A DNA stretch of 45,595 bases, taken from contig DWYB01000019.1 in the NCBI GenBank assembly GCA_019118885.1, positions 1 through 45,595 of the forward strand, in the 5' to 3' direction. The position numbers and the translations under genes were made by a program. The stretch is from Candidatus Mediterraneibacter surreyensis (lineage in GTDB: Bacteria > Bacillota > Clostridia > Lachnospirales > Lachnospiraceae). Positions 1-45,595 of the stretch are shown here, one piece after another (within the stretch, counting starts at the first letter, position 1; each line of letters starts with the position of its first letter). The notes beneath the pieces are model-generated. The model worked only from the letters and a program-made list of their open reading frames with translations, searched no databases and had not been told where the DNA came from.

Positions 1-1
1 C

Positions 2-80
2 AGATACCTCTCTGTTTTATAAGATTTTACTAACCGCTCAAAGTCAGCAAATCTTATTTTACTCTGAGGTATCTTTTTTT
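2..80 (+). terminator. Rho-independent terminator of an upstream gene
   Basis: AGATACCTC at 2-10 pairs with GAGGTATCT at 66-74, and an inner stem pairs ATAAGATTT (19-27) with AAATCTTAT (49-57). A run of T follows at 73-80 on the plus strand. It would end a plus-strand gene lying left of the window, so that gene converges on the hsd operon. Confidence 0.6.
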
Positions 81-161
81 CTCAACCACCTTTCATGGGA
101 TTCCCTATATTTGAATTATACAGGAAGCTCCTTGGTAAAGATTGTTAATGCCAGTATAACA

Positions 162-192
162 TAAAATAGCTCCGCCACAAGGGCAGAGCTAT
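162..192 (-). terminator. Likely terminator of the hsd operon
   Basis: An 11-bp stem (166-176 with 182-192, one G-U pair, 5-nt loop) followed on the minus strand by TTTTA. It lies just after the stop codon of the last operon gene at 202. The T-run is short, so termination strength is uncertain. Confidence 0.55.
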
Positions 193-201
193 CCTACACT
201 A

Positions 202-429
202 TTAAAATTCTGGTTTCAAATCTACATATTTGCTTAAATTCAGTCCAATAGAAACTTCCTTCCGATAATAAAGCGGCACTCGAGAATATTCCAACAGATC
301 TCTAAGAGTAAGCCTACTCTCTATTATCTCTTTAGCATATCTTATACTGACCAGACAGATCATACATGATATCTGGCCTTCCGCTGAATTTGCATAAGCA
401 TTATGTAATTCTGCAAATACTTCTTCCAT
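202..429 (-). CDS. Hypothetical protein, last gene of the type I RM operon
   Basis: 75-aa protein of unknown function; I do not recognise a family. The ATG is preceded by AAGGAAG at good spacing, and the gene begins 29 nt after the hsdS stop, so it is probably co-transcribed with the restriction system. The protein is mostly helical in appearance, has two cysteines (SCMIC) near residues 22-25, and ends in the acidic/aromatic tail LKPEF. No signal peptide or clear membrane segment is visible. A role with the RM system (anti-restriction, regulation or assembly) is only suggested by position; it could equally be an unrelated island gene. Confidence 0.6.
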   Translation of the reverse strand: MEEVFAELHNAYANSAEGQISCMICLVSIRYAKEIIESRLTLRDLLEYSRVPLYYRKEVSIGLNLSKYVDLKPEF

Positions 430-458
430 AGTTCTTCCTTTTCTCTTTATATCTCATA

Positions 459-1742
459 TTATTCTTTAAATCCTACCTGTCCATTCATAAGTAATGGAAG
501 GAGGAAATCTCTGATAGATATTATCTCTTGATTTTCTTTTTCATTTTGATATTTTTTAGCAAATATATTTTTTACAGTATCTGTAAATTTATCTTTTATA
601 GATTTTGTGGGAATTAAGATTAACATTCCTTCCAATGTGCTAATTCTTATACCATTAAAAACACTTCCAGTAGAACTATGTTCCGCTTTTTTCACAAAAT
701 AATCACTCATAAAAAACATATAAAGTAATTCTGTTGATACTTTATTTAAATTTGGTCGAATACAAAATACAGATTCATTAATGTCCCAATCTCTAGGATT
801 TTCCTGTACAATAACACATCTGCCTAAAGGTGCAATGCTCGCAAAAAGGATATCCCCTCTTGAGACATCTGAACGTTTATGCACAATTTTCCTTGCTTCT
901 TCATCTATTTGGTCACAATCCGAAAAATCAATAGTTCCATTAACAGTGAGATTCTTTACAGTAATATATTTAATATGTCCATTTCCCAGTTTAAAATTAT
1001 CTCTAGGATTTAAACCCGTATTGATATGATGAATACACTTTTTTACTGTTTGAACTTCCCATCCTTCTGGAATTTCTCTCTTCAATTCTTCATTCCAAAC
1101 CATCTTTCCACCAGATGATTTATATGGTTTTCCTTCTTCATTCGGAAATTCAAACTGTAAAAACCAATAATCATACAAGGTTTTTGCCATGTATTCTAAT
1201 TCGGCATTAATTTTGTTATTATTATTGACTCTCTGTTCTAATTTATAGAGAGTGCTGCCAATTTTCTTTTGCTCTTCATAATCTGGCACGAAAACATCTA
1301 CATCATATATATCTTTTGGGGATATATTTCTTTGTCTTGTTCCACTAGCCCTATACTCTAATTGCTCACGAACACTATTTGTTGATAAAAGATAATGTAA
1401 ATAATATATGTCTGCTTTTCCTTTTTTAGGAATCACTTTTCCTACTCGTTGATTAAGTACAAATGTAATATTTTCCATTTCTGGAACAAACGCAGAGTTC
1501 CCAAACAATCCTACTACCTGTTCTGTCAAAGGCATAATTAAATCTCCAGTTTTTAGTATAAATTCTTCTGGGAATTTCGCTCCATAATATGTCGTTTTTT
1601 CTTTTGTAAACTGAAAATTATTTGTCCCTGAAATATTCGCTAGTGTAACCAAAGCATATTGGCTTTTTTCTACATAATTTTCACTTTTAAAAGCGTAACC
1701 ATGTTTAATTTCAAGTAGTTCTCCTAGTTTACATTTATTCAT
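459..1742 (-). CDS. hsdS: Type I restriction-modification specificity subunit HsdS
   Basis: 427-aa DNA-recognition subunit that directs the HsdM2S methylase and the R2M2S nuclease to a split target sequence. The layout is typical: first target-recognition domain about residues 1-165, a conserved helical spacer (EEQKKIGSTLYKLEQRV... through the KTLYDYWFLQFEFP motif, about 165-210), second recognition domain starting at EIPEGWEVQTV and ending in a second helical repeat with the LLPLLMNGQV motif. The ATG overlaps the hsdM stop by 8 nt (ATGAATAA), indicating translational coupling. Both recognition domains are complete, with no frameshift, so the enzyme is probably active. The target sequence cannot be read from the protein alone. 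Confidence 0.95.
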   Translation of the reverse strand: MNKCKLGELLEIKHGYAFKSENYVEKSQYALVTLANISGTNNFQFTKEKTTYYGAKFPEEFILKTGDLIMPLTEQVVGLFGNSAFVPEMENITFVLNQRVGKVIPKKGKADIYYLHYLLSTNSVREQLEYRASGTRQRNISPKDIYDVDVFVPDYEEQKKIGSTLYKLEQRVNNNNKINAELEYMAKTLYDYWFLQFEFPNEEGKPYKSSGGKMVWNEELKREIPEGWEVQTVKKCIHHINTGLNPRDNFKLGNGHIKYITVKNLTVNGTIDFSDCDQIDEEARKIVHKRSDVSRGDILFASIAPLGRCVIVQENPRDWDINESVFCIRPNLNKVSTELLYMFFMSDYFVKKAEHSSTGSVFNGIRISTLEGMLILIPTKSIKDKFTDTVKNIFAKKYQNEKENQEIISIRDFLLPLLMNGQVGFKE

Positions 1743-3393
1743 ACCTCAATTCCCCCAATCTCTGTTTGATTTCCTCTTCCAGAGTTTTACCTTCTACGAA
1801 GTATTTTTCAAGATTAGCGGTATATGCATCCATTTTCTGGTTGAATTCTTCCTGTGTAAGCTCTACATACTCAATTTTGACTTCAAAATACTGGCCTGCT
1901 GATAAAGAATAATTTTTATTCTGGATATCTTCATAAGAAACTTGAACACTGAAATCATCAACTACTTCCTGATTAATAAATGTATCCTCAATCTTTTTTA
2001 CTTCATCTGGACGAAGAACTGTCTTCTGGTTTTTACCTTCTTTCTTTTTCTCTCCAAGTTTAGAAGCGTCAACCAGCATAATCTTGCCGTCTTTATTTGA
2101 CTTATCAATGAAAAGAACGGATACATTTGTTCCTGTATTTGCAAAGATATTGGAAGGCATAGAAATAACGCCTTTGAGCCAGTGATTATCAACTATTCTC
2201 TGGCGTACCGCCTTTTCAATACCAGATTGTGCAGTAATAAATCCTGTTGGAACTACTATTGCTGCTTTTCCGTCATCTTTGAGTGACCAAAGGATATGCT
2301 GGATGAAACAAAGATAAATCGCCATAGACTCTTTCTTTTTATTCGGAATCTTAGGAATTCCAGCAAAGAATCTGTCTGTGTCAGCCCATTTTTGTTCAAT
2401 TAAATCTCTTGTTGCCGAAAAGTCCATCTTAAATGGAGGATTTGAAGTAATGTAATCAAAGTGTTTTATTCCTGATCCTGCATCATGTGGAATATTATAA
2501 TGTGCTGGTGTATCCAGTGTATCTCCCTCAATAATATTGTCCAGAGAGTTAGTAAGCCCATTCAACAACATATTAATTCTCAAAAATCGAGATGATTTAC
2601 CTGAAATATCCTGTGTATAAACTTGTGCTCTATCTCCAAAAGATCCTTCTCCAAGTTCATTGGCAAGATGTAATACGAGAGAGCCAGATCCTGCGGATGG
2701 GTCATATACCTCATAAATCTTGTCCTCTACTGGACTCATATTTACCAGAATCTTTGCAATGATACTGGAGATAGCCTGTGGAGTAAAGTATTCCGCATAA
2801 ACACCGCTGGCTACATTGTAATCTTTGATAAGATGTTCAAAAATTGCACTGTAAAAGTCAAAGTTATTCTTGAATGCTTCTCCAAAATCAAATTTATCCT
2901 GACTGATAATTCCAAAGATATTCTTCGCAAAGTTATTTCTCTTGGAAGCCTCTACATTCTCTGTAATTCTAGTGAATAATGGTTTTCTTCCACCATCAGC
3001 AGTTTCAATACTGAACTCTTCATTTTGTGGATAATTTGAAATTCTTTCCAGAGCATCATCAAATAAACGGTAGAACTCTGTGCTTCCAACCTTATTAATC
3101 AAACACTCAATTGTATCTTCATACTTAAAGGCAACATCCTGTGGATAAGAATCATAGAAAGCAGCAAGTTCATCATTTTCATTTTTCAGAACTTCCTCTA
3201 TATCCATATCTATTTCTTCAGCAAATTCCTTCAAATTTGCCATGAATTTGTCATTCAAAAATTTATAAAGGAACACAGAGGTTATTACAACCTCTTCACT
3301 TGCCTGATTGGATAATCCATTTGTCTGGCAAAGTCCCTTCATTTCATCAATCATTTGTTTTATCTTATTTTCTAATGTAAAAATGTCTGGCAT
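1735..3393 (-). CDS. hsdM: Type I restriction-modification DNA methyltransferase HsdM
   Basis: 552-aa N6-adenine methyltransferase that protects host DNA and is part of the restriction complex. An N-terminal helical domain (about 1-160) precedes the catalytic domain. The EYFTP motif is at 201-205, the S-adenosylmethionine motif I DPSAGSG at 231-237 and the catalytic NPPF motif at 318-321. The start has a strong GGGAGGA ribosome site. It sits 21 nt downstream of hsdR and overlaps hsdS, giving the order R-M-S on the minus strand. All key motifs are intact and the length is normal for the family. Confidence 0.97.
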   Translation of the reverse strand: MPDIFTLENKIKQMIDEMKGLCQTNGLSNQASEEVVITSVFLYKFLNDKFMANLKEFAEEIDMDIEEVLKNENDELAAFYDSYPQDVAFKYEDTIECLINKVGSTEFYRLFDDALERISNYPQNEEFSIETADGGRKPLFTRITENVEASKRNNFAKNIFGIISQDKFDFGEAFKNNFDFYSAIFEHLIKDYNVASGVYAEYFTPQAISSIIAKILVNMSPVEDKIYEVYDPSAGSGSLVLHLANELGEGSFGDRAQVYTQDISGKSSRFLRINMLLNGLTNSLDNIIEGDTLDTPAHYNIPHDAGSGIKHFDYITSNPPFKMDFSATRDLIEQKWADTDRFFAGIPKIPNKKKESMAIYLCFIQHILWSLKDDGKAAIVVPTGFITAQSGIEKAVRQRIVDNHWLKGVISMPSNIFANTGTNVSVLFIDKSNKDGKIMLVDASKLGEKKKEGKNQKTVLRPDEVKKIEDTFINQEVVDDFSVQVSYEDIQNKNYSLSAGQYFEVKIEYVELTQEEFNQKMDAYTANLEKYFVEGKTLEEEIKQRLGELRYE

Positions 3394-3414
3394 TTATTTT
3401 TTATCCTCCCTCGT

Positions 3415-6400
3415 TTATTTAAATAATTGTATATTGGTATATAATTCATTCAATAATTGGGCATAAAATCCCTTTATTTTTGTATAGAGCTTTTCTTTCA
3501 ATAGAAGTTTAGTTGCTTTGGATTTTACGGAATCAGCAAAATTCTTTCTTCCCTGTACAATCACACCTTCCTTGTCCAAAACATCTTCAATTACACCGTA
3601 AATAATTACAAGTGTTCTCTCAATTTCCGATTTATCGGCAGGATATGTTTCTATTGCATCCTGATATGTTTTTACAAACGCATAATTTCCGCCATAAATC
3701 TTAGAAAGTCTTTCATTCTCATAATTGATATTTCTGGCTCTTTCCAATGCTTCCAATAATTCATCTGTGATAGAATCCAAATCACTCAAATCTGAAATTG
3801 AAAGGTCATTGAAAATCTTCTGCAGTAATTCATCAAGCTTTTTAATTTTAATATCGCCTTTATTTTTATTCTTCTTGATTTCATTCTGGATATCTTTTAC
3901 AACTTCTGAAAATCTCTTAAATTTAGGATTATCCTGTGTAATCTGACCCAGATCCATAATGGTTACTTTCACTTTAATAAATTCGTAAAGAATTTCCACC
4001 ACTTCATCATTAGAAATAACATCCATCATGCTTACTGTATTACTAGATAAATTTATAAAATCAATTCTTTCCTGTGTTGATTTTAATAATTTTTTGATTT
4101 TGTCAGAATCAATTTGGGCAGCATAATCCATGGCTCTGGATAAAATAAACTCCGTCTGGCACTCTTTAATACCATTCAATAATCTTCGAATTTTCAGAAG
4201 CGTTTCTTTGTTGTAAAAAGTAAGCTGCTTTGAAAATCTCTCTTGATTATCTGTGGAAATGATATCTTCCAGTTCCTGCTCATACTTATGATATTTTCTG
4301 TTAATATCTTCTTTATCAATGACCAAGCCATTCAAAGAGCCTTCATCTTCTCCATTATCATTGAGATCAGCTTCCAGCTCTTTTATGTAAGCTTCTATTG
4401 TTTTATCGTACTCCTGCTCAATATCTACAAAGTCTACAATATACCCGTACTTATATACTTTCCCATTTGGTGACTTATAAGGTCTGTTTACTCTGGAAAT
4501 GGTCTGTAGCAGGGATTGAGCATGTGGCCCTCTTAACAGATACATCTTTTTCAGACGCTTTACATCATATCCTGTTGTAAGCATGAAATTTACAATCAGG
4601 ATATCTGGTGTCAATGTTTCTCTGAAATCCAACTGATTATTTTTGTTAATCTGCTTCTGTTTCGGATCATTTGTATCTGTAATAACAAGCCCTGTATTCA
4701 GTTTTGAATTATTCTTAAACCATTCATGCACTTTCTTTGCCTGAGGATTTGTTCTGCAGACTATCATTCCACCGATAGTCGGATCTGAATTCTGTAATCG
4801 GAAATTTATAAAATCCTTCTCGATAAACTGGCCAAGAGCTTGTACATAAGCATCTGACTCATAAACATCCTTGTCTTCCAGCTTATTATCTTCTATTTCC
4901 AGATTCTTTTTGATTTCAGTTCTGGCTACTGTATCAATATTTTCTTTTTTAATACGGAGAGTATATCCATCAGCAATTGATTTATCATAAAAATACTTGT
5001 GGATATAATCACCGAATTTCAAATTAGAACGTTCTTTCTTTGATAATAATGGTGTTCCTGTAAGCGCAATATAAACTGCATCTACATCACATGTCATCAA
5101 GTTTTTAAAGAATTCTCCAGTAGAAGAATAACTTCTATGTGCCTCATCTATAAAGAAAATGCGCTGTACATTAGCCTTATAATCATTCTTCGCTTCTGGC
5201 ATTTTACCTTCGAACTTCTGAATATTTACAACGCAGATTTCACCGATGGATTTCGTACCAACATTCGTTGATAATGGTTTATTCAATTCTTTGGTAAATC
5301 CTGCTTTATCCTCACAATTGACAACTTTTAGCCCTCTGTTTGTAAATTCAATACTTGCCTGTGTTAATAAGTCTAATCTATCCACAACAAAGAAAAATCT
5401 TGTGCTTACGCTTTTCTTTGCATAGTAATCCCTGATCACACGATTAGAAAAGGCTGCAAGAGCTGTTTTCCCACTTCCCTGTGTATGCCAGATAATACCG
5501 CCTTTTCCACCAGACTCTAATCTTTCAATAATTTTTCTGGTAGCAAAGAATTGAGGATATCTCATAATATGTTTTTGTGGCACTTGTTCGCTTATGTACA
5601 TGATTCCATATTGAAGAAAATATAAGAACCTATTCATATCAAAGACAGAGGTAATAAAACTATTACAAGGTGTAGTAGTCTTTAAATTCTCCTCAAATTC
5701 TGGTGTGTCTGTTTCTGCTGGATTATATCCACAGTCCTTCATAACATATTTAATCTTATCCACATCAATTTCTTTGTACTGATAATCCATGTGGAAATTA
5801 CTATCATCTTCTCGAAAGAATGAAAAACTTGTATTTGTCCCGTTTGGTGTTGTATAGAAAGATCCTGCTTTTACATCTTCTGCATCGTCATCTTCTTCGT
5901 ATTCCATGTTATTGGAGAAAGATACTATCTGAATCATGTTGAAAAACTTTTTATAATCAGGATTTTTCAATCTCTTATTAATCATTCTGTCGAATTCTTT
6001 TTGAATTCCACCTTCATTATTTGGTTTCTTTACTTCCAGAAATGCCAACGGCATACCATTAACCAATATATTGACATCTGGGCGGAATGAGCCTTCTTCT
6101 GTTCCTTCTACAACGCTAAATGGCAGCTCATCCACTACTGCAAAGTCATTATTGTCAATGTCATCAAAATCAATAAGCTTTACTTTATCCAATGGATCAA
6201 TAAGCCAGTTATAAAATTCTTTTCCCAAATCGTTATTCTTTAAAATATTATGGATATCTGTAAGGATGCTTTTGATTTCATCATAGGTAAAGTCTCTGCC
6301 GTTGATTCTTTCCAATGCTGGTTTAAACCTATTTACAAATATTTTGGTGTTGAAATCTATATCTACATCATCTGTTTTGAGTGACTGATAGTTATAACCA

Positions 6401-6462
6401 AGTCGCAAAAATTGAATCGTTGCTGGAATCTTAACTCTTGTATCTTCATTAAAGATTGCCAT
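3415..6462 (-). CDS. hsdR: Type I restriction endonuclease subunit HsdR
   Basis: 1015-aa motor and nuclease subunit that translocates and cuts DNA lacking the HsdM methyl mark. The PD-(D/E)XK nuclease is visible as D129 (RPD) with E143-V-K145. Superfamily 2 helicase motifs follow: Walker A TQGSGKT at 327-333, DEAH at 439-442, TGTP at 468-471 and QTISRVNR at 653-660. The C-terminal helical part would contact the methylase. The size and nuclease layout resemble the EcoR124I-like group. The ATG directly follows the stop codon of the upstream regulator, and its GGAGG ribosome site lies inside that gene's end, so the two are translationally coupled. No disruption is seen. Confidence 0.96.
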   Translation of the reverse strand: MAIFNEDTRVKIPATIQFLRLGYNYQSLKTDDVDIDFNTKIFVNRFKPALERINGRDFTYDEIKSILTDIHNILKNNDLGKEFYNWLIDPLDKVKLIDFDDIDNNDFAVVDELPFSVVEGTEEGSFRPDVNILVNGMPLAFLEVKKPNNEGGIQKEFDRMINKRLKNPDYKKFFNMIQIVSFSNNMEYEEDDDAEDVKAGSFYTTPNGTNTSFSFFREDDSNFHMDYQYKEIDVDKIKYVMKDCGYNPAETDTPEFEENLKTTTPCNSFITSVFDMNRFLYFLQYGIMYISEQVPQKHIMRYPQFFATRKIIERLESGGKGGIIWHTQGSGKTALAAFSNRVIRDYYAKKSVSTRFFFVVDRLDLLTQASIEFTNRGLKVVNCEDKAGFTKELNKPLSTNVGTKSIGEICVVNIQKFEGKMPEAKNDYKANVQRIFFIDEAHRSYSSTGEFFKNLMTCDVDAVYIALTGTPLLSKKERSNLKFGDYIHKYFYDKSIADGYTLRIKKENIDTVARTEIKKNLEIEDNKLEDKDVYESDAYVQALGQFIEKDFINFRLQNSDPTIGGMIVCRTNPQAKKVHEWFKNNSKLNTGLVITDTNDPKQKQINKNNQLDFRETLTPDILIVNFMLTTGYDVKRLKKMYLLRGPHAQSLLQTISRVNRPYKSPNGKVYKYGYIVDFVDIEQEYDKTIEAYIKELEADLNDNGEDEGSLNGLVIDKEDINRKYHKYEQELEDIISTDNQERFSKQLTFYNKETLLKIRRLLNGIKECQTEFILSRAMDYAAQIDSDKIKKLLKSTQERIDFINLSSNTVSMMDVISNDEVVEILYEFIKVKVTIMDLGQITQDNPKFKRFSEVVKDIQNEIKKNKNKGDIKIKKLDELLQKIFNDLSISDLSDLDSITDELLEALERARNINYENERLSKIYGGNYAFVKTYQDAIETYPADKSEIERTLVIIYGVIEDVLDKEGVIVQGRKNFADSVKSKATKLLLKEKLYTKIKGFYAQLLNELYTNIQLFK

Positions 6463-6759
6463 TTACTTTCCTCCTTCCAGTTCTGTATTTAATTCTTCTA
6501 TTCTTTTTATAATAGCAATTCCAGTGTCCGTTAATTGGTACTTGCCTTTCGTTTCACCATAACTTTTGATAACTCCATCTTCCTGAAATTGCTTAAAATA
6601 TTTATTCATAGTGATTGTGCTAACACCTATAATCCTCGCAAGTTCTGCCTGTGAAATAGGAATATATGAAGTTCCATCTGGAAGCTTCATCTGACAATCA
6701 TATATTTGTTTCAGAACTTTATATGTACTGCTTGTAAATTTATCTAATAAGGATTCCAT
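6463..6759 (-). CDS. Winged-helix regulator heading the hsd operon
   Basis: 98-aa protein with a winged-helix DNA-binding fold. Helix-turn-helix residues SQAELARIIGVSTITMNKYF lie at about 36-55, followed by a wing (DGVIKSYGETKGKYQLTD). It resembles replication/regulator-type winged helices whose targets are usually their own promoters. It is the first gene of the operon; its stop codon abuts the hsdR ATG. By position it probably times expression of the nuclease relative to the methylase, which would protect a new host after transfer. That role is inference, since small winged-helix proteins have varied functions. The start has AAAGGAGAAG upstream. Confidence 0.8.
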   Translation of the reverse strand: MESLLDKFTSSTYKVLKQIYDCQMKLPDGTSYIPISQAELARIIGVSTITMNKYFKQFQEDGVIKSYGETKGKYQLTDTGIAIIKRIEELNTELEGGK

Positions 6760-6805
6760 TCAACTTCTCCTTTCTTATATCATTATTAAAGATAAACTTA
6801 TATGT

Positions 6806-6835
6806 ATTATACAATCATAACATGTGTCAATTCAA
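6806..6835 (-). promoter_or_regulatory. Probable hsd operon promoter
   Basis: On the minus strand a TTGAAT -35 (6830-6835) and a perfect TATAAT -10 (6806-6811) are separated by 18 bp, about 45 nt upstream of the regulator start. The surrounding AT-rich sequence has partial dyads (ACATGTTATG region) that could be operators for the winged-helix protein. Confidence 0.5.
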
Positions 6836-6874
6836 TACTTGTAGCTTTAATAATTGCTATTTTTATAATTAATC

Positions 6875-6903
6875 TTGTCATATCAAATTTTAAATTTTAT
6901 ACT
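6875..6903 (+). promoter_or_regulatory. Probable promoter of the divergent orphan gene
   Basis: TTGTCA (6875-6880), a 17-bp spacer and TATACT (6898-6903). Transcription would begin near 6910, which rules out the upstream in-frame TTG at 6875 as a start and supports the ATG at 6935. Confidence 0.55.
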
Positions 6904-6934
6904 TAAAGTAACTTTTGCAAAGGGGGATTTTAAT

Positions 6935-7690
6935 ATGCAATTTCTTAATCGTGATTTCTACAACACTAATATTATCTCGTATATAGATGTATCAATGCAG
7001 ACTATGTTAAACGGAAATCAAGACATTCTAAATACCAAAGAATATTTGTTGTTTTATTATATCAAAGAAAATTTTGTCTCTAATTTCTATTCTCTATATA
7101 ATACAGATATTGACCTAGATTGTTTCGGATTTTCAGTAATCCAAAGGAATACTCGACATTCTATCGAATCATATTTAGACTTGATAAATTTAGTTAGTGA
7201 TTCCGATTATTTGACTGTTATGCAATACTGTGCACATAAAGGTAAATATGATGAAAAATACAAATCTTACCTAAAGGAAAACATATTTAATATTCCTGCC
7301 AAATATAATATTGCAACAAAAATGTATGGCAAAAATATTCCAAAGACACTATTGAAGGTGGCATCTGATAGTAATAAACATACCCATCCAAACACGTTTA
7401 TTGAAATAATGAACATGAATGAATGTAATAAAAAAGCCGATATTTTAAGAAAATTATTAAACACTAATTTGTTTATCTTAACTGAATCCTATAAATTAAT
7501 TGTACAGAATTTCAATAATGGATTCTTTCCTACTCTTAATTGTCAAAATTGTGTTCCATTCTGGGGAAGAAATTGTAGTGGATGCTTTGAAAATGAAAGA
7601 ATTAGATTTCAAAATTTGATTGATAATGGCTTGGTTACATATACAAACCCTGTCCAAGCAACTTATCAGCAACCGCCAATAATTAATTAA
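6935..7690 (+). CDS. Hypothetical protein with C-terminal four-cysteine cluster, possibly HEPN-like
   Basis: 251-aa cytoplasmic protein of no family I can name firmly. The start at 6935 is chosen because GGGGGA lies 7 nt upstream and the longer reading would begin inside the promoter. It is mainly helical. Two features recall HEPN/DUF5677-type helical proteins: an RHSIESYLDLINL helix near residues 68-80 and a downstream NKHTHP segment near 154-159; this is a weak resemblance only. Near the C-terminus a C-x2-C-x7-C-x2-C arrangement (CQNC...CSGC) should bind zinc. The gene stands alone, divergent from the hsd operon, and is followed by a strong terminator. Very low GC matches the rest of the island. 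An accessory defence role is possible but unsupported. Confidence 0.7.
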   Translation: MQFLNRDFYNTNIISYIDVSMQTMLNGNQDILNTKEYLLFYYIKENFVSNFYSLYNTDIDLDCFGFSVIQRNTRHSIESYLDLINLVSDSDYLTVMQYCAHKGKYDEKYKSYLKENIFNIPAKYNIATKMYGKNIPKTLLKVASDSNKHTHPNTFIEIMNMNECNKKADILRKLLNTNLFILTESYKLIVQNFNNGFFPTLNCQNCVPFWGRNCSGCFENERIRFQNLIDNGLVTYTNPVQATYQQPPIIN

Positions 7691-7701
7691 ACTATTATAT
7701 T

Positions 7702-7757
7702 AAAAATACCAACTAACTCCATCCACTTTGAAGATGGAATTGGTTGGTATTTTTTTG
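7702..7757. terminator. Strong bidirectional terminator
   Basis: A stem of about 22 bp (7702-7724 with 7732-7755, two imperfect pairs, short loop) flanked by A-run and T-run, so it can work on both strands. It ends the orphan gene. Confidence 0.8.
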
Positions 7758-8246
7758 CTCACATTGGGAAGAAACTTGTGATGACCTTTGGGAGCAATGA
7801 GGGCGTAAGCGGTGGAGTTGGTTATCCGTCCTATTTTGAAAAAATAGGATGGGTAAACAACGACATCCCAGATTCGCTGTAAAAACGTGCAGCCAACAAC
7901 TTTCAGCCGCCACAAAAACATGTGCCCTATCGTGGCACCTTTTACGGGCGTATCCGCCCTGATTATATTTTGTCTGGAGATAATTTTTAGAAATTTTTTC
8001 AAAAAAATTTTTTCTGCATTGTCTGCAACTTTTCAAAAGTACGTAATCGCTTACCTTAATAAAAAATGTTATTTTCCTGTATTTTTAGCCAATTTTGTGG
8101 TTTTCTAATGTAATTTTGTTCTATTGCATTTTATTTTGACCTGATATAAGATGTGATCAGTAAGTCATTTGATACTCTTTTATCGATATCTTTTCGATAT
8201 ATTCAAGAGTTCTAAGTTTATGTGTTTATACCCCTGACAACAGCCC
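7758..8246. other. Gene-free stretch with a run of small hairpins
   Basis: No convincing gene. The stretch holds a series of good short stems: TCCTATTTT/AAAATAGGA (7829-7837, 7841-7849), GTGCC/GGCAC (7922-7926, 7934-7938) and GGGCG/CGCCC (7946-7950, 7955-7959), then an A/T-rich tract at 7980-8015. Base composition of 7770-7975 is richer in GC than its surroundings. This looks like a structured transcript or leader of mobile-element origin. A 100-codon minus-strand frame also crosses it but lacks a ribosome site. Confidence 0.4.
8174..8210. repeat. Compact nested inverted repeat
   Basis: ACTCTT (8174-8179) and AAGAGT (8205-8210) flank two copies of CGATAT (8184-8189, 8195-8200). The arrangement, short inverted arms around a small AT-rich centre, is like a site-specific recombinase core or a small operator. 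It lies between the hairpin stretch and the coiled-coil ORF, about 490 bp from the island end. Confidence 0.35.
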
Positions 8247-8519
8247 GTGATGTTCGGTCCTGACTTATTAGAATTAGTTTACAAGGTTTCAAATACATCA
8301 TCTCGCTCTGGAAAGAGAAACAAAGACTCTATGGAAACTCACATCTCTATACTAAAAGCCACAATAAGAGAAAAAGATAGAGAGATTGAAAGGCTCAAAA
8401 GGCAACATGAATCAAATGAGTCCTATAAAGAAAAATATGAGTTAGCACAAGCCAAAATCAAAGAGCTAGAGATGCAACTTGAAGAAGCATACTCATTAAA
8501 TCTTCCAACCTCATTATAA
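8247..8519 (+). CDS. Small coiled-coil protein, possibly a TnpC-like (DUF6262) remnant
   Basis: 90-aa protein. Residues 25-82 are an almost continuous charged coiled coil (ILKATIREKDREIERLK, then YELAQAKIKELEMQLEEAY). The pattern of a Ser/Lys stretch leading into ILK...I...LE...LK...LE..Y recalls the C-terminal half of DUF6262/TnpC proteins of Tn554-type transposons, but the DNA-binding N-terminal half is missing. No clear ribosome site precedes the ATG, and an in-frame TGA lies five codons upstream, so it may be a decayed 3' end. A strong terminator follows at once. The transposon assignment is inference from pattern alone. Confidence 0.45.
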   Translation: MMFGPDLLELVYKVSNTSSRSGKRNKDSMETHISILKATIREKDREIERLKRQHESNESYKEKYELAQAKIKELEMQLEEAYSLNLPTSL

Positions 8520-8521
8520 GC

Positions 8522-8554
8522 AAAAAGGTAAGCCCAAAAAGCTTACCTTTTTCT
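8522..8554 (+). terminator. Rho-independent terminator
   Basis: A perfect 12-bp stem AAAAAGGTAAGC (8522-8533) and its complement (8541-8552) with a 7-nt loop and T-rich tail, directly after the coiled-coil ORF. Confidence 0.85.
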
Positions 8555-8683
8555 TTTATACTTATTCCGAAAGAATCAAGAAATATACTAAATCATCAAA
8601 AAACGCCGTAAATAAACAGCTTATCTCGGTGTTTACTATCAACACGGTAAAAAGCCTTAATATAGAACGGTTTTTCGCATTAG

Positions 8684-9505
8684 TCATCCGATTATTAGCA
8701 CGATCCGGTCAGGCCGCATCCTTAAAGCCGACCGGATCAGATCCCGGATCGTCACTGCCCCTTCCCCCTCCAGGTTCGGGCCGCGCGCCTCCAGCCTTAC
8801 CAGATTCGCCACTCCCTGTATCTGAAGTTCCGCATTGTCCTCGATGGTGATGATGCGCTCATCCTTTGGGATATAATCTGACATGGCATTTAAAAAAGTA
8901 GTCTTCCCGGCGCCTGTGCCTCCGCTCACAAAAATGTTATATTTTGCCTTTACCAGTTTTGTGATAAATCCCGCCGCCTCTTCTGTCAGACTTCCCATAT
9001 GTATGAGCTGATTCATCGTGATCGCATCCGAAGGGAATTTTCTGATCGTCATGACCGGTCCGTTCACAGCCACAGGCTTGAGGACGACATTGACCCTGGA
9101 TCCGTCCTTCAGCCTGGCATCCACGATAGGAGAAGTCTCATTGACATATCGGTTCGTTTCCCCGACGATCTGCTGGATCACATCCCCAAGGCGGGATTCT
9201 GAGATGAAATGCCTGTCCGTCTGAAAGATCTTTCCTTTCTTTTCGTAAAAGATATTTTCTGTCCCATTTACCATGATCTCTGTGATCTCATCATCTTCGA
9301 TCAGGTCCTGGATGATATCCAGCCTGCGGAACGCGTTAAACAGCTCCCTGCTTATCTTTATCTTCTCGCCCAGGGACAGGAATTCTCTTTTTGCCTCTTC
9401 CTCTATCACACACCGTATGATGTCCTGAAGTTCCTCCTCGCCTGTCTCTTTTGTCATATCCATGCGGAGCATGACTTTTTCATACAGCAGTTCTATTCTT
9501 GTCAT
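8684..9505 (-). pseudogene. cpaF: CpaF/TadA pilus-assembly ATPase, 3' truncated
   Basis: Secretion ATPase that powers assembly of Tad/Flp type IVc pili. The start is set at 9505, where GGAGG lies 6 nt upstream; the longer frame to 9550 runs deeper into the upstream gene. The protein has the N-terminal domain, DDEITEIMVNG, the DGSRVNVV motif, Walker A GGTGAGKTT and the IEDNAELQ Walker-B-like/Asp-box segment. It then stops after RPDRIVLIIG at 273 aa. Intact homologues run well over 100 residues further, through the GE-R, His-box (TGH) and C-terminal parts of the ATPase core. The missing end coincides with the edge of the AT-rich island, so insertion or deletion is the likely cause. Function should be lost. 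The remaining tad genes are not in this window. Confidence 0.85.
8690..8701. other. Inferred island-chromosome junction
   Basis: Homology of the minus-strand pilus ATPase ends at the GTG codon 8701-8699 (RPDRIV); the following in-frame codons read LIIG-stop and do not match the conserved GE-R motif expected next. Composition also changes here from AT-rich (left) to GC-rich (right). The exact base and any target duplication cannot be fixed because the other end lies outside the window. Confidence 0.6.
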
Positions 9506-10565
9506 CCTTTTCCTCCGATCTTCCAGGAGACCTGTTGCCTTTTCCCACACGCTTTTTTACAGTCTTTGCCAGGATATCCGCGTACCCGGCAGCCCTCAGA
9601 TTCTCTTCATACTGCTCCATTTTTGCTTCAGCAGCTCCCTCACAGATATACAGTGTATAGATCCTGTCACATTTCCTGAGGATATCGTACAGCCCGCAGA
9701 CCGCATCCCCAAGGTCAAGTATGATAACTTCATAGAGACACTTCTCCCGGATCATATCCAGGAGACGGATCCATTCTTCTGCTCTGACAGATCTCAGATC
9801 CTGTTCGTTCTTCATCGGGAATATGTAATCCATCCCGTTTTGCCTCACTGCCATCGACGCCAGCTTCAGCCCCCAGTCATCCCTCTCCTGTTTCAGGAAA
9901 TACAGCAGATCACCCAGATCCTTATCTGCTCCATCCTGAAAATAATGCCCGACGCCCGAATAACCTTCAAGATTGAGATAAAGTACCGATATCTGACGCG
10001 CCATCTTCTGCCCGAGGTGCAGAGCGAATTTTGTCTTCCCGATCCTGTGGACCGGCGAATAGATCCCGATCATCCCCCGGACCAGAGGCTCATCCCGAAT
10101 GCGCACTTCCCCACGTTTTTCACGGACATATCCCTCCTGCCGGCTCTGTGCTGCTGAAGGCTCGTGTGTCATGCCTGTCCTTTCCTTCCGGGTATTTCTC
10201 CCTCTGCCATTTCCGCTGTCTGCGTATTTCCTTATCATTTTTATCATTCCTTCCGCCGACTGATAGCGGAACAGATAGATTCCCTCCGGTCCATCCTTTT
10301 CCCCGGGGATGCCTGTCAGTATAAATTTTTTTCCGGCACAGTACGTGCCTGCCGCCTCATTCCCGCATTCTTCTCCTATCACCAGGATCTCTGCGCTGCC
10401 TTTTTCCAGAAAATCATTCATCTTCTGCGGATCATGGAAAAGGTGGAACTGATATTCACTTTCGAACTGTTCTGAAAGTATCTGGAAAAGATGCTCTGAA
10501 TACTCCTTCTGTATGTCACAGATCACAAAACACCCTGATACACCTTTTATTTTATTTTCTGACAT
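9480..10565 (-). CDS. CpaE/TadZ-like pilus localisation ATPase
   Basis: About 361-aa protein pairing an N-terminal receiver-like region (about residues 1-110) with a C-terminal MinD/ParA-type ATPase. The P-loop is degenerate: SPVHRIGKT instead of KGGxGKT. Such proteins place Tad pilus machinery at the pole or on the membrane. The start at 10565 is chosen because the upstream Met codons at 10745 and 10706 fall before or inside the promoter at 10705-10733; no strong ribosome site is seen there, so the start is uncertain. Its end overlaps the cpaF start by 26 nt, marking an operon. With cpaF truncated, the protein has probably lost its partner. Confidence 0.75.
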   Translation of the reverse strand: MSENKIKGVSGCFVICDIQKEYSEHLFQILSEQFESEYQFHLFHDPQKMNDFLEKGSAEILVIGEECGNEAAGTYCAGKKFILTGIPGEKDGPEGIYLFRYQSAEGMIKMIRKYADSGNGRGRNTRKERTGMTHEPSAAQSRQEGYVREKRGEVRIRDEPLVRGMIGIYSPVHRIGKTKFALHLGQKMARQISVLYLNLEGYSGVGHYFQDGADKDLGDLLYFLKQERDDWGLKLASMAVRQNGMDYIFPMKNEQDLRSVRAEEWIRLLDMIREKCLYEVIILDLGDAVCGLYDILRKCDRIYTLYICEGAAEAKMEQYEENLRAAGYADILAKTVKKRVGKGNRSPGRSEEKDDKNRTAV

Positions 10566-10704
10566 AATCTGAATTTTGCTGCGGATCCTTGCAGCACGAA
10601 TAAAGAAATATGACCCTCCGGGGCAGTTTCCTCCCCGTTTTTCTGACACATGCTTTCCCTCAAAAGCCTGTGGTCCGGCAGGTGATCCCTGCTGTGTAAG
10701 ACGC

Positions 10705-10733
10705 ATTATAAACGGCGGATCCTGTTTTGTCCA
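10705..10733 (-). promoter_or_regulatory. Strong promoter for the cpaE-cpaF operon
   Basis: TGGACA -35 (10728-10733), exact 17-bp spacer, TATAAT -10 (10705-10710) on the minus strand. It is embedded in an inverted repeat (10713-10729 with 10737-10754) that may also act as the terminator of the upstream bofA gene. The leader to the cpaE start would be about 130 nt. Confidence 0.65.
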
Positions 10734-10769
10734 TAGCAAAATCAAGATCCGCCGATTTTTGTAAAAAGC

Positions 10770-10964
10770 TCACAAAATCTGATAGCACATAATCCCGTAA
10801 AGCAGCCCGACCCCAGGAATCCCAAGGGTTCCGGATGTCAAAAAGGATACTGCGTTCATGCCTACATTAATTGAAGAATCAGGTGGGATCACGTACTGGT
10901 TGATAAAGAAGATCAGCGCCATACCAATGGCTGCACGTATAAAAAAATTGACAACTGCCGTCAT
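10770..10964 (-). CDS. bofA: BofA-family pro-sigma-K processing inhibitor
   Basis: 64-aa integral membrane protein (69 aa if the in-frame TTG at 10979 is used; ATG 10964 has GGGAAAG upstream). It has two hydrophobic segments, and the family signature GMNAVSFLTSGTLGIPGVGL is clear in the second half. In Bacillus, BofA holds back the SpoIVFB protease in the mother-cell outer forespore membrane until sigma-K is needed. In Clostridia its role is less certain, but its presence indicates a spore-forming lineage. It stands alone between a DUF4173 membrane protein and the pilus operon. Confidence 0.85.
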   Translation of the reverse strand: MTAVVNFFIRAAIGMALIFFINQYVIPPDSSINVGMNAVSFLTSGTLGIPGVGLLYGIMCYQIL

Positions 10965-11070
10965 AAACTTCTTTCCCAAATCCTACCATTCCTTTCACGG
11001 GATATGCAGGCTGCACCAGCAATGATACAGTACATTTCTTCTGATATAGTCTATTCCCGCCCCGGGATTT

Positions 11071-12585
11071 TTATTCTTCCAGGCCGAGCCATTTCTCCGC
11101 TGCTTTTCCTGCTTCTGCCCGGGAGTAATTCCATTCCCTTAAGGACGGCTCCCCCTGCTGATCCAGAATGTACCTGAAATAAGCGTCCAGGCTTCCCCTG
11201 ACTTCTGTGTCACTGATCTCATCTTTCTCCAGTTCCGCAAGAACGGGCGCCGTATCCATTGACAAGTTCATGAGATAATACACATCGGTTTCCGAACCTT
11301 CCCGCGCGCAGCTGATATTATACTCTGCGATAAACGTGTCCGGCCTGCTAAAAGAAAACAGGATATAGCATACAGATACCACTGCCGTGATATACCTGAA
11401 CAGCCCGAAATCTCTTCTGTAAATGCTGTATATCACTCCAAAAAAGATGATCATGAGCACTGCCAGGAACCAGAGCACAAGCACGCGCAGAAAAGTAAGG
11501 TAATATTCAGACACATACAGGATCATCCGATACGCCGCGGATACGATTATGATACATGTACACGCGGATACCACGGTAAGGATTCCTTTCAGGATCCTGT
11601 TTTCATCAAATATCATCTGGCAGATCAGGACCGCCGCAAAATTGATCAGGCTCACGGCAAGAAGCTGCCAGAATCCCTGATGCGCATATTGTGAATAAGT
11701 CACCCCTTCCGGAAGTCCTGAATCCAGTCTCAGAAAAAGGAACAGGATCTGGATCCCTGAATAAACCACATACACTGCAGCCATGATGCCTGCAAACGTG
11801 ATCCCCGCCACGGGGTCTGTCTTCCCCTGCTTCTTTTCCCCCTTTCCGCCAAGATTCATGCGGAAAAGCCCTGCAAAAAACGCATAGATAAATACAAGTC
11901 CAAAGAGAAATGTAAACACGATCCCCAGGATATTCCACACATCTATTTTCTCCAGCAGGATGAAAGGATTTAAAATGTCAAAAAAACTGTTGAAAATGTG
12001 TGAAAAGATCTGGTCCGACGCCATTAAAAGCGGAAGTACGACTGCCAGCACGAGGACCGCTGCCAGTATCCCGAACAATACAGATCTGATCTCTTTTCTT
12101 TTTATCCACATGACCGCGGACTTATTTTCGGGATTATCCTCCTCTTTTTTCCTCTTTTCCACGCTTCTGTGGAAAATCTCCCCGACCGACAGTATCCATG
12201 TGCCTGCCATTACAAAAAAGTTCTTTACATATTCTGCAAATCCCCATTCCTGATCTTTATAGATCTGATGCGCCATGGACATCATGTAAAGGAGCAGGAT
12301 CCCCACACAGTTAAAGAAATGAAAAAATATACTGTCTGTCAGGACTGTGGCTGTCCCCAAAAGAAGGATCCCTGCAAAATACCTTATTGTCCCTTTCTGA
12401 AACCGGATCCCTGCCTTCTGAAGGAACATAACGGAAAACCCGAGAGAAACTGCCGCGATCACTGGAAATGTGATCCCGGACATATTTTTGTACAGGCAGA
12501 AAGTAAATACAACTGCATAGATCAGGCTCATCATAAGAAACCATCTGCGCTCTTCTCTCATCCGCTGAATAAAAATATTATCCAT
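11071..12585 (-). CDS. DUF4153/DUF4173 family polytopic membrane protein
   Basis: 504-aa membrane protein with roughly eleven to thirteen hydrophobic segments, starting at residue 15. The family hallmark is present: the Y-A-x-x-GFWQLLAVSLINF segment near residue 300. A soluble C-terminal tail (about 100 aa, EYNISCAREGSETDVYYLMNLS onward) follows the last membrane span and fits DUF4173 proteins. Function is unknown. Its ATG overlaps the end of the small XRE regulator by 8 nt, so the two are translationally coupled and belong to one unit with the DUF2975 gene upstream. It could be a membrane sensor or stress component controlled by that regulator. Confidence 0.8.
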   Translation of the reverse strand: MDNIFIQRMREERRWFLMMSLIYAVVFTFCLYKNMSGITFPVIAAVSLGFSVMFLQKAGIRFQKGTIRYFAGILLLGTATVLTDSIFFHFFNCVGILLLYMMSMAHQIYKDQEWGFAEYVKNFFVMAGTWILSVGEIFHRSVEKRKKEEDNPENKSAVMWIKRKEIRSVLFGILAAVLVLAVVLPLLMASDQIFSHIFNSFFDILNPFILLEKIDVWNILGIVFTFLFGLVFIYAFFAGLFRMNLGGKGEKKQGKTDPVAGITFAGIMAAVYVVYSGIQILFLFLRLDSGLPEGVTYSQYAHQGFWQLLAVSLINFAAVLICQMIFDENRILKGILTVVSACTCIIIVSAAYRMILYVSEYYLTFLRVLVLWFLAVLMIIFFGVIYSIYRRDFGLFRYITAVVSVCYILFSFSRPDTFIAEYNISCAREGSETDVYYLMNLSMDTAPVLAELEKDEISDTEVRGSLDAYFRYILDQQGEPSLREWNYSRAEAGKAAEKWLGLEE

Positions 12586-12796
12586 CCTCTTCCTCCTTCA
12601 CATATTCTAAAATGTCTCCGGGCTGGCAGTCCAGAGCCCTGCATATCGCATCCAGGGTAGTAAATCTCACAGCTTTTGCCTTGTTATTCTTTAATATAGA
12701 AAGATTCGCCATTGTAATATCCACTTTGTTTGCAAGTTCCGTAACACTGATCTTGCGTTTTGCCATCATAACATCCAAGTTCACAACGATCGCCAT
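12578..12796 (-). CDS. Small XRE (Cro/CI-type, YozG-like) regulator
   Basis: 72-aa helix-turn-helix protein that is almost only the DNA-binding domain: MAKRKISVTELANKVDITMANLSILKNNKAKAVRFTTLDAICRALDCQPGDILEY. Recognition helix residues lie around TMANLSILKN. The combination of a YozG-type regulator directly after a DUF2975 membrane protein is common in Firmicutes, and the pair is thought to act together. GGGGGACATGAG gives a ribosome site just before the ATG. It most likely binds the AT-rich dyads at the promoter near 13,304-13,370. Its 3' end overlaps the DUF4173 gene. Confidence 0.88.
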   Translation of the reverse strand: MAIVVNLDVMMAKRKISVTELANKVDITMANLSILKNNKAKAVRFTTLDAICRALDCQPGDILEYVKEEEDG

Positions 12797-12808
12797 CTCA
12801 TGTCCCCC

Positions 12809-13261
12809 TTATATTGTCAGATCATTTTCTTCTTTATACTTTATCGCTTCTGAGAAGACCAGGCTCAGCACATGGCTGAACAGGCCTGCAATAAAGAAAG
12901 TAAGCACAATGATAAAAGTTGCCGGTGTGGGAAGCAGGAACAGTTTTATAAAAAACAGGACTGTGATCAGAAATGCCGCTGCCTCCATGATCCTCAGGCT
13001 TTTTGTATTTACATCTGAAAAGCAGTTTCTTCCTATAACAGTGCCGATCATTTTTCTGAGCTGATAAACGATCACAAGACCACAAATGGCGGACATCAGG
13101 AATATGAACAGCATGGAAATATAGTGCGCCTCCAATTCTTCTGAATAATACTCCCCGGCCACTTTCAGTGTAAACGGCAGCGAAGCTGCCACCAGGATAC
13201 CTGTACAGAACATAAAATTCAAAAGATATTTTGTAAATAAAATAATTCCATTTCCCTTCAT
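12809..13261 (-). CDS. DUF2975 family membrane protein
   Basis: 150-aa protein with four hydrophobic segments (about 8-28, 45-65, 90-110, 114-137) and a short charged tail. The RKMIGTVIGRNCFSDVNTKSLRIMEAAAF loop matches DUF2975 proteins, which almost always sit next to a small XRE regulator as here (12 nt gap). AAAGGAGATG precedes the ATG. Function is unknown; a membrane partner that controls the regulator is a reasonable guess. First gene of the three-gene unit. Confidence 0.85.
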   Translation of the reverse strand: MKGNGIILFTKYLLNFMFCTGILVAASLPFTLKVAGEYYSEELEAHYISMLFIFLMSAICGLVIVYQLRKMIGTVIGRNCFSDVNTKSLRIMEAAAFLITVLFFIKLFLLPTPATFIIVLTFFIAGLFSHVLSLVFSEAIKYKEENDLTI

Positions 13262-13303
13262 AATAACATCTCCTTTATTATTTTCATGCTTTGATCTGAC
13301 CGT

Positions 13304-13333
13304 ATTATAAAGCGCTCATATATTATATGTCAA
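13304..13333 (-). promoter_or_regulatory. Promoter of the DUF2975/XRE/DUF4173 unit with operator-like dyads
   Basis: Perfect TTGACA (13328-13333) and TATAAT (13304-13309) with an 18-bp spacer. The spacer holds the near-palindrome CATATAATATATG, and a related CATATTATAT motif occurs about 40 bp upstream. Both are candidate binding sites for the small XRE regulator. Confidence 0.7.
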
Positions 13334-13386
13334 TATGTTTTTATTGTTTTTCGATAAATATAATATGTTATTCAATAATTCAAAAA

Positions 13387-13429
13387 CAAAAAAACACCTA
13401 TACCCAAAATCGGTACAGATGTTTTTTTG
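13387..13429. terminator. Terminator downstream of gyrA
   Basis: A stem of about 11 bp with two G-U pairs (ACATCTGTACC with its partner), flanked by T-runs on both strands. It ends gyrA transcription; it may also work in the other direction. Confidence 0.7.
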
Positions 13430-13501
13430 TTTCTTATGTTGTTATTAAATTCCTACACTTTTGAAATAAAATAATTTCTTTTATATATTTTATTATTTAT
13501 T

Positions 13502-15997
13502 TTATTTTTCTTCTATTTCTTCTGAAATTTCTATGTTTTCTCCATCAATTTCAGCAGAAGCTTTTCGAACTTTTGCCACACTTGCTACTTTTTCATGGTC
13601 AGGTAAATTAATCAGTTTCACACCAGAAGTTATCCTTCCGTACTGAGAAATATCAGAGCACTTCATGCGGATCACGATTCCTTCTGTGTTAATGATCATG
13701 ATCTCGCTGTCTTCATCCACAGCTTTCATTCCCACTACATTTCCGGTCTTCTCAGTGATCTTATAGCACTTGACGCCTTTTCCGCCGCGGTTCTGGGTGG
13801 TAAACTCATCCATGCCTGTGCGCTTGCCCATTCCCTTTTCAGAGACAATGAGCATATCTTTTCCCTGGCTGCTCATCTGCATACCGATCACGACATCATT
13901 GTCTCCCAGGTTCATGCCGCGCACTCCCATGGATACCCTTCCGGTAGATCGCACGTCTGTCTCGTGGAACCGGATGCACTGTCCGTATTTTGTCACGAGC
14001 AGGATATCCTGCTGATCATCCGTTACCTTCACTTCGATCAGTCTGTCATCCTCTCTGAGGACGATCGCAGCCAGCCCTGTTTTTCTCACATTTGCATATT
14101 CCTTGATCGGGGTTTTCTTCACAAGTCCCTTTTCCGTTGCCATGAAGAGGTATTTTCCTTCTTCATATTCATAGATCGGGATCATTGCTGTGATCTTCTC
14201 CTCCGGCATGAGCTGGAGCAGGTTTATGATCGCAGTTCCCCGCGCTGTCCTTCCCGCCTCAGGGATCTCATATCCTTTCAGGCGGTATACCCTTCCTGTA
14301 TTCGTAAAGAACATGATATAGTGATGCGTTGTTGTCACAAACAATTCACGGATATAATCATCTTCCAGAGTCTGCATGCCCTTGATGCCTTTGCCTCCTC
14401 GTTTCTGGCTGCTGAAGGTATCCATGCTCATCCTCTTGATGTATCCCAGGTTTGTCATGGTAATGACCACATTTTCTCTCGGGATCAGGTCCTCCATCGA
14501 GATATCGAACTCATCATACCCGATGTGTGTCCTTCTCTCATCCCCGTATTTTTCAGAGATAACGAGGATTTCTTTGCGGATCACTCCCAGGAGAAGCTTC
14601 TTGTCCGCGAGGATCGCTTTATACTCCTCGATCTTTTTCATAAGCTCTGCGTACTCTGCTTCCAGCTTTTCTCTTTCCAGACCTGTCAGAGCTCTCAGAC
14701 GCATGTCAACGATCGCCTGTGACTGCGCGTCGGAAAGTTCGAAGCGCTCCATCAACTCCGCTTTCGCGATCTGGACGGTCTTTGATCCGCGGATGATCCG
14801 GATCACTTCGTCTATATTGTCCAGGGCGATGAGCAGGCCTTTTAAGATATGGGCGCGCTCTTCCGCCTTGTTCAGGTCATACTTTGTCCTTCTTGTGACT
14901 ACCTCTTCCTGGTGCTTCAGATAATATTTCAGCATATCCAGGATATTCATGACCTTTGGCTCATTATTCACAAGCGCCAGCATGATCACTCCGAATGTAT
15001 CCTGGAGCTGGGTATGCTTATAGAGCTGGTTGAGGATCACATTGGGATTGACGTCGCGGCGCAGCTCGATGCAGATCCGCATCCCCTCACGGCTGGACTG
15101 GTCGCTCAGATCCGTGATCCCGTCTACTTTTTTATCTTTCACAAGCTCTGCGATCTTCTCGATCAGCCTTGCCTTATTTACCATGAACGGAAGCTCTGTC
15201 ACGATGATCCTGTTCTTGCCGTTCTGCATCGGCTCGATGTTAGTGACCGCACGGACTCTGATCTTGCCCCGCCCTGTGCGGTAAGCTTCCTCGATCCCTC
15301 TTGTGCCGAGGATCTCAGCTCCTGTCGGGAAATCCGGTCCTTTGATGATCTTTAGGATATCTTCGATCGTAGTCTCCCCGTTCTCATCAATCTGATCGTC
15401 AATGATCTTTACTACCGCGTTGATCACTTCTCTCAGATTGTGCGGCGGGATATTCGTCGCCATACCGACTGCGATACCGGATGTACCATTCACAAGGAGA
15501 TTCGGAAATCTGGACGGAAGGACGGTCGGTTCCTTCTCCGTCTCATCAAAGTTCGGCGTGAAATCAACGGTATCTTTATTGATATCCGCTGTCATTTCCA
15601 TGGAGATCTTACTCAGGCGCGCCTCGGTGTAACGCATGGCCGCGGCCCCGTCCCCGTCTACGGACCCGAAGTTTCCGTGCCCGTCTACGAGCGGATACCT
15701 GGTGGACCACTCCTGGGCCAGATTGACCAGGGCGCCGTAGATAGAGCTGTCGCCATGCGGATGGTATTTACCCATTGTATCACCGACGATACGCGCACAT
15801 TTACGGTGCGGTTTGTCCGGCCCGTTGTTCAGCTCGATCATAGAGTAGAGGATCCTTCTCTGCACAGGCTTTAACCCGTCCCGCACATCCGGGAGGGCGC
15901 GGGAAGCGATAACGCTCATCGCGTAGTCAATGTAGGAAGTCTCCATTGTTTTCTTCAGGTCGACCTCATGGACTTTATCAAAAATATTATCTTCCAT
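13502..15997 (-). CDS. gyrA: DNA gyrase subunit A
   Basis: 831-aa breakage-reunion subunit of DNA gyrase. The catalytic tyrosine is Y123 ([12 protein letters not shown]). The quinolone-determining region reads [14 protein letters not shown]84 corresponds to E. coli S83 (sensitive type), but G88 occupies the place of E. coli D87. The C-terminal beta-pinwheel begins near residue 510 and includes the GyrA box (QKRGGKG), needed for negative supercoiling. Length is normal. AAGGAGATAAACA precedes the ATG. It lies 228 bp downstream of gyrB, and the gap contains a row of hairpins. Confidence 0.98.
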
Positions 15998-16019
15998 TGT
16001 TTATCTCCTTTTTATGAAA

Positions 16020-16225
16020 TAAATATCCGGCTGGGCTCCGGGATCTCTGGCTGCTTCCGCTCGGGATCTCCGAAAGCTTCCGCTCCGGGATCCAGTTCAA
16101 AAACCTTCGGTTTTTTCACTGGGTTGGCATTTCCAATGCCAACCCTCACATCCGCTGCGAAGAAGAAATCCGAGCGAGCTCGATTTCTTCCTCACACCGG
16201 CTGCGATCCCGTCGCTGGTAAATCG
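16020..16225. repeat. Row of hairpins and direct repeats between gyrB and gyrA
   Basis: Contents: (a) two direct copies of GCTTCCGCTC(C)GGGATC (about 16053-16068 and 16076-16092) plus a related CTCCGGGATCTC at 16036; (b) stem AAAAACC/GGTTTTT at 16099-16115 with a TTC loop; (c) a perfect 11-bp stem GGGTTGGCATT/AATGCCAACCC at 16121-16145 with a 3-nt loop; (d) a 13-bp stem, one bulge, at 16162-16190. This is far more structure than a gyrase intergenic spacer normally shows. It may be an interspersed repeat or an mRNA processing/stability element between the two genes. Confidence 0.65.
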
Positions 16226-19260
<3,035 letters not shown>

Positions 19261-19311
19261 AACTTTCCCATCTAATCTATTTTACACTTTTTCCGGCATT
19301 TTTTCAACCGA

Positions 19312-19524
19312 TTATCCGATGCGGAGCTCTTTTCCGTCATATAAGACGACATCGCCGCTGTGCAGCTTTCTCCCTCTCCGGGTCTCTGTCTCGCCGTTTA
19401 CCATGACCAGACCGTCCTGGATGACTTCCTTTGCCTCAGCCCCTGTCTCTGCCATGCCGGCTGCTTTTAAAACCTGTCCGAGCCGGATGAAATCTTCTCC
19501 GGCTCTCAACTGAAACAGTTCCAT
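19312..19524 (-). CDS. yaaA: S4-domain RNA-binding protein (YaaA/RlbA family)
   Basis: 70-aa protein consisting of one S4 domain: FIRLGQVLKAAGMAETGAEAKEVIQDGLVMVNGETETRRGRKLHSGDVV. The start at 19524 is preferred because AAGGAGAG ends 5-6 nt upstream; an in-frame GTG at 19542 would place the ribosome site inside the gene. It lies between dnaN and recF, where this family is found in many Firmicutes. It is thought to bind RNA, possibly in ribosome assembly. Confidence 0.9.
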   Translation of the reverse strand: MELFQLRAGEDFIRLGQVLKAAGMAETGAEAKEVIQDGLVMVNGETETRRGRKLHSGDVVLYDGKELRIG

Positions 19525-19550
19525 TTTTCTCTCCTTTGCCACTTCTGTGC

Positions 19551-20660
19551 CTATACTGCTGCGTTAAAATTCACGGGGAGGATCAGGTAAATATAGCTCT
19601 GTTCCTCATCCTTGATGAAGCACGGCGCCTTTGCGTTCATGAAATAAAGATCCACTTCTTCATCGTCGATCACACGCAGCGCGTCGATCAGGAATTTCGG
19701 ATTAAATCCGATCAAAAGGTCCTTGCCTTCTTTCATGCACATGATCTCTTCGTCCATGGATCCGATCTGTGATCTGATCTTAAATTCCATAGACTCATCC
19801 CTGATATCAATGATGATCGGCTTCTTGTCTCCTTCTTTGATGAGAAGGGTCGCACGGTCGATACAGTCAAGGAGCTCCCTTTTATTGATCCGTACCTTTG
19901 TCTCATAATCGCTGGAAAGCATCTGGTCGATCCTGAAATACTCTCCTTCGATCAGCCTGGATACGACGACCGTCCTGTCAAATTCAAATACAATATGGTT
20001 CCTTGTAAAGGAGATATCCACGTCCGCTTCCGCCTCTCCGCCGATGATCTTGCTGATCTCCTGGAGCGTCTTGCCGGGCACGATCACTTTCTTCGGAGAG
20101 TAGGAGTCTTTCAGCTCGATCTTGCGGATCGAGATCCTGTGCCCGTCAAGGGAAACGACCTTCAGGATATTGTCGTCGATCTCAAAGAGCTCTCCTGTCA
20201 TCATTTTATTCGTATCGCTGTCCGCGATGGAGAAGATCGTCTGGCGGATCACTTCTTTCAGCGTAAATTCGGAGACCGTGATAAAGTCATCCTTCTCTAC
20301 GGCCGGAAGATAGGAGAAATCATCTCCAGGCTGGGCCGCGATATTGAACTTCGCCTTTTCACATGTGATAAGAGCCTGGCTCTCACCCTGGGTCTCGATC
20401 ACGATCTCGCTGTCCGGGAGCTTTCTTACGATTTCCGAAAAGATCCTCGCGTTCAGGGCGATGATCCCCCTCTCTATGATCTCACCGTCAATGGAAGTTT
20501 CGATTCCAAGCTCCATGTCGTTCGCAGTCAGTTTGATGATATCCATGGAAGCATCGATCAGGATGCACTCCAGTATGGGCATCGTCGTTTTTGACGGGAC
20601 TGCTTTTGATACAATGCTGACGCCTTTTGCCAGGTTTGATTTTGTACATATGATCTTCAT
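19551..20660 (-). CDS. dnaN: DNA polymerase III beta sliding clamp
   Basis: 369-aa ring-forming processivity clamp with three repeated domains. The family start (MKIICTKSNLAKGVSIVSKAV), the central LPDSEIVIETQ and the final ILPVN segment before the C-terminal end are all present. AAAGGAG precedes the ATG. It lies 340 bp downstream of dnaA and 26 nt upstream of the S4-domain gene. Complete and of normal length. Confidence 0.98.
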   Translation of the reverse strand: MKIICTKSNLAKGVSIVSKAVPSKTTMPILECILIDASMDIIKLTANDMELGIETSIDGEIIERGIIALNARIFSEIVRKLPDSEIVIETQGESQALITCEKAKFNIAAQPGDDFSYLPAVEKDDFITVSEFTLKEVIRQTIFSIADSDTNKMMTGELFEIDDNILKVVSLDGHRISIRKIELKDSYSPKKVIVPGKTLQEISKIIGGEAEADVDISFTRNHIVFEFDRTVVVSRLIEGEYFRIDQMLSSDYETKVRINKRELLDCIDRATLLIKEGDKKPIIIDIRDESMEFKIRSQIGSMDEEIMCMKEGKDLLIGFNPKFLIDALRVIDDEEVDLYFMNAKAPCFIKDEEQSYIYLILPVNFNAAV

Positions 20661-21000
20661 GTGATAGTAACTCCTTTCTTTGCCGGTGGCGTATGCGCCG
20701 GCAGAATGTCCTCCCGGTCAGAAGGGATTTCACGGTGTGTGGAAAATCCTTCCGGGGGCGCTTATATGTATTTTGATATAAAATCAATTCCGCATCCGTC
20801 TTATTAGGGGCTGTGAAAAAGATGATAACTGCTTCAAAGCCCGTTAAAATAAGGGATTGTCGCTTTGGATAACTCTGTTGGGAACTACTGGGGAGCGTGA
20901 GGACAGTGTGGGGAAATCTTCCTGGGCCATAACGCCCCGAAAAGATTATCCTCCGCTGTTTCCATCATAACCCACCGGTCTTCCACATAGTTATCCACAA
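20661..21000. other. dnaA-dnaN spacer with secondary DnaA boxes
   Basis: 340 bp without a gene. One perfect DnaA box TTATCCACA lies at 20992-21000, next to the dnaA stop. Near matches on the minus strand lie at 20738-20746 (TTTTCCACA), 20864-20872 (TTATCCAAA) and 20907-20915, with TTATCCTCC at 20947-20955. This is the usual second box cluster of bipartite Firmicute origins. A hairpin lies near 20,683-20,705 in the dnaN leader, and a small dyad (TTGAT/ATCAA) lies near 20,772-20,788. I could not pick a clean dnaN promoter. Confidence 0.65.
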
Positions 21001-22371
21001 TTAAAGCGGATTTATCTTCTTCATAATAATATTCACTGTATTGTTAAGAGCTTCATCTGTCTTGATCTCTGCTTCGATCTTTTTGATCCCGTGTGTGACT
21101 GACGCATGGTCCTTACCTCCGAGGAATGCCCCGATGGCTTTTAAGGACGTATCTGTCATGACACGGCAGAGATACATCACGATCTGACGTGGAAGAACGA
21201 TCTCTGCGTTCCTCTTCTTCCCTTTGAGGTCAGCTACAGGCACATTGAAATGCTCTGAAACGATATCAAGGATCAGCTCCGGTGTGACGACCCGGTTGTC
21301 GTCCGGGGATATCATGTCTTTCAGAGCTTCAGCCGCGAGAGGGATGTCGATCGGCTTATTCTCAAGGTTGGAGAGCGCGATCAGCTTGTTCAGCGAACCT
21401 TCCAGCTCACGGATGTTTGATTTGATATTATTCGCGATGTACTGCATGACATCGTCCGGGATATGATAGCGTTCCAGTCCGTCGAGCTCTTCTTTTTTCC
21501 TTAATATAGCCATCCTGGTCTCATAGTCAGGAGAGGAGATGTCTGCGATCAGGCCCCACTCGAACCTGGTCCTGAGACGGGCCTCCAGTGTTTCAATATC
21601 TTTTGGCGGCTTATCACTCGAAATGATGATCTGCTTTCCTGACACATGCAGATGGTTGAATGTGTGGAAAAACTCTTCCTGCGTACTTTCTTTTCCGATG
21701 ATAAACTGGATGTCATCGATGAGCAGCACGTCATTGTTCCTGTATTTTTCCCTGAATTTTGTCATCGCCAGCTCGCTGCCGGTCTTACCTGACTTAAGAG
21801 CTTCGATCAGTTCATTTGTAAATGTCTCGCTTGTGACATAGAGGACATTTTTTGAAGGGTCGTTCTCAAGGATAAAATGGGCGATGGAATGCATAAGATG
21901 CGTCTTTCCAAGCCCAACGCCTCCGTAAATGAAAAGAGGGTTATACGCCTCTCCGGGCGACTCTGCCACAGCGAGGGAGGCAGCGTGTGCAAAGCTGTTA
22001 TTGCTTCCCACGACGAAGGTGTCAAATGTATATTTTGGATTTAAGTTTGCCCTTTCAAAGACTGCGTTCGCCCTGCTTTTCTTTATCAGGTTCTCTTTTT
22101 TCTCCTGGATCACAGTCTGATTGTCCGTGACAAAGGCAACTTCATACTCGATCCCCGTTACTTCTGCAATGCAGACCTTGAAGGGGAGAAGATATTTCTC
22201 TTCTATATGCTCCAGGCTTGCGCGAAGTTTCACAAGGATGTAAACCGTGTCATCCGTCACTTCGTACACCGTAAGAGGAGCGATCCACGTATTATAAGAA
22301 ATGTTTGATGAGCAGTATTCAAGCTTCATCTTATTTAATATCTGGTCCCAGTTTTGTTCTACAATGTTCAT
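21001..22371 (-). CDS. dnaA: Chromosomal replication initiator DnaA
   Basis: 456-aa AAA+ ATPase that binds DnaA boxes and melts oriC. Domain I spans about 1-80. Domain III carries Walker A GGVGLGKT (150-157) and Walker B LLIDDIQF. The domain IV DNA-binding signature is GGKDHASVTHGIKKIE near the C-terminus. The start at 22371 (MNIVEQ) is chosen over the in-frame TTG at 22386, because GGAG lies 9 nt before this ATG and the family usually begins here. A hairpin (22393-22427) sits in the leader. Confidence 0.98.
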   Translation of the reverse strand: MNIVEQNWDQILNKMKLEYCSSNISYNTWIAPLTVYEVTDDTVYILVKLRASLEHIEEKYLLPFKVCIAEVTGIEYEVAFVTDNQTVIQEKKENLIKKSRANAVFERANLNPKYTFDTFVVGSNNSFAHAASLAVAESPGEAYNPLFIYGGVGLGKTHLMHSIAHFILENDPSKNVLYVTSETFTNELIEALKSGKTGSELAMTKFREKYRNNDVLLIDDIQFIIGKESTQEEFFHTFNHLHVSGKQIIISSDKPPKDIETLEARLRTRFEWGLIADISSPDYETRMAILRKKEELDGLERYHIPDDVMQYIANNIKSNIRELEGSLNKLIALSNLENKPIDIPLAAEALKDMISPDDNRVVTPELILDIVSEHFNVPVADLKGKKRNAEIVLPRQIVMYLCRVMTDTSLKAIGAFLGGKDHASVTHGIKKIEAEIKTDEALNNTVNIIMKKINPL

Positions 22372-22392
22372 CAAAAGTAACTCCAATCAATA

Positions 22393-22427
22393 TAATAGAG
22401 AGAGATTAAGGCAAAATCTCTCTATTA
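22393..22427. promoter_or_regulatory. Leader hairpin just upstream of dnaA
   Basis: TAATAGAGAGAGATT (22393-22407) pairs with AATCTCTCTATTA (22415-22427). On the dnaA transcript it would sit between the start point and the ribosome site and could affect translation or mRNA stability. Part of the distal arm may lie upstream of the start point. Confidence 0.5.
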
Positions 22428-22428
22428 C

Positions 22429-22457
22429 ATTTTACATCAAAAAGGTGGCTGAATCAA
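22429..22457 (-). promoter_or_regulatory. dnaA promoter
   Basis: On the minus strand TTGATT (22452-22457), a 17-bp spacer and TAAAAT (22429-22434), about 60 nt upstream of the dnaA start. It directly borders the DnaA box cluster, so DnaA autoregulation is plausible. Confidence 0.6.
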
Positions 22458-22468
22458 CGAAAATAATA

Positions 22469-22641
22469 TGTGTATAACTTTATCAACAGTTTTAACACCC
22501 TGAAAATAAAAGGTTGCATCAGAAAATAATTTTTATCTACATTTTATTTTGCAGTTATCCAACACTTATACACGAGTTATCCACATTATCTTTCAGAATT
22601 ATCCCCATTGTGTGGATAAGAGTTGATAAAAATGTGGATAA
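22469..22641. other. Origin of replication (oriC), main DnaA box cluster
   Basis: Perfect boxes: TTATCCACA at 22577-22585 (+), and on the minus strand at 22611-22619 and 22633-22641. One- or two-mismatch boxes: 22469-22477 (-), 22480-22488 (+), 22533-22541 (+), 22555-22563 (+), 22566-22574 (+), 22599-22607 (+) and 22621-22629 (-). The region 22,495-22,550 is very AT-rich and could be the unwinding element. The location between dnaA and rpmH is standard for Firmicute origins. Confidence 0.9.
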
Positions 22642-22668
22642 ATATTTGTTCCAACCCCTTGATTTTGC

Positions 22669-22697
22669 TTGACTTATGCGCTTTTTTTCACTATAAT
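22669..22697 (+). promoter_or_regulatory. rpmH-rnpA operon promoter
   Basis: TTGACT (22669-22674), a 17-bp spacer and a perfect TATAAT (22692-22697), pointing away from oriC. The leader to rpmH is about 95 nt. Confidence 0.8.
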
Positions 22698-22796
22698 TAA
22701 GAGCAGTGTCTTTTTGGGTAAAGATGCGGAAAAATTTGTTAATCATTGTGAATACTTTAATTATAAAGTATGTCAGTCAAAGGGAGGTGTATGGGG

Positions 22797-22931
22797 ATGA
22801 AGATGACATTTCAGCCGAAGAAGAGATCAAGATCCAAGGTTCATGGTTTCAGAGCAAGAATGAGCACAGCAGGCGGAAGAAAAGTATTAGCTGCCAGAAG
22901 AGCAAAAGGAAGAAAACAGTTATCAGCTTAG
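22797..22931 (+). CDS. rpmH: 50S ribosomal protein L34
   Basis: 44-aa basic ribosomal protein of the large subunit. It reads [20 protein letters not shown] and onward, closing with [12 protein letters not shown], nearly identical to the family consensus. The start at 22797 is chosen over the ATG at 22791, because GGGAGG (22782-22787) lies 9 nt before it and the family begins MK. First gene of the rpmH-rnpA-yidD-yidC-jag run. Confidence 0.97.
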
Positions 22932-22999
22932 GCCGCATATATGTGGCCTTTTCTTCTATTTATTATTAGTTGAAAAGAAGAAAAAGAAAGAGGAAAAGA

Positions 23000-23335
23000 A
23001 TGAGATTTTCCGAATCTTTAAAGAAAAACAGAGATTTTCAGACAGTTTATAATAAAGGAAAATCTCTGGCCAACAGTTATCTTGTCATGTATGTGATGGA
23101 TAACGGGCTGGAGAAGAACAGGCTGGGGATCTCCGTGAGCAAAAAAGTCGGGAACAGTGTTGTAAGGCACCGCTTAACGCGGCTGATCCGAGAGAGTTAC
23201 AGACTGTCCGAAGAGCATTTCCGAAGTGGGATCGATATAATAGTGATAGCAAGGGCAGGCGCGAAAGGAAAAGGATACCATCAGATTGAGAGCGCGCTCA
23301 TCCACCTCGGAAAACTTCATAAAATATATAAATAA
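23000..23335 (+). CDS. rnpA: Ribonuclease P protein component
   Basis: 111-aa basic protein that helps the RNase P RNA bind pre-tRNA leaders. It begins MRFSESLKKNRDFQTVY and carries the conserved KKVGNSVVRHRLTRLIRESYR signature. The ATG at 23000 has AGAGGAAAAG upstream; the longer frame from 22970 would add ten Lys/Arg residues not typical of the family. It follows rpmH by 68 nt, the usual arrangement. Confidence 0.96.
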   Translation: MRFSESLKKNRDFQTVYNKGKSLANSYLVMYVMDNGLEKNRLGISVSKKVGNSVVRHRLTRLIRESYRLSEEHFRSGIDIIVIARAGAKGKGYHQIESALIHLGKLHKIYK

Positions 23336-23377
23336 AGGCTGCAGAAAAAAGCAGTCCTGAAAAAGGAAGTGGCGCGG

Positions 23378-23590
23378 ATGAAACGGTTCCTGTTATGGCT
23401 GATCCGTTTTTACAGAAAATATTTATCCGGTCTGAAAGGCTACAGTACGTGCAAGTATTATCCGACCTGTTCACAGTACGGGCTTGAAGCGATTGAAAAG
23501 TACGGCGCTTTCAAGGGCGGGGCCCTTGCCGTATGGAGGATCCTGCGCTGCAATCCATTTTCAAAAGGAGGATATGATCCAGTACCTTAA
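23378..23590 (+). CDS. yidD: Membrane protein insertion efficiency factor YidD
   Basis: 70-aa protein with the family signature: [29 protein letters not shown], then [23 protein letters not shown]. It contains three conserved cysteines and assists YidC in membrane insertion at the cytoplasmic face. ATG 23378 is preferred over the in-frame GTG at 23369, because AAGGAAG lies about 10 nt upstream of it. It lies between rnpA and yidC in the same operon. Confidence 0.94.
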
Positions 23591-23602
23591 GGAGGACAAG
23601 TA

Positions 23603-24952
23603 ATGGAAATTTACGGGCTTTTAGCTGTTGGCGGAGGAATCTACGACCTGCCGGTCATCAAGCAGATATCATGGGTGCTTGGCCAGGTCATGAACGGGCT
23701 TTATAATCTGATGAGCCTGATCGGGATCGATAATATCGGTATCAGCATTATCATCTTCACGGTCATTGTATATACGATCCTGATGCCCCTTACGATCAAA
23801 CAGCAGAAATTTTCCAAAATGCAGTCAGTCATGCAGCCTGAACTGCAGAAGATCCAGAAAAAATATGCAAACAAAAAAGACCAGGCTTCTATGATGAAGC
23901 AGCAGGAAGAGATGAACCTGCTCTACGACAAATACGGAGTAAAGATGTCCAGCGGATGCCTGCCGTCACTGATGCAGATCCTGATCCTGTTCGGACTCTA
24001 CCCGGTAGTTATGTATGTGCCGGAATATGTAACAAAGGTAAGGAATGTATTCCTTCCTCTTGTGGAAAAGATCCAGGCTACATCAGGGTATCAGGAAATC
24101 ATTGAGTCTGTGTCAAAGACAGTCGTTCCGAATATTAATTCATTCGACCTGACAAAGCCAAGCGAATTATCGACAGTGCTGTATAAATTCCAGTCTTCAA
24201 CATGGGATGCGCTGGGAGATAAGATCCCCGGGCTTCAGGGGACGATCGACAAGACAGTATCTGACCTTGCGGGAATGAATAATTTCCTGGGGATCAACAT
24301 CGGTACACATCCGTGGGAGCTCTTAAAAGACGCCCTCGCGGCAGCGTCAGTCATCGGCGTGATCCTGGCGGTCATCATCCCTGTACTCGCAGGTGTGACA
24401 CAGTTTATCAGCGTGAAGCTTTCCCAGATGGGCGCTTCGGGAGCTATGCTCCAGGATTCGGATAATCCGATGGCAAGCTCCATGAAGACAATGACATATA
24501 CAATGCCCCTGATCTCTGTTGTATTCGGTTTCACACTCCCGGCAGGTCTCGGCCTTTACTGGGTAGCCAGTGCAGCGGTGCGCAGCATCCAGCAGCTGGC
24601 AGTAAATAAGTACCTGAAAAAGAAGAGCGTGGAAGATATTATCGAAGAGAACCGCAAAAAGGCTCAGAAAAAGCGCGAGAAAAAAGGAACCTCAGCGGAA
24701 GAGATCAACAGGATGGCTACAAAGAGCACTAGAAACGTAGGAGTTTCTACTGCAAAGAAATCCGCCGCTGATCCGGATAAAGAAGAAAAGATCAGGAAAG
24801 CACAGGAACTTGCAAAGAGTGCAAAACCCGGCAGCCTTACTTCAAAGGCCAACCTCGTAGCGCGTTATAACAGCGGACATAAGACAGAGGATACGGCTGA
24901 GGAGAAGAAAGAAGAGAAGGCTGAAAATACAAAAGGGAAAAAGAAAAAATAA
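23603..24952 (+). CDS. yidC: YidC/Oxa1 membrane protein insertase
   Basis: 449-aa polytopic insertase that places proteins into the cytoplasmic membrane, alone or with Sec. The five core segments are visible, including IGISIIIFTVIVYTILMPLTIKQQ (about 46-69), a cytoplasmic helical hairpin with KMQSVMQPELQKIQKKYANKKD, and the TMPLISVVFGFTLPAGLGLYWVAS segment near 300. The C-terminal tail of about 120 residues is very rich in Lys and Glu. No lipobox is seen, unlike B. subtilis SpoIIIJ. AAGGAGGACAAGTA precedes the ATG. Confidence 0.96.
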   Translation: MEIYGLLAVGGGIYDLPVIKQISWVLGQVMNGLYNLMSLIGIDNIGISIIIFTVIVYTILMPLTIKQQKFSKMQSVMQPELQKIQKKYANKKDQASMMKQQEEMNLLYDKYGVKMSSGCLPSLMQILILFGLYPVVMYVPEYVTKVRNVFLPLVEKIQATSGYQEIIESVSKTVVPNINSFDLTKPSELSTVLYKFQSSTWDALGDKIPGLQGTIDKTVSDLAGMNNFLGINIGTHPWELLKDALAAASVIGVILAVIIPVLAGVTQFISVKLSQMGASGAMLQDSDNPMASSMKTMTYTMPLISVVFGFTLPAGLGLYWVASAAVRSIQQLAVNKYLKKKSVEDIIEENRKKAQKKREKKGTSAEEINRMATKSTRNVGVSTAKKSAADPDKEEKIRKAQELAKSAKPGSLTSKANLVARYNSGHKTEDTAEEKKEEKAENTKGKKKK

Positions 24953-25012
24953 GTTGTCTGTCCAAGAGCAGGTCAAATAGAAGAACTGCATATGAGAAAG
25001 GAAGGAATCGGG

Positions 25013-25873
25013 ATGAAAGGTAGTATCAGAGTATCGGCAAAGACACTGGACGATGCGATCACAGAGGCATTGATCCAGCTCGGAGTAACAAGCGACAGAC
25101 TTGAATATAATGTGATCGAAAAGGGAAGCGCGGGATTCCTTGGGATCGGAATGAAGCAGGCTGTGATCGAGGCCTGGAAAAAAGAAGAAAAGACAGAGGA
25201 GCCTGATATCTCAGATTTCAGGGAGGCTGTAAAAGAAGAGATTTCTTCCATCCTGGACGAGCCTGTGAAAAAGGAAGAGCCAAAAAAAGAGAAGAAAGAG
25301 CCTGTAAAAAAGGCAAAAGACAGACCCGCGAAAATGCCGAAGGAGAAAAAGGCTGAGGAAAAGAAGGAAGAGCCTGTGAAGCCTGCTGCAAAAGAAGATC
25401 AGGTGCTCGCAGAAGTCGAAGAGCAGACGATAAAAGCAGTAGAACAGTTCCTGAAGGATACCTTAAAGGCAATGGATATGGAGGTTGAGATCACATCCTC
25501 CATCGACGGAGACGGCGCCCTCTATGTTGATATGAAGGGGGAGCGTATGGGGATCCTGATCGGAAAGAGAGGCCAGACGCTGGATGCCCTCCAGTACCTG
25601 GCAAACCGTGTGGCAAACAAACACCAGGCAGGCTATGTAAGGGTTAAGCTCGATACAGAGAACTACCGCGCGAGAAGGGAAGAGACACTGAAACATCTGG
25701 CAAAGAACATCGCGCATAAAGTAAAGAGAAACAGAAGGCCTGTTGTACTCGAGCCGATGAATCCTTATGAAAGAAGGATCATCCATTCTGCACTGCAGTC
25801 TGATCCTTATGTGACAACACACAGCGAAGGAGAAGATCCTTACAGAAAGGTAGTAGTCACACTGAAAAGATAA
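25013..25873 (+). CDS. jag: RNA-binding protein Jag/KhpB (SpoIIIJ-associated)
   Basis: 286-aa cytoplasmic protein with three parts: a Jag_N domain (MKGSIRVSAKTLDDAITEALIQLGV, with GSAGFLGIGMKQA), a Lys/Glu/Pro-rich linker (about 75-130), then a KH domain with IGKRGQTLDALQYL and an R3H domain with NRRPVVLEPMNPYERRIIHSAL. It binds RNA and, in streptococci, works with KhpA in cell elongation and division control. ATG 25013 is chosen because GGAAGGAATC precedes it; the ORF opens seven codons earlier. It follows yidC in the standard order. Confidence 0.95.
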   Translation: MKGSIRVSAKTLDDAITEALIQLGVTSDRLEYNVIEKGSAGFLGIGMKQAVIEAWKKEEKTEEPDISDFREAVKEEISSILDEPVKKEEPKKEKKEPVKKAKDRPAKMPKEKKAEEKKEEPVKPAAKEDQVLAEVEEQTIKAVEQFLKDTLKAMDMEVEITSSIDGDGALYVDMKGERMGILIGKRGQTLDALQYLANRVANKHQAGYVRVKLDTENYRARREETLKHLAKNIAHKVKRNRRPVVLEPMNPYERRIIHSALQSDPYVTTHSEGEDPYRKVVVTLKR

Positions 25874-25887
25874 TCTAACTCGGAAGC

Positions 25888-25943
25888 GAAAGGACGTTTG
25901 ACGCTTCACGGATACTTTCGTGAAGGAGCCAGCGTCCTTTTTT
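25888..25943 (+). terminator. Terminator after jag
   Basis: AAAGGACG (25889-25896) pairs with CGTCCTTT (25933-25940), and an inner stem pairs CTTCACG with CGTGAAG; a T-run follows. It separates the rpmH-jag operon from mnmE. Confidence 0.85.
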
Positions 25944-26017
25944 AAAACTGGCATCATGAGAGAGAAACTCTTGCCGGATACCCATGTACCGGAAGAGGAT
26001 ACGGAGTCTGGAAAGTT

Positions 26018-27430
26018 ATGAAAAAAGAAACGATAGCTGCGATCTCCACAGGAATGACGAATTCCGGGATCGGGATCGTCCGCATCAGCGGGGAAGACGC
26101 ATTTGCCGTTGCGGACAGAGTATACAGGGGAAAACAGAGACTGTCAGATGCAGAAAGCCATACGATCCACTACGGTCATATCATTGACAGCGGGGAAACT
26201 GTGGATGAAGTACTCGTCATGGCGATGAGGTCTCCCCGCACTTTTACAGGGGAAGATACCGTAGAGATCAACTGCCACGGCGGGACCTTTGTCGTCAGGA
26301 GAGTGCTGGAAACAGTGCTGAAAAACGGCGCCCGCCCGGCAGAGCCCGGGGAGTTCACAAAGAGGGCATTCTTAAACGGTAAGATGGATCTGTCCCAGGC
26401 AGAGGCGGTCATCGATGTGATAAATTCGGAAAATGAGTATGCGCTGCAAAGCTCTATAAGTCAATTAAAAGGAAGTATAAAAAACAAAATAATTGATATA
26501 AGAAATAAAATAATTTATCACACTGCGTTTATAGAATCAGCCCTTGACGATCCGGAGCATATAGAAATCGATGGATACGCGGATACTTTACTGGAAGCAG
26601 CAGAAGAGATCATACACGATCTGGAAGAAATGATCAGCTCCGCTGATAATGGGAGAGTGATCCGAGAAGGGATCAACACGGTGATCCTCGGGAAGCCAAA
26701 TGCAGGAAAATCGTCCCTTCTGAATGTGCTGGCAGGGCATGAGAGAGCGATCGTAACAGACATAGAGGGGACAACAAGAGACATCCTTGAGGAACAGATA
26801 CGTCTCGGGGATCTGAGCCTGAATGTGATCGATACGGCGGGGATCCGGCAGACAGAGGATGTGATCGAAAAGATCGGGGTCGACAGGGCGATGGAATACG
26901 CGGGAAAGGCGGACCTTATCATCTATGTCGTGGACGCATCGAGGGAGCTTGATGAAAATGACGAGAAGATCCTGCCTCTGATCAAAGATAAAAACACGGT
27001 GATCCTTCTGAATAAGTCGGACCTGGATACAGTAGTCACTGAAGAGATGATAAAAAAGAAGGCAGGTTCTATATGCTCCGGCTTCCCGGAAGAGGGAGAA
27101 ACCAAAAAGGAAATCCCGGTCATATCCATTTCCGCAAAAGAAGAAAAAGGAATTGAAAAGTTAGAAAAGAAATTAAAAGAAATGTTTTTAAACGGAATAG
27201 TTTCTTTTAACAACCAGATATGTATCTCAAATGTGCGGCAGAAAAATGCTCTGGCAGACGCAGAGGAAAGTATGAAAAAGGTAGTTGAGAGTATCAATGC
27301 AGGTATGCCGGAGGACTTTTATTCCATTGACCTGATGGATGCTTATGAGGCGCTTGGAAGTATTACGGGAGAATCAGTAGGAGAAGATTTGGTAAATGAA
27401 ATATTCAGCAAATTCTGTATGGGAAAATAG
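26018..27430 (+). CDS. mnmE: tRNA modification GTPase MnmE (TrmE)
   Basis: 470-aa GTPase that, with MnmG, makes carboxymethylaminomethyl-uridine at wobble position 34 of certain tRNAs. An N-terminal tetrahydrofolate-binding domain (about 1-118) is followed by helices and an inserted G domain: GKPNAGKS (225-232), GTTRD (251-255), DTAG near 270 and NKSD near 330. The C-terminal tail FCMGK holds the catalytic cysteine (FCIGK in most homologues). Its end overlaps the mnmG start by 35 nt, so the two partners are translationally coupled. Confidence 0.97.
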
Positions 27431-29288
27431 TGACAGGTATGATATCGCAGTGATCGGGGCAGGACATGCCGGATGCGAGGCGGCGCTGGCTGCAGCAAGG
27501 CTTGGGTTTCGCACTGTCATGTTTACTGTGAGCGTGGACAGCATCGCGCTCATGCCGTGCAATCCGAATATCGGGGGCAGTTCGAAAGGACATCTCGTCA
27601 GAGAAGTAGACGCCCTGGGAGGCGAGATGGGAAAGGTCATTGACCGGACGTTTATCCAGTCGAAAATGCTCAATAAGTCAAAGGGGCCGGCGGTCCATTC
27701 TCTGAGGGCGCAGGCGGATAAGGCGGATTACAGCAGGGCCATGAGGCAGGTACTTGAAGAACAGGAAAATCTGGACATCCGTCAGATGGAGGTCACGGAT
27801 ATCCTTACAGAGGACGGAAAAGTGACAGGAGTGCAGACCTATTCGGGATGTATCTATCCATGCAAAGCGGTCGTGCTCTGTACGGGGACCTATTTAAGGG
27901 CAAGGTGCATTTACGGCGATGTGAGCATGCACACAGGACCGAACGGTCTCCAGAGCGCGGATCATCTGACGGAGTGCCTGAAAAATCTCGGGGTAAAGAT
28001 GTACCGGTTTAAGACGGGGACTCCGGCGAGGATCGCGAGAAACTCTATCGATTTCAGTAAGATGGAAGAGCAGAAGGGGGATGAAAGAGTTGTTCCCTTC
28101 TCCTTTACAACTGACCCGGAAAGCGTCCAGATCGACCAGGCGTCCTGCTGGCTTACTTATACAAATGAGAAAACGCATGAGATCATAAGGGAGAATCTGG
28201 ACCGGTCTCCGCTTTTTTCCGGTGCGATCGAGGGGACAGGGCCAAGATACTGCCCATCGATCGAAGACAAGGTCGTAAAATTCCCTGATAAAAACAGGCA
28301 TCAGGTATTTATCGAGCCGGAAGGACGGCATACAAATGAAATGTATGTGGGAGGGATGTCCAGTTCCCTTCCGGAAGACGTGCAGTATAAGATGTACCGG
28401 AGCGTGCCCGGCCTGGAGAATGCGAAGATCGTCAGGAATGCCTATGCGATCGAGTATGACTGCATTGACGCAAGGCAGCTTAAGAGCACTCTTGAGTTTA
28501 AAAATATCGAAGGGCTTTTCAGCGGAGGACAGTTTAACGGAAGCTCCGGTTACGAGGAGGCAGCGGCCCAGGGACTGATCGCGGGGATCAATGCCGCGCG
28601 GAAACTGCAGGGAAAAGACGGGATCGTCATTGACCGTTCCCAGGGGTATATCGGCGTCCTGATCGACGACCTTGTGACAAAGGAAAGCCATGAGCCGTAC
28701 CGGATGATGACTTCAAGGGCGGAATACCGGCTTCTCCTGAGACAGGACAACGCGGATACCCGCCTGACCCGCATCGGATATGAGGTGGGGCTGATCAGTG
28801 AGGAGCGGTATCAGAGACTGCTCGAAAAAGAGCGGATGATCGAGGAAGAGCGGAAACGTGTCGAGCATACAAATATCGGTACTTCCCCGAAAGTCAGGGA
28901 AGTGCTGGAAAAATACGGAAGCACGCCCCTGAGCTCCGGGGCAACGCTTGCCGAGCTGATCCGCCGGCCGGAACTTTCTTATGAGAAGCTCCGGGAGATC
29001 GATGAGGAGAGGCCGGAACTCCCTCATGACGTACAGGAACAGGTGGACATCAATATTAAATATGACGGCTACATCAAACGGCAGATGCGCCAGGTAGAGC
29101 AGTTTAAAAAGCTGGAGAATAAAAAAATACCGGAAGATATCAATTACGATGAAATACAGAGCCTTCGGATCGAAGCAAAGCAGAAACTGGATCAGATCCG
29201 GCCCGCTTCCATCGGACAGGCGTCCAGGATATCAGGTGTATCCCCGGCGGATATATCAGTGCTGCTTGTGTATCTGAAAATGTCATAA
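27396..29288 (+). CDS. mnmG: tRNA uridine-5-carboxymethylaminomethyl modification enzyme MnmG (GidA)
   Basis: 630-aa FAD-dependent partner of MnmE. The dinucleotide-binding motif is [17 protein letters not shown] (about 21-37). Family signatures [43 protein letters not shown] and [20 protein letters not shown] are present, and the C-terminal helical MnmE/tRNA-binding domain is complete. No later in-frame ATG exists before the FAD motif, so the start inside mnmE at 27396 is accepted, with GGAG about 12 nt upstream. Confidence 0.97.
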
Positions 29289-29383
29289 AAGTACAAGCCG
29301 TAAACAGGGAGATATATCCCCAAAACGCAGACTTGTGCAAAGAGTCAGAATCTTAGTAATGATAAAAAGTCAGGATTGGAAAT

Positions 29384-30091
29384 ATGGATAAATTTGCAGA
29401 AGAATTAAAAAAGACAGGGATTACTCTTACAGAGAGACAGAGAGAACAGTTTGACCGATATTATGAACTTCTCGTCGAGCGCAATAAGGTCATGAACCTT
29501 ACAGGGATCACGGATTATGACGAAGTGAATCTAAAGCATTTCACGGATAGTCTTACAATTGTAAGATTAAAAGATATGTCAAAGATATCTACTCTCATCG
29601 ATGTCGGGACAGGCGCTGGATTTCCGGGAATACCGATAAAGATCGCGTTCCCGCATATAGAAATAGTCCTGCTTGATTCGCTGAATAAAAGACTGAAATT
29701 TCTTGATGATGTGATCCGGGAGCTTGATCTGGAAGAAATAAGGACACTGCACGGCAGGGCAGAAGATTACGCAAAAAAAGCAGAATACAGGGAAAAATTC
29801 GATCTGTGCGTGTCCAGGGCAGTGGCAAATCTTTCCACACTTAGCGAGTATTGTCTCCCGTTTGTAAAAAAAGGCGGTTCATTCGTTTCTTATAAAAGCA
29901 GTGGATCAGATGAGGAGATAAAAACGTCAGAAAACGCGGTCAACATACTCGGAGGGAAAATAGAAAAGATAGAAAAATTCATGCTGCCGGATACAGATAT
30001 CGGGCGGGCACTCGTACAGATCGATAAGGTAAAGAATACGCCGGGAAAATATCCAAGAAAAGCAGGAGTGCCGGCGAAAGAACCGCTTTAA
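29384..30091 (+). CDS. rsmG: 16S rRNA (guanine527-N7)-methyltransferase RsmG (GidB)
   Basis: 235-aa S-adenosylmethionine methyltransferase that methylates G527 of 16S rRNA; loss gives low-level streptomycin resistance in several bacteria. The cofactor loop is DVGTGAGFPGIPIKIAFP (about 73-90); FDLCVSRAVANLSTLSEYCLPFVKKGG follows. GGAAAT lies close to the ATG. It ends the mnmE-mnmG-rsmG run. Downstream is a long gene-free block with giant inverted repeats rather than parA directly. Confidence 0.96.
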   Translation: MDKFAEELKKTGITLTERQREQFDRYYELLVERNKVMNLTGITDYDEVNLKHFTDSLTIVRLKDMSKISTLIDVGTGAGFPGIPIKIAFPHIEIVLLDSLNKRLKFLDDVIRELDLEEIRTLHGRAEDYAKKAEYREKFDLCVSRAVANLSTLSEYCLPFVKKGGSFVSYKSSGSDEEIKTSENAVNILGGKIEKIEKFMLPDTDIGRALVQIDKVKNTPGKYPRKAGVPAKEPL

Positions 30092-30208
30092 GCTGTATTT
30101 GTGGGGAGCCATCAGTGATGTAAATGGTCCGAAAACAGTGAAGCACAGGTATCGAGGGCGTATTCAGCGCGGGGATATGGGCGGCTTCGGCTCCGGGGCT
30201 CCAGGGCC
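30092..30208. other. Gene-free leader to the inverted-repeat block
   Basis: No gene and no clear terminator for rsmG. A GC-rich hairpin GCGGC (30181-30185) / GCCGC (30206-30210) encloses CGGCTCCGGGGCTCCAG, which loosely recalls the CTCCGGGATCTC repeats between gyrB and gyrA. Confidence 0.4.
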
Positions 30209-30327
30209 GCAAAAACTAAGAAATCCGGGATTATGCTAAAAACAGAGATTAGCAGGGAGCAACTGACGTTGCCTCAGACAAGCCCCCTGCTGATCTCAAC
30301 GCATAGTCCCGGATTTCAAGTTTTTGC
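30209..30327. repeat. Long imperfect inverted repeat IR-1
   Basis: The arms begin GCAAAAACT at 30209 and end with its complement at 30327. The outer stem pairs 30211-30236 (GAAATCCGGGATTATGC) with 30301-30325, and an inner stem pairs GAGATTAGCAGGGAGC (30245-30260) with GCCCCCTGCTGATCTC at 30282-30297. The central loop carries its own CTGA/TCAG hairpin. The whole is one hairpin of about 119 nt. A short perfect hairpin GGCACAG/CTGTGCC follows at 30345-30362. Confidence 0.8.
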
Positions 30328-30461
30328 AAGAATACAACAAGAGAGGCACAGCTCGCTGTGCCAAATCGAACGGCTAACTCCCTTCCGGAAGTCCAACCTG
30401 AGCTGCCGCTTATTTTAAATTTCTGTTTCTCCGATGAAGCTCCCCTTTCGCTTAACTTTCG

Positions 30462-30812
30462 AAATCCTGCATTTGTCCGCGGGGACCTTCCGATCGGATG
30501 CGCGCAGAAAACCGTTCCCATTTGATGTGCCTTTTGCGGCGGACGGGGATATGGTGACGGTGACTTGGAGTAATCTGTTGGAAAGACTTAAAGGGAGAAA
30601 GCGTGGCGTTAATTGTCCGGCGGATGCCTGAGGCGGAGCTGAATCTTCCGCCGGACAATTGCTTTTAGCCATGTTTTCTCCCTTTTACGTCTTTACCAGA
30701 TTACGGAACCGGAACCTGAGCCATATCCCCGTCCGACGCAAAAACCTTCTGCAACAAACCAACGGTTTTCGGACGCTTCGCCAATCAGTCAGCTCCCTAC
30801 AATTACAGATTT
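30462..30812. repeat. Very long imperfect inverted repeat IR-2
   Basis: Two arms of about 165 nt face each other around a 22-nt loop (30625-30646). Perfect blocks: AATTGTCCGGCGGA (30611-30624) with 30647-30660; GTAATCTG (30570-30577) with 30697-30704; GGACGGGGATATGG (30541-30554) with 30721-30734; GAAAACCGTT (30507-30516) with 30761-30770. AAAGGGAGAAA also recurs in both arms, and the outermost homology is near 30462-30476 / 30799-30812. Between blocks the arms have diverged with small indels, so they look like two old copies of one sequence in opposite orientation. It ends right at the stop codon of the hydrolase gene. Confidence 0.85.
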
Positions 30813-31775
30813 CTACTCTTCTTCGGAAAAGAGTATCTGTATCTGTTCTATGAATTCCTTCGACTTTTCCACATGTGGAAGCTGTTTTGTCTCATCTATC
30901 CCCACTATTTCAATAGAAGGAAGCTGATTTTGGTATTGATTTGCTGATAATGTATTTTCCGGGTTGGAATTTCCGACTATAATAAAAATACTGTTATTTA
31001 ACTTATTTAGGCAGCACAAGATGTTTGCGTTTGTAAATCTTGATTTTTTGCAGGCATAAAGATATTTTGAATGAGCTTTATGCTTGTGGGAAGATTCAAA
31101 GCAGGTTAAAATATCTTTCTCATCTACCTTATTATGATCATAAAAATATGAAGAAACAAATTTTTGAGATATTGTTTTCTTATTTACACTCATATTATAG
31201 ATAAAAGTGCCGATTATAGGTGCTGATAAAAGATATTTAATTGTCTTTGTACGCTTTGTAGGTATTTTGGCAAGTGATACGAGATTCTGCGGGTTGATCA
31301 TAGCCACTTTATTAATGATCGTATCGTCATTAGAGCATGCCATCAGTACAAAAGGCGATGAATCTCCGGAAACGATGACATCAGTCTTTTTACCTATAAC
31401 GTGTTTGATAAAATCAGTTATCAGCTGTACATATAAAAAGTTCGTATAAGTCAGGATAGGATGATCTGAGCACCCGCATCCTAAAAGATCAAGAGAGTAA
31501 ACCGTATATGTTTTTGCCAGCGATGACTCTATTTTATTCCATTCATGAGAAGAAGAACATACATCAAGGTTGTGTACAAGGAGAAGAGGAGAGCCGGACC
31601 CTTTTTTCTTATAAGCAATTTTTCCAAATCTCCATTCATAATATTCGTAAGTCTCTTCATTAAGTCTGTTGTCAGCTGTTGCAATATAATTAAAAAGTCG
31701 GTTTACAACATGCATTGTACCGAGTGCTGTCCCGATAAATACAGCTGCTAAACTGATATTTTTCTTCCAACTCAC
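30813..31775 (-). CDS. Membrane-anchored alpha/beta hydrolase-like protein
   Basis: 320-aa protein with an N-terminal hydrophobic anchor (about 8-30) followed by an alpha/beta hydrolase fold: LLLVHNLDVCSSSHEW (oxyanion region), SLDLLGCGCSDHP, the nucleophile elbow VSGDSSPFV (S139) and a late LPHVE (H301). The elbow is G-D-S-S-P rather than G-x-S-x-G, and I do not see the usual acidic residue (the GNSNPEN stretch is in its place). The substrate is unknown. The start is GTG at 31775 with GGGTGG upstream. It lies on the opposite strand between rsmG and parA and is more AT-rich than its neighbours, so it may be an insertion in this conserved block. Confidence 0.75.
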   Translation of the reverse strand: MSWKKNISLAAVFIGTALGTMHVVNRLFNYIATADNRLNEETYEYYEWRFGKIAYKKKGSGSPLLLVHNLDVCSSSHEWNKIESSLAKTYTVYSLDLLGCGCSDHPILTYTNFLYVQLITDFIKHVIGKKTDVIVSGDSSPFVLMACSNDDTIINKVAMINPQNLVSLAKIPTKRTKTIKYLLSAPIIGTFIYNMSVNKKTISQKFVSSYFYDHNKVDEKDILTCFESSHKHKAHSKYLYACKKSRFTNANILCCLNKLNNSIFIIVGNSNPENTLSANQYQNQLPSIEIVGIDETKQLPHVEKSKEFIEQIQILFSEEE

Positions 31776-31846
31776 AAGTATTCACCACCCTTTTTTGTTT
31801 TCTATTATTATACTACATGGGTAAATTCAATTCAAGAATAGCTAAA

Positions 31847-31862
31847 TGTTTCACGTGAAACA
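31847..31862. promoter_or_regulatory. parS site 1
   Basis: Perfect 16-bp ParB-binding palindrome TGTTTCACGTGAAACA, upstream of parA. ParB loads here, spreads on DNA in a CTP-dependent way, and recruits SMC. Confidence 0.97.
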
Positions 31863-31885
31863 TTAATGAAAAATAAATAAAATAA

Positions 31886-31901
31886 TGTTTCACGTGAAAC
31901 A
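31886..31901. promoter_or_regulatory. parS site 2
   Basis: Second perfect TGTTTCACGTGAAACA, 23 bp after the first, directly upstream of the parA promoter, so ParB binding could also affect parAB expression. Confidence 0.97.
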
Positions 31902-31926
31902 TTTTATAGATTAATAAATTGAAAAG

Positions 31927-31935
31927 TGTTATAAT
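31927..31935 (+). promoter_or_regulatory. parAB promoter (extended -10)
   Basis: TGTTATAAT, an extended -10 element, 26 bp after parS site 2. No good -35 is present at 17 bp. Confidence 0.5.
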
Positions 31936-31975
31936 GAATAAGTATCTGAAAAAGAGGTTTTGTGAGGAGGCAAAA

Positions 31976-32743
31976 ATGGGGAGAATCATTGCAATTGCCA
32001 ATCAAAAAGGAGGAGTAGGAAAGACGACTACTGCCATTAATCTTTCTGCTTCTCTTGCGAGTATGAATAAAAAAGTCCTTGCGCTTGACATGGATCCTCA
32101 GGGAAATATGACGAGCGGACTGGGCGTTGATAAGGACGAGGCAGAAAAAACAGTTTATGACCTTATTATAGGTAATGCTGGGATTGAAGAATGCATTTGC
32201 AGAGATGCTTTGGAAAATCTCGATGTACTTCCTTCGAATATTAATCTCTCCGCCGCAGAAATTGAATTGATAGGCGTTGAAAATAAGGAATATATTTTAA
32301 GAAGTGAAGTTGAAAAAGTAAAAAATGATTATGATTTTATTGTAATAGACTGTCCGCCGGCGTTAAGTATGCTGACTATAAATGCAATGACTACCGCTGA
32401 CTCGGTGATCGTACCGATACAGTGCGAATACTATGCACTGGAGGGATTGAGCCAGCTGATACATACAATAGAACTTGTACAGGAAAGATTGAATCCTGAG
32501 CTCGAAATAGAAGGCGTTGTGTTTACTATGTATGATGCCAGAACGAATCTTTCATTACAGGTAGTGGAAAATGTCAAAGATAATCTTAATCAGAATATCT
32601 ATAAGACAATTATCCCGAGAAATATCAGACTGGCTGAAGCGCCAAGCTATGGCATGCCGATCAATCTCTATGACCCAAGATCAACAGGGGCGGAAAGCTA
32701 TATGCTGTTAGCGGAAGAAGTTATTCATAAAGGAGAAGAATAG
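31976..32743 (+). CDS. parA: Chromosome partitioning ATPase ParA (Soj)
   Basis: 255-aa Walker-type ATPase that positions origins with ParB and, as Soj, can regulate DnaA. The deviant Walker A KGGVGKTT is at 11-18, DMDPQGNMTSGLG gives the A' motif and VIDCPPALS is Walker B. The ATG at 31976 is chosen because GAGGAGG lies 5 nt upstream; the ORF runs 19 codons further up but without a ribosome site. parB follows 2 nt after the stop. Confidence 0.96.
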   Translation: MGRIIAIANQKGGVGKTTTAINLSASLASMNKKVLALDMDPQGNMTSGLGVDKDEAEKTVYDLIIGNAGIEECICRDALENLDVLPSNINLSAAEIELIGVENKEYILRSEVEKVKNDYDFIVIDCPPALSMLTINAMTTADSVIVPIQCEYYALEGLSQLIHTIELVQERLNPELEIEGVVFTMYDARTNLSLQVVENVKDNLNQNIYKTIIPRNIRLAEAPSYGMPINLYDPRSTGAESYMLLAEEVIHKGEE

Positions 32744-32745
32744 TT

Positions 32746-33657
32746 ATGGCGGCAAAAAGAAATGGATTGGGAAAGGGATTGGACAGTCTTATCCCGGATA
32801 AAAAGGTGAAACCTGCAGTTTCAGATAAAACAGAAGGAAAAGAAAAAAAAGAAGAGTCCAGTAAAAGCGGTGAAATCCTGGTGAAGATCAATGAAGTTGA
32901 ACCGAACCGTGAACAGCCGAGAAAAGATTTCGATGAAGATTCTCTTATGGAATTAGCTGACTCTATCAAGCAGTTTGGGATTCTCCAGCCTCTGCTTGTA
33001 CAGAAGAAAAAAGATTATTATGAAATCATTGCCGGAGAGCGAAGGTGGAGAGCAGCAAAAATCGCAGGGATAAAAGAGGTTCCTATTATCGTTAAGAATT
33101 ATACGGATCAGGAAATTGTGGAAATCTCTCTTATCGAAAATATCCAGCGGGAGAACCTTAATCCGATCGAAGAGGCGATGGCATACAAGAGACTTCTTGA
33201 AGAATTCAACCTGAAACAGGATGAAGTTGCCGAGAGAGTTTCTAAGAGCAGGACTGCTGTTACAAACTCAATGAGGCTTTTAAAATTAAGCTCCAGAGTA
33301 CAACAGATGATTGTAGATGATATGATCAGTACCGGACATGCACGGGCTTTGCTCGCAATCGATGATGAAGAACAGCAGTATATGCTTGCAAATAAGATCT
33401 TCGATGAAAAACTGAGTGTCAGGGAAACGGAAAAGCTTGTTAAAGCATTGAAAAATCCTAAAAAAGAAATAAAGAAAACGGTGGTCGAACACACGTTTGT
33501 GTACGAGAATCTGGAAGAGCAGATGAAAAATATCATCGGAACAAAAGTAAGTGTGAATCCAAAAGCGAATGGAAAGGGTAAAATAGAGATAGAATATTAT
33601 TCGGAAGAAGAATTGGAACGTATCTATGACCTGATCATGTCGATCCATGCGAAATAG
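32746..33657 (+). CDS. parB: Chromosome partitioning protein ParB (Spo0J)
   Basis: 303-aa CTP-dependent DNA clamp that binds parS. A basic N-terminus (RNGLGKGLDSLIPDKK) serves to stimulate ParA. The CTP-binding GERRWRA box is at 97-103, ENIQRENLNP at 131-140 and the parS-reading helix-turn-helix around 155-180. A C-terminal dimerisation region (KGKIEIEYYSEEELERI) is complete. It is co-transcribed with parA, and its two target sites lie just upstream. Confidence 0.96.
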   Translation: MAAKRNGLGKGLDSLIPDKKVKPAVSDKTEGKEKKEESSKSGEILVKINEVEPNREQPRKDFDEDSLMELADSIKQFGILQPLLVQKKKDYYEIIAGERRWRAAKIAGIKEVPIIVKNYTDQEIVEISLIENIQRENLNPIEEAMAYKRLLEEFNLKQDEVAERVSKSRTAVTNSMRLLKLSSRVQQMIVDDMISTGHARALLAIDDEEQQYMLANKIFDEKLSVRETEKLVKALKNPKKEIKKTVVEHTFVYENLEEQMKNIIGTKVSVNPKANGKGKIEIEYYSEEELERIYDLIMSIHAK

Positions 33658-33709
33658 TCAGGTCAGTAAAACCGGGGAGTTGTATGATTAAAAGGAGATG
33701 TAGGAAAGA

Positions 33710-34237
33710 ATGGATGGGATATTGGGCAGTTTAGGGATCGACCCGTTTTATATTTTTGTGGTCCTTTTTATAATGCAGATCATACTTATCATTCTGCTCG
33801 TACTGCTGGGTGATAAATATAAAAGACTGAAGAAAAGTTATTCCGTTTTTATGCGCGGCAAGAATGGAAAAAGTATCGAACAAACAATATTTAATAAATT
33901 TGAAGAACTGGAAGAAATCTCGGACCTGGTCAAGATCAATGAAAAGGAAATTGAAGATCTGAGAAAAAAGGTGGAATCCCATTATCAGAAAGCTGGGATC
34001 GTAAGATATGATGCATTCCATGAAATGGGAGGAAATCTGAGTTTCGCCCTGACTATGCTGGATGAAAATGATAATGGATGGATCTTAAACGCCATGCACA
34101 GCCGGGAAGGCTGCTATACTTATATCAAAGAGATCGTAAGAGGAGAAAGCTATATCGAACTTTCAGAAGAGGAAAAGCAGTGCCTTGAAAAAACGATCTA
34201 TCAGGAAGAATACGATATAAAAGACATGGAAAAATAA
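33710..34237 (+). CDS. DUF4446 family membrane-anchored protein
   Basis: 175-aa protein of unknown function. An N-terminal membrane anchor (about 12-34) is followed by a helical, coiled-coil-like stretch (EELEEISDLVKINEKEIEDLRKKV) and a compact domain with GIVRYDAFHEMGGNLSFALTMLDENDNGWIL, the DUF4446 signature. This family is regularly found just after parB in Clostridia, so a link to the nucleoid or cell cycle is possible but unproven. AAGGAGATG lies upstream of the start. Confidence 0.88.
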   Translation: MDGILGSLGIDPFYIFVVLFIMQIILIILLVLLGDKYKRLKKSYSVFMRGKNGKSIEQTIFNKFEELEEISDLVKINEKEIEDLRKKVESHYQKAGIVRYDAFHEMGGNLSFALTMLDENDNGWILNAMHSREGCYTYIKEIVRGESYIELSEEEKQCLEKTIYQEEYDIKDMEK

Positions 34238-34258
34238 AAGAAATGAGAGGATAAAAAA

Positions 34259-35545
34259 GTGTTAGACATTAAATTTTTAAGAACAAATCCGGATGTAGTA
34301 AAACAGAATATCAAAAATAAATTCCAGGATGAAAAGCTTCCTCTGGTGGACGAAGTGATCGGACTGGATAAGAGAAACCGTGAGATCAAGCAGGAAGTGG
34401 AGGCTCTCCGCGCTGAAAAGAATAAAGCGTCCAAACAGATCGGGGCCATGATGGCTCAGAAAAAGTTTGAAGAGGCGGAAGCACTCAAGAAAAAAGTGGC
34501 AGAGAGCGCAGGACGTATCGATGAATTGTCCACAGAGGAAAAAGATGTAGAGGAAAAGATCAAAAAGATCATGATGACGATTCCGAACATCATCGATCCG
34601 TCTGTGCCGATCGGAAAAGATGACAGTGAAAATGTCGAGCTGGAAAGATTCGGAGAGCCGGTGGTACCGGACTTTGAGATCCCGTATCACACAGAGATTA
34701 TGGAGTCCTTTAACGGGATCGACCTTGACAGTGCGAGAAAGGTCGCGGGAAACGGATTTTATTATCTCATGGGAGATATCGCAAGACTGCATTCGGCTGT
34801 GATCGCATATGCAAGAGATTTTATGATCAACAGAGGATTTACCTACTGTGTACCCCCGTTCATGATCCGCAGCAATGTAGTGACAGGGGTTATGAGCTTT
34901 GCAGAGATGGATGCCATGATGTACAAGATCGAGGGAGAAGACCTCTATCTGATCGGTACGAGCGAGCATTCTATGATCGGCAAATTTATCAATACACAGC
35001 TTACGGAAGATGAGCTCCCGCAGACGCTGACCAGCTATTCACCGTGTTTCCGCAAGGAGAAAGGCGCGCATGGGATCGAAGAGAGAGGCGTATACAGGAT
35101 CCATCAGTTTGAGAAGCAGGAAATGATCGTTGTATGTAAGCCGGAAGAAAGCATGGACTGGTATGACAAGCTCTGGAAGAATACGGTAGACCTCTTCCGC
35201 TCTATGGATATCCCGGTAAGGACACTGGAGTGCTGCTCGGGAGACCTTGCGGATCTGAAAGTGAAATCCGTGGATGTGGAGGCATGGTCTCCGCGCCAGA
35301 AAAAATATTTCGAAGTGGGTAGCTGTTCGAACCTGGGAGACGCACAGGCAAGGAGACTTGGCATCCGCGTAAAAGGAGAAAACGGAAGCTATTTCGCGCA
35401 TACACTGAATAATACGGTAGTCGCTCCGCCGAGGATGCTGATCGCATTCCTTGAGAATAATCTCCAGGCGGACGGCTCTGTCAGGATACCGGAAGTGTTG
35501 AGACCGTATATGGGCGGCAATGATAAGATCGTCCCGAAAAAATAG
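34259..35545 (+). CDS. serS: Seryl-tRNA synthetase
   Basis: 428-aa class II synthetase that charges tRNA-Ser (and tRNA-Sec). The N-terminal coiled-coil arm (about 30-105) that grips the long variable arm of tRNA-Ser is clear. Catalytic motif 2 is FRKEKGAHGIEERGVYRIHQF and motif 3 is PPRMLIAFLENN. It starts with GTG at 34259; AGAGGATAAAA is upstream. Downstream of DUF4446 with 21 nt between them. Confidence 0.96.
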   Translation: MLDIKFLRTNPDVVKQNIKNKFQDEKLPLVDEVIGLDKRNREIKQEVEALRAEKNKASKQIGAMMAQKKFEEAEALKKKVAESAGRIDELSTEEKDVEEKIKKIMMTIPNIIDPSVPIGKDDSENVELERFGEPVVPDFEIPYHTEIMESFNGIDLDSARKVAGNGFYYLMGDIARLHSAVIAYARDFMINRGFTYCVPPFMIRSNVVTGVMSFAEMDAMMYKIEGEDLYLIGTSEHSMIGKFINTQLTEDELPQTLTSYSPCFRKEKGAHGIEERGVYRIHQFEKQEMIVVCKPEESMDWYDKLWKNTVDLFRSMDIPVRTLECCSGDLADLKVKSVDVEAWSPRQKKYFEVGSCSNLGDAQARRLGIRVKGENGSYFAHTLNNTVVAPPRMLIAFLENNLQADGSVRIPEVLRPYMGGNDKIVPKK

Positions 35546-35590
35546 AGGCGGATACTCTCCGGAAAATAATTGTAGAAAGATGAAGGGCAG

Positions 35591-36466
35591 ATGCATCAGT
35601 ATTTAAAAGCAATCGGATTTGATAATATCAATACGAGATATGATCTGAAAGATCTTATGGATGATGTGGAGACTGGATTTACACATCAGACGATCGTTTC
35701 ATACAGGCCGGGGGAAGATTTCTGCGAGCTGCGCAGGGAGTATGGGCAGTGCATCGGAGTTGCGATCTGCGGCGAACTTGACGGCGATGACAATTTTTAT
35801 CCGGATTATTATTTTCCCTATTTCGAGGGGAGCGGGATCAGTACCTACGCAGACATTGCCATAGAGCGGAAGATTGAAAAAGAGCAGTATGTGGGAATGT
35901 GCGAGGATTCTAAGATCGGGATCAGCCTGATCTTCACCCTGCAGAACGGGATCGAGTATATGAGAGAACGGCAGGCCGGATTTACTACAGGAGTCACAAC
36001 ATCAGTCACATTGTCCGGACTGGCTCTGTCCGGGATGATACTCCTGCCTGTCGTGAAAGACGAGCGGCAGCTAAAGAGTGAGCAGGCGGCGTCAGACAAC
36101 AGAAAAATGCTGCTCAATGCAGCGAGGAACGGAGACCAGAGCGCGATAGAGACATTGACTCTGGATGATATTGATATTTATTCGCAGGTATCCAGACGCC
36201 TTGCGAATGAAGATGTTTTCTCCATCGTTGACACATATTTTATGCCCTATGGAGTCGAGTGCGATCTGTATTCGATCATGGGTGAGATCCTGGCAGTCAG
36301 GCACAGGACAAACTCGGCGACAGGGGTGGAGTTGTACCAGATGAAGCTCAATGTCAATGAAATGCAGTTTGACGTATGCGTGCCGGCGGAGGAAGTCATG
36401 GGAGAGCCGGAGATCGGGCGGAGGTTTAAGGGAACGATCTGGCTGCAGGGGTATATCAATTTTTAA
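35591..36466 (+). CDS. DUF3881 family protein
   Basis: 291-aa soluble protein of unknown function, recognised as DUF3881 from its opening MHQYLKAIGF and the central RPGEDFCELRREYG...GICGEL-type and HPDYYFPYF-type segments (here GQCIGVAICGELDGDDNFYPDYYFPYFEG). The family is largely restricted to Lachnospiraceae and relatives, which supports the organism call. AAGGGCAG precedes the ATG. It follows serS by 45 nt and could be in its operon. No membrane or DNA-binding motif is seen. Confidence 0.85.
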   Translation: MHQYLKAIGFDNINTRYDLKDLMDDVETGFTHQTIVSYRPGEDFCELRREYGQCIGVAICGELDGDDNFYPDYYFPYFEGSGISTYADIAIERKIEKEQYVGMCEDSKIGISLIFTLQNGIEYMRERQAGFTTGVTTSVTLSGLALSGMILLPVVKDERQLKSEQAASDNRKMLLNAARNGDQSAIETLTLDDIDIYSQVSRRLANEDVFSIVDTYFMPYGVECDLYSIMGEILAVRHRTNSATGVELYQMKLNVNEMQFDVCVPAEEVMGEPEIGRRFKGTIWLQGYINF

Positions 36467-36492
36467 AGACCTTGTACTGATCGAGGTGAAGT

Positions 36493-37518
36493 ATGAAAGT
36501 AACGATACAAAAAATAGCGGAAGCTGCGGGAGTATCCAGGGGAACAGTGGACAGGGCTCTCAACAACAGAGGGCGGATCGATCCTCAGGTTTCGGAAAGG
36601 ATCCTGCGGATCGCAGATGAAATGGGATATGTTCCCAGAAGCCGCAGACAGACAGCTTCCAGGGGAAAACCCATTAAAATAGGCGTTGTAACACAACTTG
36701 CAGGATCGTCTTTTATGCTGGAAGTAAATAGAGGGATCCAAAAGGCGGCATCAGAGCTCAGAGAGAAAAATATCGAGCTGATCTTAAAAGAAGGAATGAC
36801 AGTAGATGAAAAAGAGCAGCTCCGTTTTATTGAAGAACTGGAGTCTGAGGGGATCAGTGGTCTTGCTGTTATGCCGGTTGACTGTGAGTCTGTGAGGGAA
36901 AAGCTTGAATCTCTGTCAGTAGAGAAAAAAATCCCGGTGGTGACATTTAATTCAGATATTGTCGGGAGCAAGCGGCTCTGTTTTGTTGGTATGGACAACC
37001 GCAAGAGTGGAAGGACAGCGGCCGGACTGCTTGGCATGCTCACACGCGGAAAGGGAAAAATACTGATCATCACCGGTTACTTTAGTAATCATGTAGATAA
37101 CCAGCGCGTGGACGGTTTTTTGGAAGAGGTAAAAAAAGAATATCCCGAGCTGGAAATCGCAGGAGTACATGGAAGCTTTGATGAAACAGCAGAGGTCGAA
37201 AAGATCATAGAGAATGTGATGACAAATATCGAGGGCATCACCGGGATCCTGGTAGTTTCCGGAGGGCAGGCCGGGGTAGGAAAGGCGTTTGAAAAACTGA
37301 AGCTGGATAAACGCCCTTATGTCGTGATCTATGACCAGACGCCAAAGAATGAAAAGGCGCTGAAAGATAATACGGTAGATTTTCTTATCGATCAGAACGG
37401 TTATGTCCAGGGGCATAAGCCGCCGCTTATCCTGGCGGAACTGCTGCTGAATGGGAAGACACAGAAAAAAGAGTTCCTGTTTACAGATATTATCATTAAA
37501 ACAAAATATAATTTATAG
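36493..37518 (+). CDS. LacI-type transcription regulator
   Basis: 341-aa regulator. The helix-turn-helix TIQKIAEAAGVSRGTVDRALNNRGRI is at 3-28, with the hinge region near 45-60. The rest is a periplasmic-binding-protein-like sensor domain for a sugar or polyol (two lobes; SFMLEVNRGIQKAASEL, FVGMDNRKSGRTAAGLL). GAGGTGA precedes the ATG. It stands directly before the inositol gene remnants on the same strand, and such regulators control iol clusters, so myo-inositol or a derivative is a plausible ligand. It has its own terminator at 37,547, hence a separate transcript from iolB onward. Confidence 0.9.
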   Translation: MKVTIQKIAEAAGVSRGTVDRALNNRGRIDPQVSERILRIADEMGYVPRSRRQTASRGKPIKIGVVTQLAGSSFMLEVNRGIQKAASELREKNIELILKEGMTVDEKEQLRFIEELESEGISGLAVMPVDCESVREKLESLSVEKKIPVVTFNSDIVGSKRLCFVGMDNRKSGRTAAGLLGMLTRGKGKILIITGYFSNHVDNQRVDGFLEEVKKEYPELEIAGVHGSFDETAEVEKIIENVMTNIEGITGILVVSGGQAGVGKAFEKLKLDKRPYVVIYDQTPKNEKALKDNTVDFLIDQNGYVQGHKPPLILAELLLNGKTQKKEFLFTDIIIKTKYNL

Positions 37519-37545
37519 GATCTGTTACTTTACAGGATCTGTTAC
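37517..37545 (+). repeat. Short direct repeat after the regulator gene
   Basis: AGGATCTGTTAC occurs at 37517-37528 and again at 37534-37545, next to the regulator stop codon. It could be a slippage product or a footprint of an excision event. Confidence 0.5.
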
Positions 37546-37546
37546 G

Positions 37547-37582
37547 AAAAAAGGCGTATGCGCGTTGCTGAACGTGCCTGCG
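37547..37582 (+). terminator. Terminator of the LacI-type regulator gene
   Basis: AAAAAAGGCG pairs with CGCCTTTTTT, with an additional inner GC-rich pairing (CGTATGCGC region); T-run follows. Confidence 0.8.
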
Positions 37583-37766
37583 CCTTTTTTGATGCTGAAA
37601 TTTTGATACTGAAACCTATGCGTGCTTTATGCGTGCGAAAAAAGCCGCAAAAGAATATAAATAGTGCTGAAAAACAGACTGTAAATGGATTTATTATTAG
37701 AAGTTATGAACTAAGTATTTTAAGAAATCAAAATAATAAGTACAAAATCCGTAAAGTACTTGTTAA
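37583..37766. other. AT-rich spacer before the iolD remnant
   Basis: No gene. AT-rich and unlike the flanking iol genes. It contains the dyad AAGTAC (37739-37744) / GTACTT (37756-37761), a possible operator. Homology to iolD starts abruptly after an in-frame TAA at 37764-37766, so this spacer seems to have replaced the missing 5' part. Confidence 0.5.
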
Positions 37767-38138
37767 AATTGTGGATTCGGATGTATCAATAATCTGGAAA
37801 TGAACCACGGGATCGGAAGTATTGCTACCGAGTTCCGCTATACGGACGGCAGGAAACCCACGGGAGACTTGATCCCGGTAGATTATGCAAAGATCGGAGA
37901 AGGGTATGGATTAAAGACATATACATGCCGCACGGTCCAGGAACTGACAGACGCCCTTGAAGATGCCAAAACACAGAAGACTGCCTGCCTGTTTGACCTG
38001 AAAGTCATACCAAAGACAATGACAGACGGATATGGATCCTGGTGGGATGTGGGCATCGCGGCTGTTTCTGAGAAAGAAAGCGTCCGCAAAGCCAGTGAAG
38101 AGGTGATGAAAGAGCGCAGTGAAGCAAGGGATTATTGA
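37767..38138 (+). pseudogene. iolD: 5'-deleted iolD (trihydroxycyclohexane-1,2-dione hydrolase)
   Basis: Only about the last 123 residues of a roughly 640-residue thiamine-diphosphate enzyme remain. The frame reads CGFGCINNLEMNHGIGS, then ATEFRYTDG, PVDYAKIGEGYGLKTYT and LFDLKVIPKTMTDGYGSWWDVG, all typical of the IolD C-terminus. Homology begins upstream of the first ATG (37800) and stops at a TAA, showing that the N-terminal part was lost rather than mis-called. No ribosome site precedes it. IolD opens the inositol ring derivative in myo-inositol breakdown, so the pathway encoded here is broken unless another copy exists. Confidence 0.9.
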
Positions 38139-38168
38139 TCTGGATGTGCATGACAGGAGGATGGAAAG

Positions 38169-38954
38169 ATGGGAAAGGTATTTGGCTGGCCGGAGTTCGA
38201 TGAACATGGGGAAAAAATCCTTACGACCTATGAGAATGATTACAGCGAGATGATGATGGATATACGTGTATATCGCATGAAGCCGGAAGAAAAGCGGGAG
38301 TTTCTGCGCACAGGGGAAGAGACGGCTGTGCTCCTCCTGGAAGGAACGGTCACTTTCCATTGGGAAGGGCAGGAAAAGACAGTCAGCAGGAAAAACGTAT
38401 TTACAGAAGGACCGTGGTGCGTGCACACATGTACAGGACAGAAGATCGCTGTGACCGCCCGCACAGATGTGGAAATACTGGTACAGTGTACAAAGAATGA
38501 CAGGGCCTTTCCGGGAAAACTGTACGCGCCGGAGGATGCCCCGTGGGTCTATTCCTGTGCGGGAAAGTTTGGGAATACGGCAAACAGGCGGGTGAATACA
38601 ATATTCGATCATGATATAGCGCCTGATTCAAATATGGTACTTGGAGAAGTGCTGAATGACCGGGGCAACTGGTCGGGATATCTGCCGCACCGCCATCCCC
38701 AGCCGGAAACCTATTATTTCAAGTTCGACCGTCCGGAAGGATTTGGGGCAAGCTTTGTGGGAGACAAGGTATTTAAAAGTGCGGACGGGAGTTTTTCCGC
38801 GATCCCGGGAGGATGTCTCCACCCGCAGGCGGCGGCTCCGGGATTCCAGATGTATACATGCTGGATGATACGGCATCTTGATGGGAATCCATGGCTGCAG
38901 ACAGACCGGTGTGAAGATGAGAGATATACATGGCTTCATGATGCAAAATGGTAA
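38169..38954 (+). CDS. iolB: 5-deoxy-glucuronate isomerase
   Basis: 261-aa bicupin enzyme that converts 5-deoxy-glucuronate to 2-deoxy-5-keto-gluconate, the step after IolD in myo-inositol breakdown. The metal-binding cupin motif is LPHRHPQPETYYFKF (about 172-186); GGCLHPQAAAPGFQMYTCWMIRHLDGNPW follows. AGGAGG lies 8 nt before the ATG. Complete and of normal length. It now lies downstream of a non-functional iolD. Confidence 0.94.
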   Translation: MGKVFGWPEFDEHGEKILTTYENDYSEMMMDIRVYRMKPEEKREFLRTGEETAVLLLEGTVTFHWEGQEKTVSRKNVFTEGPWCVHTCTGQKIAVTARTDVEILVQCTKNDRAFPGKLYAPEDAPWVYSCAGKFGNTANRRVNTIFDHDIAPDSNMVLGEVLNDRGNWSGYLPHRHPQPETYYFKFDRPEGFGASFVGDKVFKSADGSFSAIPGGCLHPQAAAPGFQMYTCWMIRHLDGNPWLQTDRCEDERYTWLHDAKW

Positions 38955-38980
38955 AAGCTTAAAAAAGAAAGTGTGAAGAA

Positions 38981-40138
38981 ATGGCAAGAGAATTTATTGT
39001 ACCGGGACGGATCATTTCCGGGACCGGGGCGCTTGAAACTGCAAAAACGATCCTGAAAAAGATGGGAAAGAAAGCTTTGATCGTCACAGATAAAGTGATG
39101 GTCGAACTGGGGAACTGTGCAAAGGCAGAACAGATTTTAGCGGAAGAGGGCATCGCATACAGTATCTGTTCTGAAATCACCGGAGAGCCGACAGATATTA
39201 TGATCGAGAAAGGATTAAAGCAATACAGGGAAGAAAAGTGTGATTTCCTTATTGCCCTGGGCGGCGGAAGCCCGATCGACTCGATGAAGGCGATTGGATC
39301 CCTGGTTAAAAACGGCGGGAATATCTCAGATTATATGGGAAAAGAGATCGATGTGGAGATGCCGCCTATGGCAGCGATCCCAACCACTGCGGGAACCGGG
39401 TCCGAGGCAACGCAGTTTACGATCATCACAGATACAAAAAAGGATATAAAAATGCTGCTGAAAGGCAGAGCGCTCATGCCGGATCTCGCGATCATCGATC
39501 CTCAGTTTACGATGACCGCTCCGCCGGCTGTCACAGCGGCGACAGGGCTGGACGCCCTGTGCCATGCAGTGGAGGCATATACTTCAAGAAAAGCCCAGAC
39601 TCTGTCGGACACGTTTGCACTGTCTGCGGTAAAGAGGATCTTTCAGTTCCTTCCGGAAGCATTCCGCGACGGGAAAAACGAAGAGGCAAGAGTGCAGATG
39701 TCGATCGCGGCGCTGGAAGCAGGGATCGCCTTTAACAATTCGTCTGTGACGATCATACATGGGATGAGCCGGCCGATCGGCGCACTGTTCCATGTCGCGC
39801 ATGGACTGTCAAACGCGATGCTGATGAAGGAATGCCTGGCTTTCGCGCTGCCGGGAGCATACAGCCGGTTTGCGGACCTGGGAAGAGCCATTGGGGCAGC
39901 GGATGAAAAAGACGGAGAGAAAGAGGCGGCGGAAAAATTCCTCATCGCGGTGGAAAGACTGACAAAAGAACTGAAAACACCGGCTCCCGCGGAAATAGGG
40001 ATCGGCAGGGAGGCGTTTTTCAAAGAGATCGATAAGATGGCGCATGATGCGATGGAAAGCGGAAGCCCGCAGAATACGGCGCGTGAAGTGAGCGAAGAAG
40101 ATTTGAAAATTATTTATAAAAAATTGTGGGAAGCATAA
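38981..40138 (+). CDS. Iron-containing alcohol dehydrogenase
   Basis: 385-aa group III (Fe-dependent) dehydrogenase. The NAD(P)-binding GGGSPIDSMKA motif is near 94-104 and PTTAGTGSE near 134-142. Metal ligands are expected at D189-type, H in ALCHAVEAY, H in HGMSRPIGALFHVAHG. The substrate is not evident; within an iol cluster it may act on a polyol, ketose or malonate-semialdehyde/3-hydroxy acid product. It is not a standard iol gene, so its presence suggests a variant route. The start at 38981 has AAGAAAG upstream. Confidence 0.88.
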   Translation: MAREFIVPGRIISGTGALETAKTILKKMGKKALIVTDKVMVELGNCAKAEQILAEEGIAYSICSEITGEPTDIMIEKGLKQYREEKCDFLIALGGGSPIDSMKAIGSLVKNGGNISDYMGKEIDVEMPPMAAIPTTAGTGSEATQFTIITDTKKDIKMLLKGRALMPDLAIIDPQFTMTAPPAVTAATGLDALCHAVEAYTSRKAQTLSDTFALSAVKRIFQFLPEAFRDGKNEEARVQMSIAALEAGIAFNNSSVTIIHGMSRPIGALFHVAHGLSNAMLMKECLAFALPGAYSRFADLGRAIGAADEKDGEKEAAEKFLIAVERLTKELKTPAPAEIGIGREAFFKEIDKMAHDAMESGSPQNTAREVSEEDLKIIYKKLWEA

Positions 40139-40152
40139 GAGGAGAACACATT

Positions 40153-41166
40153 ATGATTAAAATAGGGATTATAGGAGCAGGCAGGATCGGAAGGGTACAT
40201 ATTACCAGTATTACAACAAGGGTACATGGAGCGGTCATCAAAACGGCAGCGGATCCGTTTTTAGACGAGGATACGGCAGCATGGGCGAAGAGTATGGGGG
40301 TAGGACATACGACAAAGGATTACAGAGAGATCATTGAAGACCCTGAGATCGACGCGGTGCTGATCTGTTCGCCGACAGATACACATTCGAAGATCTCACT
40401 GGAAGCCATCAGGAGCGGGAAACATGTATTCTGTGAAAAACCGATCGATCATGATGTGGATAAAATACAGGAAGTTATCAAGGCGCTGGAAAATACAGGT
40501 CTGAAATACCAGGTCGGGTTCAACAGAAGGTTCGACCATAATTTTGCATCCCTGCAGAAGACAGTAAAAGAAGGAAAAATAGGGACGCCGGAAATCATTA
40601 AGATCACATCCCGGGATCCGGAGCCGCCGAGTATTGATTACGTCAAAGTCTCAGGGGGGATGTTCCTGGATATGACGATCCACGATTTTGATATGGTACG
40701 GTTCCTTGCGGGATGCGACGCAGAAGAGGTATATGTACAGAGCGCAAATCTGGTCGACCCGGCGATCGGGGAAGCGGGCGATGTAGATACGGCGGTCATT
40801 ACGCTGAAAATGGAGAACGGAGCGATCGCTGTGATCGACAACTGCAGGAGGGCAGCCTACGGATACGACCAGAGGGCAGAAGTATTCGGCTCAAAGGGGA
40901 TGGCGTCTATTTCCAATGACAGCCAGTCCTCGGTAACCGTGAGCAATGGAGACGGCGTGACAGGTGAAAAACCGCTGTACTTCTTCCTGGAAAGATATAT
41001 TGAAGCATATGGAAAAGAGATCGAAGCGTTTATCGATGCGGTCGTCAATGATAAGGAGACACCCCTGGGGGTATATGACGGGTTAAAGCCGGTGTTAATG
41101 GGGCTGGCAGCGAAAAAGTCGAGCGAAGAGCACAGGCCGGTGAAGATTTCAGAGATCATGCAGTAA
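40153..41166 (+). CDS. iolG: Inositol 2-dehydrogenase (Gfo/Idh/MocA family)
   Basis: 337-aa NAD-dependent oxidoreductase. The Rossmann motif is [12 protein letters not shown], the family EKP motif is HVFCEKPID (catalytic lysine K), and the catalytic [18 protein letters not shown] has the expected D and H. It oxidises myo-inositol to scyllo-inosose or acts on a related cyclitol or sugar. The ATG at 40153 with AGGAG 8 nt upstream is preferred; the ORF opens at 40126, overlapping the dehydrogenase. It is followed by iolE in the catabolic order. Confidence 0.88.
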
Positions 41167-41179
41167 GGGGGTGAAAAAG

Positions 41180-42079
41180 ATGTTTCATAAAGAAAAAGTA
41201 AAATTGGGGATCGCACCGATCGCATGGACAAATGATGATCTTCCGGATCTGGGGGGAGAGAATACATTTGAACAGTGTGTCAGCGAGATGGCCCTTGCGG
41301 GATTTACGGGCTCTGAGGTAGGAAATAAATATCCAAAAGATCCGGATATACTGAAAAAGGCGCTGGAACTCAGGGGGATAGAGATCTGCAACCAGTGGTT
41401 TTCCGGTTTTCTGCTCACAAAGCCGTTCGAGGAAGTGGAAAAAGAATTCCGTGCGCAGCTCGCTTTCCTGAAAGCAATGGGCGCCGGGATCATAGGAGTC
41501 TCCGAGCAGAGCCACAGTGTACAGGGGCAGCAGGATACGCCGATATTCGGACATAAATATTGTATGGATGACGCCGAATGGGATGTTTTCTGCAAAGGGC
41601 TGAACAGGCTTGGGAAGATCGCAGCGGATGAGTATGGGATCTGCCTTACATATCACCACCATATGGGGACTGTTGTCCAGGACGAAGATGAAGTAGAGCG
41701 GATGATGGAAGAGACGGATGCGAAATATGTCAGCCTGCTTTTTGATACAGGGCATTTTAAATACTGCGGGGCAGATCCGCTGAAAATGGTACAAAAATAT
41801 GCCGGCAGGATCAAACATGTACACCTGAAAGATATCCGCCCGGAAGTTGTTGAAAAGGTAAAGAAAGAGGACCTGAGTTTCCTGGAAGGAGTGAGGCAGG
41901 GCACCTTTACGATACCTGGAGACGGGTGCATTGATTTTGAACCCATTTTCCGGGTGCTGGAAGAAAACGGATATGAAGGGTATATGGTGGTAGAGGCGGA
42001 ACAGGATCCGGCCAGGGCAAATCCTCTCGAATACGCCATCAGAGCGAGAAAATATATTTCAGAAAAAACAGGATTATAA
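41180..42079 (+). CDS. iolE: Inosose dehydratase-like TIM-barrel protein
   Basis: 299-aa member of the xylose-isomerase-like TIM-barrel family. It begins [28 protein letters not shown], the typical IolE N-terminus, and carries [25 protein letters not shown] and [11 protein letters not shown], metal-site segments of the family. It dehydrates scyllo-inosose to the diketone that IolD hydrolyses. The ATG at 41180 with GGGGG 9 nt upstream is chosen over the in-frame GTG at 41171. It lies 13 nt after iolG. Confidence 0.9.
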
Positions 42080-42103
42080 CAGAAAAAGAACAGGAGGGTT
42101 ACT

Positions 42104-43435
42104 ATGAAAAAGAGGATGAAACAAATAACAGCGGTACTTCTTGCAGGGATAATGACAGCTGGCCTGGCGGCATGCGGCAGCAGCCAGGACGGAGATAACG
42201 CAGATAAATCTTCAGATGGCAAAACAACAATTAAAATCGCATGGTGGGGCGGGGAATCCAGACATGAGTACACACAGAAACTGATGGACGCCTATATGGA
42301 AGAAAATCCGGATATTGAATTTGAGGCAACTCCGTCAGGCTGGGAAGGATATTTTGAGAAGCTCTCAACCCAGGCGTCATCCGGAAGTATGCCGGATCTT
42401 GTCCAGATGGATTATCAGTATATCGCAACTTATGCAAAAAATAATTCTCTGGCTGACCTTCAGGGATTTATTGACGACGGTACCCTGGATATGTCCCATG
42501 TTGATGACGCGACAATTGAAAGCGGCAGGATCGACGGAAAGACAGTCGGTATAGTTACCGGGACAAATACTCTGGCAGTAACCTATAATCCGGATGTACT
42601 GCAGCAGGCAGGACTGGAAGCCCCGGCTGATGACTGGACATGGGACGACTATATTGAACTGAATACAAAGGTTACGGAGATGACGGGCGAGCCGAGCGCG
42701 CTGACTGCTACGATCGGTGCATTTGGTGATATGAACTACTTTAACTACTGGGTAAGGCAGCATGGAGAAACGCTGTTTAATGAAGACGGAACAGGGCTTG
42801 GATTTGATGATGATTCCATAACGGCAGATTATTTCCAGATGTGGAAAGATCTCTCTGATAATAATGTGGCTCCGGATCCGGACGAGCAGTCCCAGATAGA
42901 GACGCTTGGCATCGAATCTCTTCCGGTCGTAACAGGAGAGGCGGCTACGACGATCGAATGGAATACTTATCCGACAAAAGTCATGAGCAGCAATGATAAT
43001 CTGAAACTGGCTTTAATGCCGGGAGCGACAGAGAATGACGCGATGTGGATGAAGCCGGCTATGTTCTGGAGTGTCTCCGAAACATCAAAAGTGAAAGAGG
43101 AATGTGCAAAGTTTATCGACTGGATGCAGAATTCAGAAGAAGCAAATGATATTATCATGGCGGATAAAGGAGTTCCGATCTCTTCTGAGATCCGTGATTA
43201 TATGGTGAATTCAGGCAAGCTGACACAGACTCAGATCGAAATGTTTGAGTATGCGGACAAGGCGACAGAAATAGCAGGGGAATGCCCGGCGCCGGAACCG
43301 AGCGGGATTTCTGAAGTGAACGAAGCATTTAAGAATGCGGGGACCAGTGTCCAGTACGGACAGACAACTCCGGAAGAAGCGGCAGTATCTTTCAGGGAGC
43401 AGGTTACGGATATCCTCGAAAGAAATAACGGGTAG
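42104..43435 (+). CDS. Sugar ABC transporter substrate-binding lipoprotein (orphan)
   Basis: 443-aa extracellular solute-binding protein, family 1. It has a lipoprotein signal peptide with lipobox GLAAC (lipidated C24), followed by a Ser/Asp-rich linker. The mature domain has KIAWWGGESRHEYTQKLMDAYMEENP and ends in EVNEAFKNAGTSVQYGQTTPEEAAVSFREQV, typical of sugar-binding ABC proteins. AGGAGGGTTACT precedes the ATG. The usual two permease genes are absent: a hairpin and then a tRNA gene follow. They may have been deleted or may lie elsewhere. Confidence 0.92.
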   Translation: MKKRMKQITAVLLAGIMTAGLAACGSSQDGDNADKSSDGKTTIKIAWWGGESRHEYTQKLMDAYMEENPDIEFEATPSGWEGYFEKLSTQASSGSMPDLVQMDYQYIATYAKNNSLADLQGFIDDGTLDMSHVDDATIESGRIDGKTVGIVTGTNTLAVTYNPDVLQQAGLEAPADDWTWDDYIELNTKVTEMTGEPSALTATIGAFGDMNYFNYWVRQHGETLFNEDGTGLGFDDDSITADYFQMWKDLSDNNVAPDPDEQSQIETLGIESLPVVTGEAATTIEWNTYPTKVMSSNDNLKLALMPGATENDAMWMKPAMFWSVSETSKVKEECAKFIDWMQNSEEANDIIMADKGVPISSEIRDYMVNSGKLTQTQIEMFEYADKATEIAGECPAPEPSGISEVNEAFKNAGTSVQYGQTTPEEAAVSFREQVTDILERNNG

Positions 43436-43473
43436 ACCGGAGTGCAATGCATAATGCCTGCTGAATAAAAAGA

Positions 43474-43531
43474 AACAGTTCCGCAGAAAAGGGAATTTTA
43501 AAGACCCCAGTTTCTGCGGGACTGTTAAATT
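43474..43531 (+). terminator. Likely terminator of the iol remnant operon
   Basis: AACAGTTCCGCAGAAA (43474-43489) pairs with TTTCTGCGGGACTGTT (43511-43526) with a 21-nt loop. Only a weak T-run (TAAATTT) follows, so termination may be partial. Confidence 0.6.
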
Positions 43532-43568
43532 TAAGGAAAACTTATTTCAGGAGAAAGTGTAAAAAAGG

Positions 43569-43597
43569 TTGAGAAAAGTTTAAAAACATGGTATATT
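43569..43597 (+). promoter_or_regulatory. tRNA-Arg promoter
   Basis: TTGAGA (43569-43574), an exact 17-bp spacer and TATATT (43592-43597). The -10 element is the first part of the large palindrome described separately. Confidence 0.7.
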
Positions 43598-43634
43598 ATT
43601 AATTGTGTCCGGGCCGGACACAATTAATAATATA
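43592..43634. repeat. Perfect 43-bp palindrome between promoter and tRNA
   Basis: Two perfect 21-nt arms (43592-43612 and 43614-43634) surround a single G at 43613. The arms begin TATATTATTAATTG and run into GTGTCCGG. The palindrome includes the -10 element, the start point and the sequence up to 2 nt before the mature tRNA. Confidence 0.9.
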
Positions 43635-43635
43635 A

Positions 43636-43709
43636 GTTTCTGTAGCTCAGCAGGATAGAGCGTCCGCCTCCTAAGCGGAAGGCCGGCGGTTCGAATCCGC
43701 CCAGGAACG
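43636..43709 (+). tRNA. tRNA-Arg (anticodon CCU)
   Basis: The acceptor stem GTTTCTG/CAGGAAC closes. The D arm is GCTC...GAGC, the anticodon stem TCCGC/GCGGA has loop CTCCTAA (anticodon CCT), and the T arm GGCGG-TTCGAAT-CCGCC is standard. The discriminator is G at 43709. The 3' CCA is not encoded. It reads AGG codons. tRNA-Arg(CCU) genes are frequent integration sites for mobile elements, and the genes just downstream are accessory in character. Confidence 0.95.
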
Positions 43710-43716
43710 TAACCGA

Positions 43717-43762
43717 GAAGCCGAAAATCCTTTGAAAGATCAAAGGGTTCGGCTTCTTTTAT
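43717..43762 (+). terminator. Terminator after tRNA-Arg
   Basis: GAAGCCGAA (43717-43725) pairs with TTCGGCTTC (43748-43756), with inner stem CCTTTG/CAAAGG; T-run follows. Confidence 0.88.
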
Positions 43763-43791
43763 TTTGGTATGTAAAATTCATCTGCAAGTGA

Positions 43792-43797
43792 TATAAT
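43792..43797 (+). promoter_or_regulatory. Putative -10 of the DUF4869-ATPase pair
   Basis: A perfect TATAAT, about 45 bp upstream of the gene start. No recognisable -35 at normal spacing, so it may need an activator or be weak. Confidence 0.45.
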
Positions 43798-43842
43798 AGG
43801 TTTACTATCGAAATCGCAGGATGATAATAGTGGAGGTATCAT

Positions 43843-44301
43843 ATGCTTACGATTATATATGGGGATGTAGAAAACAGCATTTATAATACAAGCATCTATT
43901 TTAAAAATACTTATGAACCGGAATGGATCGAATCAGAACTTGCAAAAAAGATAATTAAAGATGTTGATGATTCTGATGTTTTAAGTGGAGAGTGTATTAA
44001 CAGTCCGGTCTTAGGTCAGATCCCACCGGAGAGGCTGTCCGGTGGAGTTAAGACGCTGCTGCTGATGCTGAACGAGCCGGACAAGATCTTCAATGCATCT
44101 ACGTGCGGGGATAACTGTGCAAAGTGGATACTGGAAATAGGAAAACAGAAAGATCTGACGATCAATCTCAGGCATATGATGAGTTTTGGCCATGGGACAG
44201 AATTCGAGATCAGGATAGCAAACGGCGGAGAAATCGTACATTCTATGAGAGAACTTATCCCGATCGCCAGTAAATATCTGAATGAAATGAAGCAGGAGTA
44301 G
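43843..44301 (+). CDS. DUF4869 domain protein
   Basis: 152-aa protein of unknown function, recognised as DUF4869 from its opening (MLTIIYGDVENSIYNTSIYF) and the LSGGVKTLLLMLNEPDKIFNASTCGDNCAKWIL segment in the middle. A conserved run LRHMMSFG precedes the C-terminal part. GGAGG lies 6 nt before the ATG. Its TAG overlaps the GTG ahead of the next gene, and the two are translationally coupled. The partner is a P-loop ATPase, so the two likely act together. No membrane or DNA-binding motif is visible. Confidence 0.82.
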   Translation: MLTIIYGDVENSIYNTSIYFKNTYEPEWIESELAKKIIKDVDDSDVLSGECINSPVLGQIPPERLSGGVKTLLLMLNEPDKIFNASTCGDNCAKWILEIGKQKDLTINLRHMMSFGHGTEFEIRIANGGEIVHSMRELIPIASKYLNEMKQE

Positions 44302-44306
44302 TGCAT

Positions 44307-45305
44307 ATGAAAGGTTCACATAGGATCATTGTAGAGTCCAGAAAAGTAAAATATGATTTCACCATAAAAAGAAATATTACCATACTCACAGGAGACAGCG
44401 GGTCGGGGAAGACGGTTCTGATCGAGCTGATCCGGGACTACAGAAGATATGGCTCTGACAGCGGTGTATTTGTTTCATGTGACCGGGACTGCAGGACAAT
44501 AGATAACGAAGACTGGGAAAGACAGATTTCAGAAATATCGGACAGTATTATATTTATTGATGAAGGGAACCGTTTTCTGACTTCTAAGAGATTTGCAGAG
44601 CTTGTACAGAAATCCGATAATTATTTTGTGATCGCTACACGGGAAAAACTTCCGATGCTTCCCTACAGTGTGAATGAAATCTATGGCTTTCGGAAATCGG
44701 GAAAATTTCACGAGGCAAGGCAGACATACAATGAAATTTATCATCTCTATGGAGAAATATCAGAACAGAGTAAAGTCTGTCCGCAATATGTTCTTACGGA
44801 AGATTCAAATTCCGGGTATGAGTTTTTCTCATCACTGTTTAAACAAAGTAATATCAGCTGCGCTGCTGCGAATGGAAAATCCAATATTATTTTCAGTCTC
44901 CAAAAAATGGACCCGAAAGAAGGAATAGGGCTGGTTATTGTGGATGGAGCTGCATTTGGTTCAGAAATGCGGGATGTCAGCGAATATCTGAAAGAAGTCG
45001 GAGGCATTGTCCTCTATGCACCAGAATCATTTGAGTGGCTTCTGCTTTCTACAGATCTGATCCAGGAGATCAGGGTATCGCAAATACTGGAGCATCCGGA
45101 AGACTATATAGACAGCAGGGAGTATGCAAGTTGGGAAAGATTTTTCACAAAACTACTGGTGAGCCGGACACAGGGTGATCCGTTATGGGCATATTCAAAG
45201 AAGAAACTGCCGGATATATATTTATCTTCAAAGATAATGAATGCGGTTAAAAAGCAGATGAGGTTACTCGTGTGGGAGAAGAAGGAAAGGAAATCGAACA
45301 ACTGA
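44307..45305 (+). CDS. P-loop ATPase of unknown function, partner of DUF4869
   Basis: 332-aa ATPase-like protein. Walker A GDSGSGKT is at 29-36, preceded by the strand ITILT; Walker B is SIIFIDEGNRF with D85-E86. After the nucleotide-binding core (about 1-120) is a long C-terminal region with no motif I recognise (SRTQGDPLWAYSKKKLPDIYL near the end). No helicase or ABC signature is seen. The ATG at 44307 with AGGAG 8 nt upstream is preferred over the GTG at 44301. The family sometimes appears under misleading translation-factor names, which this sequence does not justify. Together with DUF4869 it forms a two-gene accessory module next to a tRNA; immunity or stress response is possible but untested. 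Confidence 0.75.
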   Translation: MKGSHRIIVESRKVKYDFTIKRNITILTGDSGSGKTVLIELIRDYRRYGSDSGVFVSCDRDCRTIDNEDWERQISEISDSIIFIDEGNRFLTSKRFAELVQKSDNYFVIATREKLPMLPYSVNEIYGFRKSGKFHEARQTYNEIYHLYGEISEQSKVCPQYVLTEDSNSGYEFFSSLFKQSNISCAAANGKSNIIFSLQKMDPKEGIGLVIVDGAAFGSEMRDVSEYLKEVGGIVLYAPESFEWLLLSTDLIQEIRVSQILEHPEDYIDSREYASWERFFTKLLVSRTQGDPLWAYSKKKLPDIYLSSKIMNAVKKQMRLLVWEKKERKSNN

Positions 45306-45425
45306 CCGTCCCCCTAATTTCACCTCTCTGGCTAATCCCCTGCAAAGGGGAGTCTGAAAAATGCCTTTTATTTCGTTTGATTCTGCTTACATATGGTTGA
45401 TACCTGACCGATAGAAAACCTTTGA
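45306..45425. other. Short gene-free stretch after the ATPase
   Basis: Only a small stem TCCCC/GGGGA (45336-45351) without a T-run is visible. I see no gene. Confidence 0.4.
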
Positions 45426-45595
45426 TTTCCTTACATTTCTTTTACTTACTTTGATAGTGAAAGAAACAAGCTTATCAGAGGCTCAGTCATCGGCAAGAAG
45501 ATTGACGAGGACGGCTTTGCCATCTGCGGCGCCATCTTCGGATTGTTTAAGGCAGACGAAACGGAATTTACTGAGGATACCGCTATTCTTACCGC
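45426..45595 (+). pseudogene. Start-less Cna_B/SpaA-type pilin fragment, runs off the window
   Basis: From the in-frame TGA at 45423 the frame stays open to the window edge, but no start codon with a ribosome site is present. From about 45480 it reads GSVIGKKIDEDGFAICGAIFGLFKADE, a clear Cna_B/SpaA prealbumin-like repeat (G-V-x-x-K-x-DEDG-x-x-x-x-GA-x-FGLFKA). Such repeats make the stalk of sortase-linked surface proteins and large adhesins, often carried by conjugative elements. Lack of a signal peptide and start suggests a 5'-truncated remnant, although the rest lies outside the window. Confidence 0.65.

What the first reader, a model, noticed from the sequence alone, without database searches (positions are those of the whole stretch)
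30462..30812. 350-bp giant hairpin made of two diverged, opposed copies
The two arms (about 165 nt) share at least five perfect blocks of 8-14 nt in mirrored order, but differ between them by substitutions and indels. This is what an ancient inverted duplication under selection for pairing would look like. It could be a large noncoding RNA, a miniature transposable element, or a long double-stranded RNA source, a few hundred bases from parS. This is the strongest unexplained structure in the window.
Basis: seen in the sequence. Interest (0 to 1): 0.75.

Follow-up and report, generated by a model that had tools for sequence, protein, structure and literature searches.

The report
Giant hairpin repeats behind stop codons
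A 720-base folded DNA element fills the whole gap between two genes, and it belongs to a large family of hairpin repeats in gut bacteria whose folded shape, rather than their sequence, is kept by evolution.

Summary
The hairpin is real (RNA fold z = -9.2) but is one unit of a larger element (30090-30812) that exactly fills the space between the stop codons of rsmG and a convergent alpha/beta-hydrolase gene. The element belongs to a dispersed repeat family. A covariance model finds arms in 47 of 58 same-genus (Mediterraneibacter-type) genomes and 0 of 41 others in one search, and weaker relatives in 5 of 395 other genomes of the family. Pairing is kept while sequence changes: 35 of 35 stem pairs show compensatory changes, and loops are conserved. 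In 800 kb of Lachnoclostridium sp. An76, elements lie in 12 of 66 convergent and 9 of 633 other gene junctions, and 25 of 32 stop-facing ends lie within 10 nt of the stop codon. At orthologous sites the content is often inverted or another paralogue. Rfam, phage, plasmid and viral searches found nothing matching. Best reading: a giant, composite, REPIN/BOX-like non-autonomous repeat, kept as a folded single strand and exchanged within genomes. No mobilising factor was identified and transcription could not be tested. A host gene-end RNA is the main rival.

The parts
30090..30812 (.). whole element; fills the space between two convergent stop codons (the AA of the rsmG stop TAA 30089-30091 are its first two bases)
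   Evidence: alignment with 9 copies; flush ends; fold z -20.1 on 20 shuffles
30090..30110 (+). left half of the palindromic end stem (AAGCTGTATTTGTGGGGAGCC)
   Evidence: a bare 43-bp palindrome of the same halves in An76 C1
30189..30348 (-). A-type arm, degenerate here; inner stem 30220-30236/30301-30317; right part of the A unit missing
   Evidence: model R1 81.6 bits; inverted repeat I2; alignment
30462..30812 (+). B unit = the reported finding; starts with an end-like sequence AAATCCTGCATTTG and ends with the right end-stem half
   Evidence: single units of about 345-370 bp stand alone elsewhere
30532..30743 (+). B-type arm, long covarying hairpin
   Evidence: I1; 72 pairs over 26 sequences, 97.1% of cells paired, 30 pairs with changes on both sides
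30559..30716 (+). conserved arm core matched by covariance model R1
   Evidence: 165 bits; this sequence is in the model's training alignment
30626..30645 (+). conserved tip loop GCCTGAGGCGGAGCTGAATC
   Evidence: CTGAG(N1-9)CGA in 123 of 138 arms (the window's own TGAATC is a one-base variant); same kind of tip in five loci from four other-genus genomes
30792..30812 (+). right half of the palindromic end stem (GCTCCCTACAATTACAGATTT)
29384..30091 (+). rsmG (gidB), gene on the left, stop codon flush with the element
   Evidence: Pfam PF02527, E 2.4e-51
30813..31775 (-). alpha/beta-hydrolase-fold gene, convergent, stop codon flush with the element
   Evidence: Pfam PF00561, E 7.1e-06

Best explanation
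The 350-bp hairpin is one unit of a giant, modular, non-autonomous repeat that works like an oversized REPIN or BOX element. A palindromic end stem sits flush behind stop codons; the smallest form seen is a 43-bp hairpin, perfect except for its central base. One or two long arms, sometimes with a further middle stretch, are nested in its loop; in composites the A and B units point in opposite directions. Shown: dispersed copies, conserved pairing with conserved loops, flush position at gene ends, and inversion or replacement of content at fixed sites. Inferred: one strand of each arm is folded and recognised, as RNA or single-stranded DNA, by a factor acting in trans; this, with recombination between copies, spreads and homogenises the arms. 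Hairpins flush behind stop codons are tolerated or preferred landing sites. The factor is not identified.
For: Copies: 88 matching pieces in G029 (40 of 105 candidates scored), 157 in An76 (40 of 80 scored; pieces, not whole copies, and opposite-strand self-like matches are included), 20 intervals in 800 kb of An76. Structure: 117 distinct arms, 35 of 35 pairs compensatory, covariation 0.725 against 0.231 shuffled and at most 0.179 when slid; 4 of 70 paired but 28 of 90 unpaired columns are at least 95% conserved. Single-strand signature: 62 G-U against 23 A-C cells in 41 arms under 90% alike (7 of 138 arms with many gaps left out). Exchange: four full-length An76 copies whose orthologous-site partners have 92-97% identical flanks are only 80-82% identical to them, while their best matches are other An76 copies at 91-94% (the set is An76-rich). 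Of 13 between-assembly comparisons 9 are inverted. Module content differs at the same site. One clean empty site (L169) and small remnants (L170-L172) exist. Composite units and a 43-bp form.
Against: No transposase could be tied to it. PF01797 proteins are found in 41 of 47 genus genomes with arms and 8 of 11 without; G082 (30 arms), G081 (24), G035 (20), G086 (10), G072 (5) and G064 (3) have none. No element lies in the 2.8-4 kb around five PF01797 genes. No target-site duplication was seen by eye. The family is largely confined to one genus and absent from the phage, plasmid and viral collections searched, unusual for a mobile element. The best matches of the partners at orthologous sites are often in another genome, not their own. 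Exact placement at stop codons is not explained by the mechanism.
Confidence: 0.5

Rival explanations
1. A host-functional gene-end element: a very large bidirectional terminator or 3'-protective RNA structure that separates convergent genes. The arms fold in either transcript and copies are homogenised by gene conversion.
For: Elements in 12 of 66 convergent against 9 of 633 other junctions (odds ratio 15, p 2.8e-8), and 25 of 32 stop-facing ends within 10 nt of the stop against 8.6% of random intergenic points. Smallest form is a hairpin exactly between two stops. Large elements sit at one orthologous site in several species. G-U over A-C excess.
Against: At that site at least four species have 8-18 bp and at least three have 86-122 bp instead (part of that output was cut). 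11 of 58 genus genomes show no arm. In the window one weak terminator-like site was found against 1.5 expected, and not at an element end. In the five single-arm elements with one upstream gene in the An76 stretch, the arm is sense once and antisense four times (read).
Confidence: 0.28
2. A family of independent noncoding RNAs (arms as separate transcripts) acting in trans, for instance as a protein-binding RNA.
For: RNA-like conserved loops between freely covarying stems; tip or lower-loop motif kept in other genera.
Against: No promoter-like site in the window element; tens of copies per genome; arm orientation relative to neighbours varies; no Rfam family reaches its gathering score in the element.
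Confidence: 0.1
3. An ordinary MITE derived from a DDE-transposase insertion sequence.
For: Inverted ends, dispersed, no own gene in typical copies.
Against: No target-site duplication seen by eye; no gene-carrying copy with both ends in 800 kb of An76; conserved loops and covariation through the whole arm are not expected of a MITE interior.
Confidence: 0.07

Closest known systems
REPINs / REP sequences with RAYT transposases (PMC3116915: abstract, section list and passages seen)
   Same: Extragenic dispersed palindromes in inverted pairs that fold as hairpins in ssDNA or mRNA; proposed miniature non-autonomous mobile DNA.
   Different: Here 43 bp to about 960 bp, with arm cores of about 158 nt and conserved internal loops; no RAYT association found; flush behind stop codons.
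BOX, RUP and SPRITE repeats of pneumococcus (PMC3049150: abstract, section list and passages seen)
   Same: Modular (BOX 67-637 bp), extensive secondary structure, over-represented between convergent genes, nearly confined to a few species; SPRITE close to 3' ends of genes.
   Different: Here: inverted composite units, ends flush with stop codons, frequent inverted orientation at orthologous sites. No BOX model was run.
MRSC-65-2 'mobile/repeat sequence candidate' motif (PMC11109978: passages seen)
   Same: One long stem with strong covariation, often dozens of copies per genome.
   Different: That motif is described from diverse phyla with a conserved UYCCGG repeat; here 39 of 138 arms lack TYCCGG on both strands. 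Its model was not available, so relation is open.
Large ornate RNAs (GOLLD, ROOL, OLE; PMC12286853 seen in a search listing only)
   Same: Large, ornate predicted RNA folds.
   Different: No Rfam match at gathering score in the window element; in six loci searched with lax limits only weak microRNA-model hits.

Membership tests
REPIN / REP | inverted palindromic doublet forming a hairpin, extragenic, many copies | tested here: met
   end-stem halves and copy number
REPIN / REP | association with a RAYT (Y1 transposase) | tested here: not met
   PF01797 in 41 of 47 genus genomes with arms and 8 of 11 without; no element near five PF01797 genes. A RAYT outside PF01797's reach is not excluded
MITE of a DDE insertion sequence | terminal inverted repeats | tested here: met
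MITE of a DDE insertion sequence | target-site duplication | tested here: not met
   no consistent direct flank repeat seen by eye in the 38 copies whose ends were resolved, of 40 tried
MITE of a DDE insertion sequence | autonomous element with the same ends | tested here: inconclusive
   none with two ends in 800 kb of An76; rest of the genome not scanned
BOX element | boxA/boxB/boxC sequence modules | not tested
   no BOX model was run
MRSC-65-2 | conserved UYCCGG repeat on a long stem | tested here: inconclusive
   99 of 138 arms have at least one TYCCGG on either strand, 60 have two or more; consensus figure not held
known structured RNA (Rfam 15) | match at gathering score | tested here: not met
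   one tRNA elsewhere in the window is the only match; weak microRNA-model hits far below gathering in six loci
intrinsic terminator | GC hairpin followed by a U tract | tested here: not met
   window copy only: one weak site, 30345-30362 minus, against 1.5 expected; none at the element ends

The most novel reading that the evidence does not exclude
A new class of gene-end element: a stop-codon-flush hairpin 'socket' whose loop hosts exchangeable, invertible long arms, each a structured RNA or single-stranded DNA module with conserved loops, maintained by a dedicated, unknown factor in Lachnospiraceae. It would be either a mobile system that targets gene ends or a genus-wide gene-end regulatory system.
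Probability: 0.35. Interest if true: 0.85.

Novelty: new variant of a known kind. Interest (0 to 1): 0.66.

Why it matters
If right, a bacterial genus carries tens of copies per genome of folded elements up to about a kilobase that occupy the space behind stop codons and differ in content and orientation at fixed sites, while their base pairing is kept nearly perfectly. That is a natural experiment on structure-recognising mobility and on what happens at the 3' ends of convergent genes. It may also explain broken assemblies: many matches in G029 and three in G000 lie at contig ends.

Tried and rejected
Plasmid, phage and viral-contig searches for the element, the conserved 20-mer, the tip motif and two outside-genus hairpins: no match (the tools note that records near the window's own genome may be left out). 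Rfam: no match. RAYT/IS200 partner: co-occurrence and neighbourhood tests negative. Autonomous copy with two ends: none in 800 kb. Internal gene: one 1.2-kb element in G011 (L068) holds a 228-aa ORF with no Pfam family. Literature: six searches answered; none of the titles and abstract starts listed described this family, which covers only the open-licence library, the listed top rows and those terms. A likeness to attC integron sites was considered from memory and not tested. Limits: the class-wide and family-wide model searches scored only 7 candidates per genome, so absence outside the genus is weak evidence; the 99-genome search scored 30 per genome, and 10 genomes reached that cap. A first look at the G834 locus showed the wrong stretch; it was looked at again.

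Full report
Observation. The interval 30462-30812 contains a long imperfect hairpin. Mirrored blocks of 23, 18 and 14 nt are found; the RNA fold is -156.6 kcal/mol with z = -9.23. It lies between rsmG (ends 30091, Pfam PF02527) and a convergent alpha/beta-hydrolase gene (30813-31775, PF00561). The gene order mnmG, rsmG, hydrolase, parA, parB and two perfect parS sites about 1 kb away suggest a place near the replication origin (inference from known gene order).

Copies. The 721-bp gap searched against the window's own genome gives 11 pieces on four contigs, two of them opposite-strand self-matches of the window copy. In 61 genomes (own included) 7 match by DNA: six of the same genus, and G060 with one 37-bp match. 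A full copy finds 88 pieces in G029 and another 157 in An76; in both only 40 candidates were scored. Locus L078 is the same site in An76, 97.5-98.9% identical over the matching stretches.

Anatomy. Alignment of the window copy with nine copies in G029 and inspection of the edges of 32 copies show common ends, close to AAATCTGTATTTGTGGGGGAGC and its reverse complement. Between them lie an A unit, a middle stretch and a B unit, with the arms of A and B on opposite strands. Other copies have only A or only B. The window copy lacks the right part of A and much of the middle. In An76 the ends also occur as a bare 43-bp palindrome at C1:520341-520383, perfect except for its central base, and as forms of about 56 to 125 bp. 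So the ends are best seen as two halves of a small palindromic stem with arms nested in its loop.

Pairing under selection. Fifty-one arms were aligned (chosen by pattern, which found 92). For the two lower stems, 21 of 22 pairs show compensatory changes and 97.9% of cells pair against 75.0% in shuffles. For 26 extended B arms, 30 of 72 pairs do, with 97.1% against 87.9%. With 138 arms fitted to the model (117 distinct), 35 of 35 pairs do and 97.6% of cells pair; sliding the partners by one base drops this to 55-57%. That alignment is fitted to the model's structure and leans towards it; the first two were not. Among 41 arms less than 90% alike (7 of the 138 rows with many gaps left out first), 28 of 90 unpaired but only 4 of 70 paired columns are at least 95% conserved. 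On the motif strand G-U cells outnumber A-C cells 62 to 23 (sign test 1.4e-5, which treats cells as independent, and they are not fully so). In the lower stems of the first set this is 14:4 for A rows and 45:7 for B rows (one A-like arm fell among the B rows, and my apical pairing for A rows was out of register, so I leave those cells out; in the B apical stem the counts were equal, 9:9). Pairing of one folded strand, RNA or single-stranded DNA, is therefore what seems to be kept.

Range. Model R1 finds arms in 47 of 58 same-genus genomes and 0 of 41 others (recount). It finds none in the 390 other genomes of a class-wide search and matches in 5 of 395 others of a family-wide search; those two scored only 7 candidates per genome. 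I looked at six loci from these five genomes. Five loci, from four genomes, are very long hairpins with the same kind of tip (CTGTCTGAGCGNAGCGAGTT or a variant), and four of these also fit a pattern with the GCGTT / TTTTAGC internal loop. The sixth, from G834 (40 bits), is also a long hairpin; it keeps the lower loop (GTGACTTGGAG / GTGGAACCGGAAC) but has a different tip.

Position. In 800 kb of An76, after removing 5 of 705 gene calls that lay inside elements, 12 of 66 convergent, 8 of 568 tandem and 1 of 65 divergent junctions held an element, minimal forms included (odds ratio 15, p = 2.8e-8 for convergent against the rest). One further interval (776120-776480), tandem, overlaps a called gene and was not counted. 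Of 32 element ends facing a stop codon, 25 lie within 10 nt of it, against 8.6% of random points in element-free gaps of at least 60 bp. Genes were called by a simple script of mine, so counts are approximate.

Exchange at fixed sites. One convergent gene pair was followed in 24 loci; three did not give both flanks, and part of the printed output was cut. Several species carry large but different palindromic elements there; at least four have 8-18 bp and at least three 86-122 bp. Flank-matched comparison of 13 pairs of loci from different assemblies (10 reference copies, chosen because both flanks were in hand, so neither random nor all independent) gives 9 inverted and 4 of the same orientation (the orientation of an A-only copy is taken as opposite to its A arm). 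In four full-length pairs with An76 (L117, L088, L112, L115) the flanks are 92-97% identical but the elements 80-82%; the orthologous copy ranks 10th to 28th among 41-42 elements, while the An76 copies' best matches are other An76 copies at 91-94%. The set is An76-rich, and the partners' own best matches are often in another genome (87-93%; one 100% match is the same contig under another name). Of four pairs with a single-unit partner, three are 89-93% alike over the shared part and one 80%, although its flanks are 98-99% identical. For L120/L063 no match was found at all. The window copy and L078 are 94.8% identical. Nearly empty sites are seen: a clean site (L169), a short palindrome AAATCCGGATTT between two stops (L170), a solo end (L171) and a 76-bp ends-only form (L172).

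Partner. Y1-transposase genes (PF01797) occur in 41 of 47 genus genomes with arms and 8 of 11 without and have no element nearby in five loci checked. No gene-bearing element with both ends was seen in 800 kb. Phage, plasmid and viral collections gave no match.

Interpretation. Anatomy and behaviour resemble REPIN and BOX repeats (PMC3116915, PMC3049150; abstracts and passages seen): extragenic, folded, modular or paired, nearly genus-confined, and for BOX enriched between convergent genes. Size, conserved internal loops, nested composite build, stop-codon-flush ends and inverted orientation at orthologous sites set it apart, and the RAYT link of REPINs was tested and not met. I therefore call it a new variant of a known kind. 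The step from conserved folding to recognition by a trans-acting factor is inference. The leading rival, a host gene-end RNA element, is favoured by position and weakened by mixed arm orientation and by the species that do without it.

Caveat on the source. The window contig is 97.5-99% identical to An76 where compared (8702-20000 and 27291-35160). Of 25 matches of An76 flanks in the same assembly, the 4 on contigs C63 and C87, which also carry An76-like copies, are 94-100% identical; of the other 21, 20 are 75-92% and one is 97%. The contig may be misbinned. This does not affect the finding.

Noticed in passing
window 1-45595 (G000:C53): The contig is 97.5-99% identical to Lachnoclostridium sp. 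An76 where compared, while 20 of 21 matches on the assembly's other contigs (C63 and C87 left aside) are 75-92%: probably misbinned.
   Followed up: partly
window 31844-31903: Two perfect parS sites (31847, 31886) lie just before parA, in a stretch that matches itself with a shift.
   Followed up: no
L154 ~558, L157 ~998, L024 ~2558 (one orthologous site), L072 ~1698, L227 ~2151: A second hairpin type with GGTACATAAG..stem..CTAAGTRCC occurs in large elements of G020, G019, G011 and G000, also with changing stems (five of the six pattern hits; the sixth looks like coding sequence).
   Followed up: partly
L068:2537-3223: An element in G011 holds a 228-aa P-loop-like ORF (motif recognised by eye) with no Pfam family, beside an A-type arm.
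   Followed up: partly
G068:C1 1-342000 against 342000-800000: Only 2 of 21 counted elements lie in the first 342 kb of the 800 kb examined (binomial p 0.001 if uniform); unexplained.
   Followed up: no
L012:13294-14046 (G000:C63) and L053:2008-2758 (G013:C102): Two B-type units in inverted orientation about 80-130 bp apart: a B-B composite.
   Followed up: no
G068:C1 414390 (L203): An end-stem half seems to be read as the C-terminus of a minus-strand gene whose stop codon lies at the element end (my gene call).
   Followed up: no
L239:137-307 (G834): A relative in another genus keeps the lower internal loop of the arm but has a different, two-hairpin tip.
   Followed up: partly
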